From Flavobacteriales bacterium (GTDB lineage: Bacteria; Bacteroidota; Bacteroidia; UBA10329): a stretch of 64,000 nt of DNA. The translations under genes were made by a program, and so were the position numbers. Shown here one piece after another: positions 1 through 64,000 of the stretch; positions within the stretch are counted from its first letter, which is position 1, and each line of letters starts with the position of its first letter. The stretch is from contig JAIPBM010000004.1 in assembly GCA_021739695.1 (NCBI GenBank), positions 1-64,000 of the forward strand, in the 5' to 3' direction. The notes under the pieces are model-generated. The model was not told the DNA's origin. It did not search any database and saw nothing but the letters and a program-made list of their open reading frames with translations.

Positions 1-1
1 A

Positions 2-3000
2 TGTACTACATATGTTGGCGAAAGCAACATCGTTTGCTACACGATCAACCCAGCACCAGTTGCCACTTGTTCTAAAGTTGACGGTAGCTGCTCAAACAAC
101 AATGAAGCATCAGCTTCGGTATCTGTTTCAAGCGGAACTTCTCCATTCACTTATGCTTGGAGCAACGGAGGAACAACAGCTTCCATCAATGGTCTTGCAG
201 CAGGAACCTATTCAGTAATTGTAACAGATGCGAACGGTTGTTCAGACGACTGTTCAGTAACGGTAACAAACACTCCTTGTTGTAATGTGACCAACGGAGG
301 CCAAATTGCTGGCGGAGGTTCCAACTGTGGACCATTCGATCCAGCTGCTATCACATCAGCATCATTGCCAACTGGCGGATTGGGTGACCTTGAATACGTT
401 TGGCTGTGGAACACTCAGAACGTAGTGAACAATGGAAACAGCGGTTGGGTAGAGATTCCAAATAGCAACTCTGCTACTTACGATCCAGGTCTATTGACCG
501 AGACACGCTGCTTCCTACGTTGTGCACGCAGAAGCGGATGTACAACTTATGTTGGAGAAAGCAACATCATCTGTTTTACGGTAAATCCAACGATTGATGC
601 GACCGCATCAGCTACAGATGTTACGTGCGATGGCGATAATTCTCATGAGTGTGAGGCTGTTCATTATCAAAACGGCTCGCATGCAGTATGGATCAATACG
701 TTGCCTGGAACAAGTACCGATTTCAAGTTTGAGAACAATTCTGGAAATCTTGTTGAATACCCAGATGGAACTGCTCGTGTCACTGGTATTGTTTACAACA
801 CATCTAATTCAAGCAAGCGTTGGCAAGTAGATGTTTATCTGAATGACAAGAAAGACTGGACGCAGTGGCAAGCTGCTGGAGGTTCTTGGAAAGGAACGTC
901 CTCAATCGTAGGAAACAATTATCAAGACTGGGCTTACTACGAAATGGATGCTTCACAAAGCCGAATGATTGGTCTTGGAACGTATGCAGGAAAAGAACTT
1001 AGCCTACAGCGCATGGCTGCAGCTCCTCAATTCCGTGTTCAGGTTGGAACTGCCGCCAATGATAAGAACGCTAACTACGGATTCTCTCTTTGGTTCGATT
1101 ATTCAGGCGATTATTCAGGTCATGGCGACTTCAACTTCGATCTTCAAAATTGCGCTGATCATCAGTGTAATGGAACCGCTACGGCTTCTGCTACTGGTGG
1201 TCAATCGCCTTACACTTATCTTTGGGATAACGGAGCAACCACAGCTTCTGTGGATGGTCTGTGCGCAGGTCAATACTGTGTAACAGTGGTAGATGCCAGC
1301 GGATGCGAAGATCAAGCATGTGTAACAGTTGGTGATCGCCCAGTTTGCTGCGATGTGACCGAGCCAGGATCTGTGGCGGGAAGCCAGGAGAACTGTGGTG
1401 CTTTTGATCCAGTAGCATTTACCAGCGTTGCACCTGCAACTGGTGGTTCAGGCGATATTCAATACCAATGGTATTCTAAAGAAACCGAAACTTCTTGGAC
1501 GCCAATTCCGGGTGCGACTTCCGCTAGCTATGATCCAGGTATGACCTCGGTGAATATTCAGTTTAAGAGATGCGCTCGTAGAAGTGGATGTCCTGAATAC
1601 CAAGTGTGTTCAAACGTTCTGGATATCACGATCTATTCAAACAACATCATCGCAACTTGTAGTCAATCGCCTGCTGCTTGCGCTGGTGCATCAACCGGTT
1701 CAGCAAGTGTTGCTGTCCAAGGAGGAACAGCACCTTATACATATTCTTGGAGCAATGGCGGTACAAGTGCTTCCGTAAACGGGTTGGCGGCTGGAACGTA
1801 TTCTGTGACCGTAACTGATCACAATGGATGTACTGGTAATTGTTCAGTTGTCGTTGGAGAAGCAAACACACTTACTGCTAACTGTACTCCAACTAACGGA
1901 ACATGCTCAAACAACAATTTAGGTTCTGCCACTGTAACAGCTTCTGGCGGAACTTCTCCTTTTACCTATGTTTGGAGCAACGGTGCGACATCTTCAGCAA
2001 TCAGCAACCTTACAGCCGGTTCATATTCTGTAACAGTTACGGATGCGAACGGATGCACAGCCACCTGCTCAACTTCAGTAAGCATCACTCCATGTTGCAA
2101 TGTGACCAACGGAGGTCAAATTGCTGGCGGTGGTTCCAACTGCGGACCATTCGACCCAGCAGCTATCACATCAGCATCCTCGCCAACTGGCGGTCTTGGA
2201 GACCTTGAATATGTGTGGTTGTGGAACACACAGAACGTGGTGAACAACGGAAACAGCGGTTGGGTAGAGATTCCAAATAGCAACTCTGCTACTTACGATC
2301 CAGGTCTATTGACTGAGACACGCTGCTTCCTGCGTTGTGCACGCAGAAGCGGATGTACAGAATACATTGGAGAAAGCAACATCATCTGCTACACGGTCAA
2401 CCCAGAACCGGTTGCCACTTGTTCTAAAGTGGATGGTAGCTGTTCAAACAATAACGAGGCTTCAGCCTCAGTATCTGTTTCAGGCGGAACAGCTCCTTTC
2501 ACTTATGCTTGGAGCAACGGAGGAACAACAGCTTCCATCAATGGTCTTGCTGCAGGAACCTATTCAGCAACTGTGACAGACGCTAACGGATGTTCTGATG
2601 ATTGTTCAGTAACTGTTTCTGTAACTCCTTGCTGTAACGTTACTGATCCAGGCCAGATAGCTGCAAGTCAAGAGAATTGCGGAGGTTTCGACCCTGAGAG
2701 ATTTACAAGTGTTTCACTTCCTTCGGGAGGATTAGGCGACCTTGAATACGTATGGTTGGTAAGAACAATTGGAGGCGCTTGGAGTGAGATTCCAAACTCC
2801 GATACTCCAGAATACGATGCACCATACACAGATGTGAGCCTACAATACAGAAGATGTGCGCGCAGAAGCGGATGTACTGCTTACATCGGAGAAAGCAACA
2901 TCTTAACGGTTACCGTTAATCCAGAACCTGTTGCTACTTGTTCTTCAGTAAACGGAACTTGCAACAACAACAATCAAGCTTCCGCTTCGGTGTCAGTTTC

Positions 3001-6000
3001 AGGCGGAACTTCTCCTTTCACTTATGCTTGGAGCAACGGAGGAACAACAGCTTCCATCAATGGTCTTGCAGCAGGAAGCTATTCAGTAACTGTAACAGAT
3101 GCTAACGGATGTTCTGATGATTGTTCAGTAACAGTAGCGATCACTCCATGTTGCAATGTGACCAACGGAGGCCAAATTGCTGGCGGAGGTTCCAACTGTG
3201 GGCCATTCGACCCAGCTGCGATCACATCAGCATCATTGCCAACTGGCGGTCTTGGAGACCTTGAATACGTTTGGTTGTGGAACGCGAATAACCTACCATT
3301 GAACAACGGTCAAAACGGTTGGGTAGAGATTCCAAATAGCAACTCTGCTACTTACGATCCAGGTCTATTGACTGAGACACGCTGCTTCCTACGTTGTGCA
3401 CGCAGAAGCGGATGTACTACATATGTAGGCGAAAGCAACATCGTTTGCTACACCGTCAACCCAGCACCAGTTGCCACTTGTTCTAAAGTTGACGGTAGCT
3501 GCTCAAACAACAATGAAGCATCAGCTTCGGTATCTGTTTCAAGCGGAACTTCTCCATTCTCTTATGCTTGGAGCAACGGAGGAACAACAGCTTCTATCAA
3601 TGGTCTTGCTGCTGGTTCATATTCCGTAACTGTTACGGATGCTAATGGATGTAGCGCTACATGCTCAACGTCAGTAAGCATCACTCCATGTTGTAATGTG
3701 ACCAATGGTGGAACCATCGCTGGAGTTCAAGAAAACTGCGGTCCGTTTGACCCAGAGAGAATTACAAGTGTTGCGCCAGCAAATGGTGGACTTGGAGGAC
3801 TTGAATACGTTTGGTTGTGGAACGCGAATAACCTACCATTGAACAACGGTCAAAACGGTTGGGTTGAAATCCCGAATTCAAACACAGAAACTTACGATCC
3901 AGGTTACTTGACCGAAAGCCGTTGCTTCTTGCGTTGTGCACGAAGAAGCGGTTGTACAACTTACGTAGGCGAAAGCAACGTGATCTGTGTAACGGTCAAT
4001 CCTGACGATATGGTGGCCACTTGTACTGCAATTGATGCAGATTGCAACGGAGCTTCAACAGGAAGCGCTTCTGTTTCTACAACAGGCGGAACTGCACCTT
4101 ATACCGTTCTTTGGAGTACTGGTGCGACCACTGTCTCAATCAGCAACTTGATGGCAGGAAGCTACAGCGTAACGGTAACTGATGCCAACGGTTGTACAAC
4201 TACTTGTTCTACAACAGTTAATGAGCCATCTGACCTGACTGCAACCTGCTCTAAGGTTGATGGGTCTTGCTCGAACAACAATCAAGCTTCTGTATCGGTT
4301 TCAGCCGCAGGCGGAACCGCACCATATTCTTACGTATGGAGTAATGGAGCTACAGGTTCAAGTATTTCTGGTCTGGCGGCAGGCACATACTCTGTGACAG
4401 TAACTGATTCCAAAGGTTGTACTGAGTCTTGTGACAAGACAGTTAATATCACTCCATGCTGCAATGTGACCAATGGCGGAACAATTGCTGGAGTTCAAGA
4501 GAACTGCGGACCGTTCGATCCAGCAGCATTTACCAGTACAAGCCTTCCAACAGGAGGCTTAGGCGATTTGGAATATGTTTGGTTATCGAATCCGAATAAT
4601 GTTCCAATCAACAATGGAAACAATGGTTGGGTAGAAATCCCTAACAGCAACTCAGCTACTTACGATCCAGGAATGGTGACTGCTACTACTTGTTACCTAA
4701 GATGTGCACGAAGAAGTGGATGTACAGATTACGTGGGCGAGAGCAACGTAATCTGCGTAACGGTAAATCCAATTCCAGTTGCAACTTGTGTCCCAACAAA
4801 CGGAACCTGTGCAAACGATAATGTAGCTAGTGCTTCGGTATCTGTCACTGGTGGAACTGCTCCTTACTCATATGCTTGGAGTAACGGTGGAACAACTGCT
4901 TCAATCAGCAACTTGGCTGATGGAACGTATTCGGTTACTGTAACTGACGTGAACGGATGTTCTGACGATTGTTCAGTAACCGTTTCTACAATCCCATGTT
5001 GTGATGTTACCGATCCAGGAACAGTTGCTGGAAGTCAAGAAGGTTGCGGTCCATTCGATCCAGTAGCTTTCACAAGTATTGCACCAGCAACAGGTGGTTT
5101 AGAAAACATCGTTTACCAATGGTATCAGAAAGAAACTGAGACCACTTGGATGCCAATTCCAGGTGCGAACGGTGAGACTTACGATCCAGGAATGATCAGC
5201 ATCAACTCACAATTCAAGCGATGTGCAAGAAGAGAAGGTTGTCCAGAATTCACATTCTGCTCAGATATTCTTGAGATTGAAATTCACCCAGTTCCACAGG
5301 TTAATTGCACAAGCATTAGCGGAAATTGCAGCAACGGAAACGGTGCTTCAGCAACCGTGAATGTTCAGGGCGCAACGAGTCCTTACACCTTTGCTTGGAG
5401 CAATGGAGAAACAACTCAGACCATCGGCAACTTGGCCGAAGGAAATTATTCAGTAATCGTTACTGATTACTTCGGTTGCACTGCTGATTGCAATGTAAAT
5501 GTGACAGTAGCAGGATGTTGCAATGTGACCAACGGAGGTACAATTGCTGGTGTTCAGGAAAATTGCGGTCCATTCGACCCAGCAGCCATCACTTCAGTTG
5601 CTCCAGCAACAGGTGGTTTGGGTGATCTTGAATATCTATGGTTGTGGAACAGCCAGAATGTCCCAGTGAACAACGGAAATAACGGTTGGGTAGAAATTCC
5701 AAATTCTGACAACGAGACCTACGATCCGGGAATGTTGACAGAAAGCCGATGCTTTATCCGTTGTGCCCGCAGAAGCGGTTGCGATATCTATATCGGAGAA
5801 AGCAACGTGATCTGTATAACTGTTAACCCAGTTCCAGTTGCAAATTGTACTCCAACAAACGGAGATTGCAACAACAATAACTCAGCTTCGGCTTCTGTGT
5901 CTGTAACTGGCGGAACTTCTCCTTTCAGCTATGCTTGGAGCAATGGAGGAACTACAGCTTCAATCTCTGGTCTTGCGGCCGGAACGTATTCAGTAACTGT

Positions 6001-9000
6001 AACAGACGCTAACGGATGTACGGACGATTGTTCGGTTACGGTGTCAACGAATCCATGTTGCGATGTAACTGATCCAGGAACGGTTGCTGGTAGCCAAGAA
6101 GGTTGCGGTCCATTCGACCCAGTTGCTTTCACAAGCGTTGCACCAGCTGCTGGCGGATTAGGCGGAATTGAATATCAATGGTATCAAAAGGAAACAGAAA
6201 CAACTTGGACACCGATTCCAGGAGCGACTTCTGAAACCTACGATCCAGGAATGATCAGCATCAATTCTCAGTTTAAGCGTTGTGCCCGAAGAGAAGGATG
6301 TCCTGAATTTACATTCTGCTCAGATATACTTGAAATCACCATCAATCCAGTTCCGACAGTAACTTGCACTGAAGTTGACGGTAACTGTAATAATGGAAAC
6401 CTTGGTTCAGTTTCGGTTTCTGTTCAAGGTGGAACGGGTCCTTACACTTACCTATGGAGCAATAATGAAACGACCGCGTCAATCTCAGGATTGGCTGCTG
6501 GAACGTACAGCGTGACTGTTACCGATCAGAATAGTTGTGAGGCAAATTGCAGCAAAATTGTCGAGGTTACTCCTTGCTGTAATGTGACCAGCGGTGGTCA
6601 GATTGCAGGAGCGCAAGAAAACTGCGGACCATTCGATCCAGTTGCGTTTACAAGCACAAGCCTTCCAGCTGGAGGTCTTGGAGACCTGGAATATGTATGG
6701 TTGACGAACAGCCAAAACGTTCCGTTGAACAACGGAAACAATGGTTGGGTAGAAATTCCAAATAGCAACTCAGCTACTTACGATCCAGGAATGATTACAG
6801 AGACAACTTGCTTCATCCGCTGCGCGAGACGAGACGGTTGTACAATTTATCCTGGCGAAAGCAACGTTATCTGCGTTACTATTAACGAAAATCCAGTTGC
6901 CTCTTGTTCATCTACAGATAGCGGTTGCAACGGAGCAGGAACTGGAACAGCTTCTGTTTCTGTAACGGGTGGCGAAGCTCCTTACACGTATGCTTGGAGC
7001 AATGGCGGAACAACCGCTATCATTTCTGGTCTTACTGCAGGAACGTACAGCGTAACAGTTACAGACGCAAACGGATGTACTGACGATTGCACCGCAACTG
7101 TCGGTCAGCCAAGCGGACTGAGCGTTACTTGTTCTGCAACCGATGTTGATTGCAACGGAAACGCTACTGGAACTGCTACTGCAAATCCTACAGGTGGAAC
7201 ACTACCTTATTCTTACGCTTGGAGCAATGGCGGAACAACTGCTAGCATTTCTGGTCTTGCCGCTGGAGCATACGATCTGACAATTACAGATGCCAACGGT
7301 TGTACTGCAACATGCTCATCTACCGTATCTGAAAACGATGCGCTTACTGCTGATGCAACCTCTACAAACCCAGTTTGTAACGGTGCTACAACAGGAACTG
7401 CAGAGGTTGCTGTTGGCGGTGGCGATGGAGTTTATACTTACGCTTGGAGCAATGGCGAAACAACTGCTTCTGTTAGTGGTCTTGCTGCTGGAGCTTATTC
7501 AGTAGTTGTGACAGACGGAAACGGTTGTGAAGAAACGGCTAATGTGAGCATCACTGAACCAAGTGAACTGATTGCAACTTGTACTCCAGTAAACGGAGAT
7601 TGCAGCAACGGAAATGCAGCTTCTGCTTCTGTAGCAATTGACGGTGGAGTAGAGCCTTACACGGTTCTTTGGAGCACAGGTGCATCTACACTGAGCATCA
7701 ATAATCTTCAGGCAGGTTCTTACGACCTGACGGTTACAGATGCTAACGGATGCGAGGTAACTTGTACTGCTGTGGTAACTGTGACTCCATGTTGCAACGT
7801 GACCGATCCAGGTGAGATTGCGGCAAGTCAGGATAGCTGTGGACCATTCAACCCAGCTCCAATTGTGAGCCTTGCCCCGGCTACTGGCGGTATCGGCCCT
7901 GTGGAGTATGTGTGGTTGCAAGGTAATTGCTCAACAAACCCGAATACTTGGGCTCAGATTCCAGGTGCGAATGGCGAAAGCTATGATCCAGGAATGTTGA
8001 CTGAGACAACCTGTTTCAGAAGATGTGCCCGTAACCAAGGTTGCACCGATTACATCGGAGAAAGCAACATCATCACTATTACTGTTGGGCCAGGATGCTG
8101 TGATAACGTGACTAACGGTGGCGAAATCGCTACGAGTCAAGAAAACTGTGGTCCATTCGATCCAGCCGTGTTCACAAGCGTTGCTGATCCAACGGGTGGT
8201 TCAGGCAATCTTGAATATGTATGGTTGTGGAATTCGCAAAACGTTCCGATCAACAACGGAAACAATGGTTGGGTAGAAATTCCTAACAGCAACTCTGCTA
8301 CTTACGATCCAGGAATGATGACCGAAACAACTTGCTTCATCAGATGTGCAAGAAGAAGCGGTTGCGTTCCTTACATCGGGGAGAGCAACGTTATCTGCAT
8401 CACCATCAACCCAGGCGACCTTTCTGCTGATTGTACTCCAGTAAACGGAAACTGTGCAAATGGAAATGCTGCTTCAGCTTCCGTTAATGCAACGGGTGGT
8501 GAAGCGCCTTATTCATACGCTTGGAGCAATGGTGGAACAACTGCTTCTATCGATAACCTTGCGACTGGTTCTTACAGTGTAACGGTTACCGATGCCAATG
8601 GATGTACTGCGGTTTGTACAACTGCTGTTGAAGTTGTTGGATGCTGCAATGTGACTGAACCAGGTTCGATTGCTGCCAATCAAGAAAACTGTGGTCCGTT
8701 TGACGTGGCTGAGTTGACAAGTGTTGTTGATCCTTCTGGTGGCCTTGGAGCTCTTGAGATTGTTTGGATTACTAGAACGGGAACATCAGGCCCATGGCAA
8801 GAGATTTCAGGTGCCCATGGATTGACTTTTGACCCTGGAATAGTTGCCGCAACTACTCAATTCAGAAGATGCGTTAGAAGAAATGGCTGTAATGAATTTG
8901 AAGAAAGCAACATTATCACCATCACCATCTTCCCACAGCCGGAAGTTGTTTGCAACCCAACGCATGGCGATTGCAGCAACAATGGAATGGGTTCTGTCTC

Positions 9001-12000
9001 TACATCAATAACTGGTGGAACGGCTCCATTCAGCTATGCTTGGAGTACTTCGACAGGCTCAGCACAGGCAAATGGGGCAACTGTAGCAGACATCAGCAAC
9101 TTGGGTGCTGGAACGTATTCAGTTGTTGTAACGGATGCAAATGGTTGTGCTACTGATTGTTCGGTCACAATTACTTCTGAGCCATGCTGCAACGTTACCG
9201 ATGGTGGCGAGATTGCTGGCACGCAAGAAAACTGCGGTCCATTCGACCCAACTGCAATCACAAGTGTGGTTCCAGCAACAGGCGGAATCGGGCCAGTTGA
9301 ATACGTATGGTTATGGAATACGCAGAACGTACCGAACTATGGAAACAATGGTTGGGTAGAGATTCCGAACAGTAATTCTGATTCGTACGACCCAGGTTAT
9401 TTAACCGAAAGCCGATGCTTCTTGCGTTGTGCGCGAAATGTTGGTTGTACAACTTACATTGGAGAAAGCAACGTGGTTTGCGTAACTGTTAATCCAGTTC
9501 CTGAAGTGCTTTGCACCAAGGATGATGGGGATTGTACCAACGATAATGTTGCATCGATCTACGCAGCAGCTTCAGCAGGAACAGAGCCTTACACTTATCT
9601 ATGGAGTAATGGTGAAACAACTTCATCCATCACCAACCTTGTTGCTGGAACATATAGCGTAACTGCAACTGATGCCAACGGTTGTGAAGCAACTTGCAGC
9701 AAAACAGTTTCAATCACTCCATGCTGTAACGTGACTGATGGTGGCCAAATAGCTGCAAGTCAAGAGAATTGCGGTCCGTTTGACCCAGCGGCAATTACTT
9801 CGGTATCTCCACCAACTGGAGGTCTTGGCGATCTTGAATACGTTTGGTTGATGAACCATGAGAACGTTCCGTTGAACAATGGAAACAACGGTTGGGTAGA
9901 AATTCCGAACTCGGATAACGAAAGCTACGATCCAGGAATTCTGACTGAGACAACTTGTTTCATCCGTTGTGCACGAAGAAGTGGATGTACAGTTTATGTT
10001 GGCGAAAGCAACGTGGTTTGCGTTACTATCAATGAAGCACCAGTTGCGACTTGTACTCCTATAAACGGAGATTGCAACAACGGAAACATTGCTTCAGCTT
10101 CAGTTAGCGCGAGCGGTGGAACAGAACCTTACTCTTACGAGTGGAGCAACGGAGAAACTACCGCTTCTATCAATGACATCGCAGCAGGTACTTATTCAGT
10201 AACTGTAACCGATGCTAACGGTTGCACAGCTGATTGTTCTGTAACGGTTTCAATCACTCCATGCTGTAATGTGACAAATGGAGGAGAGATTGCAGGTGCT
10301 CAAGAAAACTGTGGTCCATTTGACCCTGCAGCTATCACATCCTTAACACCAGCAACTGGTGGTCTTGGAGACCTAGAATACGTTTGGTTGATGAACGATC
10401 AGAACGTTCCATTGAACAACGGAAACAACGGTTGGGTGGAGATTCCAAATTCAAATAGCGATAGCTATGATCCAGGAATGTTGACTGAAACAACTTGCTT
10501 CATCCGTTGTGCACGTAGAAGCGGATGTACCGTTTATGTTGGAGAAAGCAACGTGGTTTGCATTACCGTCAATCCAGCATTGGAGGTTGAATGTTCAAGC
10601 GTCAGTGGCGACTGCGGAAACGGAAATGTTGGCAGTGCCAGTGTGGATGTGACCAGCGGAACTGCACCATTCACCTACGAGTGGAGTAATGGCGGAACAA
10701 CTGCATCAATCGAAAATCTAGGAGCAGGAACATACACAGTAACTGTAACAGATGCCAACGGATGCATGGGAACATGTACAGAAGAGGTAATAGTTACACC
10801 TTGCTGTAATGTGACTGATCCAGGTGAGATTGCTGGAACTCAGCAAAATTGTACTGCATTCGATCCAGACCCAATCACTTCTGTTGCTCCTGCAACGGGC
10901 GGAATCGGTCCGGTTGAATACATGTGGTTGCAAGGAGATTGCAATACAGACCCGAACACGTGGACACCGATTTCAGGTGCCGATGGTGCTAGCTATGATC
11001 CAGGAATGTTGACTGAGACAACATGTTTCAGAAGATGTGCTCGCAACAACGGTTGTGAGCCGTGGGTCGGAGAAAGCAACATCATCACCATCACAATCCA
11101 GAATGCGTTGACCATCGAGTGCTCAAGCATTTCTGGCGATTGCGGAAATGGAAACGTTGCTTCTGCTTCGGTTGATGTGATTGATGGAGTTGGGCCTTAT
11201 ACCTACGAGTGGAGCAATGGCGAAACAACTGCCAGCATCACTGGTTTGGCAGAAGGAACGTACACAGTAACAGTTACTGACGCGAACGGATGTACCGCAT
11301 CTTGCACCGAGTCTGTGATTGTGACGCCTTGCTGTAATGTGACCGATCCAGGTGAGATTGCTGGAGAGCAGTCAAACTGCGGTCCATTCGATCCAACGGC
11401 AATCACAAGTGTTGCTCCTGCAACTGGCGGAATTGGTCCGGTTGAGTACATGTGGCTACAAGGAGATTGCAATACTGATCCGAACACATGGACACCGATT
11501 TCAGGTGCCGATGGTGCTAGCTATGATCCAGGAATGTTGACTGAGACAACCTGCTTTAGAAGATGTGCACGCAACAACGGTTGTGAGCCTTGGATCGGTG
11601 AGACCAACATCATCACTATTACGGTTTACCCAGCGGTTGAGTTGACCTGCAATGGAGTTGATGGAGATTGCACCAACGGAAATGTTGCAAGAGCAATTGC
11701 TCACATTTCTGGCGGAGTTGAGCCGTATACAATTGCTTGGAGCAATGGCGGAACTACTGCAACCATCGATAGCCTTCAAGCAGGTACATACACAGTAACA
11801 GTTACCGATGCAAACGGATGCGAGGCAACTTGCACAACTTCAGTGTCTGTTACACCATGCTGTAATGTGACCGATGGAGGTGAGATTGCTGAAGATCAAG
11901 AGAACTGCGGTGCCTTCGATCCAAATCCAATTGTAAGCATTACGCCCGCAACAGGTGGAATCGGCCCCGTGGAGTATGCTTGGTATAGTGGTCACTGCGA

Positions 12001-13290
12001 TGAGCAAACCAACCCAACAGCAATCCCAGTTGGATTCAGTCTGATTGTTGGTGCAACTGGAGAGTCTTACGATCCAGGAATGATCAGTGAGACAACTTGT
12101 TTCATCCGCGTTGCGAGAAATCAAGGTTGCGAAGAATGGTTGGGCGAATCGAACATGGTCACCATCACCGTCAATTCTGCACCTGCACTTGTTTGTTCAA
12201 GTGTTGATGGCACTTGCGAGAACGGAAATGTTGGTTCTGCTAGCGTAACGGTAAGTGGATCATCATCGCCATTCAGCTATGCATGGTCAAATGGAGCAAC
12301 GTCTGCTTCAATTGAGAATCTAGCTGCTGGAACCTACACTGTAGTAGTAACAGACGGAAACGGTTGCGTTGATTCTTGCAGCACGTTGGTTGAAGTTCTT
12401 CCTTGCTGCAACGTAACTGATGGTGGCGAGATTGATGGTGAACAACAGAACTGCGGTCCATTTGATCCAAGTGAGATTGTGAGCATAACTCCTGCAACAG
12501 GTGGAATCGGCCCAGTTGAGTACGCTTGGTATAGCGGTCAATGCGATGAGCAAACGAACCCAACAGCAATCCCAGTTGGATTTAGTTTGATAGCTGGCGC
12601 AACGGGCGAAAGCTACGATCCAGGAATGTTGAGCGAGACCACTTGTTTCATCCGCGTTGCGAGAAATCAGGGATGTACAGATTGGCTTGGCGAATCAAAC
12701 ATTGTCACTATCACCATCAATTCTGCTCCTTCACTTGTGTGTTCAAGTGTTGATGGAACATGCGAGAATGGAAATGTTGGTTCTGCTAGCGTAAATGTTA
12801 GCGGTGCACCATCACCGTTCAGCTATGCTTGGTCAACAGGAGCAACAACTGCTTCGCTTGAAAATCTAGCTGCTGGAACTTACACTGTAGTAGTAACAGA
12901 CGGAAACGGTTGTGTTGATTCTTGCAGCACAGATGTGGAAATAGTTCCATGCTGTAATGTGACTCATGGTGGCGAGATTGACGGGGAACAGGAAAACTGC
13001 GGTCCATTCGACCCAAGCGTTATTACGAGCATTGTTCCTGCAACAGGAGGAATTGGCCCAGTAGTTTACGCTTGGTACAGTGGTCCGTGCTCAACGAATT
13101 CTCAGACCATCGGAGCACCTGTTCAAGAAGCAATTCCAGCTGGATTCACATTGATTGCTGGTGCTGATGGCGAAAGCTATGATCCAGGAATGTTGAGTGA
13201 AACCACTTGCTACATTCGTGTTGCTCGTAACCAAGGATGTACAGATTGGATCGGTGAGTCTAACATCATTACTATCACGGTCAATGAAGT
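2..13290 (+). repeat. About 22 tandem two-module coding repeats inside the giant adhesin gene
   Basis: Counting the CC(N/D)VT or CCDNVT junction gives 22 complete Cys-rich modules, plus the tail of another at the left edge. They usually alternate with one SprB-like module, occasionally with two to four in a row (for example near 6900-7790). Each pair spans roughly 160-180 residues and holds about ten cysteines. Copies near the left end are almost identical at DNA level: nt 2-200 and 3413-3611 differ at only about six positions by eye. Copies after about 7800 are clearly more divergent and include variants with longer loops (near 11990-12050 and 13080-13150). Confidence 0.93.
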
Positions 13291-15352
13291 TCCAACGGTT
13301 GATGTAGCTATCACTGGAGGAGTGAATCCAACATGCAATGGAGGTTCAGTTGAGTTGACTGCTACATCAAGTACGGCTGCTTCATACGAGTGGTCAACGG
13401 GAGAAACTACTGCTACCATTTCAGTTACTGAGACAGGCGTATTTGTAGTAACCGTTGCTGATGGAAACGACTGTTCTGCGGTTGACAGCATTGCTATTGA
13501 AGTGTTGCCAAATCCAGAAGTGGAGATTGAAGTTGCTGGTGGTAACCCATTCTGCAACGGAGATAGCACGCAGCTTACAGCAAACTGTGCTACAGCAGTT
13601 GGTTATTCTTGGAGCACAGGCGCTACTGGAACCAGCATCTGGGTGACCGAAGCTGGAACCTACTCAGTTGAAGTAGCAGATTCGAATGGTTGTATGGCTT
13701 CTACAAGCATTGAAGTAGAAGTATACGAACTTCCAGAAGTTGAAATCACAATTGACGGAAACAATCCGCTTTGTACTGGAGACAGCGCTATGCTGACTGC
13801 TGTTTCGCAAGGGGCTATCAGTTACGATTGGAGCACGGGTGAAACAACGCAGTCAATTTGGGTTTACGCTGCTGACTCTTACAGTGTAACTGTGGTCAAC
13901 CAAGTAGGTTGTGAAAACAGCGCTTCATACGAAGTTGAAGAAGGTCTTACTCCGACCATCCAGATCACAGGCGATACTGTTGCGTGTGCTGGTGGCAGCA
14001 TTGAGCTCACAGCTCAATCTACTGGTGGTGAAAGCATTCTGTGGTCAACTGGAGCTACAACTCCAAGCATAACGGTTACAGAAGCTGGCGAGTACTGTGT
14101 ATATACAACATCAGTTGATGGCTGCGAATCTTCGGATTGCATCAGCATCGATTTCAACCCAACTCCTGAAGTTGTAGTGGAAGTTACGGCAGGTAGCAAC
14201 CCACTTTGCCCAGGAAGCGAAGTTGAATTGACCGCAACATCTGCTACAGCAGTTGACTACACTTGGACGCCAAGCGGAAGCGGAGCAAGTATTACGGTGA
14301 ATGCAGCTGGAATATATTCTGTAGAGGTTACCGATGTCAATGGCTGTTCTGCTTCGGCAACTATCGAAGTTGAAGAAGGAGTTGTGCCAACGGTTGTTAT
14401 CAATGGAGAGACAGAGTTCTGTTCAGGAGATAGCGTAATGCTAACGGCTCAAACAGTAAATGGCGAAAGCCTTACTTGGTCAACTGGCGAAACAACTCCT
14501 AGTATTTGGGTGAGCGAAGCTGGCGAATACTGCGTGATGACTGCTTCTGTTGATGGTTGCGAGGCAAGCGTTTGTATCGATATCGAAGAAGCGGCTATTC
14601 CAGAAGTGTTTGCTGGAAATGATGTTGACATCTGCGTTGGTCAAAGCACTACGCTTACGGCTACTGGAGGAACATCAGGAACCATTTACATCTGGTATGT
14701 TGATGGTGAAGCGATTGATACTGCTCAGACAATTGTTGTAGCTCCAGGGCTTGGCATAACTGAATACTCGGTTGTTGCGATAAATGAGAATTGCAGCATT
14801 ACGGATGAGGATCACGTGAAAGTTTGGGTGTACGATTATCCTGTTGTAGGATTTGAACGTGACCCAGCTGGCGATGTGCCATTCGGAAGTGATATCCAGT
14901 TCACAGATACTACTGCAGGTCAGGTTACTGATTGGATGTGGAACTTCGGTGATGGTATGACAAGTATGCTTCAAAACCCAGATCACAATTATGGCGATCC
15001 TGGTTCATACTGGGTAACGTTGATTGCGTCTAACCACGGTTGCGAGGATACAGCGGTTGCTGGTCTAGAGGTGAAGATCATTATCGATATACCAAACGTG
15101 TTCACACCGAACAACGATGGAGTTAACGATGTGATCTGGCTGCAAGGAACTGACCTTGAGAACATCAACATGACCATCTACAATCGATGGGGATTCAGTG
15201 TCTATGCAAGCGAAGGACGTCAGTTCAGCTGGTCAGGTAAGACAAGCGCAGGCGAAGATTGCGAGGGAGGAACTTACTACTATGTCATCCAAATGGAATA
15301 CAAGGATGGCAACGTAAGCGAGCAGACCGGATTCTTTACATTGATCAGGTAA
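2..15352 (+). CDS. Giant T9SS type B adhesin-like repeat protein, 5'-truncated by the window edge
   Basis: The frame is open from base 2 to the stop at 15350-15352, so at least 5116 residues are present and the start lies outside the window. About 22 copies of a two-part unit fill nt 2 to about 13290: a Cys-rich module opening with CC(N/D)VT and carrying CGPFDP, CARRSGC and GESNI motifs, and an SprB-like module with YxWSNG and VTDANGC motifs. One unrelated domain interrupts them at about nt 610-1165. About six Ig-like domains (each with a WSTG motif) follow at about 13290-14590, then a further Ig-like segment, a PKD domain (WNFGDG) at about 14835-15070, and a gliding-motility-associated C-terminal domain from IPNVFTPNNDG to the end. 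That tail is the T9SS type B sorting signal, so the product should be exported across the outer membrane and be surface-bound or released. SprB-like repeats occur in mobile gliding adhesins; an adhesive role is inferred. An apparent GTG start at 287 is just a Val inside a repeat. Confidence 0.95.
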   Translation, partial: CTTYVGESNIVCYTINPAPVATCSKVDGSCSNNNEASASVSVSSGTSPFTYAWSNGGTTASINGLAAGTYSVIVTDANGCSDDCSVTVTNTPCCNVTNGGQIAGGGSNCGPFDPAAITSASLPTGGLGDLEYVWLWNTQNVVNNGNSGWVEIPNSNSATYDPGLLTETRCFLRCARRSGCTTYVGESNIICFTVNPTIDATASATDVTCDGDNSHECEAVHYQNGSHAVWINTLPGTSTDFKFENNSGNLVEYPDGTARVTGIVYNTSNSSKRWQVDVYLNDKKDWTQWQAAGGSWKGTSSIVGNNYQDWAYYEMDASQSRMIGLGTYAGKELSLQRMAAAPQFRVQVGTAANDKNANYGFSLWFDYSGDYSGHGDFNFDLQNCADHQCNGTATASATGGQSPYTYLWDNGATTASVDGLCAGQYCVTVVDASGCEDQACVTVGDRPVCCDVTEPGSVAGSQENCGAFDPVAFTSVAPATGGSGDIQYQWYSKETETSWTPIPGATSASYDPGMTSVNIQFKRCARRSGCPEYQVCSNVLDITIYSNNIIATCSQSPAACAGASTGSASVAVQGGTAPYTYSWSNGGTSASVNGLAAGTYSVTVTDHNGCTGNCSVVVGEANTLTANCTPTNGTCSNNNLGSATVTASGGTSPFTYVWSNGATSSAISNLTAGSYSVTVTDANGCTATCSTSVSITPCCNVTNGGQIAGGGSNCGPFDPAAITSASSPTGGLGDLEYVWLWNTQNVVNNGNSGWVEIPNSNSATYDPGLLTETRCFLRCARRSGCTEYIGESNIICYTVNPEPVATCSKVDGSCSNNNEASASVSVSGGTAPFTYAWSNGGTTASINGLAAGTYSATVTDANGCSDDCSVTVSVTPCCNVTDPGQIAASQENCGGFDPERFTSVSLPSGGLGDLEYVWLVRTIGGAWSEIPNSDTPEYDAPYTDVSLQYRRCARRSGCTAYIGESNILTVTVNPEPVATCSSVNGTCNNNNQASASVSVSGGTSPFTYAWSNGGTTASINGLAAGSYSVTVTDANGCSDDCSVTVAITPCCNVTNGGQIAGGGSNCGPFDPAAITSASLPTGGLGDLEYVWLWNANNLPLNNGQNGWVEIPNSNSATYDPGLLTETRCFLRCARRSGCTTYVGESNIVCYTVNPAPVATCSKVDGSCSNNNEASASVSVSSGTSPFSYAWSNGGTTASINGLAAGSYSVTVTDANGCSATCSTSVSITPCCNVTNGGTIAGVQENCGPFDPERITSVAPANGGLGGLEYVWLWNANNLPLNNGQNGWVEIPNSNTETYDPGYLTESRCFLRCARRSGCTTYVGESNVICVTVNPDDMVATCTAIDADCNGASTGSASVSTTGGTAPYTVLWSTGATTVSISNLMAGSYSVTVTDANGCTTTCSTTVNEPSDLTATCSKVDGSCSNNNQASVSVSAAGGTAPYSYVWSNGATGSSISGLAAGTYSVTVTDSKGCTESCDKTVNITPCCNVTNGGTIAGVQENCGPFDPAAFTSTSLPTGGLGDLEYVWLSNPNNVPINNGNNGWVEIPNSNSATYDPGMVTATTCYLRCARRSGCTDYVGESNVICVTVNPIPVATCVPTNGTCANDNVASASVSVTGGTAPYSYAWSNGGTTASISNLADGTYSVTVTDVNGCSDDCSVTVSTIPCCDVTDPGTVAGSQEGCGPFDPVAFTSIAPATGGLENIVYQWYQKETETTWMPIPGANGETYDPGMISINSQFKRCARREGCPEFTFCSDILEIEIHPVPQVNCTSISGNCSNGNGASATVNVQGATSPYTFAWSNGETTQTIGNLAEGNYSVIVTDYFGCTADCNVNVTVAGCCNVTNGGTIAGVQENCGPFDPAAITSVAPATGGLGDLEYLWLWNSQNVPVNNGNNGWVEIPNSDNETYDPGMLTESRCFIRCARRSGCDIYIGESNVICITVNPVPVANCTPTNGDCNNNNSASASVSVTGGTSPFSYAWSNGGTTASISGLAAGTYSVTVTDANGCTDDCSVTVSTNPCCDVTDPGTVAGSQEGCGPFDPVAFTSVAPAAGGLGGIEYQWYQKETETTWTPIPGATSETYDPGMISINSQFKRCARREGCPEFTFCSDILEITINPVPTVTCTEVDGNCNNGNLGSVSVSVQGGTGPYTYLWSNNETTASISGLAAGTYSVTVTDQNSCEANCSKIVEVTPCCNVTSGGQIAGAQENCGPFDPVAFTSTSLPAGGLGDLEYVWLTNSQNVPLNNGNNGWVEIPNSNSATYDPGMITETTCFIRCARRDGCTIYPGESNVICVTINENPVASCSSTDSGCNGAGTGTASVSVTGGEAPYTYAWSNGGTTAIISGLTAGTYSVTVTDANGCTDDCTATVGQPSGLSVTCSATDVDCNGNATGTATANPTGGTLPYSYAWSNGGTTASISGLAAGAYDLTITDANGCTATCSSTVSENDALTADATSTNPVCNGATTGTAEVAVGGGDGVYTYAWSNGETTASVSGLAAGAYSVVVTDGNGCEETANVSITEPSELIATCTPVNGDCSNGNAASASVAIDGGVEPYTVLWSTGASTLSINNLQAGSYDLTVTDANGCEVTCTAVVTVTPCCNVTDPGEIAASQDSCGPFNPAPIVSLAPATGGIGPVEYVWLQGNCSTNPNTWAQIPGANGESYDPGMLTETTCFRRCARNQGCTDYIGESNIITITVGPGCCDNVTNGGEIATSQENCGPFDPAVFTSVADPTGGSGNLEYVWLWNSQNVPINNGNNGWVEIPNSNSATYDPGMMTETTCFIRCARRSGCVPYIGESNVICITINPGDLSADCTPVNGNCANGNAASASVNATGGEAPYSYAWSNGGTTASIDNLATGSYSVTVTDANGCTAVCTTAVEVVGCCNVTEPGSIAANQENCGPFDVAELTSVVDPSGGLGALEIVWITRTGTSGPWQEISGAHGLTFDPGIVAATTQFRRCVRRNGCNEFEESNIITITIFPQPEVVCNPTHGDCSNNGMGSVSTSITGGTAPFSYAWSTSTGSAQANGATVADISNLGAGTYSVVVTDANGCATDCSVTITSEPCCNVTDGGEIAGTQENCGPFDPTAITSVVPATGGIGPVEYVWLWNTQNVPNYGNNGWVEIPNSNSDSYDPGYLTESRCFLRCARNVGCTTYIGESNVVCVTVNPVPEVLCTKDDGDCTNDNVASIYAAASAGTEPYTYLWSNGETTSSITNLVAGTYSVTATDANGCEATCSKTVSITPCCNVTDGGQIAASQENCGPFDPAAITSVSPPTGGLGDLEYVWLMNHENVPLNNGNNGWVEIPNSDNESYDPGILTETTCFIRCARRSGCTVYVGESNVVCVTINEAPVATCTPINGDCNNGNIASASVSASGGTEPYSYEWSNGETTASINDIAAGTYSVTVTDANGCTADCSVTVSITPCCNVTNGGEIAGAQENCGPFDPAAITSLTPATGGLGDLEYVWLMNDQNVPLNNGNNGWVEIPNSNSDSYDPGMLTETTCFIRCARRSGCTVYVGESNVVCITVNPALEVECSSVSGDCGNGNVGSASVDVTSGTAPFTYEWSNGGTTASIENLGAGTYTVTVTDANGCMGTCTEEVIVTPCCNVTDPGEIAGTQQNCTAFDPDPITSVAPATGGIGPVEYMWLQGDCNTDPNTWTPISGADGASYDPGMLTETTCFRRCARNNGCEPWVGESNIITITIQNALTIECSSISGDCGNGNVASASVDVIDGVGPYTYEWSNGETTASITGLAEGTYTVTVTDANGCTASCTESVIVTPCCNVTDPGEIAGEQSNCGPFDPTAITSVAPATGGIGPVEYMWLQGDCNTDPNTWTPISGADGASYDPGMLTETTCFRRCARNNGCEPWIGETNIITITVYPAVELTCNGVDGDCTNGNVARAIAHISGGVEPYTIAWSNGGTTATIDSLQAGTYTVTVTDANGCEATCTTSVSVTPCCNVTDGGEIAEDQENCGAFDPNPIVSITPATGGIGPVEYAWYSGHCDEQTNPTAIPVGFSLIVGATGESYDPGMISETTCFIRVARNQGCEEWLGESNMVTITVNSAPALVCSSVDGTCENGNVGSASVTVSGSSSPFSYAWSNGATSASIENLAAGTYTVVVTDGNGCVDSCSTLVEVLPCCNVTDGGEIDGEQQNCGPFDPSEIVSITPATGGIGPVEYAWYSGQCDEQTNPTAIPVGFSLIAGATGESYDPGMLSETTCFIRVARNQGCTDWLGESNIVTITINSAPSLVCSSVDGTCENGNVGSASVNVSGAPSPFSYAWSTGATTASLENLAAGTYTVVVTDGNGCVDSCSTDVEIVPCCNVTHGGEIDGEQENCGPFDPSVITSIVPATGGIGPVVYAWYSGPCSTNSQTIGAPVQEAIPAGFTLIAGADGESYDPGMLSETTCYIRVARNQGCTDWIGESNIITITVNEVPTVDVAITGGVNPTCNGGSVELTATSSTAASYEWSTGETTATISVTETGVFVVTVADGNDCSAVDSIAIEVLPNPEVEIEVAGGNPFCNGDSTQLTANCATAVGYSWSTGATGTSIWVTEAGTYSVEVADSNGCMASTSIEVEVYELPEVEITIDGNNPLCTGDSAMLTAVSQGAISYDWSTGETTQSIWVYAADSYSVTVVNQVGCENSASYEVEEGLTPTIQITGDTVACAGGSIELTAQSTGGESILWSTGATTPSITVTEAGEYCVYTTSVDGCESSDCISIDFNPTPEVVVEVTAGSNPLCPGSEVELTATSATAVDYTWTPSGSGASITVNAAGIYSVEVTDVNGCSASATIEVEEGVVPTVVINGETEFCSGDSVMLTAQTVNGESLTWSTGETTPSIWVSEAGEYCVMTASVDGCEASVCIDIEEAAIPEVFAGNDVDICVGQSTTLTATGGTSGTIYIWYVDGEAIDTAQTIVVAPGLGITEYSVVAINENCSITDEDHVKVWVYDYPVVGFERDPAGDVPFGSDIQFTDTTAGQVTDWMWNFGDGMTSMLQNPDHNYGDPGSYWVTLIASNHGCEDTAVAGLEVKIIIDIPNVFTPNNDGVNDVIWLQGTDLENINMTIYNRWGFSVYASEGRQFSWSGKTSAGEDCEGGTYYYVIQMEYKDGNVSEQTGFFTLIR

Positions 15353-15373
15353 TAGTTCTGATACGATTGATCG

Positions 15374-15407
15374 AAAGAGCCCTGAGAATTCTCAGGGCTC
15401 TTTTTTT
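15374..15407 (+). terminator. Intrinsic terminator of the giant adhesin gene
   Basis: A perfect inverted repeat centred between 15388 and 15389 (arm AGAGCCCTGAGAA) is followed by a run of seven T. It starts 21 bases after the adhesin stop and ends before the next gene. Confidence 0.93.
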
Positions 15408-15437
15408 GTGCCATATTTGGACACCAAGCCACTATAA

Positions 15438-16304
15438 TTGAAAAAGATAACTGTCATCATTCCTTTCTTCAACGGATTGGAAACAATTGAAGAGGTGGTT
15501 CGAAGAACGCTTTCCACATGCGTCATTCATGGAATTGACTGCTCTGTGATGGTGGTTGATGATTCGAACAATGACGAAAAGGCGATTATCCTAAAACGAA
15601 TTTTCGAAAAACAAGATAAAGTGACGGTGCTTCATCTGAGCCATAATTTGGGACAACATGCGGCTACATTCATTGGCATACTGAATGCAGGCGAAACCGA
15701 CATCGTAACGATAGATGAGGACCTAAAATTTCCTCCGGAGTTAGTTCCGGAGATGATGGATAAACTACCAGAGAACGGAGTCGTTTACGGTTTCGTTGAG
15801 CGCGAAGGATTTACCGAACTGCTCAAAGATTTTGTGTTGGGTGTCATCAAACCGTTGATATCGAATACATACCCAATACACACTTCTTCATTCAGAGTTG
15901 TTTCATCGCAATTAGTATCTCGTATACGGAAGATGAAGCCGAATTACATTCAGTTGGAAGGAATGATCATCCAAAGCAAGTGTAGGTTTACGTATGTCGA
16001 AATCGATAGATCACTTGCGGAAAATCATCGGAAAGGTGGATACGGCTTTTTGTCTCTTTACTGGATGGTCTCTGGACTCTTGACCCATTACACACTAATC
16101 CCTTGGTTGGGGATTAGCTTGGCGGCACTGATTCTCACAATGGTAGGCGTTTGCCAGAGCACGTTATCTGGCTCATGGCTGCTCTTGTTTTTCTTATTTG
16201 CCGGCCTGAATCTGTTAGGAGAATGGACGAATAGAAAACGAAAGAACAGAAACCAGTCGGAATTGAAACGCTTAGGATTATCGAAGTCAGCTCCTGTACG
16301 CTAA
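15438..16304 (+). CDS. GT2 family glycosyltransferase with C-terminal membrane helices (TTG start)
   Basis: The 288-residue product has the GT-A fold signature of family 2 glycosyltransferases. The N-terminal strand KKITVIIPFFNG leads to VVDD (D41-D42), and a DxD-type motif D93-E-D95 should bind the divalent metal and nucleotide sugar. Two hydrophobic helices at about 215-262 resemble the membrane anchor of dolichyl/undecaprenyl-phosphate sugar transferases, so transfer of a sugar to a lipid carrier at the inner membrane is plausible but not proven. The first codon is TTG. It is the only start that keeps the first beta-strand, since no upstream ATG exists in frame. The gene lies 30 bases after the adhesin terminator and converges with the next gene, with five bases between stops. 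Acceptor and sugar cannot be read from sequence. Confidence 0.85.
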   Translation: MKKITVIIPFFNGLETIEEVVRRTLSTCVIHGIDCSVMVVDDSNNDEKAIILKRIFEKQDKVTVLHLSHNLGQHAATFIGILNAGETDIVTIDEDLKFPPELVPEMMDKLPENGVVYGFVEREGFTELLKDFVLGVIKPLISNTYPIHTSSFRVVSSQLVSRIRKMKPNYIQLEGMIIQSKCRFTYVEIDRSLAENHRKGGYGFLSLYWMVSGLLTHYTLIPWLGISLAALILTMVGVCQSTLSGSWLLLFFLFAGLNLLGEWTNRKRKNRNQSELKRLGLSKSAPVR

Positions 16305-16309
16305 ATCAG

Positions 16310-18076
16310 TTAAGGCTTGTTTTTAAAGGTCCTAGCTAACGACTCAACATAGTCATTCAATCTAGGATCAACATCTTGAAACTGAACTGCTCTTCTAAAT
16401 GTGCTGATGGCTGCTGCGGTATCTCGCGCAGCGAGCTGAAAATTCGCTTGGTAAATTATCGGCTGCGATAAAGTTGGGTTTCTGCTGGCCCAATCGGTAG
16501 CCAATTCAAGGCCTGCTTCAGCGTCATCATTCATCAGTAGCAGATTTAAGGCCTGTTGAACGTAATTGATCCTATCGTTTGAAGCAAGGTAAAGTTCCTT
16601 GGCGAGTTGAACCGTTTGTTGTCGGTTTCCAAGTTCGTTGTTGATTTCAGCACATTTGGCAACGTACCGCGTATTGTCCTTACAGATTTCTCTCAAGACA
16701 TCATTGCTTCTTAGTGCAAGTTGCATGAATTGGACCCGTTCGGTTGGAGACGCTGCCGCAACTGCATCGTCATAATAAAACCGTGCAGCCAGAAAATTGG
16801 GAACGAACGAACGCGTTACGATCTCTACATCGTGATAAACCAATGTTCTACTCGATTTCCAATCGGGAATTCTGGTCACAGTTCTTAAAGTGTAAAGGCC
16901 AAGCAGCAACGCGGTGACGGGAATGTAAAGCCTAGCAAATCGAACATGTGTTGACAGAATGATCATCAAGTATGCTAGAATAAGACTTGAGCCTATAGAG
17001 GCAACAAGAAGCCAACGTTCTGCCACAATTCCAGGTAGTGGCACAACCACATTTAGAAATGGTGCTACCGACATCAGGAAGATTCCTATTCCGAACGAAA
17101 TGATCGGTTTGCTTTTGATGTGATAAAAGAATGCTGCCACAGCACTGATTAGGATTACAATACCTGCGTAAACTTGAGATGTGCTCCAATCGGCCACTGG
17201 AATTTGAGCATATCCATAAAAGAACGCAAGCGGATGCGGCACTAATACGAACCGAGCAAAATAGAACAATGCAACAAACCCTGTTGGCACTCTTTCAATC
17301 ATGCTAGGATAGAAGTTCAGAGGACTTTCTTCAAACGCATATTCTGTTCGGATGTAATTGGGAAAGTAATGATTGACCCAAAGCATGTACCCAGCGAAAA
17401 TCACGAAATAGGGAATACCAAGAATAAAGAGCTGCCGCCAATTCCATTTTCGGAACAAAAGGAAACCTAGCACCATGATCCCCGCCAACGGGACATTTCC
17501 AGCCTTGGTTGGTAGCGATAGCAGAAACAATGCTAGTGCGCCTAGTAAAAAGCGAAGTCGTTTCTGATCCACATACTTGACAAGTAAAATGGAGCTAGCA
17601 ACTGCAAAAACGAAGCTCAGAAGCTCTTCGCGGTTCTTCAAGCTACAAACCACTTCTGTGTGAATGGGGTGACATAGAAAGAAAGCCGTTGTGAGGATGA
17701 GAAGAACACGGTACTGTTCTCCCATCAACGTTATCATAAATCGGAACATGAGGAAAACAGCTAGCGCGTAAAGCAGCACATTGATCAGATGGCTTAACCA
17801 AAGGCGTTCTCCCCAAATGGAACGTTCCAACGCAAAGCTTATGCGGCCAATTGGTCGGTATGCGAACGGAGTTCCATTGTCAGTTTTTGAGTAATAACTG
17901 GTCAGGATCTCGGGAATTCCCTCAACGCCCTTATCTACGATTTCTAGGTTTTCTGATACCAGGTAGTCATCAATACTGTATCCGTTCAGTAATGTAAGAC
18001 CATACAGAAGCACTGAGCAGATGAGAATGATCCATTTCAGGTTTTGGTCAGAAAGCTTAGTCAACGTCAGATTCAT
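16310..18076 (-). CDS. TMTC-like GT-C membrane protein with C-terminal TPR-like region
   Basis: A 588-residue polytopic membrane protein. After the first helix there is a D36-D37 pair in a luminal-type loop, the usual GT-C catalytic acid position. The motif HPIHTEVVCSLKNREELLSF matches the conserved loop of TMTC/DUF1736 proteins. About ten hydrophobic helices are followed, from about residue 430, by a soluble helical region resembling TPR repeats. In animals TMTC proteins O-mannosylate cadherins using a lipid-linked sugar; whether the bacterial homologues do likewise is unknown. The start ATG overlaps the stop of the upstream gene (ATGA), so the two are co-transcribed. It is a clear paralogue of the protein at 21477-23354: both share the DD loop, the YRP motif and the HP(I/V)HTEVV loop. 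Confidence 0.85.
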   Translation of the reverse strand: MNLTLTKLSDQNLKWIILICSVLLYGLTLLNGYSIDDYLVSENLEIVDKGVEGIPEILTSYYSKTDNGTPFAYRPIGRISFALERSIWGERLWLSHLINVLLYALAVFLMFRFMITLMGEQYRVLLILTTAFFLCHPIHTEVVCSLKNREELLSFVFAVASSILLVKYVDQKRLRFLLGALALFLLSLPTKAGNVPLAGIMVLGFLLFRKWNWRQLFILGIPYFVIFAGYMLWVNHYFPNYIRTEYAFEESPLNFYPSMIERVPTGFVALFYFARFVLVPHPLAFFYGYAQIPVADWSTSQVYAGIVILISAVAAFFYHIKSKPIISFGIGIFLMSVAPFLNVVVPLPGIVAERWLLVASIGSSLILAYLMIILSTHVRFARLYIPVTALLLGLYTLRTVTRIPDWKSSRTLVYHDVEIVTRSFVPNFLAARFYYDDAVAAASPTERVQFMQLALRSNDVLREICKDNTRYVAKCAEINNELGNRQQTVQLAKELYLASNDRINYVQQALNLLLMNDDAEAGLELATDWASRNPTLSQPIIYQANFQLAARDTAAAISTFRRAVQFQDVDPRLNDYVESLARTFKNKP

Positions 18077-18858
18077 TTGAAAACCGACTTCGAATTGTTG
18101 TGAAAGGCATCCCAGTTTTTTGGAGGAAGACTTCCAAAACCCAGCAATTTCAATGCATTTTGAGAACAGGCACTCAGGTCGGTTTCTTCCAAAATTGTCT
18201 CAACGTTAAAACGCTGTTTCATCCAAGGTTGAACCAGTCCGATAAGTAGACAGCATCGCCATTTGTCAGTATGGTTTTCAGTGCTGCGATGCCAAATTCG
18301 TGAATCGAAAAACGTGACGTCTCCTTTCTTGCCAGTTGCCAAAATTGCTTCGTTTTCGAATTCATCTGAGTCAGGCGAATTCAGCAATTGATGCGAGCCT
18401 TTCAAAAACAATGGAGCACCGTTTTCCGCTGTAAAGTCGTCCAGTAGAATTTGTATCGCCAGCGAGCAATGGGGCGTCCTTATTTCACTGTCCCGATGTA
18501 TCCGATTTGTGTAGTTGGAAGCGTTTGGCGGAATACACGAACTCGTCATTGTATAAATGATGGAAGGTCCATCGAAGAACGGTTCGGCAAGTTTGAAGAG
18601 TTTGTCCAATTCCAATATCTCAAGGAACGGACCTCCGTAAACAGGCGCGAAAAGTAACCTTCCGTAATCGTTGTACTCCTTTGTACCCATTCGGTCTGCC
18701 TCATCATCAACACGCTTCAAAACTTCGTTTCGTAAAGAATCTATAAGTGAAGGTGGAACGAGGTCAGAAACCTGCGAGAATCCGTGTTCGGTCAACTCTT
18801 TGAAAAAGATGTTAGGATTGTCCATCAAGCGATTCTGATCTGCATAAAATAATTTCAT
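18073..18858 (-). CDS. Phytanoyl-CoA dioxygenase (PhyH)-family Fe(II)/2-oxoglutarate oxygenase
   Basis: With the ATG at 18858 the product is 261 residues. The double-stranded beta-helix fold of PhyH-like oxygenases is indicated by the HxD pair H121-R-D123 and a distal histidine H190 in RIWHRS, with arginine following for 2-oxoglutarate. These three ligands bind Fe(II). PhyH-family enzymes hydroxylate varied small molecules, lipids or peptides; the substrate here is not evident. A longer version beginning at 18906 would use an upstream in-frame start, but that segment looks unlike the family and overlaps the divergent gene's leader, so the internal ATG is preferred. It is translationally coupled to the TMTC-like gene downstream and faces a second oxygenase gene across a short divergent gap. 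Confidence 0.83.
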   Translation of the reverse strand: MKLFYADQNRLMDNPNIFFKELTEHGFSQVSDLVPPSLIDSLRNEVLKRVDDEADRMGTKEYNDYGRLLFAPVYGGPFLEILELDKLFKLAEPFFDGPSIIYTMTSSCIPPNASNYTNRIHRDSEIRTPHCSLAIQILLDDFTAENGAPLFLKGSHQLLNSPDSDEFENEAILATGKKGDVTFFDSRIWHRSTENHTDKWRCCLLIGLVQPWMKQRFNVETILEETDLSACSQNALKLLGFGSLPPKNWDAFHNNSKSVFK

Positions 18859-18928
18859 GAAGTAACAGGTTTTGAACAGAAAAACAAGGTTATGGAACAG
18901 CTTCAACTATGCCGAATATTTGCTACCT

Positions 18929-19714
18929 ATGTTGCAAAATGCAAGGATGACGCAGCCGCCCACAGTTTCTGAACCGCTCTATTTCTATTTGGATAATACC
19001 TGGTACAAAGGAAAGATGCCAGCTTTTTATGATGCCGAAAATTGGGAGATGAATAAGTTGCTCGAGCAACATTATCCTGATCTTAAAGCAGAGATCATGA
19101 CCTATTTTGGGGAAAATAAAGATGCTATACGTTCAAACTTTACTCCATATGATTATCACGAGAAAGGATGGAAAACCATCAATCTCTACACTTACGGATT
19201 ACGGTATTCTAAGATCTGTGAGCAATTTCCAGTTCTGGATTCAGTAACGCGGCAAATCCCAGGAATGACGATGGTTCAAATAGCAATATTGGAGCCTCAT
19301 GTACGGGTAAAAGCGCATTTGGGAGATACCAACGCCATCATCAGAACTCATTTAGGAATTTCAATCCCGGGAAAATATCCTGAGCTTGGGCTAAGGGTCG
19401 GACAACAAGAGGTTTGCTGGGAAGACGGAAAGACCTTTTCGTTCTGTATCGTACACAGGCATTATGCTTGGAATAATTCTGCTGGATACAGAATTGCTTT
19501 GATTGTAGATGTAATACACCCTGACTACAAAGACCGAATTGCAGAGGTTTGCTCGCAATCGCTTGCGCTAATAAGCATGAAGTTTGTGGCCACTAAGTTT
19601 CCTGTGTTAAAAAACATGCCTCGCAGTTTAACAAGGATATTGCAAAAGCTATTGGCTCTTCCAGTACGACTTATTTTGTTTTTTCAAGGTGCTTTCAAGA
19701 CAGGGAATGGGTGA
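18929..19714 (+). CDS. Aspartyl/asparaginyl beta-hydroxylase-like oxygenase
   Basis: From the ATG at 18929 the protein is 261 residues; a TTG at 18872 in frame would add 19. The core carries the family signature around residues 130-143 (HLGDTN then RTHLG), in which H141 corresponds to the first iron ligand. H178 in VHRHYAWNNS matches the distal ligand of the motif seen as FEHEVW in animal AspH. Animal AspH hydroxylates Asp or Asn in EGF-like domains; bacterial members act on peptides or unknown targets. The C-terminal 60 residues are basic and hydrophobic and may touch the membrane. The gene overlaps the following ORF by eight bases, so the two form an operon. Confidence 0.82.
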   Translation: MLQNARMTQPPTVSEPLYFYLDNTWYKGKMPAFYDAENWEMNKLLEQHYPDLKAEIMTYFGENKDAIRSNFTPYDYHEKGWKTINLYTYGLRYSKICEQFPVLDSVTRQIPGMTMVQIAILEPHVRVKAHLGDTNAIIRTHLGISIPGKYPELGLRVGQQEVCWEDGKTFSFCIVHRHYAWNNSAGYRIALIVDVIHPDYKDRIAEVCSQSLALISMKFVATKFPVLKNMPRSLTRILQKLLALPVRLILFFQGAFKTGNG

Positions 19715-20462
19715 TCTGATTCATTTTTCTACTGAGGAATCTGAATTTTTCGGGTTAAAGGTTGGGCGAGCAGTTGTGCGAAATGGAGAAGTAAGTACGC
19801 TTCTTGAAGAACTTGAAACAGGCCGATTTGACGTGGTGCGTGTCCGCATTGATGAGCGTCAGACAGATGTGATTGAATGGCTACTAGCAAGTGATATTCC
19901 GTGCTACGACCAAGGAGAAATTGTCAATTATGAGTTGAAGGTCGGTGGATTGGTTCTCGAAGATTACTGCAATCCTGAGGTAACGGTTCGAGTATACAAT
20001 GGAGATGATCCCAATTCCATTGAACGAATTATCAGGGAGGGAAATGCAGAACGACCGATCGGTTATTTTTCAACACCCGGACTACAAGAGCTCATTACTT
20101 TGGAAGATGAGATCAATTATCTGACCCAATACTATTCTCGTTTGTACGTGACCGAACAACGACAATTGTGGTTTATGGAATGGCTTGGACAACCAGTGGC
20201 GTTTGTTGCGAGCGATTTTTATGATGGAATCATGATGACACCATTGGCCGTTGTTCTTCCTGAGTATCGGGATAAGAAGATTTTTCACGACCTGATGATC
20301 TCTCGGAACAACTATGGAGTGGAACATGGACTAAAGAAAATATGCAATGGAGCAAGAGTAGATAATTCAACAAGTCGTCACGTATTTTCCAAGTTTGGGA
20401 TGATGGAAGTTGGCAAGGATCGCGTGTTTCACCTAGTTCCGATGCATGCTGCATCATCATAA
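19707..20462 (+). CDS. GNAT-like acyltransferase, probable
   Basis: The product is about 251 residues from the ATG at 19707, which overlaps the preceding stop by eight bases; a GTG at 19689 is the alternative. The C-terminal half (GQPVAFVASDFYDG, then PLAVVLPEYRDKKIFHDLM, then NGARVDNSTSRHVFSKFGM) has the strand, acetyl-CoA loop and helix order of GNAT proteins, closest in style to sugar-amine N-acyltransferases of the WecD type. No strict R/QxxGxG/A loop is seen: YRDKKIF takes that place, so acyl-donor binding is uncertain. Neighbouring glycosyltransferase and hydroxylase genes would fit a role in decorating a sugar or peptide. The family call rests on pattern recognition only. Confidence 0.6.
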   Translation: MGDLIHFSTEESEFFGLKVGRAVVRNGEVSTLLEELETGRFDVVRVRIDERQTDVIEWLLASDIPCYDQGEIVNYELKVGGLVLEDYCNPEVTVRVYNGDDPNSIERIIREGNAERPIGYFSTPGLQELITLEDEINYLTQYYSRLYVTEQRQLWFMEWLGQPVAFVASDFYDGIMMTPLAVVLPEYRDKKIFHDLMISRNNYGVEHGLKKICNGARVDNSTSRHVFSKFGMMEVGKDRVFHLVPMHAASS

Positions 20463-20500
20463 CGCTGTTGCTTTCACTACATTTAAAGAACTGAATTTAT

Positions 20501-21403
20501 ATGTCATTGAAAAGTAAATTGGCAACTTCCGAGTATCGGTCGCTCAAGCAAATTGATTCGAAAAAAGGCGTTTTCCTCCTACTTGGAGATTGGACGCTGA
20601 TCGTTGCTGCAGTTGTTGTTTGCGTAAATTTTGATTTGTGGTTCTTGTATCTGCTTTCGGTAATTGTTATCGGTTCGCGCATGATGGGACTTTGGGCTTT
20701 GCTGCACGATGGGCATCATAATATGCTGGTTCGTTCCAAACGCTTAAATCGAATGTTGACTGAATGGTTTATTGCTTGGCCATTGTTTAAATCGTTGGAT
20801 GAATTTGACGAGCAGCACAGTGCGCATCATCGGTTTTTAGGTGGAAATGGCGACCCTAATTTTGCGCTGACACGATACGCTGAATTTCAGTTTCCCATGA
20901 GTAAAACCCGACTCGCATCAATCTTGGTCAAAGATCTTTTGGGCATTAATTTCATCTATTACCGATTGCTTGGATTGATAAAAGACCCAATGGTTCTGCT
21001 GAAAAAAACTTCGAATTGGTCTGTTCAACGAGCGGTGTATTATGTCCTTTTGGCCGTGCTGATCACCTATTTCCAATTGTGGCTCGCGGTTTTGCTGTTT
21101 TGGGTTTTGCCGTTAGTTACTTATTTCCAGTTTCTTATTCGGGTAACGCTCATATCCGATCACTGTTTTGCCACTAGTGATACACGTTTGGCGAGAAGCG
21201 TTCAGCTCAGTTGGGTTGAGCAGTTCTTACTCGTGCCACATAATTTGAACTATCATTACGAACACCACCATTATGGCGGAATTCCGTGCTACAATTTGAA
21301 GCAATTGCATTTGAAATTGGCGCTTTCTCCAGGTTACTTCGATGATTCAGACTTCAGTAGAGGATATTTAGATGTATTCAGGAAGGTTACTCTAGGCTCT
21401 TGA
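20501..21403 (+). CDS. Membrane fatty-acid desaturase family protein
   Basis: This 300-residue integral membrane di-iron enzyme has all three histidine boxes: H69-DG-H72-H73, H106-SA-H109-H110 and H252-YE-H255-H256-H257, plus further conserved His at 221 and 247. Pairs of hydrophobic helices lie at about 24-66 and 178-215. The family introduces double bonds or hydroxyl groups into acyl chains or carotenoids using O2. Substrate and position cannot be deduced. It begins 38 bases after the GNAT-like gene and probably belongs to the same transcript. It adds a third O2-dependent iron enzyme to this short cluster. Confidence 0.87.
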   Translation: MSLKSKLATSEYRSLKQIDSKKGVFLLLGDWTLIVAAVVVCVNFDLWFLYLLSVIVIGSRMMGLWALLHDGHHNMLVRSKRLNRMLTEWFIAWPLFKSLDEFDEQHSAHHRFLGGNGDPNFALTRYAEFQFPMSKTRLASILVKDLLGINFIYYRLLGLIKDPMVLLKKTSNWSVQRAVYYVLLAVLITYFQLWLAVLLFWVLPLVTYFQFLIRVTLISDHCFATSDTRLARSVQLSWVEQFLLVPHNLNYHYEHHHYGGIPCYNLKQLHLKLALSPGYFDDSDFSRGYLDVFRKVTLGS

Positions 21404-21476
21404 TTAGTGCCATAGTGACGAATGATTGCTGTTCTCACGAAATGCGTGTCTCTTCAACCTATCTTTGTTTGCTGCA

Positions 21477-23354
21477 ATGGCGAAGAACAAGCTTGATCCA
21501 AAGTCGATTTTCCAAAAGACCTCACTTTATTGGCTTCTCGCTGCGCTTGCTTTTCTGGTTTACGGTAATACCCTAACAAACGATTATGCGCTGGATGATT
21601 GGCTTGTGACTACATCCAAACATGATCAGGTTTCACGAGGATTGGAAGCCTTACCAGAGATTTTTACTACTCATTATGTCACATGGGGTAGTTATCAGGT
21701 TGATTATCGACCACTTGTTAAGGCAAGTTTTGCTCTGGAATTCGAGTTGTTCGGAGAAAACCCGAAGATCAGTCATGCGATCAATCTTGTGCTGTATGCA
21801 ATCATCTGTTGTCTTCTATTCAGCTTATTACTTCAATTTTTTCCAGCCGAACAGAAGTGGGTTCTTTTTTCCGCCATGCTGATTTTCATTGTCCATCCGG
21901 TTCATACTGAGGTTGTTGCTAGTCTGAAAAACCGAGATGAACTTCTCAGTTTTTTGTTCATTCTGCTGGTTTTTCAGTTTTCGCTTAAGTGGTTTACCTA
22001 TCGGACCCGGAAGTATGTGGGAATGACCATTCTATTCCTGGTGCTATCTCTTCTTTCCAAAATGTCCTCTTTGCCATGGCTTGGTATTCTAGTGGCTTGG
22101 CTGCTTTGGTACAATGGCGAATCCAAAAAAAGAGTGATCATGTTAGCAGGCGCTATGCTGGTGGTAATTGCTGCTTATCAGGTAATGGTTTTAAGCATGT
22201 TGGGAGATTGGTTGCGAGAGTTCATTTTCATCGAAACACCTTATTTTCAGATAGACTCCGCGGCCGATAAATGGGCCAGTATCATATCTGCAGCAGGTCA
22301 TTATCTTTCATTATTGGTCTATCCATTTCCGCTCTGTTCATATTACGGTTACAATCAGATTCCAATTGTTTCGTGGTCACATTGGTCGGTTTATGCATCT
22401 ATTGCAGCTTATCTCGGGTTGATTGTTTTGGCAATCAGGGGACTTCGATTCAATAACATGATCGGATTTGGAGCCATGGTGCTATTGTTCGACCTGGCCT
22501 TGTTCGTAAATGTGCTGTATCCGTATACAGGAATTCTTGGTGAACGCGTCCTTTTTGGTGGAACGATTGGTTTTGCGTTGATGGTTACTGGTGCTTTGCA
22601 ATTGGTAATCGGAAAAGCGGTAAATGGAGATCTGTTGCCACGACAGCTTCCCGCCTCAGTGCTCATCATCGCGATGGTTGTTTTAGCAGGATACAGAACA
22701 GTTGCGAGAAATAAGCAATGGAAAAGTAATCTCACGCTTTTTGCGGCCGATGTGGAAGATTGTCCAAGGTCGGCCAAACTTCATGAACTGTATGCGCTCT
22801 ATCTGCGGGGAGAATACATGAATAAGACCGTTAACGATTGGAAACCCTTGGCGTACAAAGCCATTAGTGAGTATCAAGAAACCCTTTCTATCTATGAAAG
22901 ATGGCCTGTGCCTTATCATCGCATTGGAGTAATTTATCAGTACGATATGTTGAGGCCAGATTCAGCTCTTGCCTATTATCAAAATGCGTTGAAATACAAT
23001 CCTAACTTTTCCATTGCTCGGCAGGATTACGCTATTTGTCTGATGGATTTGAAGCGGTTTCCTGAAGCCGCAAAGCAGTTTTCAAAAATCATTGATGATG
23101 GATTGAATGAGCCTGAAATCTGGAATCGAGCAGTTTCGTGCGATTTACTATCGAATGATCTTGAATCAGCAAAAGATCATAATAGCAGGTTTTTAATTGA
23201 GTATCCATCACGATCAGAGCCTTACATTCATGCAGGAAATTTGCTTTTGTCTCAAAAAGATACTGTTAAAGCCATCGCTAGATTCAATCAAGCGCTTGAT
23301 CGTGACCCGGTCAACACAGCACTTCGAGAATACGTGGAGATGATTGCTCGCTAA
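21477..23354 (+). CDS. TMTC-like GT-C membrane protein with C-terminal TPR repeats
   Basis: A paralogue of the 16310-18076 protein, 625 residues from the ATG at 21477. An in-frame TTG at 21426 would add 17 residues that do not look conserved. It shares the D40-D41 pair after the first helix, a YRP motif and the HPVHTEVVASLKNRDELLSF loop typical of TMTC/DUF1736 proteins. Many membrane helices precede a soluble tail, from about residue 440, with recognisable TPR units (SALAYYQNALKYNPNFSIA, then PEAAKQFSKII). A lipid-linked-sugar-dependent protein glycosyltransferase is the best functional guess, based on eukaryotic TMTC enzymes. It lies directly upstream of the secreted T9SS protein array. Confidence 0.84.
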   Translation: MAKNKLDPKSIFQKTSLYWLLAALAFLVYGNTLTNDYALDDWLVTTSKHDQVSRGLEALPEIFTTHYVTWGSYQVDYRPLVKASFALEFELFGENPKISHAINLVLYAIICCLLFSLLLQFFPAEQKWVLFSAMLIFIVHPVHTEVVASLKNRDELLSFLFILLVFQFSLKWFTYRTRKYVGMTILFLVLSLLSKMSSLPWLGILVAWLLWYNGESKKRVIMLAGAMLVVIAAYQVMVLSMLGDWLREFIFIETPYFQIDSAADKWASIISAAGHYLSLLVYPFPLCSYYGYNQIPIVSWSHWSVYASIAAYLGLIVLAIRGLRFNNMIGFGAMVLLFDLALFVNVLYPYTGILGERVLFGGTIGFALMVTGALQLVIGKAVNGDLLPRQLPASVLIIAMVVLAGYRTVARNKQWKSNLTLFAADVEDCPRSAKLHELYALYLRGEYMNKTVNDWKPLAYKAISEYQETLSIYERWPVPYHRIGVIYQYDMLRPDSALAYYQNALKYNPNFSIARQDYAICLMDLKRFPEAAKQFSKIIDDGLNEPEIWNRAVSCDLLSNDLESAKDHNSRFLIEYPSRSEPYIHAGNLLLSQKDTVKAIARFNQALDRDPVNTALREYVEMIAR

Positions 23355-23473
23355 TCACTCCATCGGGTTGATTTAGGATGGTTAGAGTTTTGATGATTTA
23401 CAGAGATTAGCTGATTCAGCCTTGTTAACGAAAGAGTAATTCGACCAGTACCGCACTTGGTCAGATTAAAATG

Positions 23474-23481
23474 TAATTTTG
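23474..23481 (+). promoter_or_regulatory. Candidate Bacteroidota -7 promoter element
   Basis: TAATTTTG matches the TAnnTTTG -7 consensus of Bacteroidota housekeeping promoters exactly and lies 22 bases before the ATG of the 2867-residue protein gene. A TTG at 23457-23459 is only 14 bases upstream, closer than the usual 19-21 spacing, so only the -7 element is supported. Confidence 0.45.
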
Positions 23482-23503
23482 ACTCCCCAATTCATTTTTT
23501 GAC

Positions 23504-26500
23504 ATGAAGAAATATTTTACTTCTCAGCTATTTTCTTGTAGCCTCGTTAGCGTTTTTAGCTTTTTATTGTTGACTATGACCGCTTCTGCTCAGCAGCCAT
23601 GTAACATTTGGTATGTTGCTCCTGGAGTTGTGAATTCTGCAGGAACTCCTGATAATCCGACCAATATAGAAAATGCAATAGCTGGAGTTACAGGAACGCG
23701 ATATTACCTGAAGTTGAAAAACGGAACGTACAATATCTCGTCCATCATCGAATTACCGAATAATGTGATCATCGAAGGTGGTTATGATGTTGTTGGAGGC
23801 GAATGGGTAAAGACCAGTAATCAGGTCACTAACCTTGTTTTTAGTGGGGTTGAACAGGTAGACAATGACACGCGACACGTAATTGGTATGCGCTCAGCCA
23901 GTAAATCCGGTTGGATTCTTCAAGACTTAACCATTAGCACAACCAATGCTTCAGGAAACAGTACTTCAGGAAATGGCACTACCAATTATGCTCTTTATGT
24001 CGCGAGTAGTTCTAACTATAGCATCATTCGTTGTGTGATTGATCCAGGGAATGGTACCACAGGATTAGGAGATAATAATTCTGGAACATACAATTCGTCA
24101 TGGGATGGAGGAAATGGAGGAAATGGAACAAACGGTGGAAACGGGTCCAATGGTGAATGTGATGGAGGAACATGTGATCGAGGTGGCGATGGTGGAGTTG
24201 GAGGAAATGGCGGAAGTGGAGGTTCAAGCCCTATTGGGAATACAGGTGGTGCTGGAGCTGGAGGTGGCGAAGCTGGTGCAGGTGGCGATGAAAATTGTGT
24301 TGGAGCCGATGCGTCTTGCAGCGGACACAGCCGAACATCCTGGGGACAGAATGGATCACAAGGGTTGAACGGTGGAACTGGAGGTACAGGCGTTGGTCCA
24401 GGAGGTGCCGGTGGTGGACAAGGAGCCAGAGGTTGTGGCGGTCAGGGTGAGGAGGATAATGGAGACAATGCCGCAGCAGGCGGGGCTGGAAGCAATGGAA
24501 CTGACGGGTCAACTGTTGCATCATCTCTTTCTACATATTTCATTCCTAGCTACGGCACCGATGGTGGCGGTGGTGGCGGTGGAGGCGGAGGCGGAGGCGG
24601 GGGCGGTGGCGCCTGGGATGCTGGCGGCTCTTTAGGAAATGATGATGGTGGCGGTGGCGGCCATGGCGGTGGCGGTGGTGCTGGTGGTGGTGGTGGTGCC
24701 AAGGGAGGCCGCGGTGGCGGTGGCTCTTTTGGTCTATATATCGCTTCTAATGGCGTTGGTTCTGTGATTGATGATTCTCAATTGACAACTGGAACTGCTG
24801 GTTCTGGTGGTGCTGGAGGTACTGGAGGACTTGCTGGATCCCGAGGTTCAGCTTCAACTTTCTCTACTTCTTGTGGAGATAACGCTGGTTCAGGAGGAGA
24901 CGGTGGAATCGGAGGTACTGCTGGTAGAGGAGGAAATGGTGGTGCTGGAACAGCTGGAACTGCTTACTATTTTGGGAAATATCTCGGTAGTAACCCAACT
25001 TTTCAAGGAACTACTGTTGGAGCTGCTTCTAATACTGCTGGAGCTACGTATGGTTCGGTACCTAATGCGACCAATATTGCAGTAAATTATCAGAATGCGC
25101 AACCATGTACTAATTCAGAAATAGTGATAACCAAAGGTTCGGGCTCATGGGCCCTTCCGTCTGGCGCTCATTTCGTCAACAACCTGACTTCGAGTACATC
25201 TCAGTGGAACTCTGGCTCATCTCCGGCAACTGTTTACTTCGATAACAGTGGAGCTTACGACATTACCGCAAATGGTGGCACATACAGCAGTTTTGTGAGG
25301 GTTATAACCAGTAGACCACTTCCAGTGATTTCTACATTGCCATCATCAATTTGTGTTGGGTCCACGGTAAGTTTGGCTACGGCAACAAGTGCAGATCAAT
25401 ATGAATGGTTAATTTATAACGATAATCAAGGTCCAAACGGAACACTTATACTCAATTCTGCAAGTCAAAACCCAGGGGTAAGTCCTCCATTAAGTACGGC
25501 AGGAACGTATTGGGTTCGATTACGAACTAAAACTGAATGCTGTGGATGGTCAATTCCGGTGTTTCAGCAGGTAATTGTACACCCTTTCCCTTCAGCTCCT
25601 ACGCTTACTAGTAATACACCGCTGTGTGCTGGAAGTACACTACAGTTGAATGTAACGGCCCCTATTGGTGGAGCTACATATAACTGGTCTGGCCCAGAAT
25701 CTTTTTCTACAACCGGAACAAACCCAACAAGACCTAATATTACGCTTACTCAAGCCGGTGCATATACCGCAACAGTAACTGTTAACGGTTGTACAAGTTT
25801 AACAAGTGGTTCGACAACGGTTGTTGTGAATCCTATTCCGGTACTCACTGCTACCAACAATGCTTCTACAATTTGTAGCGGAACCAGTACATCAATCAGT
25901 CTCAATTCTACTGTTGGTGGTTCCACCTATACGTGGAATACAAGCGTTTCAGGTTCCATAACTGGAGCAACAAATGCATCAGGATTTTCTGGATCTTCCA
26001 TTTCTCAGGTGTTGACCAATACTGGAACCACACAAGGAAGCGTTACATACGACATCTATCCGACAGCGAATAGTTGTGTTGGTAGTACACAGACAGTAAC
26101 TGTAAACGTCAATCCGCTACCTGTTGGAACCATCTCTGGTACGACCACAATCTGTGAAGGAGATGCAACCGATCTGACCTTCAATTTTACAGTCGGAACG
26201 GGACCATTTTCGGTTCAGTATACCGATGGTACAACTACTTATACATTACCGAGTATATATGATGGTCATACCGTTTCGGTTTCTCCATCCACATCTACGA
26301 CTTACAATATCACGCAGATATCTGATAATAATACGTGTGTCAATGGTGTGATTTCCAGTTCTGCTATCATCACGGTAAATCCTGCTCCCAACGGAACGAT
26401 GTCGGTTGTAACTCCGATCTGTTTCGGTGAACAAACAACTATCACGTTCAATTTTACGAGTGGAACCAGTCCGTTCAATATCAATTTCACGGACGGGGTA

Positions 26501-29500
26501 ACTAACTTCTCTCTCACAGGTGTAAATGATGGAGATACTTACATGGTAACACCACCAACCTCTGTGACGTACTCTTACACGTCAATCACAGATGGAAACA
26601 GTTGCGCCAGAACAAGTGGATTTGCTGGGTCAGCGCAGGTCATCGTCAATCCACTTCCAACGGTAAGTTTTACAGGTTTGGCTTCGGATTATTGCGAAAC
26701 TGGAGCGTCAGTAACGCTCACGGGAAATCAAGCTCCTGGAGGAACTTTCTCTGGAACGGGAGTGACAGATCTTGCCAATGGAACGGCCACGTTCAGCCCT
26801 GGTGCAGCTTCAATCGGCAACAACACGGTTACTTACACTTTTACAGACATTAATACGTGTACCAATTCAATAGACCAAATTGCTAATGTTGATGAGCAAC
26901 CTGTTGCTAATGCTGGTGCTGCTGGAAATGAGTGTGATCTAGATTTCACGTTCGCGGCTGTTCCAACAGTCGGTTTAGGTTCTTGGACACTGGTAAGTGG
27001 AGCTGGTAATGCATTTTTCTCAAATGCAAGTTCTCCAACCTCTTCGGTTCAAGTGACGGCATATGGCACTTATGTGTTTGAATGGCGTGAAGTAAATGGT
27101 GAGTGCTCAGATAGTCAGCAGGTCACCGTCAATTTCTATCAGCAACCAACCGTGACCTTAGGTGCTGACAGAGACGAATGTCAACTTACTTATAGCCTGA
27201 CACCAACCACGAATATTTCGGTCACATCGTATCAGTGGACGCAGATATCTGGTCCTACTGCCGTTATTGTTGATGACGCTGCGCCAGTTGCATCAATCGT
27301 TACTAGCGGTACTCCTGGCGTTTATGTTTTTGAAGTTACAGTGACCGTCAACGGATGTTCCGCGTCTAGTCAGGTGGCCATCACACAAGTTGTTGCTCCT
27401 ATAGCAGACGCTGGATCCGGAGGCGATGAATGCGATCTCAACTTCAATTTGAACGCCACGCCAAGCGTAGGAGTTGGAACATGGACACAAACAGGTGGTC
27501 CAGGTTTCGTGAATTTCATACCGAACAATCATACGGCTAATGCCACAGTAACGGTATCTCAATACGGTAATTACCAGTTTACTTGGACGGAAGATTTACT
27601 TAACTGTTCTGATGCAGCTTCCATTACAGTCAATTTCTATCAGCAACCTGTTGCTAACCCAGGTAGTGGTGGAAATGAGTGTGATCTTGACTTTGTATTC
27701 AGTGCGGTTCCAAGCGTTGGAAATGGAACTTGGTCGCAAGTAAGCGGACCTGGTACATCTAGCTTTGTTGATGCAACCAACGCTACCACTACTGTTGCCG
27801 TTTCATCAATTGGTCAATACGTGTTCCAATGGGAAGAGGTGAACGGAACCTGTTCCGATGCGGGAACAGTCACTGTCAATTTCTTTGAACAGCCGGTTGC
27901 CAACGCAGGATTTGGCGGAGGTGAATGTGACCTCGATTTTCAGCTCGGAGCAACCCCAAGTGTTGGTGTTGGTGGTTGGACTGCTTCAGGCCCAGGAACG
28001 ATAACCTTCAGTCCGAGCGCGAGCGATCCGAATGCTGTTGCTACTGTTTCTGCTTATGGCATCTACATTTTCACGTGGAGCGAGGATAACTTCGGATGTA
28101 CTGATAATGCAAGTATCACCGTCAATTTCGATCAACAGACGAATGCAAACGCTGGTATAGGTGGTGATGAGTGTGATCTCAATTTTACATTCACAGGCTC
28201 GCCAAGTATTGGAACTGGAACTTGGACAGCACAAGGTCCAGGAAATGCGTTCTATAGCAACCCTAACAGTCCAACGGCCACGGTTACTGTTGATACTTAT
28301 GGTTCTTATCTCTTTACTTGGACAGAAACAAATGGTAATTGTACTGCGGTTGATCAAGTAAGTGTAAACTTCTATCAACAACCAGTTGCTAATGCTGGCC
28401 TAGGAGGTCAGGAATGCAATCTGAATTTTCAGTTCGCTGCTATTCCTAGTGTAGGAAACGGTCTTTGGTTACAGACAAACGGACCTGGTGCATCAACTTT
28501 TGTAGTTGATTCAGACCCGAATACAATTGTTACGGTTGATCAATACGGAACGTACACTTATACTTGGACTGAGACGAATGGAGTTTGCTCAGATAATGCA
28601 ACAGTTGTTGTTGACTTCTACGAGCAACCAGTGGCTGATGCTGGTACTGGAGGTGACGAGTGTGATCTTGATTTCGTGCTTAACGGAACAGCTTCAGTTG
28701 GGGTTGGTCTTTGGACTGCCTCTGGACCTGGAACAGCAACGTTCTCGGATGATCTGGATCCGAATTCAACGGTAACTGTTTCAACATATGGAACGTACAC
28801 TTTCACATGGACGGAGATCAACGGAACCTGTTCAGATGCAGCTTCGGTTACGGTTCATTTCTATCAACAGCCAGTAGCCGTTGCCGGTCTTGGAGGAGAT
28901 GAGTGTGATGTTAACTTTTTAACTTCTGCGGTTCCGAGTGTTGGAACGGGCATGTGGTCTCAAACATCGGGTCCTGGCAACTCAACTTTCAGCAACGCAA
29001 GTTCTGCGATAAACGTAATTACGGTTGATACTTACGGGACGTACGATTTTACTTGGACAGAAACCAATGGTACCTGCGTTGATTTTCGCAGTATGACCGT
29101 TAATTTCTACGAGCAACCTAATGCTAACGCAGGATTAGGTGGAGATGAATGTGATTTGGACTTCACTTTGGCTGCAACTGCTAGTGTCGGGACTGGAGCT
29201 TGGACCTACACTGGACCAGGTACAGCTACATTCGGTTCTCCAACTGCAGCAAGTACGGTTGTTACGGTTTCTCAGTCTGGTGCTTATACTTTTACTTGGA
29301 CAGAAACCAATGGTGTTTGCTCTGACGCAGACGCTGTAACTGTGAATTTCTACGATCAGCCGGTTGCTGATCCGGGAACTGGAGGCGATGAGTGCGATTT
29401 GAATTTCACATTCAATGGCACTGCAAGCTATGGCACAGGTGTATGGACGTACACTGGACCAGGAACCGCTTCATTCACAAGTGCTAGTAGCGTTACGTCA

Positions 29501-32107
29501 ACCGTGACTGTAAGTGCTTATGGAACGTATGTGTTCACTTGGACGGAAACCAACGGAATCTGTTCAGACAACGCTTCTGTTACAGTAAACTTCTATCAGC
29601 AGCCAGTAGCAAATGCGGGAACTGTTTCAAATCAGTGTGACCTAGACTTTACTTTCGGTGCTGTTCCAAGCATCGGGGTTGGAACTTGGACGTACACAGG
29701 CGCTGGTAACGCCACTTTTGCGCCAAGTGCCAATGATCCTGCAGCAACAGTTACTGTTGATGCAACAGGTTCATACACCTTTACTTGGACAGAAGATAAC
29801 AACGGTTGTACATCAAGTTCTTCTAGAACAATCGCTTTCAACGCACTGCCTACAGTTAGTTTTAGTGGATTGGCTGCACAATATTGCGTGAGCGTGACTT
29901 CACAGCAACCACTTGTTGGAACTCCAAGTGGAGGAACATTCAGTGGATTAGGAATAAGCGGTAACTCGTTCATTCCAAGTGCGGCAGGTGTTGGCACCAT
30001 TTTCATCACTTACACTTATACAGATGTGAACGGATGTACAGATAGCGAAACACAGTCGGTTGATGTTAATGGACTTCCAACTGTATCGTTCAGCGGCCTT
30101 GCAGCAAGCTACTGTGAAGACGATGCAGCGCCTTACGTTCTAACTGGTTCTCCTTCAGGAGGTGCTTTTGTTGGACCAGGAATGGCAAGTGGCTCATTCA
30201 CGCCATCAGTTGCAAACAACGGCACTCACAACATTACTTATACGTATGTTGATGCCTTCGGCTGCACAAGTTCTGATCAGCAGACCACGGTGGTTAACGA
30301 ACTCCCTGTGGTGTCATTCACTGGGCTATCCGCTACTTATTGTGAAGATGCTTCGAACGCAAATCTTACTGGAATTCCTGCTGGCGGAACGTTTGCCGGT
30401 CCTGGAATTGTAGGAAATGCATTCAGTCCGGTGGCAGCTGGCGTAGGAACACACACCATCGTTTACAGTTACACAGACGGAAACAGTTGCTCGAATACCT
30501 ATTCTCAGCAAGTTACTGTTAATGATGTTCCGCTTCCAGCCATCAGCCCTTCTGGAAACATTGAGATCTGTGCTGGTACTAGCGTTACGCTTGATGCAGG
30601 AAACGGATACGTACAGTATTCTTGGAGCACAAACCAAAACGGTCAATCCATTTCTGTGAATACCGCTGGAAGCTATCATGTCACAGTTACAACTGCTGGA
30701 GGTTGCGTAGGGACTTCGGCTGATGTTACAGTGATCGTCAATCAATTGCCGGTTGTTGATCTTGGTCCTGACACGGTGATCTGTACTGGTCACGTATTGA
30801 CGTTGGATGCAGGAAATGCTGGATCATCTTATAGCTGGTCTACATTTGAAATCACCCAAACGATCAACGTTACGACTTCTGGTTTATATGTAGCCAATGT
30901 GACCGATCAGAACGGTTGTGTTGGAACAGATAACGTAGCTGTAACTGCAAGTGATCTTCTTGATCCGATAATCGTTGCAAATGGACCGATAACTTTCTGT
31001 GCTGGTCAATCAGTAGTGCTGGATGCTGGAGCTGGATATGATAGTTATCTCTGGAGCACAGGTGCTACTACGCAAACCATTACCGTTAGCGGTGCAGGTC
31101 TTATTGAAGTAGAGGTAATGGATCAATTTGGTTGTGGCGGAACAGATGACGAAGTTGTTTCAGTTCTTCAATTGCCGAATGCGGTTATTCAACCAAGTGG
31201 ACCGATTGCGATCTGTAGTTCAGATACGATTACGCTTTCTGCAAGCAACACATTTGCTGCTTACAGCTGGAATCCTGGTGGAGCAACCTCAAGTTCCATT
31301 GATGTTTGGCAGTCTGGCTCTTACTCGGTAACGGTTACAGATCCGAACAATGGTTGTGTTGCAACATCCAATGTTGTTCAGGTAACAGTCAACAATTCAG
31401 CGCCTCCTGTTATTGTAGCCAGTGGTTCTGTTCAGTTCTGCGATGGTGGAAGCGTTAGTTTGAGTGTTGCGCCTGGTCCATACAACTCGTATCTGTGGAC
31501 AAGCGGTTCAACAACCCCATCAATTGTGGTTACAGAAACAGGAGATTACGGAGTAACTGTTCAGGATGCGAATGGCTGTACGGATAGTACGCTTTTGGGT
31601 AATCCGCTGCATGTAGAAGTTTGGGATCCACAACCAATTGCTGTACAGCAAGGTGATAGTATTGTTGTTACCAACGGACCATTCGATCAATATCAGTGGT
31701 ACTACAACGGTGGACCAGTTCCTGGAGCAACAGGACCGGTCATTCAACCAGCTCAAAGTGGTAATTACACAGTTCATGCCTGGGATTCGCACGATTGCGA
31801 GGGTGTTTCGTTCAACGTTGAATTCACATTCACTGGAATCGTTGATGTGAATGATATTTACGACATCAGTGTTTATCCGAACCCAACAAGAGGTATGGTT
31901 ACGTTGGTTGCCGACTTCGGAAAATCAGTTGATCTGGTAATGTCATTGAAAGATGTGACAGGCAGAAGCATCATTGTTCCTGAAACGCTCAATAATGTTT
32001 CTTCCATCCGAAGAGAAATTGACCTCGAAAGTCTATCAATGGGAGTTTACTACTTGCAATTGGTGACTGAAGAAGGCATGGTTGTCAAGCCGATAATTAG
32101 AGACTGA
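23504..32107 (+). CDS. Giant secreted T9SS type A protein: beta-helix, Gly-rich and PKD-like repeat domains (protein A)
   Basis: This 2867-residue protein starts with a signal peptide ending near ASAQ (residue 30). Residues 34-190 look like the start of a right-handed beta-helix (ADP repeats such as NNVIIEGGY and LQDLTIS). Residues about 200-485 are extremely Gly-rich, with one run of 17 consecutive Gly. A Cys-containing Ig-like region follows, then twelve units with a GG(D/N)ECDL(D/N)F motif and a TWTE-NG-C motif (nt 26890-29830), four SFxGLxxxYC units, several Ig-like domains with LWSTG motifs, and a T9SS type A sorting domain from VYPNPTRG (nt about 31868). Each repeat has two Cys, suggesting an internal disulfide. 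It should be surface-exposed or released. An adhesive or matrix function is inferred. Protein A' at 40560 shares its N-terminus. Confidence 0.93.
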   Translation: MKKYFTSQLFSCSLVSVFSFLLLTMTASAQQPCNIWYVAPGVVNSAGTPDNPTNIENAIAGVTGTRYYLKLKNGTYNISSIIELPNNVIIEGGYDVVGGEWVKTSNQVTNLVFSGVEQVDNDTRHVIGMRSASKSGWILQDLTISTTNASGNSTSGNGTTNYALYVASSSNYSIIRCVIDPGNGTTGLGDNNSGTYNSSWDGGNGGNGTNGGNGSNGECDGGTCDRGGDGGVGGNGGSGGSSPIGNTGGAGAGGGEAGAGGDENCVGADASCSGHSRTSWGQNGSQGLNGGTGGTGVGPGGAGGGQGARGCGGQGEEDNGDNAAAGGAGSNGTDGSTVASSLSTYFIPSYGTDGGGGGGGGGGGGGGGGAWDAGGSLGNDDGGGGGHGGGGGAGGGGGAKGGRGGGGSFGLYIASNGVGSVIDDSQLTTGTAGSGGAGGTGGLAGSRGSASTFSTSCGDNAGSGGDGGIGGTAGRGGNGGAGTAGTAYYFGKYLGSNPTFQGTTVGAASNTAGATYGSVPNATNIAVNYQNAQPCTNSEIVITKGSGSWALPSGAHFVNNLTSSTSQWNSGSSPATVYFDNSGAYDITANGGTYSSFVRVITSRPLPVISTLPSSICVGSTVSLATATSADQYEWLIYNDNQGPNGTLILNSASQNPGVSPPLSTAGTYWVRLRTKTECCGWSIPVFQQVIVHPFPSAPTLTSNTPLCAGSTLQLNVTAPIGGATYNWSGPESFSTTGTNPTRPNITLTQAGAYTATVTVNGCTSLTSGSTTVVVNPIPVLTATNNASTICSGTSTSISLNSTVGGSTYTWNTSVSGSITGATNASGFSGSSISQVLTNTGTTQGSVTYDIYPTANSCVGSTQTVTVNVNPLPVGTISGTTTICEGDATDLTFNFTVGTGPFSVQYTDGTTTYTLPSIYDGHTVSVSPSTSTTYNITQISDNNTCVNGVISSSAIITVNPAPNGTMSVVTPICFGEQTTITFNFTSGTSPFNINFTDGVTNFSLTGVNDGDTYMVTPPTSVTYSYTSITDGNSCARTSGFAGSAQVIVNPLPTVSFTGLASDYCETGASVTLTGNQAPGGTFSGTGVTDLANGTATFSPGAASIGNNTVTYTFTDINTCTNSIDQIANVDEQPVANAGAAGNECDLDFTFAAVPTVGLGSWTLVSGAGNAFFSNASSPTSSVQVTAYGTYVFEWREVNGECSDSQQVTVNFYQQPTVTLGADRDECQLTYSLTPTTNISVTSYQWTQISGPTAVIVDDAAPVASIVTSGTPGVYVFEVTVTVNGCSASSQVAITQVVAPIADAGSGGDECDLNFNLNATPSVGVGTWTQTGGPGFVNFIPNNHTANATVTVSQYGNYQFTWTEDLLNCSDAASITVNFYQQPVANPGSGGNECDLDFVFSAVPSVGNGTWSQVSGPGTSSFVDATNATTTVAVSSIGQYVFQWEEVNGTCSDAGTVTVNFFEQPVANAGFGGGECDLDFQLGATPSVGVGGWTASGPGTITFSPSASDPNAVATVSAYGIYIFTWSEDNFGCTDNASITVNFDQQTNANAGIGGDECDLNFTFTGSPSIGTGTWTAQGPGNAFYSNPNSPTATVTVDTYGSYLFTWTETNGNCTAVDQVSVNFYQQPVANAGLGGQECNLNFQFAAIPSVGNGLWLQTNGPGASTFVVDSDPNTIVTVDQYGTYTYTWTETNGVCSDNATVVVDFYEQPVADAGTGGDECDLDFVLNGTASVGVGLWTASGPGTATFSDDLDPNSTVTVSTYGTYTFTWTEINGTCSDAASVTVHFYQQPVAVAGLGGDECDVNFLTSAVPSVGTGMWSQTSGPGNSTFSNASSAINVITVDTYGTYDFTWTETNGTCVDFRSMTVNFYEQPNANAGLGGDECDLDFTLAATASVGTGAWTYTGPGTATFGSPTAASTVVTVSQSGAYTFTWTETNGVCSDADAVTVNFYDQPVADPGTGGDECDLNFTFNGTASYGTGVWTYTGPGTASFTSASSVTSTVTVSAYGTYVFTWTETNGICSDNASVTVNFYQQPVANAGTVSNQCDLDFTFGAVPSIGVGTWTYTGAGNATFAPSANDPAATVTVDATGSYTFTWTEDNNGCTSSSSRTIAFNALPTVSFSGLAAQYCVSVTSQQPLVGTPSGGTFSGLGISGNSFIPSAAGVGTIFITYTYTDVNGCTDSETQSVDVNGLPTVSFSGLAASYCEDDAAPYVLTGSPSGGAFVGPGMASGSFTPSVANNGTHNITYTYVDAFGCTSSDQQTTVVNELPVVSFTGLSATYCEDASNANLTGIPAGGTFAGPGIVGNAFSPVAAGVGTHTIVYSYTDGNSCSNTYSQQVTVNDVPLPAISPSGNIEICAGTSVTLDAGNGYVQYSWSTNQNGQSISVNTAGSYHVTVTTAGGCVGTSADVTVIVNQLPVVDLGPDTVICTGHVLTLDAGNAGSSYSWSTFEITQTINVTTSGLYVANVTDQNGCVGTDNVAVTASDLLDPIIVANGPITFCAGQSVVLDAGAGYDSYLWSTGATTQTITVSGAGLIEVEVMDQFGCGGTDDEVVSVLQLPNAVIQPSGPIAICSSDTITLSASNTFAAYSWNPGGATSSSIDVWQSGSYSVTVTDPNNGCVATSNVVQVTVNNSAPPVIVASGSVQFCDGGSVSLSVAPGPYNSYLWTSGSTTPSIVVTETGDYGVTVQDANGCTDSTLLGNPLHVEVWDPQPIAVQQGDSIVVTNGPFDQYQWYYNGGPVPGATGPVIQPAQSGNYTVHAWDSHDCEGVSFNVEFTFTGIVDVNDIYDISVYPNPTRGMVTLVADFGKSVDLVMSLKDVTGRSIIVPETLNNVSSIRREIDLESLSMGVYYLQLVTEEGMVVKPIIRD
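24100..24965 (+). repeat. Gly-rich low-complexity coding region with GGT/GGC/GGA triplet runs
   Basis: This part of protein A encodes mostly Gly with interspersed Asn, Ala, Ser, Asp and Thr. The densest tract, at about 24560-24612, is almost pure GGN triplets. It is not a strict collagen G-X-Y pattern and looks more like PGRS-type glycine-rich beta structure. Changes by whole triplets would stay in frame. Confidence 0.9.
26890..29830 (+). repeat. Twelve PKD-like GGDECDLDF repeats in protein A
   Basis: Twelve units of about 80 residues each run from QPVANAG through (D/N)EC(D/N)L(D/N)F, PSVGxGxWT, GPGxATF and TWTExNGxCSD to VNFY. The first, second and last units are the most divergent. The same unit occurs nine times in the 34192-40458 protein. 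Confidence 0.9.
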
Positions 32108-32135
32108 TAGCCGTTTGGTGTATCAATGAAATTTG

Positions 32136-32168
32136 AAAGCGGGGTTCAGAAATGAACCCCGCTTTTTT
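32136..32168 (+). terminator. Intrinsic terminator after protein A
   Basis: A stem of AAAGCGGGGTTC with its complement GAACCCCGCTTT, loop AGAAAT, runs into a T stretch about 30 bases after the protein A stop. Confidence 0.93.
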
Positions 32169-32214
32169 ATTGGTTTAGTTTCATCTGATAAGATGTTCGT
32201 ATTACCTTCAATTC

Positions 32215-34044
32215 ATGAAACATCGTTTTTGGATTTTCATTTCCTCCTTGTTTGTAGTCTCATTACCTGCAACCGGACAAGTTCTTTTTGAAGAACTTTC
32301 TGGTACTATGGGTATTACTCACATGCACCGGTCATTCAAATATTTGGGTGGAGGAGTTGCTGTTTTTGATTTCGATAATGATGGCTGGCAAGACGTATAT
32401 CTTACTGGTGGACAGAATTCAGATAAACTGCTTCATAATTTGGGAAATGGCCAGTTTGAAGATGTGACCATCCAGTCCGGCATCGGTGCTTTTTCGCAGA
32501 CTTTCACGTTTGGGGTGACAACAGGAGATATTGATAACGATGGCTATCGCGATATTTTGGTGACAACTGAATTTGGAAGTCAAAGTATCATGCTTCGCAA
32601 TCAGGGTAACGGAACGTTTACAGCATTGCCTAATGCAATAAATGATGGCACAACTTGGAAAACGGCCGCTTCTTTTGGGGATGTAAATAATGATGGGTTG
32701 CTCGATGTGTACATAACTTCCTATGTTTTTCAATCGGGTTTTATACAAGATGGAGTAGGAACGGTTATTGGGTTTGCTCACGATTGTAGTCCTAATATGT
32801 TGTTCTTGAACAATGGAAACTTGACGTTTACGGATGTTTCAGGTACTTATGGAGTGAATAATGAAGGCTGCGCGTTAGCAACTGCATTTACCGATTTTGA
32901 CAACGATAGGGACATGGACCTTATGTTGGCTAACGATTTTGGAGCATGGGTTCAACCAAGCGCACTATTTGAAAATGAATTACCAATAGCGCAACTAGCG
33001 GATATAAGTGTACAGTCCGATATGGACCTATCGATTTACGGGATGGGAATAGCCATTGGCGATTATGATAAAGATGGCGATCTGGATTATTACCAGACCA
33101 ACCTAGGCAGAAACGTGCTGAGTCGGAATGACAATGGATGGTTTGCAGATGTAACCACAGAAGCAAACTGCGAAAATGATTCGACAGGACAACTACTGAA
33201 TACAAGTTGGGGAAGCTTCTTTTTTGATGCCGATAATGATTCGTGGCCTGATCTGTTTGTGTCAAATGGAGAGATCAACTCGGCCGATATCATTGCCAAT
33301 GTATTGAGAGACCCGAATAAGTTGTTCCTCAATAATGGAGACGGCACTTTTACAGATATATCGGATGTGGCAGAAGTTTCATCTACCCTGAGGGGAAGGG
33401 GAGCCGCCTATGGCGATTTTGATAACGATGGTAGGCTGGACCTATTTGTAAATAATATTCACAAGGATAACGATTCGACCCATTTTGAATATTACCATAA
33501 TATATCGGAAGTTGGAAACTGGATTGCATTCAAACTCCACGGAACTCAAAGTAATAGAGATGCCTTCGGTTCACACATCCGTTTGGTTCAGAATGGAGTA
33601 TCCGTGTTAGCAGAAGTTGATGGTGGTTCTTCTCACGCTTCGCAGAACTCATCTGTTGTCCATTTTGGGCTTGGTGAAAATACAGTGGTTGATTCTGTCA
33701 TCGTCAGTTTTCCAAGTGGCATCGATCGCATATTCACAAATGTGGAAGCAAACCAGATTCATCAAGTGTATGAGGATATCACCATAGGTGTTCACTCAAA
33801 TGCTGATGAGTTTGATGAATTAATTGTGGTCAATACTGGTTCAAACCCAATAATCAGATCGTCTAGATCAAATGAAGTGTCGATTGCGTTGTTCGATATT
33901 TCAGGACGGATGGTTCATTCAGCAAGTATCCACTTAGACAATGGAGACAATCTCATGCAATTGCCCGATTTGTCATCAGGTGTTTATTTACTTCGCTTGA
34001 CAACGAGATCGATACATACTACAAATCGAATATTCATCAAGTAA
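32215..34044 (+). CDS. Secreted VCBS/FG-GAP and ASPIC/UnbV protein with T9SS type A tail
   Basis: A 609-residue protein with a signal peptide ending near ATGQ (residue 22). Seven calcium-loop-type repeats of the D-x-D-N-D-G kind are visible (FDFDNDGWQD, GDIDNDGYRD, GDVNNDGLLD, TDFDNDRDMD, GDYDKDGDLD, FDADNDSWPD, GDFDNDGRLD), matching an integrin-like FG-GAP/VCBS propeller. An ASPIC/UnbV domain follows at about 430-515 (GSHIRLVQNG, then GGSSHASQ). The last 70 residues (ALFDISGRMV, then LSSGVYLLRL) are a T9SS type A sorting domain. This architecture is common in marine and freshwater Bacteroidota and is associated with extracellular binding; the ligand is unknown. It sits between the two halves of the A-B protein array and is read in the same direction. 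Confidence 0.92.
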   Translation: MKHRFWIFISSLFVVSLPATGQVLFEELSGTMGITHMHRSFKYLGGGVAVFDFDNDGWQDVYLTGGQNSDKLLHNLGNGQFEDVTIQSGIGAFSQTFTFGVTTGDIDNDGYRDILVTTEFGSQSIMLRNQGNGTFTALPNAINDGTTWKTAASFGDVNNDGLLDVYITSYVFQSGFIQDGVGTVIGFAHDCSPNMLFLNNGNLTFTDVSGTYGVNNEGCALATAFTDFDNDRDMDLMLANDFGAWVQPSALFENELPIAQLADISVQSDMDLSIYGMGIAIGDYDKDGDLDYYQTNLGRNVLSRNDNGWFADVTTEANCENDSTGQLLNTSWGSFFFDADNDSWPDLFVSNGEINSADIIANVLRDPNKLFLNNGDGTFTDISDVAEVSSTLRGRGAAYGDFDNDGRLDLFVNNIHKDNDSTHFEYYHNISEVGNWIAFKLHGTQSNRDAFGSHIRLVQNGVSVLAEVDGGSSHASQNSSVVHFGLGENTVVDSVIVSFPSGIDRIFTNVEANQIHQVYEDITIGVHSNADEFDELIVVNTGSNPIIRSSRSNEVSIALFDISGRMVHSASIHLDNGDNLMQLPDLSSGVYLLRLTTRSIHTTNRIFIK

Positions 34045-34191
34045 TTGAATCGTTGCCTTCATATTGCAGATGATTCGCTTAGTTATTTCAATTGATCGAC
34101 TAACGGAGGCGTTCGTTCGATTTAATGTATATTTTTACTGATCTGGCACTTTTATGACAATTGTCCGAAAAAATTATTTGAGACCATTCAC

Positions 34192-37100
34192 ATGAAGAAC
34201 ATTTATTCATTTCTATTCGTTTTCACTGCCTTTGCAAGTGTCTCGAGTGCTCAACAAGTGACTCAGACTTGGAGTGCACCAAGTTCGGTTACTATCGATA
34301 ATGTAGGGAACTATGGCTACTCGGCTCCCGCGGTTACATTCAATCAAGGGCAGTTTACCTCAGGTTGCCGAGTATCTGATGTAGATGTGATTATCAATTG
34401 GGCGAAGACAGATGGAACTTGTTCTGCGCCAACTGGCGGTAGTTCTTATCACGAAGAAACAAGCTTTAGGATTGATGGGCCAACAGGGAATGAGGTTTTG
34501 GCTCAACCTGCTACTTGGTCTGGTAATGCCACGACCAATAATGTTATTACAACCTTCAATCAAGGGTCCACCATTCCATCTGGAACGCCCGCAACTGGAA
34601 CTTATGGTCCGAACAATGGAAATCTTGACAATTACATTGGTGATGTGCCGTTCGGTAATTGGAATTTAAGGGTTGGTGACAACGATATTGACGATCCGGT
34701 TTGCTTGGTGTCCTATTCTGTGAGAATTACGACTTCTACAGATACGGATTCTCCCGTTTTTACTTCCGCCCCATCAAATTTCAATGTAAATACGGATCCA
34801 GGTAACTGTACTGCGGTTGTCACCTGGCCAACTCCGGTAGCTACTGATCAATGTTCGGTTACCTTATCGCAAACAGCAGGTCTTCCAAGCGGAAGCGCTT
34901 TCCCGATTGGAACATCTACTGTAACCTATCAGGCGGTTGATCCTTATTCACATGTCACTACACATTCGTTTACAGTTACGGTTACAGATAATCAAAACCC
35001 AACTGTGGCCTGTCCTGTAAACCCTAGTGCCAATGCTCCAAGTGGAAACTGTGCAGCTAACGTGAGTTTCACAACCCCAACCCCATCTGATAACTGTCCG
35101 GGTGCTACCGTAGCTCAAATTGCAGGCCCAACAAGCGGTTCGAGTTTCCCTGTTGGAAACACTACTGTTACGTTCCGAGCAACAGATGCTGCTGGCAACA
35201 CAGGTGATTGTTCTTTTCAGGTTGAGGTTCTCGATATTGAAGACCCTGCTATTAGTTGCCCAGCAAACATCAATACTGTGTCTACCAATGGTAGCTGTGG
35301 AGCTCTGGTTACTTATTCTACACCTGTTGGAACTGATAATTGTTCTGGTGTGCAAACCGTCCTCACTGCAGGTTATCCTACTGGATTATCCTTTCCGTCA
35401 GGAACTACAACGGTCACATACTTGGCTATTGATGCATCAGGCAATCAAAATGATTGTTCATTTACGGTAACAGTAGATCCTGTGCCTAATGGAACACTGT
35501 CTTTGCCTCCTACATCTGTATGTCAAGGAAATCCAACTGACATCACATTCACTTTTTCCTCTGGTTCTGGTCCCTTTAATGTTTCGTTTACAGACGGTAT
35601 TTCAGTTTTCACTGTCAACGGAGTTCAAAGTGGCGACACGTACACGATTGTACCGCCAACCTCCGTTACTTACAGCTATACTTCTATTCAAGACGCAACA
35701 GGTTGCGCTCGAACCTCTGGGTTTTTGGGGACAGCATCTGTTGTAGTAACGCCTATTCCGGTAGTTAACTTTAGTGGATTGGATCAAGTTTATTGTGTGT
35801 CTGATGCCGATGTGACGCTCACGGGAAATCAAAATGGAGGTTCATTCTCAGGTACTGGAATTGCTCCATTAGGTACTGGTACTGCGACTTTTAGCCCTTC
35901 TGGTGCAGGGCCAACTGGACCGTACGATATAACATATGAATTCACCGATATAAATGGATGTACTGATTCTCAAGTGCAACAGGTTTCGGTTGACGCTCAG
36001 CCTGTAGCAGATGCTGGCGCTGGTGGTGATGAGTGTGATCTGGATTTTACTTTTTCTGCTGTTCCAACAGTAGGTGTTGGAACTTGGACAACGGTCAGTG
36101 GTCCTGGATTGCCATTTTTCTCTGACATCAATAGTGCAACATCAATAGTGCAAGTTTCTGCGGTTGGTACTTATGTTTTCAGATGGACCGAAGTAAATGG
36201 CGAATGTTCCGATTTTGATGAAGTTACGGTCAATTTCTATCAAGTTCCATCTCCAAATCCAGGATTTGGAGGAGCTGAGTGTGACCTGAACTTTCAATTA
36301 GGGGCTACGCCAAGTGTCGGTGTTGGCACATGGTCAGCAATTGGTCCTGGAACAGCGACATTTACTCCAGATGCCAACGATCCAAATGCGGTGGTTGATG
36401 TTGATACATACGGGACCTATTCTCTGATATGGACCGAGGACAACAACGGCTGTTCTAATTCAGCTTCTATTTCTGTGGTCTTTGATCAACTGGCAGTGTC
36501 GAATGCCGGGTCAGGTGGCGATGAGTGCGATTTGAATTTCACTTTTTCTGCAGTGCCAAGCGTAGGAACGGGAGTTTGGACAGCAACAGGGCCTGGTGCT
36601 GTTACGTACAGTTCTCCGAATAGTCCTACAGCCACCGCTACGGTAAGTAATGACGGAACATACGTGTTCACTTGGACTGAGACCAGTGGTAATTGTGTTT
36701 CTGTAGATCAGGTAACCGTAAATTTCTATCAACAACCAGTTGCGAATGCAGGGTCTGGTGGAGATGAATGTGACCTTGACTTTGCTTTAAATGCAATCGC
36801 TAGCTCAGGTACTGGAACATGGACGTCATCTGATCCTGGAAACACAACATTTTCGAATGCATCAAGCCCTACATCAACCGTATCGGTTTCACAATATGGC
36901 ACTTACGACTTTACTTGGACAGAGGTCAATGGGACTTGCAGTGACGCTGCAACTATAACGGTTAATTTCTACGAACAACCAACCGCAAATGCGGGATTGG
37001 GAGGAGACGAATGTGATTTGGATTTCACTTTCACTGGTGTCGCTTCTGTCGGGGTTGGACTTTGGACTTCTGTTGGACCTGGAACGGCAAGTTTTACAAA

Positions 37101-40100
37101 CGATCTTGATGCGACTACAGATGTTACTGTATCGGCTTATGGAACTTACACCTTCACTTGGAATGAGATCAATGGAACCTGTTCAGATGCAGCTTCCGTT
37201 ACCGTTAATTTCTATGAGCAACCAGTGGCCGATGCTGGAACTGGCGGTGATGAATGTGATCTGAACTTCCTGTTAGTTTCTACTCCGAGTGTTGGTCTAG
37301 GTGTTTGGTCAATTACCAGCGGACCTGGAGTTGCAACGTTTAATAATGCAGTTTCTCCCGTTTCTCTGGTAACCGTAGATACGTACGGCTCTTATGAGTT
37401 TACTTGGACAGAAACAAATGGAAGTTGTTCGGACGCATCAACAGTAACTGTGAACTTTTACCAGCAGCCTGTTGCAGATGCTGGAAATGGAGGTAACGAA
37501 TGTGATCTTGACTTTGTGCTCTCGGCAGTGCCTAGCTATGGAAATGGATTGTGGACTTCTTCTGGACCAGGTTCTGCTTCATTCCTTGATGATGCTGATC
37601 CGAACACCGCCGTTACTGTTACTCAATCAGGAGCTTACACGTTTACTTGGACTGAAACGAACGGTTCTTGCGTTGATTCGGATGATGTTCAAGTTAATCT
37701 CTACGATCAACCAGTTGCTGATGCTGGGCAAGGAGGTGATGAATGTGACCTTAATTTCACTTTTTCGGGAGTATCTAGTTTTGGTACAGGAACATGGACC
37801 TACACTGGTGCTGGAAATGCCTTTTTCAGCAATGCAAATAGTGCGACTGGAGCTGTTACTGTAGATACGTACGGTTCGTACGATTTTACATGGACCGAGG
37901 TTAACGGAATATGTTCGGACGCAGCTACAATTACTGTTAATTTCTATCAACAGCCGGTAGCCAATGCTGGTAATGGAGGTTCAGAATGTGATCTTGACTT
38001 TAACCTTAATGCAACTGCAAGTGTGGGTGTAGGAACTTGGACTTTCACCGGACCAGGGTCTGCTACCTTTTCTCCAGATGGAAACACACCAAATGCAATT
38101 GTCACTGTGGATGCGACTGGACAGTACACATTTACTTGGACGGAAAACAATAGTGGATGTTCTGACTCTGAGGATGTGATTGTTGTCTTCAATCCGCTAC
38201 CAGTTGTCTCGTTCTCTGGTCTTTTGCCAAATTACTGCATTGATCAAACGTCTCCTGTTGCTTTGACCGGGTCGCCAGCTGGAGGAACCTTTTCAGGTCT
38301 TGGCATTAGTGGAAATAGCTTTGTGCCTTCTATAGCTGGAGTTGGAACAATTTTTATCACTTACACTTACACAGATCTAAACGGCTGCACGGATAGCGAA
38401 ACTCAAGCTGTTGATGTAAATGGACTTCCAGTGGTATCTTTCACGGGATTGTCTATGGCTTATTGTGAAGATGACGCGACCTCTTACACTCTTACAGGTG
38501 TTCCTGCCGGTGGAAACTTCAGTGGTTTAGGAATAAGCGGAAATGACTTCGTGCCTGTAAACGCGGGAGCGGGAATTCATACCGTCACTTACACTTACTC
38601 CGACCCATTCGGATGTACGAGTTTTGAAGACCAATCGGTCACTATCAATGAACTTCCGGTCGTATCGTTCACTGGATTGGCTGCTAGTTATTGTGAGAAT
38701 GCTTCAAATGCTTCTCTGGTTGGGAATCCCGTTGGTGGAACATTCTCCGGAACAGGAATTATCGGAAGCGCCTTCAGCCCAGTTGCTGCTGGTGTTGGTC
38801 TTCATACTGTTACGTACACATATACTGATGTGAATGGCTGTACAAATAGTATTGATCAGCAAGTACAAGTAAATGACTTACCGCTTCCTGTCATTACACC
38901 TGGAGGTGTTTCAGAGATATGTGCAGGAAGCAACCTTGTCTTGAATGCTGGAGGTGGTTATTCGGTTTATAATTGGAGTAATAGCACGAACGGCCAAACC
39001 ACTACGATCACCCAAGCTGGATCGTACAATGTGATCGTGACTTCAGATGAAGGGTGTTCTGGAACATCGGCTCCAATTCAAGTAGTCGTTAATCAGCCAC
39101 CTGTGGTGGATCTTGGAAATGACACAACGATATGTACTGGTCAAGTATTGAACTTGAATGCTGGTAACAATGGAGCTACATATTTATGGTCAACAACGGA
39201 AATCACTCAATCAATAAATGTGACAACCACAGGAGCATTTACAGTTCAAGTAACTGATGGAAATGGGTGCATTGGAACGGATGACGTGGCCGTTACTGTA
39301 AGTAATCTTTTAGATCCTGTAATTGTTGCCAGCGGGCCACTGAGTTTCTGCGATGGAGAGAGCGTAACGCTTGATGGTGGCTCAGGATATTTTACCTACC
39401 TCTGGAGCACGGGAGAACAGACATCAACTATCGATGTCAATACATCGGGCGTAGTAGAACTTCAAGTTTGGGATCAATTTGGTTGTGGCGGAAGCGATGA
39501 AGCAATAGTGTCCGTTCTTCAGCTACCTAATGCTGTGATTTCTCCAGCCGGGCCAATCGCAGTTTGCAGCGGTGATTCGGTTGTTCTCTCTGCTAGTTCC
39601 AATTTTGCCAACTACGACTGGAGCCCAAATGGTGAGGGAACTTCTTCCATAACGGTTACTCAATCTGGGACTTATGCAGTAACTGTTCAGGATCCGAATA
39701 ATGGGTGTGAGGCGACTTCTTCTCCTGTTCAGGTAACGATAAACATTTCTATTCCACCTACAATTGTAGCTAGTGGTGCCACTGAATTTTGTAATGGAGA
39801 AAGCGTAAGCTTATCGGTTCAGCCCGGTCCATATAATTCATACTTATGGTCCACAGGTTCAACCACTCCGTCAATTGTTGTAACTCATACTGGGGACATT
39901 TCAGTCACTGTACTTGATGCCAACAATTGTCTGGACAGTACTCTACTCGGAAATCCAATTCATATAGAAGTTTGGGAACCGCAGCCAATTGCAATGCAGC
40001 AGGGAGATAGCGTAGTTGTGACTAACGGACCGTTTAATCAATATCAATGGTATTTGAATGGAGGTCCTATTCCTGGAGCTACTGCAGACGTTTATGTCCC

Positions 40101-40458
40101 GTTGGTAAGTGGGAATTACTACGTTGAAGCGTGGGATGAAAATGGTTGTACAGGAACGTCTTTCAATGTTGAGTTCACATTTACTGGAGTCTTCGATTTG
40201 GAAAGTTTGGTAGACCTTGAACTATACCCAAATCCGACCAACGGAACTTTTACATTACAAGCTGAATTAGGAATAAACACTGATGTTACGCTAGCGTTAC
40301 GAGACGTAGTGGGACGAGAAATCATGGTGCCAGAATATATTTCTGGAGTTTCCACAATTAGAAAAGAATTCAATATTTCACATCTTGATGCAGGCGTGTA
40401 TTTTGTACAATTGTCAATGCCTCAGGGTGTTGTTGTAAGGTCTGTGGTAAAGAATTGA
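34192..40458 (+). CDS. Giant secreted T9SS type A protein: P-domain-like, HYR and PKD-like repeats (protein B)
   Basis: This 2088-residue protein has a signal peptide ending near VSSAQ (residue 20). Residues 24-180 form a jelly-roll region like the proprotein-convertase P domain (FGNWNLRVGDND). Three HYR domains follow at about 183-430, with DNCS and FPxGTxxVTY motifs. Nine PKD-like GGDECDLDF units occupy nt 36000-38190, then three SFxGLxxxYC units and Ig-like domains, and a type A sorting domain begins at YPNPTNG (nt about 40225). From the PKD-like units to the C-terminus it parallels protein A closely, although their N-termini are unrelated. Its N-terminus instead matches the 44017 protein. 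A cell-surface adhesin or matrix role is inferred. Confidence 0.92.
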   Translation: MKNIYSFLFVFTAFASVSSAQQVTQTWSAPSSVTIDNVGNYGYSAPAVTFNQGQFTSGCRVSDVDVIINWAKTDGTCSAPTGGSSYHEETSFRIDGPTGNEVLAQPATWSGNATTNNVITTFNQGSTIPSGTPATGTYGPNNGNLDNYIGDVPFGNWNLRVGDNDIDDPVCLVSYSVRITTSTDTDSPVFTSAPSNFNVNTDPGNCTAVVTWPTPVATDQCSVTLSQTAGLPSGSAFPIGTSTVTYQAVDPYSHVTTHSFTVTVTDNQNPTVACPVNPSANAPSGNCAANVSFTTPTPSDNCPGATVAQIAGPTSGSSFPVGNTTVTFRATDAAGNTGDCSFQVEVLDIEDPAISCPANINTVSTNGSCGALVTYSTPVGTDNCSGVQTVLTAGYPTGLSFPSGTTTVTYLAIDASGNQNDCSFTVTVDPVPNGTLSLPPTSVCQGNPTDITFTFSSGSGPFNVSFTDGISVFTVNGVQSGDTYTIVPPTSVTYSYTSIQDATGCARTSGFLGTASVVVTPIPVVNFSGLDQVYCVSDADVTLTGNQNGGSFSGTGIAPLGTGTATFSPSGAGPTGPYDITYEFTDINGCTDSQVQQVSVDAQPVADAGAGGDECDLDFTFSAVPTVGVGTWTTVSGPGLPFFSDINSATSIVQVSAVGTYVFRWTEVNGECSDFDEVTVNFYQVPSPNPGFGGAECDLNFQLGATPSVGVGTWSAIGPGTATFTPDANDPNAVVDVDTYGTYSLIWTEDNNGCSNSASISVVFDQLAVSNAGSGGDECDLNFTFSAVPSVGTGVWTATGPGAVTYSSPNSPTATATVSNDGTYVFTWTETSGNCVSVDQVTVNFYQQPVANAGSGGDECDLDFALNAIASSGTGTWTSSDPGNTTFSNASSPTSTVSVSQYGTYDFTWTEVNGTCSDAATITVNFYEQPTANAGLGGDECDLDFTFTGVASVGVGLWTSVGPGTASFTNDLDATTDVTVSAYGTYTFTWNEINGTCSDAASVTVNFYEQPVADAGTGGDECDLNFLLVSTPSVGLGVWSITSGPGVATFNNAVSPVSLVTVDTYGSYEFTWTETNGSCSDASTVTVNFYQQPVADAGNGGNECDLDFVLSAVPSYGNGLWTSSGPGSASFLDDADPNTAVTVTQSGAYTFTWTETNGSCVDSDDVQVNLYDQPVADAGQGGDECDLNFTFSGVSSFGTGTWTYTGAGNAFFSNANSATGAVTVDTYGSYDFTWTEVNGICSDAATITVNFYQQPVANAGNGGSECDLDFNLNATASVGVGTWTFTGPGSATFSPDGNTPNAIVTVDATGQYTFTWTENNSGCSDSEDVIVVFNPLPVVSFSGLLPNYCIDQTSPVALTGSPAGGTFSGLGISGNSFVPSIAGVGTIFITYTYTDLNGCTDSETQAVDVNGLPVVSFTGLSMAYCEDDATSYTLTGVPAGGNFSGLGISGNDFVPVNAGAGIHTVTYTYSDPFGCTSFEDQSVTINELPVVSFTGLAASYCENASNASLVGNPVGGTFSGTGIIGSAFSPVAAGVGLHTVTYTYTDVNGCTNSIDQQVQVNDLPLPVITPGGVSEICAGSNLVLNAGGGYSVYNWSNSTNGQTTTITQAGSYNVIVTSDEGCSGTSAPIQVVVNQPPVVDLGNDTTICTGQVLNLNAGNNGATYLWSTTEITQSINVTTTGAFTVQVTDGNGCIGTDDVAVTVSNLLDPVIVASGPLSFCDGESVTLDGGSGYFTYLWSTGEQTSTIDVNTSGVVELQVWDQFGCGGSDEAIVSVLQLPNAVISPAGPIAVCSGDSVVLSASSNFANYDWSPNGEGTSSITVTQSGTYAVTVQDPNNGCEATSSPVQVTINISIPPTIVASGATEFCNGESVSLSVQPGPYNSYLWSTGSTTPSIVVTHTGDISVTVLDANNCLDSTLLGNPIHIEVWEPQPIAMQQGDSVVVTNGPFNQYQWYLNGGPIPGATADVYVPLVSGNYYVEAWDENGCTGTSFNVEFTFTGVFDLESLVDLELYPNPTNGTFTLQAELGINTDVTLALRDVVGREIMVPEYISGVSTIRKEFNISHLDAGVYFVQLSMPQGVVVRSVVKN
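36000..38190 (+). repeat. Nine PKD-like GGDECDLDF repeats in protein B
   Basis: Nine units share the QPVADAG, GGDECDL(D/N)F, GxGxWT, GPGxATF and TWTExNGxCSD pattern with the twelve-unit block of protein A. Some units match A units more closely than their own neighbours, for example the unit ending FTNDLD/FSDDLD. Confidence 0.9.
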
Positions 40459-40559
40459 AATTCCTCGTTGAGGAACAGATGGTCAAATTGAAGGTGTCAA
40501 TAATTAGTATTGACGACAGTTCGTTGTACTTTTAGCAGATTAATTATAGCCTCAAATAC

Positions 40560-43500
40560 ATGAACAAGTTTGTATCAGTCTGTTTATTCCTGTTTATTTC
40601 AGCTTCGTCTTTTGCTCAGTCAAACTGCGACTTTTGGTATGTGTCCCCTACGGGAGCGGGAACATTAGGAACATCTGACCAGCCGGTCACATTTGCATAT
40701 GCACTTGCAAATGTGACACCAGCTCGTAACCATATCAGGGTACTTGGCGGAACCTATAGCTTTTCGGATAAGATTCTCCTTGTTTCTGATGTCACTATTG
40801 AAGGAGGCTATCAGATAAGTGGTTCAGATTGGGTTCTTTCCAGTAATGTGAATACCAACTTTAACGTGATTCCACCATTGGAAACCGTTAACATTGGTGG
40901 AACCGATGTTGGTCACTACGTAGGAGTGGAAGCTTCTGGTTTAACAGGATTCGTTTTACGCAATTTGACTATAAATGTAAAATTAGCTGGGGCAACTGGA
41001 ACAACGGATAACAGAGGAAGAAATATTTATGGACTGTACTTGGATGGAAGTTCAGATTATACCATTTCACGGGTTGTTGTTAATACGGGCGATGCTTCAG
41101 ACGGAGCAGGTGGAGTAGCAGGACAAAATGGGCTTTCAGGCGCTAATGGCGATCTCGGTCAACAAGGAAATTGTGATGGTTGTTTCTTCCCATGGTGCAA
41201 TGCTGGAGCTGGAGCTCCTGGAGGCGCGGGTGGTCTTGGCGGTGGTGGAACTGCTGCTGGTCAAGATGGCACTGGTGTAAATGGTGGCGGAGGTGGAAAA
41301 GGCGGCAATGGAGGTGTAGAAGGATCCAATGCTGGTCAAGCAGGACAAGAAGGTGGTGGAGTTGCTAGTTCTCCCGCTAATACAACAGGGGGAGGAACAG
41401 CAGGAGGCGGAGGAGATCCAGGAGGTGACGGAGCGAACGGAAGTGCAGGAGCAAATGGAACTGCTGGAGCAAACGGTGCAAGCTCACCTGCTGGTACGGT
41501 TTCAGGTGGGTTTTTCATTCCCGGGGCTCAGGCCAGTGCTGGTGTGAACGGAATTGCTGGAAAAGGCGGTCGCGGTGGCGGTGGCGGTGGCGGTCAAGGC
41601 TGCTCTCTTTGTGATGATGGACCAGGAAATGCAGGTGGTGCTGGCGGTGGCGGAGGTCAAGCTGGAACTGGAGGAACTGGTGGTTATGGTGGTGGCTCCA
41701 CATATGGGGTTTTTGCTTGGAGCAACGGTTCTAACGGGAACATAATTGATACAGAATTGAATCCAGGTGCCGCGGGTGCTGGAGGTGCAGGTGGACTAGG
41801 AGGAAGTGGAGCTGCTGGTGGAAATGGGGGAAATGGGGCAACGGCTTGTTCCTCAGAAATTGGTGAAGGTGGGGATGGAGGTGCAGGAGGCTCTGGTGGT
41901 TCAGGCGGCAACGGTGCTTCTGGAGCTAGTGGTGTTGCGTTAGCATCCGCATCAACTGGAACGGCACTAAATGTTTTAGGGACTACAGTTCCATCAACCT
42001 ACAGTCCTGTTACGGTTTTTCAAAATCAAGGATGTACGAATTCTGAAATTACGATCTCTAAAAACGGTGGAAGTTTTGATCTCACAGGAATGGGGAATGC
42101 ACAACTGGTCAATGATCTTGACTTGAATACCAGCAGTTTCACAATTGCTTCAAATAATGTTGCCGTGTATTATGGAACAACGGGTCAGCAGAATGTAGTG
42201 ATCAGCGGAACAGTTTATAACGATTACATTGATATTGTAACTTCTAGACCATTGCCGGTGATAGAGGTTTTAATGAATAGCCTCCCTGTTTCCAGCCTCT
42301 GTGTCGGAGCGTCAGTTGACCTCAATACGCCTACAGTTGGTGCAAGTTATGAGTGGTCGATTGTGTCTAGTGCAATCGGTGCAGTACCCACAGGTGGAGC
42401 TTCGTCTACAAGTAGCTCTCATACCTTTAATTCGGTTGGAACTTTTTATGTGAAACTTCGGGTAAAGGATGAATGTTGCGGTTGGTCAATTCCAGTATAT
42501 CAGGAAATAACGGTGACTCCCGGGCCGACCGTTGATCTTGGAATCGAGGATACAACCATTTGCGGACAGAACACGATAACTTTCGATGCTGGAATAGGCT
42601 TCAACTCGTATTCTTGGAGCCCTTCAGGAGACACAACTCAAACGTTAACGATTGACAACACTGGGATTTACACGGTTTTTGTAACCGATGCCAACGGTTG
42701 TGTAGGACAAGATCAGGTGCAAGTTGGGGTTAGTGAACCACTTAACCTGGTGGTTATTCCCGATGGTCCTACTTCATTCTGCGTAGGAGGCGAGGTTACA
42801 TTAAGCTCTGATGCTGGATTTGCTACATATCTTTGGTCTGACGGAAGCACCACAGCTGATTCGCTTACGGTCACTCAATCAGGAGACTATTATGTTATCG
42901 TGGAAGACGATCTAGGCTGCACTGGCATATCGCAAATTGTTCAAGTGAGTGTTAATTCGCTACCAAACGCGGCCATAAATGCGCTTGGACCATTGTCGTT
43001 TTGTCCAGGAGACAGCGTAATTCTTGCTGCCCCGGTTGGATACGTTGGTTACGAGTGGTCATCCGGTTCTTCAAATGATAGTATTGCTGTGAATTCAGCT
43101 CAGCAAGTAACGTTGACAGTAACAAGTGCACAAGGATGTGTCAATAGCTCTTCTGTTGATGTAAGCATCTATCCACAGCCTAGTCCTCAGATATCGGGTG
43201 ATGGACCGTTTGAGTTTTGCACAGGTGAAAATGTTGTTCTCAGTGTAGGTTCGAATTATTCCTCTTATTTGTGGTCGAGTGGTTCAACCAGTCAAACTAT
43301 TACGGTAACAGAATCTGGTCTGTATGGAGTGAGCGTGATTGACTTGAATGGTTGTGTAGATAGCACATTACTTGCCACACCGGTCTCTGTGACCGTATTC
43401 GAGCCTCAACCAGTGATTGTTCAATCAGGGGATTCGCTTATTATTACGAATGCTGGCGATTTTGGGGCAATTCAATGGTATTACAACGGAAATCCAATCT

Positions 43501-43889
43501 CGGGAGAAAATGGATCCGTTTACGTCATTACGTCAAGTGGAAATTACACAGCATCAGGGACTGATGATAATGGATGTATGGGCTTTTCGCCAAACTACGA
43601 GATGACGTGTTGTGTTGGAATCGGAGAGATAAATGACTTAAGTTATTTGAACATTTATCCGAATCCAACTTCGGGCATGATTACGCTCGAGGCGGAATTT
43701 GTCAATGAAACGGAAGTCTCGATCCTCATATTTGATATTGCTGGAAAGGAAATGATTGCATATTTCTTCGGTACTCCCGTTTCGAGCGTTCAGAAGTCAT
43801 TCGACTTGAATACGTTGGCATCGGGCGTTTACTTTTTGCGGGTTACAACGAACAATGGAGCAATCGTTCACCGAATTGTCAAAAAGTAA
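40560..43889 (+). CDS. Secreted T9SS type A protein: beta-helix and Gly-rich domain (protein A')
   Basis: A 1109-residue relative of the protein encoded at 23504. The signal peptide ends near SFAQ (residue 20). Residues about 22-175 resemble the beginning of a right-handed beta-helix (CDFWYVSP, DVTIEGGY, LRNLTIN, matching CNIWYVAP and NVIIEGGY in protein A). Residues about 180-460 are Gly-rich. The CCGWSIPV motif found in A also occurs here. About four Ig-like domains (YLWS and SYSWS motifs) follow, and the type A sorting domain starts after CCVGI at IYPNPTSG (nt about 43660). It lacks the PKD-like block of A. Its last 250 residues are closest to those of the next gene rather than to A. Confidence 0.92.
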   Translation: MNKFVSVCLFLFISASSFAQSNCDFWYVSPTGAGTLGTSDQPVTFAYALANVTPARNHIRVLGGTYSFSDKILLVSDVTIEGGYQISGSDWVLSSNVNTNFNVIPPLETVNIGGTDVGHYVGVEASGLTGFVLRNLTINVKLAGATGTTDNRGRNIYGLYLDGSSDYTISRVVVNTGDASDGAGGVAGQNGLSGANGDLGQQGNCDGCFFPWCNAGAGAPGGAGGLGGGGTAAGQDGTGVNGGGGGKGGNGGVEGSNAGQAGQEGGGVASSPANTTGGGTAGGGGDPGGDGANGSAGANGTAGANGASSPAGTVSGGFFIPGAQASAGVNGIAGKGGRGGGGGGGQGCSLCDDGPGNAGGAGGGGGQAGTGGTGGYGGGSTYGVFAWSNGSNGNIIDTELNPGAAGAGGAGGLGGSGAAGGNGGNGATACSSEIGEGGDGGAGGSGGSGGNGASGASGVALASASTGTALNVLGTTVPSTYSPVTVFQNQGCTNSEITISKNGGSFDLTGMGNAQLVNDLDLNTSSFTIASNNVAVYYGTTGQQNVVISGTVYNDYIDIVTSRPLPVIEVLMNSLPVSSLCVGASVDLNTPTVGASYEWSIVSSAIGAVPTGGASSTSSSHTFNSVGTFYVKLRVKDECCGWSIPVYQEITVTPGPTVDLGIEDTTICGQNTITFDAGIGFNSYSWSPSGDTTQTLTIDNTGIYTVFVTDANGCVGQDQVQVGVSEPLNLVVIPDGPTSFCVGGEVTLSSDAGFATYLWSDGSTTADSLTVTQSGDYYVIVEDDLGCTGISQIVQVSVNSLPNAAINALGPLSFCPGDSVILAAPVGYVGYEWSSGSSNDSIAVNSAQQVTLTVTSAQGCVNSSSVDVSIYPQPSPQISGDGPFEFCTGENVVLSVGSNYSSYLWSSGSTSQTITVTESGLYGVSVIDLNGCVDSTLLATPVSVTVFEPQPVIVQSGDSLIITNAGDFGAIQWYYNGNPISGENGSVYVITSSGNYTASGTDDNGCMGFSPNYEMTCCVGIGEINDLSYLNIYPNPTSGMITLEAEFVNETEVSILIFDIAGKEMIAYFFGTPVSSVQKSFDLNTLASGVYFLRVTTNNGAIVHRIVKK

Positions 43890-44016
43890 GAAGGGGCTTT
43901 TATCAGATCCCCATGATTTTAAACACCTTGTTGAATTTGTTGTGAGATATGTTCAACGAGAAGAAAAAACATTAATTTCGTTCACTTATCAACTGTGAAT
44001 TTTAGGCAACCCCGAT

Positions 44017-47000
44017 ATGAAAAAAATATTACTGTTCATTTTTGCTGCTTCTATTTGTTCTGAGACTGCTTTTTCTCAGATTGAAACAGTTTCTAGATCT
44101 TTCTACAACGCAAGTTCGGTCTCAGTCGATAATCAGGTCTTCCCATTGACCCCTGTCTCTTTTGCTTCAACTGACTTTACTACTGGCTGCGTGGTTTCTG
44201 ATGTTAATGTTGTGATTGAATGGGCCAAAACAGCAGGCACTTGTACTGCGCCTACTGGAGGTAATTCTTTCCATAATGAGACTAGCTTCAGAATAGTTGG
44301 CCCAACTGCCACTCAAGATCTTGCCGTTGCTGGAACCTGGTCTGGCGCTGTTTCGACTACCTCGGTCACCACCACGTTTAGTGATGGAAATGCTATTCCT
44401 TCTGGAACTCCTGTTACTGGGACTTTTGGGCCCAATGCAGGCAGTCTTGCGGTTTATAATGGTCAATCTCCTTTCGGTTCGTGGCATTTAGAAGCTGGTG
44501 ATAACAATATAGGTGCGCCTCTTTGTATTACTTTTTATGAAGTTCAGGTGAGCGTGGATGGTGACGTAACTGCTCCTCTGATAACACTTCCTGCTGATAT
44601 TACCGTAAATGCAGACCTAGGTTCATGTACCTCAACGGTTAGTTGGACACCTGTGACTGCAACTGACGCATGTACTGCAACATTAACTCAATTGAGCGGT
44701 CCAACGAACGGTGGCTTGTTCACAACAGGGGTGACTCCTGTTACTTTTCAAGCTTCTGACCCTTACGGGAATATTGCTACTCAAAGTTTTAACGTAACTG
44801 TTATAGATAATCAGAATCCAACTATCACTTGTCCTGGTACTGTTTTCGCGGGATGCAATACGGTGGTCAATTATCCACTTCCAATTGCGTCAGATAACTG
44901 CTCGGGGGTTACGTTAAGTTTAAGCTCTGGTCCAGCAAGTGGCGGAACTTTTGCTCCTGGAACGACAGTAGTAACATATGATGCAGTTGACGCTTCTGCA
45001 AATGTGGCTTCTTGTTCATTCAATGTTGTTGTGGATGTTCCTTCTACCGATCCCACATCAGTCACTGCAAGTACCACTGCGGTTTGTTCTGGTGCACCTG
45101 TAACACTTTCCGTTAATGGCGGAACATTGGGAACCAATGCCCAATGGTATTGGTACATTGGAAGTTGTGGAGGTCAGTTGGTTGGTGCAGGACAGAGTAT
45201 CACAGTAAATCCATTGTCCACTGCAAACTATTTCGTTAGGGCTGAAAGTTCTTGTAATAGTACTGTGTGCGTCAACGTACTTGTGAATGTAACTGCCGCT
45301 CCAACTGTAGGTTTCAGTGGAATTACAAGTCCAAGCGCATGTGGAGCGGCTGATGGTACTATAACGGCAGTTGGTAGCGGTGGAACACCTCCTTATACGT
45401 TTGTCTGGAGCAACGGATCGGTTGGTGCTACAATTGTAGGACTTGCTGCAGGTCCTTATGAGGTTGAACTCATTGATCAAAATGGATGTACTGATTTTTC
45501 GTCAGTTTCCTTAAATGATCCAGGTGCATCGGTTGTATCTGTTGTAAGTAGTGATATCGATAACATAATTTGTGTGGGAGAGACTGTAACGTTTACCGCT
45601 TCGGGAGCATTTCAATATCAGTTTTACGTTAATGGCATTCCAGTTTCAACGCAAAATCCATTTGTAACTAATGCGTTGCAAAACGGAGATAATATTTATG
45701 TGACAGGTACGGATTACAATTTCTGTACTTACACAACGCAAGGACTTGCGATGACCGTTCATGATAATCCGCTGATTGACGAAACTGTATCTGACCCAAG
45801 TGCGTGTGCAGCTTCTGATGGCACTGTAATTACGAGTGTTTCTGGAGGATTACCACCTTATACATACTTGTGGAGTAATTCTGAAACTACACCAAACATT
45901 TCTGGGCTACCAGCAGGACCATATTTTGTGACCGTAACAGATAATCGTGGTTGTTTTTCCAACGAAACCTATGCCTTGAATGATCCAGGTGCTGCCTCTG
46001 TAACGTTAGCAAGTTCAGAAGATCCTAACAACATTATTTGCGCTGGAGAGTCAATCACATTCACTGCATCTGGTTCTGTTACCTACAACTTCTTTGTTGA
46101 TGGACAGTCAGTTTCCACTACTAATCCGTATACGACCACCGCTCTTACTAATGCTCAGTCAGTAGCAGCAACAGGAACGGATGCGAACAACTGTACTGCT
46201 ACAAGTAATATCATTTATCCGACCGTCAATCCAGGTCCAATTATTTCGTTGATTTCCAATGATACCGATAACGTGATTTGTGTTGGGCAAAGCATTTCGT
46301 TCTTCGCTTCAGGAGCACTTTCGTATGAATTCTTTGTTGATGGTGTGTCTCAAGGACCAGCTAGTTCCACAGCAGTCTTTGTAGCAACTGCTCTTGTTGA
46401 TGGGCAAGTTGTGACTGTTGTAGGTACTGATGGCAATGGTTGTGACGTTGAAAGTACTGGCATCACGGTTACAGTTAACCCTAGCCCTACAATTGCAATA
46501 ACCAGTAGCTCTGATCCTACTTCTTGTGGTGCAACAGATGGTGCGATTACTGCTGAAGCTAGTGGTGGAACCCCAGGCTACACTTATACTTGGAGCAATG
46601 GTGATGTTGGTCCAACGGTTGCGACTCTTAATGCTGGCAATTATTTTGTGTTGGCGACTGACGATGCTGGATGTACTGCAGCTACAAGCGCATCTCTAAG
46701 TGATGTTGGCTCAAGTCCAGTTACTCTGGCTTCAACAGCTACAAATAGCACAATATGCGGTGGCGAGTCGGTAACGTTTACCGGAACCGGAGCAACTACG
46801 TATGTATTCTTCGTAAACGGTCAGCAGGTTACCACAAACAATCCATTCGTTACAGATTCCTTGATGGATGGCGATATCATCGCAGTGATGGGATTGGACA
46901 CACAACTTTGCGCTGCTACCAGTGCACCTGTTACCTACACGGTTCATCCCGAGATTCAGATCGGCATATCTTCTCTTCTCAATCCGAGTACTTGTGGAGC

Positions 47001-48801
47001 TTCTGATGGTCAGATAAATACAATTGTTATTGGGGGTGTTCCAGCTTACACATATGCTTGGTCTAATAGTTTCACTACTGCGAATGCGATTGGGGTTCCT
47101 GCTGGAGCTTACTCTGTTACGGTTACTGATTCTAATGGATGTGAATCAAGTGATGCTGCTTCGTTAAGCGACCCAGGTACCCTTAGTGTTTCTTTGGTTG
47201 CAAGCCCGTCCGGTCTTATCATTTGTGAGGGGACGGAGATTGAGTTTACTGCAGCGGCAAGTAGTGCTAGCACGTTCGAGTTTTTCCTTGATGGAGTTTC
47301 TGTTGGATCAACGAATCCATACCTGAACTCAACGCTAGTTGATGGGCAGACAGTGGCCGTTACTGGCACAGATGTGAACAGCTGTACTGCGACTAGTCCA
47401 GGTTTGACGTATCAGGTGCTTCCTAATCCATCTGTAACCTTGGCGTTCTCGAATCAAGCGTGTTCGAATGGTGCCGAAATAGAATTTGTAGAGGGGTCTC
47501 CAGCAGGAGGTACTTATACGGTTGTCTATAATGGATTCCCAATTATCGGTGACCTTTTCTTCCCAGACCTTGCTGGTCCAGGAGCTATCAATGTTGATTA
47601 CACGTATACAGCTGCAAATGGTTGTTCAACTACTGCTTCAGATGATTATATCGTTTTACAAGCACCGCAGGTTGATTTAGGTAATGACACAACTGTTTGT
47701 AGCATTACACTTGATGCAGGTATCGGATACAACTCTTATGATTGGACAAATACTGGAGAAACAACCCAAACAGTACAAGCTAGTGTGACTGGTATTTACG
47801 AAGTAACTGTAGTTGATGGCAACGGTTGTATTGGGGGGGATCAGATAGCAGTTATAGTTAATCCTATTCCTGCGCCTGTGATATCTGGAGGTGTTCAGTT
47901 CTGTATTGGGGATTCTGCTTATCTAACTACGGATCAATCATATTCAAGTTATGATTGGTCGACCGGATCTACCACCTATGAAGAGGCAGTATATACTTCG
48001 GAGACGGTAACGCTTACAGTAACTAACCAATATGGTTGTGTTGGAACAGCACAAGTGGTTACTGTTATGAATGAGCCTCAACCAGGTGCAGTGATCACTT
48101 GGGATGGACCATTGGAATTCTGTGTTGGTGAATCTGTTCATTTGGACGCAGGACCTGGATATGCATCATACCTCTGGAGTCACGGTTCTACAACACAAGT
48201 TGTCACTATCATTGAATCAGGTCAGTATTACGTGGTTGTTTTGGACGGAAATGGATGTATCGACAGTTCGATGGTTGCAGATCCGGTTATCGTTACTGTT
48301 ACTGACCCAGAGCCTATCGTTCAAGAGTCTGGCGATATTCTGACCATGACCAATGCCACTGATTTCAGTACGTATCAATGGTATTTGAATGGAGACCCAA
48401 TTCCTGGTGCTACTGGTGCTACATATGACATTGCCGGTACAGGTAGTGGAAACTATTCCGTTTGCGTAGTTGATGCTGGTGGTTGCGAAGGATGTTCCTT
48501 TAATTATGAGATGTCATGTTGTGTAGGGATTGAAGAAGCGAATTTTGATGGTAACGTTAATGTTTATCCAAATCCGAATAATGGGCTGTTCACTGTAGAG
48601 GTTGACTTGGTTCAGCAAATGAACCTCAGCATTGGATTGTTCGATGTGATCGGTAAGCAGATTTGGATGGACGATGCAATTGGAAACACAAGCCAAATGC
48701 GTAAGCAATATGATCTGAGCGAAATGCCTGATGGTGTTTACTTCTTGAGAATTCGCGCTGACAATCAGACTACTGTTGTAAAACTCATCAAGCAACAGTA
48801 A
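44017..48801 (+). CDS. Giant secreted T9SS type A protein: P-domain-like, HYR and SprB-like repeats (protein B')
   Basis: A 1594-residue relative of the 34192 protein. The signal peptide ends near AFSQ (residue 21). A P-domain-like jelly roll (FGSWHLEAGDNN) at about 24-180 is followed by two HYR domains (to about residue 345). The central part alternates four SprB-like units (SACGAADG or TSCGATDG, YTYxWSN, VTDxxGC, NDPG or SDPG) with five units carrying an I(I/V)C-G-FTASG core. Ig-like domains and a type A sorting domain (VYPNPNNG, after CCVGI) end the protein. It lacks the GGDECDLDF units of protein B. It is the last gene of the array, closed by a strong terminator. Confidence 0.92.
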   Translation: MKKILLFIFAASICSETAFSQIETVSRSFYNASSVSVDNQVFPLTPVSFASTDFTTGCVVSDVNVVIEWAKTAGTCTAPTGGNSFHNETSFRIVGPTATQDLAVAGTWSGAVSTTSVTTTFSDGNAIPSGTPVTGTFGPNAGSLAVYNGQSPFGSWHLEAGDNNIGAPLCITFYEVQVSVDGDVTAPLITLPADITVNADLGSCTSTVSWTPVTATDACTATLTQLSGPTNGGLFTTGVTPVTFQASDPYGNIATQSFNVTVIDNQNPTITCPGTVFAGCNTVVNYPLPIASDNCSGVTLSLSSGPASGGTFAPGTTVVTYDAVDASANVASCSFNVVVDVPSTDPTSVTASTTAVCSGAPVTLSVNGGTLGTNAQWYWYIGSCGGQLVGAGQSITVNPLSTANYFVRAESSCNSTVCVNVLVNVTAAPTVGFSGITSPSACGAADGTITAVGSGGTPPYTFVWSNGSVGATIVGLAAGPYEVELIDQNGCTDFSSVSLNDPGASVVSVVSSDIDNIICVGETVTFTASGAFQYQFYVNGIPVSTQNPFVTNALQNGDNIYVTGTDYNFCTYTTQGLAMTVHDNPLIDETVSDPSACAASDGTVITSVSGGLPPYTYLWSNSETTPNISGLPAGPYFVTVTDNRGCFSNETYALNDPGAASVTLASSEDPNNIICAGESITFTASGSVTYNFFVDGQSVSTTNPYTTTALTNAQSVAATGTDANNCTATSNIIYPTVNPGPIISLISNDTDNVICVGQSISFFASGALSYEFFVDGVSQGPASSTAVFVATALVDGQVVTVVGTDGNGCDVESTGITVTVNPSPTIAITSSSDPTSCGATDGAITAEASGGTPGYTYTWSNGDVGPTVATLNAGNYFVLATDDAGCTAATSASLSDVGSSPVTLASTATNSTICGGESVTFTGTGATTYVFFVNGQQVTTNNPFVTDSLMDGDIIAVMGLDTQLCAATSAPVTYTVHPEIQIGISSLLNPSTCGASDGQINTIVIGGVPAYTYAWSNSFTTANAIGVPAGAYSVTVTDSNGCESSDAASLSDPGTLSVSLVASPSGLIICEGTEIEFTAAASSASTFEFFLDGVSVGSTNPYLNSTLVDGQTVAVTGTDVNSCTATSPGLTYQVLPNPSVTLAFSNQACSNGAEIEFVEGSPAGGTYTVVYNGFPIIGDLFFPDLAGPGAINVDYTYTAANGCSTTASDDYIVLQAPQVDLGNDTTVCSITLDAGIGYNSYDWTNTGETTQTVQASVTGIYEVTVVDGNGCIGGDQIAVIVNPIPAPVISGGVQFCIGDSAYLTTDQSYSSYDWSTGSTTYEEAVYTSETVTLTVTNQYGCVGTAQVVTVMNEPQPGAVITWDGPLEFCVGESVHLDAGPGYASYLWSHGSTTQVVTIIESGQYYVVVLDGNGCIDSSMVADPVIVTVTDPEPIVQESGDILTMTNATDFSTYQWYLNGDPIPGATGATYDIAGTGSGNYSVCVVDAGGCEGCSFNYEMSCCVGIEEANFDGNVNVYPNPNNGLFTVEVDLVQQMNLSIGLFDVIGKQIWMDDAIGNTSQMRKQYDLSEMPDGVYFLRIRADNQTTVVKLIKQQ

Positions 48802-48821
48802 AACTTGAAGTTGTATAAAAG

Positions 48822-48850
48822 AAAAGCCCCGCTATTAGCGGGGCTTTTTT
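48822..48850. terminator. Bidirectional intrinsic terminator between array and metabolic genes
   Basis: Perfect stem AGCCCCGCT/AGCGGGGCT with an ATT loop, flanked by A-tract and T-tract, sits between convergent genes (stop at 48801 and stop at 48871) and can serve both strands. Confidence 0.92.
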
Positions 48851-48870
48851 AATTGACGTAGATCAAGAAA

Positions 48871-50232
48871 CTATCCTCTCAAGTGGTAGCTTTTAGGCTG
48901 TACAAAGGTTCTGATTCCTGCATGCGAAAGGGTTGAACCTAGGCCTGATGCACCACGTCCGCTCCAAGGAAGGTTTGGGCTTACACGATCGCAGCAATTC
49001 CAGTAAACGGTACCAGAATTCAATTGATTCATCAATCCAAGTGCACGCGACTCGTCAAGCGTATAAACAGCCGAAGTCAATCCGTAAGGAGTGTCTAGCA
49101 TCAGCTTAACAGCTTCTGCATCACTCTTCACTTTCTGGATTCCGATTATAGGCCCGAAACTTTCATCCAGCATCACTTGCATGCTGTGATCTACATTGGT
49201 TAGAACAGTAGGTTCAAAGTAGTAGCCATTACCACCTGTTGGTTTGCCTCCCAGTAAAAGTTCAGCACCCTTAGCAACGGCATCAGCAACCTGTTGTTCC
49301 AACACGGCCACTTGTTGAGACCGAGTAAGTGGCCCAATAAAGGTTCCTTCTTCGCTCGGTGCGCCCAACTTCATGGTCTTTGCTTCTTCTACGAAAGCAG
49401 CCACATAATCCTCATAGATATCCTCGTGAACGTAAATCCGTTCTACCGCACAACAACTTTGGCCATTGTTGTAAAAAGCTCCTTCAACACCTGCTGCAGC
49501 GGCTGATTTTACATCAACGTCTTCGCAAACATACATTGGGTCTTTTCCACCAAGTTCCAATCCAACTGGAACGAGTTTGCTGGCAACACGTTCTGCAATG
49601 TATTTTCCTGTGCCGTATGAACCAGTGAAGAAATATCCGTTCAACGGCAAATTCAAAAGGGCTTCTCCAGCGTCTTTCGCTCCTATCACCACTTGAAAAA
49701 CATCCTTCGGAACGCCTGCTTGCCAAAGCATATCAGCCATGTTCAAACCCGTAAGCGTGCTGAATTCTGATGGCTTGTAGAGCACTGCGTTTCCACCGAT
49801 AAGCGCTGGAATAAATACGTTCATTCCAACCAGAATAGGGTAGTTCCATGCGGAAATATTGGCAATTACGCCAAGTGGTTCATACATCAGTTTTTCCCGA
49901 GTAGCTCCTTCAGTAACCATCCACTCTTCTGCCAGGTATTTCTCACTGTTCTCAACGAAATACTGACTTCTGCCAACACCTCCGTTTATTTCTCCTTTGG
50001 CCTGACCAAGCGGTTTTCCGACCTCGGCACTTAGGTCTGCTGCAATCTTATTGGCATTGGCCAACATAAGCTCATTGAACTTGGCAATGCAAGCAATTCG
50101 CTCCTTCAATGGCACTTGCGCCCATTGTTTCTGAGCAGCTTTAGCAGCCTCATATTTGCTTTGAATGGATGCAGCGGTATCTTCTGCAATCTCCTTAATG
50201 ACCGCTTCTGTAGCGGGATTGATGATTTTCAT
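48871..50232 (-). CDS. NAD(P)-dependent aldehyde dehydrogenase
   Basis: A 453-residue member of the ALDH superfamily. Visible landmarks are the cofactor lysine K153 in YKPSE, the general-base glutamate E226 in LELGGKDP and the catalytic cysteine C260 in NNGQSCC. The enzyme oxidises an aldehyde to the acid. Its start overlaps the stop of the upstream gamma-glutamyl hydrolase gene (ATGA), showing translational coupling. That partner, with the glutamine-synthetase-like gene and Fe-alcohol dehydrogenase nearby, suggests the substrate is a gamma-glutamylated amino aldehyde, as in the PuuC step of putrescine use. Sequence alone also fits a succinate-semialdehyde-type or general ALDH. Confidence 0.9.
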   Translation of the reverse strand: MKIINPATEAVIKEIAEDTAASIQSKYEAAKAAQKQWAQVPLKERIACIAKFNELMLANANKIAADLSAEVGKPLGQAKGEINGGVGRSQYFVENSEKYLAEEWMVTEGATREKLMYEPLGVIANISAWNYPILVGMNVFIPALIGGNAVLYKPSEFSTLTGLNMADMLWQAGVPKDVFQVVIGAKDAGEALLNLPLNGYFFTGSYGTGKYIAERVASKLVPVGLELGGKDPMYVCEDVDVKSAAAAGVEGAFYNNGQSCCAVERIYVHEDIYEDYVAAFVEEAKTMKLGAPSEEGTFIGPLTRSQQVAVLEQQVADAVAKGAELLLGGKPTGGNGYYFEPTVLTNVDHSMQVMLDESFGPIIGIQKVKSDAEAVKLMLDTPYGLTSAVYTLDESRALGLMNQLNSGTVYWNCCDRVSPNLPWSGRGASGLGSTLSHAGIRTFVQPKSYHLRG

Positions 50233-50978
50233 TTATCTGTTTTAGCGAATGACAAAAATGTGTTGATGATCTTAAACGGATCGATAAGCTTATTGCCCAA
50301 GGTGTGGAAGAATTCGGGATGCCATTGCACACCCAATATCTTTCCAGGTTCAGCATTTTCGTGGATGAATGCCTCCAGAATCCCATCTTCTATGCAATAG
50401 GCTTGCGGAATAAGTCCTTTTCCAATGTCTTTTGCGGCCTGATGGTGAACAGAATTGACCATCGGGGTTTCCGAATTCTTATACAATGATTCTAAGAACG
50501 AACCCGGTTCGAACCGTACTCCGTGATGTACATGGTCATATTCAATCGCATCGCGGTGCTTGATGCTTTCAGGCCGTTGAGTGTCAATGTCCTGAAAAAG
50601 TGTTCCTCCGTAATAGGCGTTCATGAGTTGAAAGCCTCGGCAAATGCCAAGAACCGGCTTTTCTTCCTTGATGAAAAGATCCATCAGTTCCAATTCATAC
50701 TCATCTCGGATACGATCTCCTAGCCATCTTCCTATGGGTGCTTCGCCATAAGATTCAGGCGCTAGATCGGCACCACCTTGCAGCACCAAACCATCCATTT
50801 CCTTGATGATTGCCAGCTTTTCAGCTTTCGGCAATTCAGGAATAAGTACTGGCATTACATTAGGTCTTGCAATGTAAGCGGCCATGTCGTTTTCGAGGTA
50901 CGAAAGTGTTTTCGGTCCGAAGGTTGTCCTGTCTAGGTCAGGATGGAAAAAGCACGCAGAAACTCCGATTTTGATCAT
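50229..50978 (-). CDS. Class I glutamine amidotransferase-like gamma-glutamyl hydrolase (PuuD-like)
   Basis: With the ATG at 50978 the product is 249 residues; an upstream in-frame start at 50999 would add seven unlike the family. The nucleophile C113 lies in GICRGFQ, and H220 with E222 in QWHPEF complete the triad of peptidase C26/PuuD-type hydrolases. These enzymes cleave the gamma-glutamyl amide bond, for example of gamma-glutamyl-GABA, releasing glutamate. The gene is the first of a two-gene operon with the aldehyde dehydrogenase and is divergent from the vWA/DUF1573 gene, with 60 bases between the starts. Confidence 0.9.
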   Translation of the reverse strand: MIKIGVSACFFHPDLDRTTFGPKTLSYLENDMAAYIARPNVMPVLIPELPKAEKLAIIKEMDGLVLQGGADLAPESYGEAPIGRWLGDRIRDEYELELMDLFIKEEKPVLGICRGFQLMNAYYGGTLFQDIDTQRPESIKHRDAIEYDHVHHGVRFEPGSFLESLYKNSETPMVNSVHHQAAKDIGKGLIPQAYCIEDGILEAFIHENAEPGKILGVQWHPEFFHTLGNKLIDPFKIINTFLSFAKTDK

Positions 50979-51038
50979 GGCGCAAAGATACATTTGCAAT
51001 ACGTCCGTGCTTGCAGCGTTCCTTAACTTTATCGCTGT

Positions 51039-52850
51039 ATGAAGTTGCTAATTCAGACACTTTTCTTGGCTCTTGTTCCGCTTGCGCTTTTAGGGCAGAA
51101 TGTCAAGTGGGAAACAACCTCAATCAATTTTGGAACTGTTCGCGATTGGAATAGTCCTGAAGCGACTTTCAAGTTTACCAACACAGGAAAGACTAAGCTG
51201 ATGTTCTTGCCACAGAAGCATAGTCGTGATGTGTTGGTCCGTTATCCCAATCGTGCTTTTCAGCCAGGCGAGTCTGGCGAGATCACCATTCAATATTACA
51301 CTTCCGAACAAGGTGCTTTTTCAAAAACGGTTGAGGTTTACACCAATGTTTCAAACAGGTCTCAACAGCTCACGGTGAAAGGAAATATCAAGAGCATTTA
51401 CGCGAATGCCCTTACTTCGTGCCCATCTTTCCAAGATCCAGCACCAGCAAAAAGCTCTGATCCTAATGTGGTTCAAGTGGTGGATGCAGCCACAAATCGT
51501 CCTATTCCGAACGCGAAGGTCGAAGTGTTTGACCGCGGCATTCGAAAGGCCATGAATGGAACCAATTTAGAAGGCGTTGCCGTTAATTGGATTGAGTCAG
51601 GGAAATACGTTGCGGTCGCTTCGAAGCTTGGATACGAAAAGGCTGAACAGGAAATCGTTTTTACTAAAAGGGATCGGACTCAAGTAATCTATTTGAACCG
51701 GAGATCGACCGAGACTGAAATCAATACGGAAGAGTTGCTTGTAGCTGTTGAGGATAGGAGGGATGAAGTGAATGAGAAACCAGATGAAAGATATCAGACA
51801 TCAGCACCCGTTCAGGAAGTTATCGACTTGGGAATTACCACCAATGATGTTTTGGAAAACGAACGTGAGCAGTTGGACGAAATTGATCTTGGAATTACGA
51901 TCAATCAGGTTATGTCGGATGAATCAGTTGATGCACGAACAAATGATTTCGAAGACGTTGATCTAGGAATTAGTTCGAATGAGCAATGGGAAGAGCCAGA
52001 GATTGCGGGTGCGGAATCAAACAGAAGTGCCGAAGAAGTCAATGAAGAAGACATCGATCTTGGAGTAGCCACGAATGATCAATTGGAAGAGGAAAATGTA
52101 CGACCCTTGGCTACTGAAGTTGAACTATCCGAAATCATTGATCGTGAACCTGTGCCGATTGAAGTCGAAGCATCGGAAATAGAAAATGAAGTTGAAGCGG
52201 CTTTGGCTGAGGCTGAAAGGAATGAAGTTGAGTATGACTTAGAGTCTGAATCGGAGCCTGAATTCTCCAATGAGAAATATCGCCCAAATAATGTGCTATT
52301 GCTATTGGATGTGTCTGGTTCTATGAATGACGATGGTAAGATGGATAAGCTGAAATCCTCTATTCGCAGGTTGGTGATGATGCTTCGCGAAGTGGATGTG
52401 CTGACAATGATTGCGTACAATTCAGATTCGTGGGAACTGCTGCCACCAACTCCGGTGAAGGATAATCTGGCAATTTTGGCGTTGGTGGATAGCCTCGAAC
52501 CTTTTGGTTATACCAACGGTGTAAAAGGAATGGAAACGGCCTACGAAAGCCTGGAAAAGCAGCTCATCCAAGGTGGAAATAATCAACTCATTATTGCAAC
52601 TGATGGAAAATTCAACTCCTCTAAATTCTCTGAGAAAGACGCTATTCAACTTGTGAAGGATAATTCTGACAAGGGAATTGTGCTTTCAATCATCGGCTTT
52701 GGCGAGGATAAGGAAGCGGCTAAAATGATGAATAAACTGGCCGAGATGGGTGATGGAAACTTTCTTCAAGTAAGAGACGATGAAGACCCAACAGAATTGC
52801 TTGCTGAAGAAATTAAAAACCGTTCCCGCGTTTTAGGAGAGACACATTGA
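51039..52850 (+). CDS. Secreted DUF1573 + carboxypeptidase-regulatory-like + vWA domain protein
   Basis: A 603-residue protein with a signal peptide ending near LLGQ (residue 20). Residues 22-115 are DUF1573-like (INFGTVRDW, then FTNTGKTKL). Residues about 148-225 resemble a carboxypeptidase-regulatory-like beta-sandwich (VVDAATNRPIPNAKVEV). A very acidic linker at about 225-410 carries four spaced copies of a (I/V)DLG(I/V)xxN motif (near residues 262, 282, 307 and 338). A von Willebrand A domain fills the rest, with a metal-binding DxSxS motif (DVSGSMND, near 423) and later ATDGKFN. No T9SS tail is seen. Location is likely periplasmic or outer membrane. Function is unknown; vWA domains mediate protein-protein contacts. 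Confidence 0.87.
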   Translation: MKLLIQTLFLALVPLALLGQNVKWETTSINFGTVRDWNSPEATFKFTNTGKTKLMFLPQKHSRDVLVRYPNRAFQPGESGEITIQYYTSEQGAFSKTVEVYTNVSNRSQQLTVKGNIKSIYANALTSCPSFQDPAPAKSSDPNVVQVVDAATNRPIPNAKVEVFDRGIRKAMNGTNLEGVAVNWIESGKYVAVASKLGYEKAEQEIVFTKRDRTQVIYLNRRSTETEINTEELLVAVEDRRDEVNEKPDERYQTSAPVQEVIDLGITTNDVLENEREQLDEIDLGITINQVMSDESVDARTNDFEDVDLGISSNEQWEEPEIAGAESNRSAEEVNEEDIDLGVATNDQLEEENVRPLATEVELSEIIDREPVPIEVEASEIENEVEAALAEAERNEVEYDLESESEPEFSNEKYRPNNVLLLLDVSGSMNDDGKMDKLKSSIRRLVMMLREVDVLTMIAYNSDSWELLPPTPVKDNLAILALVDSLEPFGYTNGVKGMETAYESLEKQLIQGGNNQLIIATDGKFNSSKFSEKDAIQLVKDNSDKGIVLSIIGFGEDKEAAKMMNKLAEMGDGNFLQVRDDEDPTELLAEEIKNRSRVLGETH

Positions 52851-52876
52851 GTTGGACTCGGATTTCGGCCCACAAA

Positions 52877-52906
52877 AAAAGCCGATACATTTCTGCATCG
52901 GCTTTT
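52877..52906. terminator. Bidirectional intrinsic terminator
   Basis: Stem AAAAGCCGAT/ATCGGCTTTT with a ten-base loop, with A-run and T-run on either side, lies between convergent genes ending at 52850 and 52926. Confidence 0.88.
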
Positions 52907-52925
52907 CAATTTCAATATTCAAATA

Positions 52926-53360
52926 TCAATGATCGTGACCAGAATGATCAGTTCCATCATTTGGATCATGAGCTGGAGCGTTAACCACACCTTTGATACG
53001 GATCACTTTTGAAGACTCAACAGCATTTGAAGTCAACGTAACTGTTTTCTCGAATGCACCAGTTCTTTTTGTGTCATAATGAACTTTGATGGTCGATGAA
53101 GCTCCTGGAGCAATCGGCTCTTTTGGCCATTCTGGCGTAGTACAACCACAAGATCCTTTTGCATTTGAAATGATCAATGGCTCAGTTCCTACGTTCGTGA
53201 ATTTGAACTCTCGGTTACCGTCAGAATCATTTTCAATGGTTCCGTAATCCAATGTTTCAGTTTCAAATTTGAAAGCTGCTCCGCCTGCTGCTTCTTCTTG
53301 GGCAAAAGCGAAAGTTGATGTTGCAAACAATGCAACCAAGGCAATAACTGTGTTTTTCAT
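52926..53360 (-). CDS. DUF1573 periplasmic protein with His-rich tail
   Basis: A 144-residue protein with a signal peptide (ending near AFAQ, residue 21) and one DUF1573 domain. DUF1573 domains adopt an Ig-like/ASH-type fold and are abundant in Bacteroidota; the typical CGC motif is seen in GSCGCTTPEWP. The C-terminus, after the domain, is acidic and His-rich (DHSGHDH), which could bind metal ions. The gene lies 34 bases downstream of the Fe-alcohol dehydrogenase gene on the same strand, so it may be read from the same transcript. Function is unknown. Confidence 0.88.
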   Translation of the reverse strand: MKNTVIALVALFATSTFAFAQEEAAGGAAFKFETETLDYGTIENDSDGNREFKFTNVGTEPLIISNAKGSCGCTTPEWPKEPIAPGASSTIKVHYDTKRTGAFEKTVTLTSNAVESSKVIRIKGVVNAPAHDPNDGTDHSGHDH

Positions 53361-53394
53361 TAGTAATAGATTTTGTTTGAAATTCCTTTAGCAA

Positions 53395-54540
53395 TTAGAG
53401 TGCCGAACGGTAAATATCGTAGAAATTATTTCTTGACACAGGTTTTGGGTTATTTGGATGGCAGAAATCTGCGAATGCAAGATCGGCCAACGGCTCCAAA
53501 TGTTCTTCTTTTACCTCAATTGCCGACAATCTGGTAGGAAGTCCTAAGCGCTCGTTCAGTTTAAACAGCTCATCGATCAATTGGATTCCGTTTCCATTTT
53601 TCAAACCGATAGCATTCGCCATGGCTTCAAATCGGTCTTCAAATCCATCCAAGTTGAATTTCATTCCATAAGGAAGATTCACTGCATTCGCCAAACCATG
53701 ATGTGTATCCAACAATTGCGAAAGTGGATGAGCCAATGAGTGAACTACACCCAAACCTTTTTGGAATGCTACTGCACCCATCAAACTTGCGAGCATCATA
53801 TCGGCACGTGCCTGCTCATTCTGTCCTTCATGAGTCGCTTTTTCAATTGATCTGCCGATCAACTTTATGCCTTCAAGTGCAATTCCATCACACATTGGGT
53901 GATAATTCTTTGCAACGTATGCTTCCATGTTGTGCGTTAGGGCGTCCATTCCAGTAGCTGCAGTCACGAATGGCGGCAAGCCAAAAGTTAGAGATGGATC
54001 GGCAAAAACACGGCTTGCCAACAATTTTGGCGAGAAAAGGATTTTCTTCTGATGCGTCACGTCATCTGCAATGATGGCGCTTCGACCAACCTCACTTCCG
54101 GTTCCGCTTGTGGTAGGAACAGTTACGAAATACGGCACATCTTCGGTCACATATTGATCACCACCGATAAGGTCATCATAATCAAATAGGTCGCGGTGAT
54201 GATTGATGGCCAAAGCAATAGCACGCGCTACATCCAATCCAACACCACCGCCAATTCCGACTATACTATCGCAATCCGCACCTGCAAAAGCTGCCTTGCC
54301 TTTCAGCACGTCCGATTTTACCGGGTTTTTGTGCATTTCTGCATACACGGTTGGTTCCAGTCCTGCTTTTTTCAGTCCATCGATTATTTCTTGGAAGAAA
54401 GGAAGTGTGGCAACAATAGGGTCTGTAACCACCAGTGGTCGCATTTTTCCCTGCTCTTTCAGGTGGGCAGGAAGTTCCAAAATGGCACCAGATCCGAAGC
54501 GGATAACTGTCGGGAAATTGAATTGAACTATTTGACTCAT
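53395..54540 (-). CDS. Iron-containing (group III) alcohol dehydrogenase
   Basis: A 381-residue protein of the Fe-ADH family. The NAD-binding GGG loop is seen in VGIGGGVGLD, the conserved TTSGTGSE follows at about 143-150, and the four metal ligands by alignment with FucO are D199, H203, H267 and H281 (motifs GMDALTH, VVHSLAHPL, THHGLANA). It interconverts a primary or secondary alcohol and its aldehyde or ketone with NAD(P)H. Position between a gamma-glutamyl hydrolase/ALDH pair and a glutamine-synthetase-like gene suggests it may oxidise a gamma-glutamyl amino alcohol. A general alcohol dehydrogenase or lactaldehyde reductase role remains possible. Confidence 0.92.
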   Translation of the reverse strand: MSQIVQFNFPTVIRFGSGAILELPAHLKEQGKMRPLVVTDPIVATLPFFQEIIDGLKKAGLEPTVYAEMHKNPVKSDVLKGKAAFAGADCDSIVGIGGGVGLDVARAIALAINHHRDLFDYDDLIGGDQYVTEDVPYFVTVPTTSGTGSEVGRSAIIADDVTHQKKILFSPKLLASRVFADPSLTFGLPPFVTAATGMDALTHNMEAYVAKNYHPMCDGIALEGIKLIGRSIEKATHEGQNEQARADMMLASLMGAVAFQKGLGVVHSLAHPLSQLLDTHHGLANAVNLPYGMKFNLDGFEDRFEAMANAIGLKNGNGIQLIDELFKLNERLGLPTRLSAIEVKEEHLEPLADLAFADFCHPNNPKPVSRNNFYDIYRSAL

Positions 54541-54623
54541 TTTAGTTTAGTAACGATAGATTTTGAGGACGTAAAGCTAATCTGCACATTGATCTGTATA
54601 TTCGTATCATCAATACAAAACAC

Positions 54624-55118
54624 ATGAAGTTTTTAACCACCCTTTCAATTGCCGCATTGCCTTTCCTAGGTATGGCGCAATCCATCGAGCCAGAAGTAAT
54701 TGCCAGTGCTGGCGAGCATTTCGATAACGGTTCAGTTCAGCTTAGTTGGACACTTGGCGAGGTGATGATTGACACCTACGATAATGGAACAAACATTCTT
54801 ACTCAAGGTTTTCATCAAACAAACCTGACAGTGACTTCCATTGAAGAAACATTGGCTGATATTCGATTGAACATGTACCCGAATCCAACGTCAGAGTTGC
54901 TGAACATTGAATTGGGAAATAACGAATCTGACATCAATCTTCAATTATTTGATATGAGCGGAAAATTGGTTCATCAGGCGAAAATTGAGGCCTATCAGAC
55001 CAAGTTCGTACTTCCTATGAATCAAGTTGCAACTGGCAATTACCTGGTTCAAATGCAAAGCGTTGATGGGAAAATGAATACTACCCATAAAGTGATTAAG
55101 GCTGGAGTTACGCAATAA
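54624..55118 (+). CDS. Small secreted protein with T9SS type A sorting domain
   Basis: A 164-residue product with a signal peptide ending near GMAQ (residue 19), a short beta-rich segment (residues 20-72, with LSWTLGE and TQGFHQ motifs common in small Bacteroidota T9SS cargos) and a complete type A sorting domain beginning at MYPNPTSE (about residue 89). The mature passenger is only about 50 residues, unlike the giant cargos in this window. It has its own terminator and is divergent from the Fe-ADH gene by 83 bases. Function is unknown. Confidence 0.87.
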   Translation: MKFLTTLSIAALPFLGMAQSIEPEVIASAGEHFDNGSVQLSWTLGEVMIDTYDNGTNILTQGFHQTNLTVTSIEETLADIRLNMYPNPTSELLNIELGNNESDINLQLFDMSGKLVHQAKIEAYQTKFVLPMNQVATGNYLVQMQSVDGKMNTTHKVIKAGVTQ

Positions 55119-55137
55119 TCCGAAATTGATATAAATG

Positions 55138-55165
55138 AAAAAGGCCGCTCTACCGCGGCCTTTTT
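55138..55165. terminator. Bidirectional intrinsic terminator
   Basis: Stem GGCCGC/GCGGCC, extended by A and T tracts on both sides, with loop TCTACC, lies between convergent genes ending at 55118 and 55184. Confidence 0.88.
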
Positions 55166-55183
55166 ATTTGTCAGAAATTGAGA

Positions 55184-56551
55184 TTAAATAATCTCAAAAT
55201 ACCTTTTCGTTTCCCAATCAGTAACCGCTTTAGAGAATTCGCGCCATTCCCATTCGCGTGTGGCAACAAAATGGTTCACAAACTCTTCTCCGAACAGTTG
55301 TTTCGGAATGTCTGAATTCTTCATGGCCTGTGTTGCATCCCAAAGATTTCTTGGAAGTGTTCCCGCTCCTTTGTCGGCATAACCATTACCGATTGTTTCT
55401 GGCAATTTGAGTTCGAGTTTGTTCTCAATTCCATACAAACCAGCTGCCAAACAGGCCGACATGGCGATGTACGGATTGGTATCAGAACCAACTACGCGTG
55501 TTTCCAATCGACAGGATTTTGCCCCAGCAGGAAGCGCTCTCAGCGCCACGGTTCTGTTGTCAACTGCCCATGTCAATGTTGTAGGCGCCCAAGCACCTTC
55601 TACCAAACGCTTGTAGCTGTTGATGGTAGGAGCGATCATTGGCAAGATGTACGGTAGACAAGCCAATTGCCCGGCCATGTAGCTTTCCATCAGTTTGCTC
55701 ATGCCCTTATGGCCTTTGGCATCGGAGAAAAGGTTCTTCTTTTCGTCCCAAAGACTTTGGTGAATGTGTCCGCTGCAGCCAGGTAGTTTCGGACTGATCT
55801 TCGCCATGAACGTTGGAATGACGCCATGTAGATGCGCAATCTCCTTCACCCCGCCTTTGAACAGAACTGCTCTATCAGCAGATTGCAGAATATCTCCGTA
55901 CATGATGGCTGCTTCGTAAACTCCTGGGCCAGTTTCGGTGTGCAAGCCTTCTATCGGCACATCAAATTGATCCATGTATTCGAAAATGTCGTTGAAATAT
56001 TCCTTCTCTTGCGAGCTTCTCAAAAGCGAATACCCGAACATTCCTGGTGTAAGTGGCTGCGGCTTGGTAAATCCACGTTCGTGCAGATCATCAGCATTCT
56101 CAGCAAAATTGAACCATTCAAATTCCTGACTGAAAAATGGTTTGAAGCCCATTTTCTCAGACTTTGCTTTTACGGTTTTGAGCAAACTTCTTGGACAAAC
56201 GCCCAATGGTTTTTCTTGAGCATTGACAAAATCTGCCAAGAAAAAAGGAACGTCATCATCCCACGGAACGAGGCGGAAGGTGCTGAGGTCGATGCGCGCT
56301 TGTGCATCTGGGTAACCGGTGTGCCAACCTGTGTAGCTCACGTTATCGTAGGCTAAGTCTGAGCTGTCCCATCCGAAAACCACATCGCAGAAACCAAAAC
56401 CGCCCTCTACCGCAGAAAGGAACTTGTCTTTGCGCATGAGTTTGCCACGGAGCACGCCATCAATATCGGTGACGGCCACCTTGATCTTATTGTGTGATGA
56501 GTTGCGAACCTCGTTCAGAATGTGTTCGCGTGAAAGTTCTTTGTCGTTCAT
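55184..56551 (-). CDS. Glutamine-synthetase-family ligase (gamma-glutamyl-amine synthetase-like)
   Basis: A 455-residue protein of the glutamine synthetase superfamily. An N-terminal beta-grasp-like part (VTDIDGVLRGKLM) is followed by the catalytic barrel with ETGPGVYE (metal-binding Glu), GCSGHIHQSLW (the GxxxHxH segment that binds ATP and metal) and NRTVALRALPAG (substrate arginines). The length is close to PuuA and GlnT-type ligases (about 450-470) rather than GSIII, and no GSI adenylylation loop was recognised. Such ligases attach glutamate through its gamma-carboxyl to an amine. The flanking permease and the nearby gamma-glutamyl hydrolase, ALDH and ADH genes support amine catabolism over ammonium assimilation; the amine itself is not known. 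Confidence 0.88.
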   Translation of the reverse strand: MNDKELSREHILNEVRNSSHNKIKVAVTDIDGVLRGKLMRKDKFLSAVEGGFGFCDVVFGWDSSDLAYDNVSYTGWHTGYPDAQARIDLSTFRLVPWDDDVPFFLADFVNAQEKPLGVCPRSLLKTVKAKSEKMGFKPFFSQEFEWFNFAENADDLHERGFTKPQPLTPGMFGYSLLRSSQEKEYFNDIFEYMDQFDVPIEGLHTETGPGVYEAAIMYGDILQSADRAVLFKGGVKEIAHLHGVIPTFMAKISPKLPGCSGHIHQSLWDEKKNLFSDAKGHKGMSKLMESYMAGQLACLPYILPMIAPTINSYKRLVEGAWAPTTLTWAVDNRTVALRALPAGAKSCRLETRVVGSDTNPYIAMSACLAAGLYGIENKLELKLPETIGNGYADKGAGTLPRNLWDATQAMKNSDIPKQLFGEEFVNHFVATREWEWREFSKAVTDWETKRYFEII

Positions 56552-56584
56552 GGAATTAATGTGTTGTTTGATTTGAGAAATCCT

Positions 56585-56691
56585 CCGCCTTACTTCGACA
56601 AGCTCAGCACTGGCCGTGCCTTGGCACCTCCTTTTAAAGGAGGAACCAGCTCATTCTCCCTTTTAAGTGGGTGTCACGAAGTGACGGGGGA
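56585..56691. repeat. Composite intergenic palindromic element
   Basis: The 140-base gap between the permease and ligase genes holds three short hairpins in a row: GTGCC-TT-GGCAC (56616-56627), CCTCCTTT-T-AAAGGAGG (56627-56643) and GTCAC-GAA-GTGAC (56673-56685), preceded by the segment TTCGACAAGCTCAG. It resembles the REP-like intergenic repeats familiar from Bacteroidota genomes. Only one copy is present in this window. Confidence 0.6.
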
Positions 56692-58041
56692 TTAAGTTTT
56701 GCCATAGATTAATTTATACGCAACGAATGAGCCTGCCATCAGGCCAATGAAAATGAGTGCCAATTGTAAGTTGTAGTAGCTCATCGCCACCATAGAAATG
56801 CTGGCGATGATCAATGCCAAAGCAGGAAAAATAGGGTAGAAGGGAACTTTGAACGGTCGTTCCATATCGGGTTCGTTCTTTCTCAGTCTGAAGAAGGAAA
56901 TCATGGATATGATGTAAAGCGCCAAGGCCCCGAAAACAGCAATTGTAATTATTTCATCAGTCCGTCCTGATAGTAATGCAATGAGCCCGACAACCATGTT
57001 GGCGATAAGGGCTACAGCAGGAGTCTTAAACTTAGGGTGAACCTTTCCTAGAGCTTTGGGAGCCAAATTCATTCGTCCGAATTCGTAGGTGGCACGACCT
57101 GCTGCAAGGATGATTCCGTGGAAGGAAGCAACGAGCCCAAAGATTCCAACATAGATCAGTAGGTTGTACAGCATGCTATCGGCACCAACGGCATGCGATA
57201 AGGCCAGCAGAAGAGGCTTGTCCGAAGCGACTCCTGGCGATTCATAGACAATTGCTTCCCAACCCGCCACACCAACAGAGGAAGTAAAAGTCAATATGCA
57301 TAGAATCACCAACGTAAGAATAGCTGAGCCAAAACCTATGAGGACATTCCGTTGCGGATTGATGGTTTCTTCGGCCACGTTTGCCACGCCCTCAATCGCC
57401 AAGAAAAACCAGATGGCAAAGGGAATGGCAGCAAAAATTCCAGGAATTCCATTGGGGAAGGCGTTGGTGGTCAAGTTCACCATTTCGAAGTGGGGGAGAC
57501 TCGCTCCCGCAAAGACCAACAGTTCGATGACGGCAATGATGGTGACGAAAAGTTCGAATGAGGCGGCCAATCGTACTCCGATGATGTTCACCAAAGTAAA
57601 AATCAAGAAAGCCGCCATGGCGACTACCGGAATGTTTGTTTCACCGAGGAATGGGATAATAGCCACGTAATCTATTTGAACCTTGGTGTTGACAAATGCT
57701 CCAATCGCTGCGGCAATGGCAGGCGGAGCAAACACAAACTCGATGATCTGCGCCATGCCTCCCAAAAATCCCCAGTTTCTACCCAGTGCCCTGTCCGCAT
57801 AGTCGAAGGCACCACCAGCCTTGGGAATGGCGCAGGCCAATTCGGTGTAGCTGAAGGTGAAGGTCATGTACATGATAATGATGAAGAACGTGGCAATGGC
57901 CAAACCAAGGGTTCCGCCTGCTTCAAGGCCGTAGTTCCAGCCGAAATACATGCCCGAGATCACGTAGCCAACGCCCAAGCCCCAAAGCATGATCGGGCCA
58001 AGTGTGCGTTCTAATTTGGGTGAATCGGTGGTGTTTTCCAT
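56692..58041 (-). CDS. APC-superfamily amino acid/amine permease
   Basis: From the ATG at 58041 the product is 449 residues; an in-frame TTG at 58065 would add eight. About twelve membrane helices are visible. The first contains the unwound segment GVGYVISGMYFGWN, the substrate site in APC transporters, and a conserved loop PKAGGAFDYADRALGRNWGF follows helix 2-3. The family imports amino acids, polyamines or ethanolamine by H+ symport or exchange. Placement next to the glutamine-synthetase-like ligase (140 bases downstream, same strand) suggests that it supplies that enzyme's amine, as PuuP does for PuuA. Ethanolamine-type permeases (EutP/Eat) share this size and layout. Substrate is inferred from context only. 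Confidence 0.9.
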   Translation of the reverse strand: MENTTDSPKLERTLGPIMLWGLGVGYVISGMYFGWNYGLEAGGTLGLAIATFFIIIMYMTFTFSYTELACAIPKAGGAFDYADRALGRNWGFLGGMAQIIEFVFAPPAIAAAIGAFVNTKVQIDYVAIIPFLGETNIPVVAMAAFLIFTLVNIIGVRLAASFELFVTIIAVIELLVFAGASLPHFEMVNLTTNAFPNGIPGIFAAIPFAIWFFLAIEGVANVAEETINPQRNVLIGFGSAILTLVILCILTFTSSVGVAGWEAIVYESPGVASDKPLLLALSHAVGADSMLYNLLIYVGIFGLVASFHGIILAAGRATYEFGRMNLAPKALGKVHPKFKTPAVALIANMVVGLIALLSGRTDEIITIAVFGALALYIISMISFFRLRKNEPDMERPFKVPFYPIFPALALIIASISMVAMSYYNLQLALIFIGLMAGSFVAYKLIYGKT

Positions 58042-58091
58042 TGGCGAAACGCCTAATTTAGACAAATTGCAAGCTATAGAAATAGACCACC

Positions 58092-59144
58092 ATGGAAAAC
58101 AAAGACATCATCGTTTACGGAGCGTACGGATATACAGGCGAGTTGATTGTTCGAAAGTGTCAAGAGCTCGGTATCAAGCCGCTTCTTTCTGGTAGAAATG
58201 AAGCTAAATTGAAGCCTATTGCCGATAAGTACGGACTCTCTTATTTGGCTGCCGACCTGCAAGCAGATGATCTGGATGCTTTGCTTTCTGGTTCGAAAGT
58301 GGTGATACACGCGGCCGGTCCATTCATCCATACGTCCAAAGCGATGGTGGAAGCATGCATTCGGAATGGTGTGCACTATACGGACATCACGGGCGAGATC
58401 GCTGTTTTTGCCCAAGCCAGAAAGTATGATGAACAAGCAAAAAAGGCAGGAGTGATGGTGCTTCCCGGTGTCGGTTTCGATGTGGTACCGAGCGATTGTC
58501 TGGCAGCTCATCTCAAATCAAGAATGGCGGATGCGGATGACCTTGTCTTGGCTTTCTATGGAACGGGAAGAGCTTCGCGAGGAACGAGTTTGACCGTGGT
58601 GGAAGGTTTGGGCTACGGAGGAACCATCCGAGAGAATGGAAAGATCAAACAAGTTCCGGATGCCTATGACGTGAAGAAGTTTGATTTCGGTCCGAACCGA
58701 ATGTCAGCAGTGACCATCCCTTGGGGCGATGTTTATACCGCGTTCTTCAGCACTGGAATTCCAAATATCAAGGTTTATATGGGATTGCCAGAGAAGGTTA
58801 TCAATGGCATGAAATGGAGTAAATGGTTAGGTTGGCTGATGCGCACCGAGTTTGTAAAGAACCGCGCCCGCGCCAAGATCATTGCTGGAAAAGCGGGCCC
58901 GAGCGATGCCGCGAGGGAGAAAGCCACAACCTACCTGATTGGAACGGTAACCGACAAAAGCGGAAAGTCGCTCACATCAACCATTCAAACCCAGGAAGGC
59001 TACACACTCACGGCCATGACCTCAGTTGATATTGCGTCCAAGATCGCATCAGGAAATTTCAAACCAGGCTTTCAAACACCAAGCTTGGCTTACGGAAAGG
59101 ATATCATCTGCACGGTGAGCGGTGCTCAGTTTGTGGATCTGTAG
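58092..59144 (+). CDS. Saccharopine dehydrogenase-like NADP-binding reductase
   Basis: A 350-residue protein with an N-terminal Rossmann motif (IIVYGAYGYTGELIV, GxxGxxG) followed by SGRNEAKL, typical of the saccharopine dehydrogenase NADP-binding family that includes trans-acting enoyl reductases. The motif HAAGPF, then GVHYTDITGE, and GVGFDVVPSDCLA are characteristic of this branch. The reaction is not known here; relatives act on saccharopine or reduce enoyl groups in lipids. It is divergent from the permease gene, the two start codons lying 50 bases apart, and need not belong to the amine pathway. No terminator was seen downstream. Confidence 0.82.
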   Translation: MENKDIIVYGAYGYTGELIVRKCQELGIKPLLSGRNEAKLKPIADKYGLSYLAADLQADDLDALLSGSKVVIHAAGPFIHTSKAMVEACIRNGVHYTDITGEIAVFAQARKYDEQAKKAGVMVLPGVGFDVVPSDCLAAHLKSRMADADDLVLAFYGTGRASRGTSLTVVEGLGYGGTIRENGKIKQVPDAYDVKKFDFGPNRMSAVTIPWGDVYTAFFSTGIPNIKVYMGLPEKVINGMKWSKWLGWLMRTEFVKNRARAKIIAGKAGPSDAAREKATTYLIGTVTDKSGKSLTSTIQTQEGYTLTAMTSVDIASKIASGNFKPGFQTPSLAYGKDIICTVSGAQFVDL

Positions 59145-59190
59145 GGTTTCCTATCCGATGAAAGCAATGTGCCCTGCGCAACCGGTGCCG

Positions 59191-59218
59191 GCCCTATTTT
59201 TCATGGCAGGCGTTCGGA
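59191..59218 (-). repeat. attC-like half repeat (arm A) at the 3' end of the 59228-59623 gene
   Basis: Read on the minus strand this is GAACGCCTGCCATGAAAAAT followed by AGGGC. It matches the arm at the 3' end of the next small gene at 21 of 25 positions. A partner arm toward 59160 (ATGAAAGC) is only weakly recognisable, so this copy looks decayed. Confidence 0.55.
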
Positions 59219-59227
59219 GTACTTTAT

Positions 59228-59623
59228 TTATTCACACAATCTCGTCCGATATAGCTCAAAGAAGCAACTCTCAAAATACTTATAAGGCACGTACCAAAAG
59301 AATGCAACTGCTGTTGACATCTGTCCTGCGCTTAAAGCTTCATTCAATAGATAATTAATGATAGTCGAAATTATCGAAGCAATAATTGTGAATGTTAAAG
59401 TATGTGCAAAAAAGGAGTCTTTTCGTGAAGTGATTTGCCATTCTTCAATAAAGTGTAACGTGAGGATAGCAGTGATGTAAGACACTAGAATGCCTGAGAC
59501 CGTCCAATAGCGATCGATCTCACTAAAGTATAATCCGAGATCGCCATGCAGATAGCCAATCTCGCCTATCGTATATATGAAGGCCGTAGCTACACTAAAT
59601 ATTATTACGTCCTTTTGTTTCAT
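59228..59623 (-). CDS. Small membrane protein of unknown function
   Basis: A 131-residue protein from the ATG at 59623 (a TTG directly before it is the alternative). Four hydrophobic segments are seen at about residues 6-24, 43-62, 75-95 and 103-120, and the tail is charged (ELYRTRLCE). The protein is rich in Ile, Tyr and Phe. No known family was recognised. The gene ends just beside one attC-like arm and begins just beside a complete palindromic element, so it looks like a mobile or once-mobile cassette. Confidence 0.7.
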   Translation of the reverse strand: MKQKDVIIFSVATAFIYTIGEIGYLHGDLGLYFSEIDRYWTVSGILVSYITAILTLHFIEEWQITSRKDSFFAHTLTFTIIASIISTIINYLLNEALSAGQMSTAVAFFWYVPYKYFESCFFELYRTRLCE

Positions 59624-59633
59624 CAATTACTCC

Positions 59634-59760
59634 CAACGTTTCTTAGCTATGAAAAATAGGGTTTTAGCTGCTTCGCCCTGTCCGACTGGACAAGAATGAA
59701 TAGGTAAACCCGAACCCTTTGTAACTGATGAGCCCCTGTTTTTCATGGCTGGTGTTCTAG
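59634..59760 (-). repeat. attC-like palindromic element between two small genes
   Basis: An imperfect inverted repeat of about 127 bases. The left core AGCTATGAAAAATAGGG (59645-59661) is complementary to CCCTGTTTTTCATGGCT (59734-59750) with two mismatches. On the minus strand the element begins near GAAC and ends AACGTTGGGA, which matches the integron core GTTRRRY at six of seven positions; the other end fits less well. No integrase gene is present. Confidence 0.6.
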
Positions 59761-59768
59761 GTAGTAAT

Positions 59769-60284
59769 TTATAACCAAACCCAGCATCCAGTTTTGGGTA
59801 AGTTTTTCGTTTTCAGTCTTATGATTTTTAGTCCTGATTTTGAGTTCTTCACACGTGCTTCAAACTTTAACGCACTCTGAAAATCTGACTCTTCATAGTT
59901 TGTAAACTCTTCGTGAAGTGATCCAGAAACTTTGTACCCATTATTCAACTTTTCAGTAGACAGCTTTATTACTCCACAAGATTGTGCCCCAAGGTTTAGT
60001 CCGTCACCTCTAACCACCTGTTTATTACGAAAGGTGAATACACCTTTCAAGTCTGGCGTCCAAGGGAGTTTTTTTAGTTCTTCATTGTCCCAGTTTTCCA
60101 CCCATTTATCTTCGTGATTCCAGATTAACACATATTGTCCAGCACAATCTTCTTCATGGAAAATGTCCAAAAGCTCTTGTTGGTCAAGAACCATTTGAAC
60201 AACTGAATTCAAGTTTTTTGTCTCTTGAGCTGAAGTGAAATGAGTAATTGAGAATAAAAGAAGTATTAGAGCTAACGTCTTCAT
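59769..60284 (-). CDS. Secreted hypothetical protein
   Basis: From the ATG at 60284 the product is 171 residues with a clear signal peptide (MKTLALILLLFSITHFTSAQ). An upstream start at 60326 would place 14 residues before it and is less likely. The mature part has two Cys pairs in EEDCAGQ/AQSCGV and a C-terminal TGCWVWL, suggesting disulfides, and a beta-rich pattern (KGVFTFRNKQVV, KVSGSLHEEF). No T9SS tail, lipobox or known domain was recognised. The stop lies within nine bases of the palindromic element, matching the arrangement of the gene before it. Confidence 0.7.
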   Translation of the reverse strand: MKTLALILLLFSITHFTSAQETKNLNSVVQMVLDQQELLDIFHEEDCAGQYVLIWNHEDKWVENWDNEELKKLPWTPDLKGVFTFRNKQVVRGDGLNLGAQSCGVIKLSTEKLNNGYKVSGSLHEEFTNYEESDFQSALKFEARVKNSKSGLKIIRLKTKNLPKTGCWVWL

Positions 60285-60420
60285 TTCATAAGTACTACAA
60301 CTATTAGATATCAAAACCATCTTCAATTGCGTCCATGGCTGAAGGAGCTGCTAATATATTGTTTTCAGTTCTCTGTAGAGAAAACAGGATGTAACGGACT
60401 GCTTGTATTTCGCAAATAGC

Positions 60421-60666
60421 GCGCTAGCAAAGGTCATCGGAAGTTGCCTCCATGCTCATGCAACTTGCAGGAAGGCAAAGTGAATTACCCTGATGCTCTT
60501 GGAACTTGCTAGAGGTCAAAGTCAATTACCCAGATTCTGTGTGAACTTGCAGCACGGCAAAGTCAATTACCCGGATGCTGTATGAACTTGCAGCAGGGCA
60601 AAGTCAATTACCTAGATGCTGTGTGAATCTCACGGAAGGCAATGGAAGTTTCCTAAAGGCTGGGTG
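60421..60666. repeat. 41-nt noncoding tandem repeat, four good units plus degenerate flanking units
   Basis: Units start at 60462, 60503, 60544 and 60585, each exactly 41 bases (AACTTGCAGC, then GGCAAAGTCAATTACC, then GATGCTGTGTG). A degenerate unit precedes at 60421 and another follows at 60626, ending three bases before the stop of the next gene. Since 41 is not a multiple of three and no ORF follows the period, the array is noncoding. The remainder of the 60285-60669 gap holds a short hairpin (GTTTTC with GAAAAC near 60360-60386) and nothing else recognised. Confidence 0.88.
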
Positions 60667-60669
60667 GAA

Positions 60670-61434
60670 TCAGTTGTTGACCCGGTAGTTTTTTCTGAAA
60701 GGAAGCAGAAAACCCACTCCGAAATTGATGTTGAGCAGGTAGTAGGTCATGAGGCGCGCTTGCGCATTGGCGCGAAGGTCTTGTTCCTGCGTGCCTCGTT
60801 CAATACCGTTGTCAAGTTGCTGCAAGTAGGGAGAAATTCCGAGTGGCACTATTCCGATCTGAATACCTGTTCGGAGCACGAGAAAATCCCAGAAAATGCG
60901 TTGCTGACCGAAGGTGACCGATACCACAGGTGTAAAGAACTGATTCGAATAGGAATGACCCACATCGAGGCTTTTATCAATCGGACGCACGCGTACATCA
61001 AGTAGCATCAGGTCGAATTTGGCATAGCTTCCTACGGGAGCAATTCCGCCACGCGATGGATTTCGGAACAACTTATAATTGATTCCATAACCGAAGCCCG
61101 TGATCCGTGCGTGATCAAATCGTTTTTCCACGTTTGGAATAAGCAATGGATCGTACGTATCGGAAAGCCAATCGTATTTCATTCCGGTGGCGAATACATC
61201 GAAAGTGGCACCGACCGTTCCGTTGCGGGCAACCACGTAATCAAGGTCGGTGGTGGCACGTACATTGAAACTGAACTTGTTCAATCCCTTGTTCAGATTG
61301 TGGTTAGGATTGAAGAGTGCGTTGAGAAAGCTGACCTCGCCAGTTATGAGCAGTTTCTTGCCCATATAACCAGGCGATTGCGCAAAACAGCTTTGCGCAG
61401 CCAAAAAGAATATGACGGTCAGCCGTTTCATCAT
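60670..61434 (-). CDS. Probable outer-membrane or periplasmic beta-rich protein
   Basis: A 254-residue protein from the ATG at 61434 (the adjacent ATG at 61431 is equally possible). It has a signal peptide (MMKRLTVIFFLAAQSCFAQ) and then alternating amphipathic strands ending in a polar and aromatic C-terminus (NFGVGFLLPFRKNYRVNN), as expected for a small outer-membrane beta-barrel. Its start overlaps the stop of the M48 peptidase gene by one base (TGATG), so the two are translationally coupled. No specific family was recognised. The 41-nt repeat array ends right at its stop codon. Confidence 0.75.
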   Translation of the reverse strand: MMKRLTVIFFLAAQSCFAQSPGYMGKKLLITGEVSFLNALFNPNHNLNKGLNKFSFNVRATTDLDYVVARNGTVGATFDVFATGMKYDWLSDTYDPLLIPNVEKRFDHARITGFGYGINYKLFRNPSRGGIAPVGSYAKFDLMLLDVRVRPIDKSLDVGHSYSNQFFTPVVSVTFGQQRIFWDFLVLRTGIQIGIVPLGISPYLQQLDNGIERGTQEQDLRANAQARLMTYYLLNINFGVGFLLPFRKNYRVNN

Positions 61435-63638
61435 CAGTTCTTGGCATGCTGTTTCATTTGCCACAGCGAATCGTAAATGCTGCTGTTCATCAGATCGCGT
61501 GCATCACGCCTTCGGTAATTGTTGTAGTTGACCTGAACAGGTTCTCCCGTTCGAATATCGAAGGTTATGCAGTAATAATAGGTGTCGAAATTGGGCCGCG
61601 CCAAGTAATACACCGCCAACGGTATAGCTGGCGGAATGAGCGCGTAGAGCAGGTAGAAATACATCAGCGGTTTGGTTTCGCGATAGCTGATGATGCCTGT
61701 CCAAGTGAAATATTCTGTTCCGTATCGGCCAATGAGCTGCTCGATCTTTTCAGTCGGTTGGTTGATCATGGAAACATCGAGATGAACGAAGCGTTGATCA
61801 ACCCATTCGTTCAGAAAAGCAATATCATTGAACTGTTGCACCTGATTGGAATCGAGTTCAGAAATGTCCAACATTTCCACGTCCAATTTCAATAGCTCGG
61901 CACTCTTACGCATCTGGCCGATCAGCTTGTTTTTGGCAGACTCCGAATGCAGAAACCGATGCTTCTGTTTTTTTCTGAGGTCGAGTTTGGCGTAGGTTGG
62001 GGAAACCATCACCACTTTCTTAGCTCCAAGCGCAAAACCGTGGTTTCTCCAATTCCGAACTTCTTCTCTGTTAGCTTTCGCGATGTCTTTCAGCGATACG
62101 GTTTCTTTAGCTGCGCCCCATTCCTTTTGTTCTAACTCATCGAATAATTCCGAAAATTCAGCATCGTCAAATAGGTCCACCAAGGCATTCGTAACCATGC
62201 TGAGTTTCGGGTTGCTTTTGCTCTTCTCCTTCAGTCGGTCGTATTTGCTTTGAATTCCAGTTGTGTCTGGTTCGTCCCAACCCTCAGATGGCTTTGTGCG
62301 GGCAAACTGCCCCGGAACGTAGTACTTCTTCATGAGGTCTTGAAGAAGGTCGTGACTCATGTTATCCAGGTCCACATCGTCAGGAAATGCTTGCTTCAAT
62401 TTCCAAAGATGCCCTATTGCTAAGACGCATAGTTCTTCGGGTTTCAATTGATAGAAGAGATGGTAAAGTTGCTGAGATTCGCCCTCGATCTGAGAATACC
62501 CGGGGTGGATCTGACCGAAGTTGCCCGCAGTTTTGAACTTGGACAACGCATAAAGACTCTGTGCAATTTTCTTTTTCAAGTAGAAGTTTTCCGGATAGGA
62601 TCTCAAAAGCAGGAACGAGTTGTAGATGCTGATGATCGGTCTATCGGCTTTCAGGTAAAGGCTCGAAAGTTCAAATCGGCATACGTCTCTTAGCCGAAGA
62701 AACTCAGATGCAGAGACCAGATCATCTTTTCCAGAAACGCTGGTTTCTCTCGAAAGATAAAGGCTCATCAACTGCTGTCTTTCTGTTGGACTTGGATGCG
62801 TGTCTGAGTTTGATTCCGAGCTTTCCGAAGATTCCACAGGTCTTACCCTGTCCAAATAATAAGAGTCATCAATATGATAATACTCTCGGTCAAAGAAATT
62901 CTTGTCGAAGGGAATGTCATCAAACGGAAGATGCGCATAGCGCATCATTTCAAATACGTTGAGCAATGAAGCGCTGCTATAAGAGGTAGCGCTTAGCCGT
63001 TCCCATCCGAGTTTGTCAGCCTCCTTCTCCAGATCTTTCGAATACCTGCTTTTGGCAAGGAGCGTTTCATCAAATGAACCGCGTTTAAAACCGCCCTCAC
63101 CGTTCTTCAGTTCTTCATTCTGTAAGTAGGCATTCAGCACATGATGCTGTGTAAAATGGGCCAGTTCGTGGCAGAGAATAAAGGCAAGTTGTGCTTCATT
63201 CTCCAGTTGAGCCACCAGACCCAAATTCACCAGAATGATTCCATCATCGGTAGTGAATGAATTGACGATGGAAGAACGAACGGCATACACTCGAACCTTG
63301 GCCCGAAGTTCTGGTTCGTTTACCAAAAGCGTGTCCAGTATCTGACCAAGGTAAACGGAGACAGGGTCGTTGAAAAGGACGCGTCCGCTGGCCAGCACCT
63401 GATCGATCAGAAAATTGCTTTCGAGCAGAAAATCGTGCTTGGTCTGCTTGGTGTTTATCCCTTCCTCTGGGTCGTTCAGCTGTTCTTTGGCACGCTCGTA
63501 CTTAAGAGAAGAAGAAGTCGTAAAATCTGTCGGAATCGGCCCTTGGGAACGAAGTGGTTCGTAGGCATCAAACCCCTGCGCGAAGGCCAGGCAATGCAGT
63601 CCAAAAATCACAAGAACGAATTGGAGAAATACGTGCAA
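61434..63638 (-). CDS. Secreted M48-family zinc metallopeptidase (TTG start)
   Basis: A 734-residue protein with a signal peptide ending near AFAQ (residue 21). The zinc site is H157-E158-LA-H161 (HELAH), with the third ligand E206 in EKEADKLG, as in M48 peptidases such as BepA/LoiP and HtpX. The long C-terminal half carries a hydrophobic segment at about 650-680 (YLLYALIPPAIPLAVYYLARP) and is not assigned. BepA-type M48 proteins assist outer-membrane protein folding and degradation, and the coupled downstream gene encodes a putative outer-membrane protein. The start codon is TTG; no ATG nearby would preserve the signal peptide. Confidence 0.87.
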   Translation of the reverse strand: MHVFLQFVLVIFGLHCLAFAQGFDAYEPLRSQGPIPTDFTTSSSLKYERAKEQLNDPEEGINTKQTKHDFLLESNFLIDQVLASGRVLFNDPVSVYLGQILDTLLVNEPELRAKVRVYAVRSSIVNSFTTDDGIILVNLGLVAQLENEAQLAFILCHELAHFTQHHVLNAYLQNEELKNGEGGFKRGSFDETLLAKSRYSKDLEKEADKLGWERLSATSYSSASLLNVFEMMRYAHLPFDDIPFDKNFFDREYYHIDDSYYLDRVRPVESSESSESNSDTHPSPTERQQLMSLYLSRETSVSGKDDLVSASEFLRLRDVCRFELSSLYLKADRPIISIYNSFLLLRSYPENFYLKKKIAQSLYALSKFKTAGNFGQIHPGYSQIEGESQQLYHLFYQLKPEELCVLAIGHLWKLKQAFPDDVDLDNMSHDLLQDLMKKYYVPGQFARTKPSEGWDEPDTTGIQSKYDRLKEKSKSNPKLSMVTNALVDLFDDAEFSELFDELEQKEWGAAKETVSLKDIAKANREEVRNWRNHGFALGAKKVVMVSPTYAKLDLRKKQKHRFLHSESAKNKLIGQMRKSAELLKLDVEMLDISELDSNQVQQFNDIAFLNEWVDQRFVHLDVSMINQPTEKIEQLIGRYGTEYFTWTGIISYRETKPLMYFYLLYALIPPAIPLAVYYLARPNFDTYYYCITFDIRTGEPVQVNYNNYRRRDARDLMNSSIYDSLWQMKQHAKN

Positions 63639-63662
63639 GTTTCAATTTGTTTGATGAGCAGG

Positions 63663-64000
63663 TTATAACGAAGTGAGAAGATATGCCACAATCGACACAC
63701 TCATCATCACAAGGCCTATCACTACCACAATATTAACGCGAAGAAGCCTCTTTGAAAAAGCTTTTTCGGAAGATGATGTTGCCAACAGGTCGGCAAAAAG
63801 CTCACGATATACTTCTGTAAGACCCGCATTGCCACTTTGTACAATTCTTGTTCGTGCCAAGAAAAGCAACACCGACATGATCAATGCAACAATGGTTGTT
63901 GCAAGAGCCACGTACACTGCTAGCTTATCGTTCGAACCATGGACAAGATCGTTGGAGGTCATTCGCACAATGGTCTCATCATAACTCTTAAAGATCTTGG
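63663..64000 (-). CDS. Small two-helix membrane protein, probably 5'-truncated by the window edge
   Basis: The frame stays open from the stop at 63663 to the right window edge, so the start may lie outside. Internal candidates are the GTG at 63968 and the ATG at 63962. Two hydrophobic helices (KLAVYVALATTIVALIMSVLLFLAR, and VVVIGLVMMSVSIVAYLLTSL) flank a soluble loop (residues about 45-72 of the 101-residue form). No known family was recognised. It lies 24 bases upstream of the M48 peptidase start on the same strand and may belong to the same operon. Confidence 0.6.
   Translation of the reverse strand, partial: KIFKSYDETIVRMTSNDLVHGSNDKLAVYVALATTIVALIMSVLLFLARTRIVQSGNAGLTEVYRELFADLLATSSSEKAFSKRLLRVNIVVVIGLVMMSVSIVAYLLTSL

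Follow-up and report, generated by a model that had tools for sequence, protein, structure and literature searches.

A conserved gene module beside type IX giant proteins in a Flavobacteriales genome: a candidate island for glycan tailoring and transfer

Family 2 glycosyltransferases (GT2) of the ArnC/GtrB kind load sugars onto polyprenyl phosphate, and in the Arn pathway ArnC is combined with formyl transfer by ArnA and with ArnT. OlsC and LpxO are bacterial PF05118 enzymes that hydroxylate acyl chains. The active sites of TMTC-type and gamma-carboxylase enzymes face the periplasm or lumen, and known gamma-carboxylase relatives modify secreted proteins. Prokaryotic homologues of TMTC proteins exist in full length (PMC7801869), and in human AspH the iron is bound by His679 and His725 only (PMC6817910). 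The linking sugars of type IX secretion are N-seryl or N-glycyl sugars made via VimA, a putative N-acetyltransferase (PMC7468200); the linker of P. intermedia is an N-alanyl-deoxyhexose, the biosynthesis of which is an open question (PMC11969387).

The window, i.e., the whole analyzed stretch of 64,000 nucleotides from a Flavobacteriales bacterium (GCA_021739695.1, contig JAIPBM010000004.1, positions 1 to 64,000), combines relatives of several of these enzymes in seven genes at 15438-23354, flanked by giants with type IX C-terminal signals. As given in a preliminary description of the sequence, the seven genes lie between giant surface proteins, with their ORFs intact and at the positions reported; the gene-family assignments were kept and refined with Pfam and NCBIfam. 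The module also occurs in two other MAGs, labeled G001 (of the same genus, UBA10329; module on contig 189) and G031 (of another family, NORP27; contig 81). The relevant features of the window are as follows:

287..15352, + strand: GIANT1, SprB-type repeat giant with a type IX type-B C-terminal signal; candidate acceptor
15438..16304, + strand: GT2 of the ArnC/GtrB (polyprenyl-phosphate sugar) kind; PF00535 1e-16, ArnC and GtrB matches in the PDB
16310..18076, - strand: TMTCa, TMTC-like GT-C membrane glycosyltransferase, paralogue of TMTCb; DD/YRP/ER motifs
18073..18906, - strand: PhyH-type Fe(II)/2OG oxygenase; PF05721 3e-18, HRD...H
18872..19714, + strand: AspH-family Fe(II)/2OG oxygenase; PF05118 4e-32, two-His HxG site
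19689..20462, + strand: GNAT with WecD-like fold, probable sugar-nucleotide N-acyltransferase; predicted model versus WecD 2fs5
20501..21403, + strand: FADS, membrane di-iron desaturase/hydroxylase; PF00487 2e-30, three His boxes
21426..23354, + strand: TMTCb, TMTC-like GT-C enzyme plus TPR domain; predicted model with Stt3, Pmt4 and PglB matches
23504..32107, + strand: GIANT2, with beta-helix N-domain, Gly-rich region, ECDLDF repeats and type-A signal; nearest candidate acceptor
32215..34044, + strand: FG-GAP/ASPIC type IX protein; 56-57% identity to relatives next to the G001 module

Judged from homologues, translation probably starts at 18858 (PhyH), 18947 (AspH), 19707 (GNAT) and 21477 (TMTCb); the ORFs of PhyH and TMTCa overlap by 4 bp. 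Elsewhere in the window (48871-58065), genes for an aldehyde dehydrogenase, a C26 peptidase, an Fe-alcohol dehydrogenase, a glutamine synthetase and an amino acid permease form what resembles a Puu-type cluster for polyamine catabolism.

Among 59 related genomes, the core (AspH, GNAT, FADS, PhyH, TMTC-like) was present only in the window genome, G001 and G031, and a scan of genome contigs with AspH as query returned the same two MAGs only. Identity to the copies of G001 and G031, respectively, was 65% and 51% for AspH, 56% and 30% for GNAT, about 61-62% and 47-48% for FADS, and 52% and 44% for PhyH; TMTCa has an orthologue in G001 (48% identical), and the GT2 is weakly conserved among the three genomes (27-30% identity). 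In both MAGs, AspH, GNAT and FADS adjoin a GT2, PhyH and two or three TMTC-like genes. In the window and G001 alike, the genes are closely spaced and in divergent arrangement, PhyH-TMTCa / AspH-GNAT-FADS-TMTCb; in G031, the gene order is rearranged. Recurrence of this gene set in two further genomes makes the module more than a chance assembly. Within this sample of three MAGs, two of them from one genus, the seven genes constitute a real, conserved and unusual module, to which we infer a function below.

The clusters of G001 and G031 each contain, in addition, a complete two-domain homologue of vitamin K-dependent carboxylase (VKGC; HTTM plus lumenal domain, PF05090 and PF22777). Identity between them is 46%, and they are reciprocal best matches among the copies fetched; the next nearest copy, in G053, lies beside three type IX proteins. 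VKGC was rejected as a member of the window's own module, since the two VKGC genes of that genome are both on contigs other than the module's, and the one that was compared, C19, falls into another group, with no more than 28-30% identity to the cluster type. VKGC homologues of a divergent group lie beside type IX cargo and TMTC-like genes at L079:6347-7756(-) and L082:12161-13555(+), and beside three type IX proteins at L186:7302-8660(+); overall, PF22777 occurs in 102 of 395 genomes of the class.

TMTCa (588 aa) and TMTCb (642 aa) are membrane proteins and paralogues (34% identical), and in a quick tree each groups with one gene of the G001 module. The DD, YRP and ER motifs are conserved across 48 relatives; conserved in TMTCb are D57 D58, Y94 R95 P96, K212 and R374, the KE motif being present without its E. 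In the TMTC nomenclature of PMC7801869, these conserved DD, YRP, K and ER residues fall into motifs M1, M2, M4 and M7. The predicted model of TMTCb (pLDDT 90.6) comprises a GT-C domain (residues 20-462) followed by a TPR domain; the former matches Stt3 (Z 19.6, 348 residues aligned), Pmt4 (Z 17.8) and PglB (Z 17.2), the latter (435-639) reaches Z 20.3. Searching PDB sequences with TMTCb returned TPR matches only, and with 15.2 bits the protein stays below the gathering cut-off of Pfam PF08409 (TMTC_DUF1736; 27 bits). The TMTC label, already used in the preliminary description, rests on the DD, YRP and ER motifs and on the GT-C/TPR fold. As modeled, the TMTC-like proteins are GT-C/TPR enzymes with a protein-glycosyltransferase fold. 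A third TMTC-like gene of the same genome (contig 6, L094:2-11034) lies 90 bp upstream of another giant (>3026 aa), the N-domain of which is 49% identical to that encoded at 34192-40458 of the window.

The GT2 contains DD and DED motifs and a hydrophobic segment at the C-terminus; its PDB matches were ArnC (3.5e-19) and GtrB (1.5e-15), and ArnC was also the best NCBIfam relative. GNAT is weak by sequence (17 bits) and clear by fold (predicted model, pLDDT 84.7), with WecD (2fs5), the TDP-fucosamine acetyltransferase, as best match by both TM and Z (Foldseek TM 0.79 by target; Z 19.2 over 215/222 residues). The second match, VipF, had a Z of 18.4, i.e., within 1 Z of WecD, and the NCBIfam WecD equivalog model gave 13.6 bits, below its cut-off of 219. 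Fold and architecture, which includes a WecD-type N-terminal domain, suggest that GNAT is a sugar-nucleotide N-acyltransferase; because VipF is tied with WecD, the WecD-type assignment is a lead rather than proof. Full-length sugar aminotransferases of the DegT type are encoded in the window genome, but the family is also found in every control genome, which makes this a weak test.

AspH consists of the oxygenase domain only, a simple hydropathy scan and Pfam detecting no signal peptide, TM segment or TPR; the same scan revealed no evident signal peptide or TM segment in PhyH and GNAT, and all three proteins look cytosolic. The metal site of AspH is of the two-His HxG form (H149 and H197, with Gly at the usual Asp position), and R207 is the 2OG arginine. 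The nearest NCBIfam models for AspH were OlsC and LpxO, whose equivalog cut-offs are far above the scores obtained (84.8 versus 450 bits and 45.4 versus 500 bits, respectively). PhyH carries its motifs at positions 137 (HRD) and 205 (WHRS). FADS retains all three His boxes; its best named NCBIfam relative is the arginine hydroxylase GntB (121 bits, below the cut-off of 380), and no relative was found in a PDB sequence search.

Relatives of AspH at the Bacteroidota loci L088 and L240-L243 belong to a recurrent set, annotated in detail for L240, of FabH-type ketosynthases, SDR, ArnC-like GT2, PseH-like GNAT and AspH, often with sulfotransferases, and the G001 module includes the same pair of GT2 and PseH-like GNAT. 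Thus, the small-molecule context that the preliminary description had named as speaking against modification of cargo was partly encountered. TMTC-like genes lay within the same 10-20 kb region at 5 of 18 other AspH loci, compared with 0 of 20 random regions. At L083, L084, L086 and L238, the neighbors of AspH homologues include carbamoyltransferases, PhyH and B12-binding radical SAM proteins.

Type IX proteins flank the module in all three genomes, so that the expected co-occurrence with type IX giants elsewhere was borne out in 3 of 3 genomes having the module, a small sample. GIANT2 shares 64% identity over 1468 aa with the cargo adjacent to the module of G001, and the beta-helix/Gly-rich N-domain of GIANT2 and G40 is present at all three module loci; it was found at none of 28 TMTC, 20 random and 18 VKGC loci. 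Conversely, 20 control loci with beta-helix cargo were without AspH, GNAT, FADS, PhyH and VKGC, one having a TMTC-like gene. In the three genomes, 2/8, 1/4 and 3/7 of the copies of the N-domain lie in the module region, where tandem copies inflate binomial values for proximity. About one third of random 20-kb regions contain a long type IX protein. Long ORFs were near 15 of 28 TMTC loci versus 10 of 20 random regions, and type IX ORFs near 11 of 28 versus 7 of 20. TMTC-like genes are therefore not enriched near giant cargo and were rejected as its general marker: the proposed gene neighborhood stands for this module and not for TMTC-like genes at large. Because of these controls, the linkage is considered a property of the module, not of TMTC-like genes or the cargo family. 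It rests on two phylogenetically separate cases, the G031 cargo falling into a generic cargo group outside the window/G001 clade.

A further notion about the cargo was discarded. The beta-helix N-domain is not specific for the module, because it occurs in 72 of 395 genomes of the class, and a single clade of the copies linked to the module was rejected (p-AU 0.015; long branches). At L295-L314, a conserved type IX family of about 1160, 1090 and 1240 aa with this N-domain was observed, often in tandem. D(S/T)X O-glycosylation sequons are present but fewer than in shuffles that ignore repeat structure (13 versus 35, 4 versus 25 and 4 versus 21); for GIANT1, GIANT2, G32 and G44 (287-48801 of the window), shuffled sequence contains D(S/T)X about 3-6 times as often as the proteins do.

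The families of the genes and the predicted folds and active-site residues of their products were observed here, as were the conserved clustering and the proximity of cargo; from these we infer substrates, order of steps and identity of the acceptor as follows. The best reading, which we favor tentatively, is an island that tailors and transfers a glycan and is linked to type IX cargo. In the cytosol, the WecD-like GNAT would N-acylate an amino-deoxy sugar while this is still nucleotide-linked, and AspH, PhyH and FADS, acting in the cytosol or at the inner leaflet, would hydroxylate or desaturate the acyl or aminoacyl group, or else the lipid or the sugar as such. The ArnC-like GT2 would then load the sugar onto polyprenyl phosphate. 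On the periplasmic side, the two TMTC-like GT-C enzymes may pass it from there to an acceptor bound by their TPR domains, probably a secreted protein (e.g., the neighboring giants), at a point between Sec export and type IX secretion. The apparent location of the oxygenases, the motif results, the AspH contexts and OlsC/LpxO chemistry together fit such an oxidized, N-acylated amino sugar, loaded onto polyprenyl phosphate and transferred by GT-C enzymes, and the oxygenases more likely act on the glycan than on the cargo protein. A protein acceptor is favored by the modeled Stt3/Pmt-like fold, the TPR tail and the adjoining cargo.

The preliminary description had instead proposed that AspH and PhyH hydroxylate Asp/Asn of the giants directly, with the TMTC-like enzymes O-glycosylating their Ig-like domains. 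This is quite improbable, despite the AspH-type two-His site in a PF05118 protein (PMC6817910), the clustering of the module with cargo and the gamma-carboxylase homologue in 2 of 3 clusters: AspH and PhyH are without export signal, AspH is also without a TPR substrate-binding domain, and the EGF consensus for AspH, CxD/Nx4F/YxCxC, had no match in six cargo proteins. The two-His HxG form is common to all Bacteroidota AspH relatives examined, hence the site does not single out protein substrates, and AspH relatives reside in glycan/acyl operons. The recurrent D/N motifs suggested as targets did not hold up as signatures of the module either, since TDxNGC is a common repeat, also found in cargo of unrelated loci without any module, and ECDLDF is abundant in sister genomes without AspH; the ECDLDF-repeat cargo contigs of G002, G004, G006 and G008 are absent from the contigs with listed TMTC matches. 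A wider PTM island for type IX giants, in which TMTC-like glycosylation with an oxidized N-acyl sugar would be joined, in the two sister clusters, by gamma-carboxylation through VKGC, is unlikely; if true, it would be a bacterial counterpart of the combined modifications on animal secreted proteins.

Transfer to a protein also has to be weighed against a serious alternative, in which the module makes or transfers a sugar of the surface lipid, for instance an Arn-like decoration of LPS or a linking sugar of a new kind on LPS to which type IX proteins are anchored, and cargo would benefit indirectly. The set of GT2, N-acyltransferase and GT-C parallels ArnC, ArnA formyl transfer and ArnT; known type IX linking sugars are N-aminoacylated, and the WecD-like fold of GNAT and the proximity of AspH to the OlsC and LpxO models point the same way. 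We nevertheless consider it doubtful, since type IX anchoring is general yet the core occurs in 3 of 59 genomes, the module is without LPS genes, and a protein acceptor is suggested by the two or three TPR-bearing GT-C enzymes. Doubtful to much the same degree is that the genes serve unrelated small-molecule or lipid tailoring and lie by chance in a cargo-rich region. FADS resembles GntB of guanitoxin synthesis, other AspH homologues adjoin B12-radical-SAM enzymes and carbamoyltransferases, TMTC-like genes are generally not cargo-linked, and the cargo itself is common; however, the module contains no ligase, NRPS or PKS, every copy has GT-C enzymes, the gene order is overlapping, and beta-helix cargo is at 3 of 3 loci despite only 4-8 copies per genome.

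The proposed glycan-tailoring and transfer island has partial counterparts in several known systems. General O-glycosylation of Bacteroidota (lfg-type loci) modifies exported proteins, type IX cargo included (PMC8698959, PMC11969387), but no such gene content was seen in the module, and D(S/T)X is scarce in these giants. The Wbp/Vim linking-sugar pathway likewise employs an N-acyltransferase, which modifies an amino sugar used to attach cargo (PMC7468200); the module is without Wbp or VimE genes, and its oxygenases and GT-C enzymes are new in comparison. With OlsC, LpxO and human AspH, the AspH of the module shares the PF05118 family, and with the human enzyme the HxG two-His site; it differs from OlsC and LpxO in scoring far under the equivalog cut-offs, and from human AspH in having neither a TPR nor a lumenal location. 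As in the pathway for 4-amino-4-deoxy-L-arabinose (Arn), an ArnC-like GT2 is paired with GT-C enzymes and a step of sugar N-acylation, but a GNAT takes the place of the formyltransferase, the GT-C part bears TPRs, three oxygenases are added and other arn genes are lacking. The eukaryotic O-mannosyltransferases TMTC1-4 (GT105) have the same layout of a GT-C part with DD, YRP and ER motifs followed by TPRs (PMC7801869); compared with these, TMTCb is below the PF08409 cut-off, M4 keeps its K without the E, and the enzymes would be located in the bacterial inner membrane. The module joins two such TMTC-like proteins with a GT2 for sugar loading, three oxygenases and an acyltransferase of WecD-like fold, all next to candidate acceptors. 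It thereby offers a testable system for what prokaryotic TMTC-like proteins transfer, and to what, and could reveal a new pathway for acylated sugars that link or decorate type IX cargo.

Follow-up and report, generated by a model that had tools for sequence, protein, structure and literature searches.

A conserved gene set predicted to encode ethanolamine catabolism by gamma-glutamylation in Bacteroidota and Bdellovibrionota

The window considered here, the whole stretch of 64,000 nucleotides that was analysed, is part of contig C4 (JAIPBM010000004.1) of a Flavobacteriales genome of 4.24 Mb that is 98.5% complete. It carries five intact genes, all on the minus strand, at the positions where a sequence-only reading by a model had placed them, and each belongs to the superfamily which that reading had assigned. 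They encode an APC permease of the Eat type (56692-58041), matching TIGR00908 and predicted to take up ethanolamine; a glutamine synthetase (GS)-like gamma-glutamyl ligase (55184-56551), matching Gln-synt_C, a predicted gamma-glutamylethanolamide synthetase; an Fe-dependent alcohol dehydrogenase (FeADH; 53395-54540), matching the Fe-ADH Pfam family, a predicted gamma-glutamylethanolamide dehydrogenase; a PuuD-like hydrolase with the C26 class-I amidotransferase fold (50229-50978; Peptidase_C26, 175 bits), a predicted gamma-glutamylglycine hydrolase; and an aldehyde dehydrogenase (ALDH; 48871-50232; Aldedh, 442 bits), a predicted gamma-glutamylacetaldehyde dehydrogenase. The reading frames of the last two share 4 nt.

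In the window the set does not constitute one uninterrupted operon, since it is split by three unrelated genes. These are a DUF1573/VWA gene on the plus strand (51039-52850), a DUF1573 gene on the minus strand (52926-53360) and, on the plus strand, a gene with a T9SS-like tail whose product looks secreted when the sequence is inspected by eye (54624-55118). The nearest named relative, a Flavobacteriales MAG with a 96% identical GS, has its VWA and DUF1573 genes in the same places. Terminator-like hairpins on the minus strand, identified by consensus match only, lie directly 3' of the GS gene (55138-55165; 11-bp stem and T tract) and of the ALDH gene (48822-48848; 12-bp stem and T tract). The former possibly ends a permease-GS transcript and the latter a hydrolase-ALDH transcript, and therefore at least two transcripts may exist in the lineage of the window. 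Promoter-like sites were no more frequent than in shuffled sequence. The cluster adjoins a gene (44017-48801) whose large, repeat-rich product is apparently secreted and carries a T9SS-type tail at its C terminus.

A residue alignment revealed that the GS-like ligase keeps the metal- and ATP-binding residues and most of the glutamate-binding ones, and that two residues of the ammonia-using GSI enzymes are replaced, E327 by W and Y179 by F; the D50 column still holds D, within a longer loop of uncertain alignment. Both replacements agree with what has been published on GlnA4 and on ligases related to it, and the comparison with GlnA4 employed its published residue mapping (PMC6529630). The enzyme had been described earlier as PuuA-like, a label which is correct for the superfamily but otherwise loose, given that it scores 199 bits against the gamma-glutamylputrescine synthetase (GGputSyn) equivalog model, where the cut-off is 650, and that E. 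coli PuuA is distant from it in the GS tree. Two well supported clades were resolved in that tree, one containing the proteobacterial ethanolamine ligases together with PDB entries 11zs and 5dm3, which we take to be the Chromohalobacter enzyme, and the other containing the group of the window with relatives from Legionella and Rhizobium. The ligase of the window is not, therefore, an orthologue of the proteobacterial ethanolamine ligases, and the pathway does not require that it should be. At the Y179 position it carries F, as against E in most of the proteobacterial enzymes, and it is 39% identical to the annotated isopropylamine ligase IpuC, the placement of which in the tree is weakly supported (96/32), compared with 33% for the proteobacterial ethanolamine ligases. 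Identity of the GS alone does not fix the substrate because close relatives occur in another Bacteroidota family without the dehydrogenases. Other GS genes of the same genome are located on contig C47, and no relative of the GS was found among the viral contigs searched.

For the remaining enzymes, catalytic residues are also conserved, including the metal ligands D, H, H, H of the FeADH, the catalytic Cys and Glu of the ALDH and the Cys-His-Glu triad of the hydrolase. The FeADH is 39-40% identical to the FeADHs of ethanolamine clusters and 30% to FucO, while for the ALDH the corresponding values are 38% for the ethanolamine-cluster enzyme and 31% for PuuC. Among the best plasmid matches of the FeADH are some from proteobacterial clusters with the gene order RpiR-FGase-TRAP-GS-ALDH-FeADH, and the FeADH tree, with few outgroups and long branches, groups it with the enzymes of the proteobacterial ethanolamine clusters. 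Identity of the hydrolase to an enzyme encoded in the isopropylamine region of Paenarthrobacter TC1 (37%) exceeds that to PuuD (30%), and the FGase-type amidohydrolase of the published clusters was not found in the genome of the window. At some related loci (L023, L024 from Terrimonas, L030 and, in genome G033, L150) the C26 and ALDH domains form one protein of about 700 residues, both domains being confirmed by Pfam in L023, L024 and L150. This fusion puts the hydrolase beside the reaction of the ALDH.

The permease scores 435 bits against TIGR00908, the NCBI equivalog model for ethanolamine permeases, and exceeds its curated cut-off of 382. In the plasmid collection its closest named relatives share about 45% identity with it and carry the annotation eat; all three that were inspected adjoin eutBC. 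Six occurrences of the family were detected among 148 sampled Bacteroidota genomes; four, the window included, lie beside a GS of the window type, another is located 87 bp from EutB (G099), and the sixth falls inside a different glutamylation-type cluster (G064). A search of the window's genome showed that EutB is absent, and a glycine decarboxylase that could use the pathway product is encoded there. Judging from these similarities, ethanolamine is most likely the substrate of the cassette and is the best candidate for it.

Genomic contexts were compared for 80 relatives of the GS, 56 of which had at least 2.5 kb of sequence upstream and at least 4.5 kb downstream. All five genes occur in the order permease-GS-FeADH-C26-ALDH, on one strand and separated by median distances no greater than about 45 nt, at 32 of the 56 loci, and 11 others carry the four enzymes, bringing the total to 43 of 56, although these loci are not independent samples because they are best matches and partly redundant, with many from Pedobacter. 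Some of the 11 lack an adjacent permease and some have C26 and ALDH as one protein; the 11 include L078, which was missed by the ORF filter and found by BLAST. The loci span Bacteroidota and Bdellovibrionota, with a compact same-strand operon in most of the related Bacteroidota and some Bdellovibrionota, and its recurrence in many genomes is more than chance. Moreover, in eight genomes where the GS gene lies apart from the full enzyme set, an FeADH orthologue is kept in all eight (56-83% identical) and an ALDH orthologue in seven (58-77%), and in four of the genomes of this kind that were inspected the FeADH, C26 and ALDH genes are still near each other. At the same thresholds, both orthologues are absent from six genomes whose GS relative neighbours a kinase-like gene, usually together with a HAD gene, and the GS proteins of such genomes branch outside the operon-carrying group.

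Several variant arrangements were encountered. In Bdellovibrionota and one MAG labelled Proteobacteria (L025, L026, L050, L055, L060 and L064) the operon is found with or without an adjacent permease. Breakdown of phosphatidylethanolamine releases ethanolamine, and predatory members of Bdellovibrionota would meet much of this lipid. In Emticicia and a Cytophagaceae MAG (L042, L072 and L073) the GS gene is flanked by an ATP-grasp-like gene and a gene for a GntP-like permease, apart from the FeADH-C26-ALDH genes. A close GS relative accompanied by a conserved 350-aa protein is present in 15 of the 148 sampled Bacteroidota genomes (L109-L123; L152:6341-9637), 14 of which belong to one family (f22) and also carry a HAD hydrolase. 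The motifs FVDWNIGN and RWDYDWF of the 350-aa protein resemble, by eye, those of small-molecule kinases, and it yielded no match in Pfam or PDB. In the G064 cluster of Bacteroidota (L148:4291-9898) the GS belongs to the proteobacterial ethanolamine clade and is accompanied by an SDR dehydrogenase, an ALDH, a class-I amidotransferase and an Eat permease; this cluster represents a further variant in which the FeADH is replaced. A related GS-ALDH-FeADH-amidotransferase cluster is carried on a plasmid of Legionella lytica, an amoeba-associated bacterium (L097:7950-12597).

Conversion of ethanolamine to glycine via gamma-glutamylethanolamide, an aldehyde and gamma-glutamylglycine has been published for Phaeobacter, Chromohalobacter and Streptomyces (PMC10132767, PMC6529630). 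The published cluster order is regulator-amidohydrolase-TRAP-GS-ALDH-alcohol dehydrogenase, and in Phaeobacter phosphorylethanolamine induces most of the cluster proteins and EtoX binds ethanolamine (PMC10132767), while for Streptomyces GlnA4 glutamylation of ethanolamine was shown in vitro (PMC6529630). We also found this layout on plasmids of Paracoccus, Ruegeria and Qingshengfaniella, and in Sinorhizobium and Rhizobium with an amino-acid permease. The cluster of Phaeobacter, Chromohalobacter and Agrobacterium (EtoVWX, ETAGA, GAADDH, GETADH and GGAH; PMC10132767) has the reaction order predicted here, with glycine as product, and shares with the window a GS-like ligase, an ALDH and an alcohol dehydrogenase, an FeADH in those clusters of the same layout that we read. 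However, clusters of that type employ an FGase-type final hydrolase (PF05013) and TRAP transport, whereas the window has a C26 hydrolase and an Eat permease, its GS falls in a separate clade and it lacks an RpiR regulator. For the GlnA4 pathway of Streptomyces coelicolor (SCO1611-SCO1615) the same reaction order is predicted, but with a predicted amidohydrolase of the formylglutamate family, without a conserved ethanolamine permease and in another phylum (PMC6529630). The region encoding IpuC, according to the plasmid annotation of Paenarthrobacter aurescens TC1, resembles the window in its ligase and in a neighbouring C26-type hydrolase (39% and 37% identical, respectively) but it contains a P450/ferredoxin oxygenation set, and neither FeADH nor Eat permease was found there. 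The ammonia-lyase route, Eat-EutBC, uses the same permease family which, in the window's genome lacking EutB, would feed glutamylation instead.

We consider it likely that the five genes encode ethanolamine catabolism by gamma-glutamylation, with substrate and individual reactions predicted from what was observed directly, namely the genes present and their conserved order, the intact catalytic residues, the fusion of two of the genes and the co-occurrence. Ethanolamine would enter through the Eat-type permease and would be joined to glutamate by the GS-like ligase, at the expense of ATP, to yield gamma-glutamylethanolamide. The FeADH would oxidise this to gamma-glutamylacetaldehyde, the ALDH would generate gamma-glutamylglycine, and the C26 hydrolase would release glycine and regenerate glutamate. 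An amino-alcohol route, with ethanolamine as one example, had been proposed from the sequence alone, and it gains support from the Eat-type permease, the nearest relatives of FeADH and ALDH and the conserved module. The same proposal held that no free aldehyde arises; an aldehyde intermediate does remain, albeit glutamyl-protected. It also held that the order of steps differs from that of the classical putrescine pathway, which is true of the alcohol dehydrogenase step but is not new, having been published for ethanolamine (PMC10132767, PMC6529630).

The same chemistry could act on another primary amino alcohol, converting 3-aminopropanol to beta-alanine or L-alaninol to alanine, and the position of the GS outside the known ethanolamine-ligase clade, its resemblance to IpuC and the similarity of the C26 enzyme to that of the isopropylamine region favour such a substrate. 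We regard this as unlikely, given that the permease is of the Eat type and has its closest named relatives beside ethanolamine ammonia-lyase, that FeADH and ALDH are nearest to ethanolamine-cluster enzymes, and that an oxygenase comparable to the one in the isopropylamine region is missing from the conserved neighbours. Much less probable still is a putrescine or polyamine pathway resembling that of E. coli, with PuuB- and PuuE-type enzymes encoded elsewhere. Ligase, ALDH, C26 hydrolase and permease do share superfamilies with PuuA, PuuC, PuuD and PuuP, and the genome encodes five class-III aminotransferases. However, in the E. coli pathway the oxidase PuuB acts on an amine, whereas the window offers a dehydrogenase for an alcohol, no PuuE, a distant GS and a different predicted substrate. 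The absence of PuuB- and PuuE-type enzymes had already been remarked upon, and in agreement a genome-wide comparison with E. coli PuuB yielded no more than a match of 40 residues and none of the five aminotransferases is encoded on contig C4. The low GGputSyn score of the GS, the missing PuuB and the conserved FeADH in its place led us to reject the putrescine reading, with which the Eat-type permease is also at odds. A housekeeping role of the GS in ammonia assimilation, the genes around it being unrelated, would suit the GS fold and the complete metal and ATP residues but is similarly very improbable; it was rejected on the grounds of the replaced E327 and Y179 and the other GS genes of the genome, and the conserved operon and co-occurrence also argue against it.

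The predicted ethanolamine catabolism by gamma-glutamylation would thus follow a known pathway with an enzyme set that differs in its separate GS subfamily, in C26 and Eat proteins in place of FGase-type hydrolase and TRAP transport, and in its host phyla. A literature search of partial coverage yielded no paper on ethanolamine glutamylation in Bacteroidota or on ethanolamine use by Bacteroidota without EutBC, and none was found on aminopropanol glutamylation. It is conceivable, at somewhat less than even chance, that the version of the pathway found in Bacteroidota and Bdellovibrionota was assembled separately, with this GS subfamily gaining its ethanolamine specificity independently of the proteobacterial ligases and the FGase-type enzyme being replaced by a C26 hydrolase, which in some cases is fused to the ALDH. 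The fusion protein constitutes a directly testable candidate for a two-step enzyme. If the proposed function is correct, generic annotations as glutamine synthetase would be corrected, and the gene set would serve as a marker of Bacteroidota that use ethanolamine without relying on the B12-dependent EutBC, extending to Bdellovibrionota.
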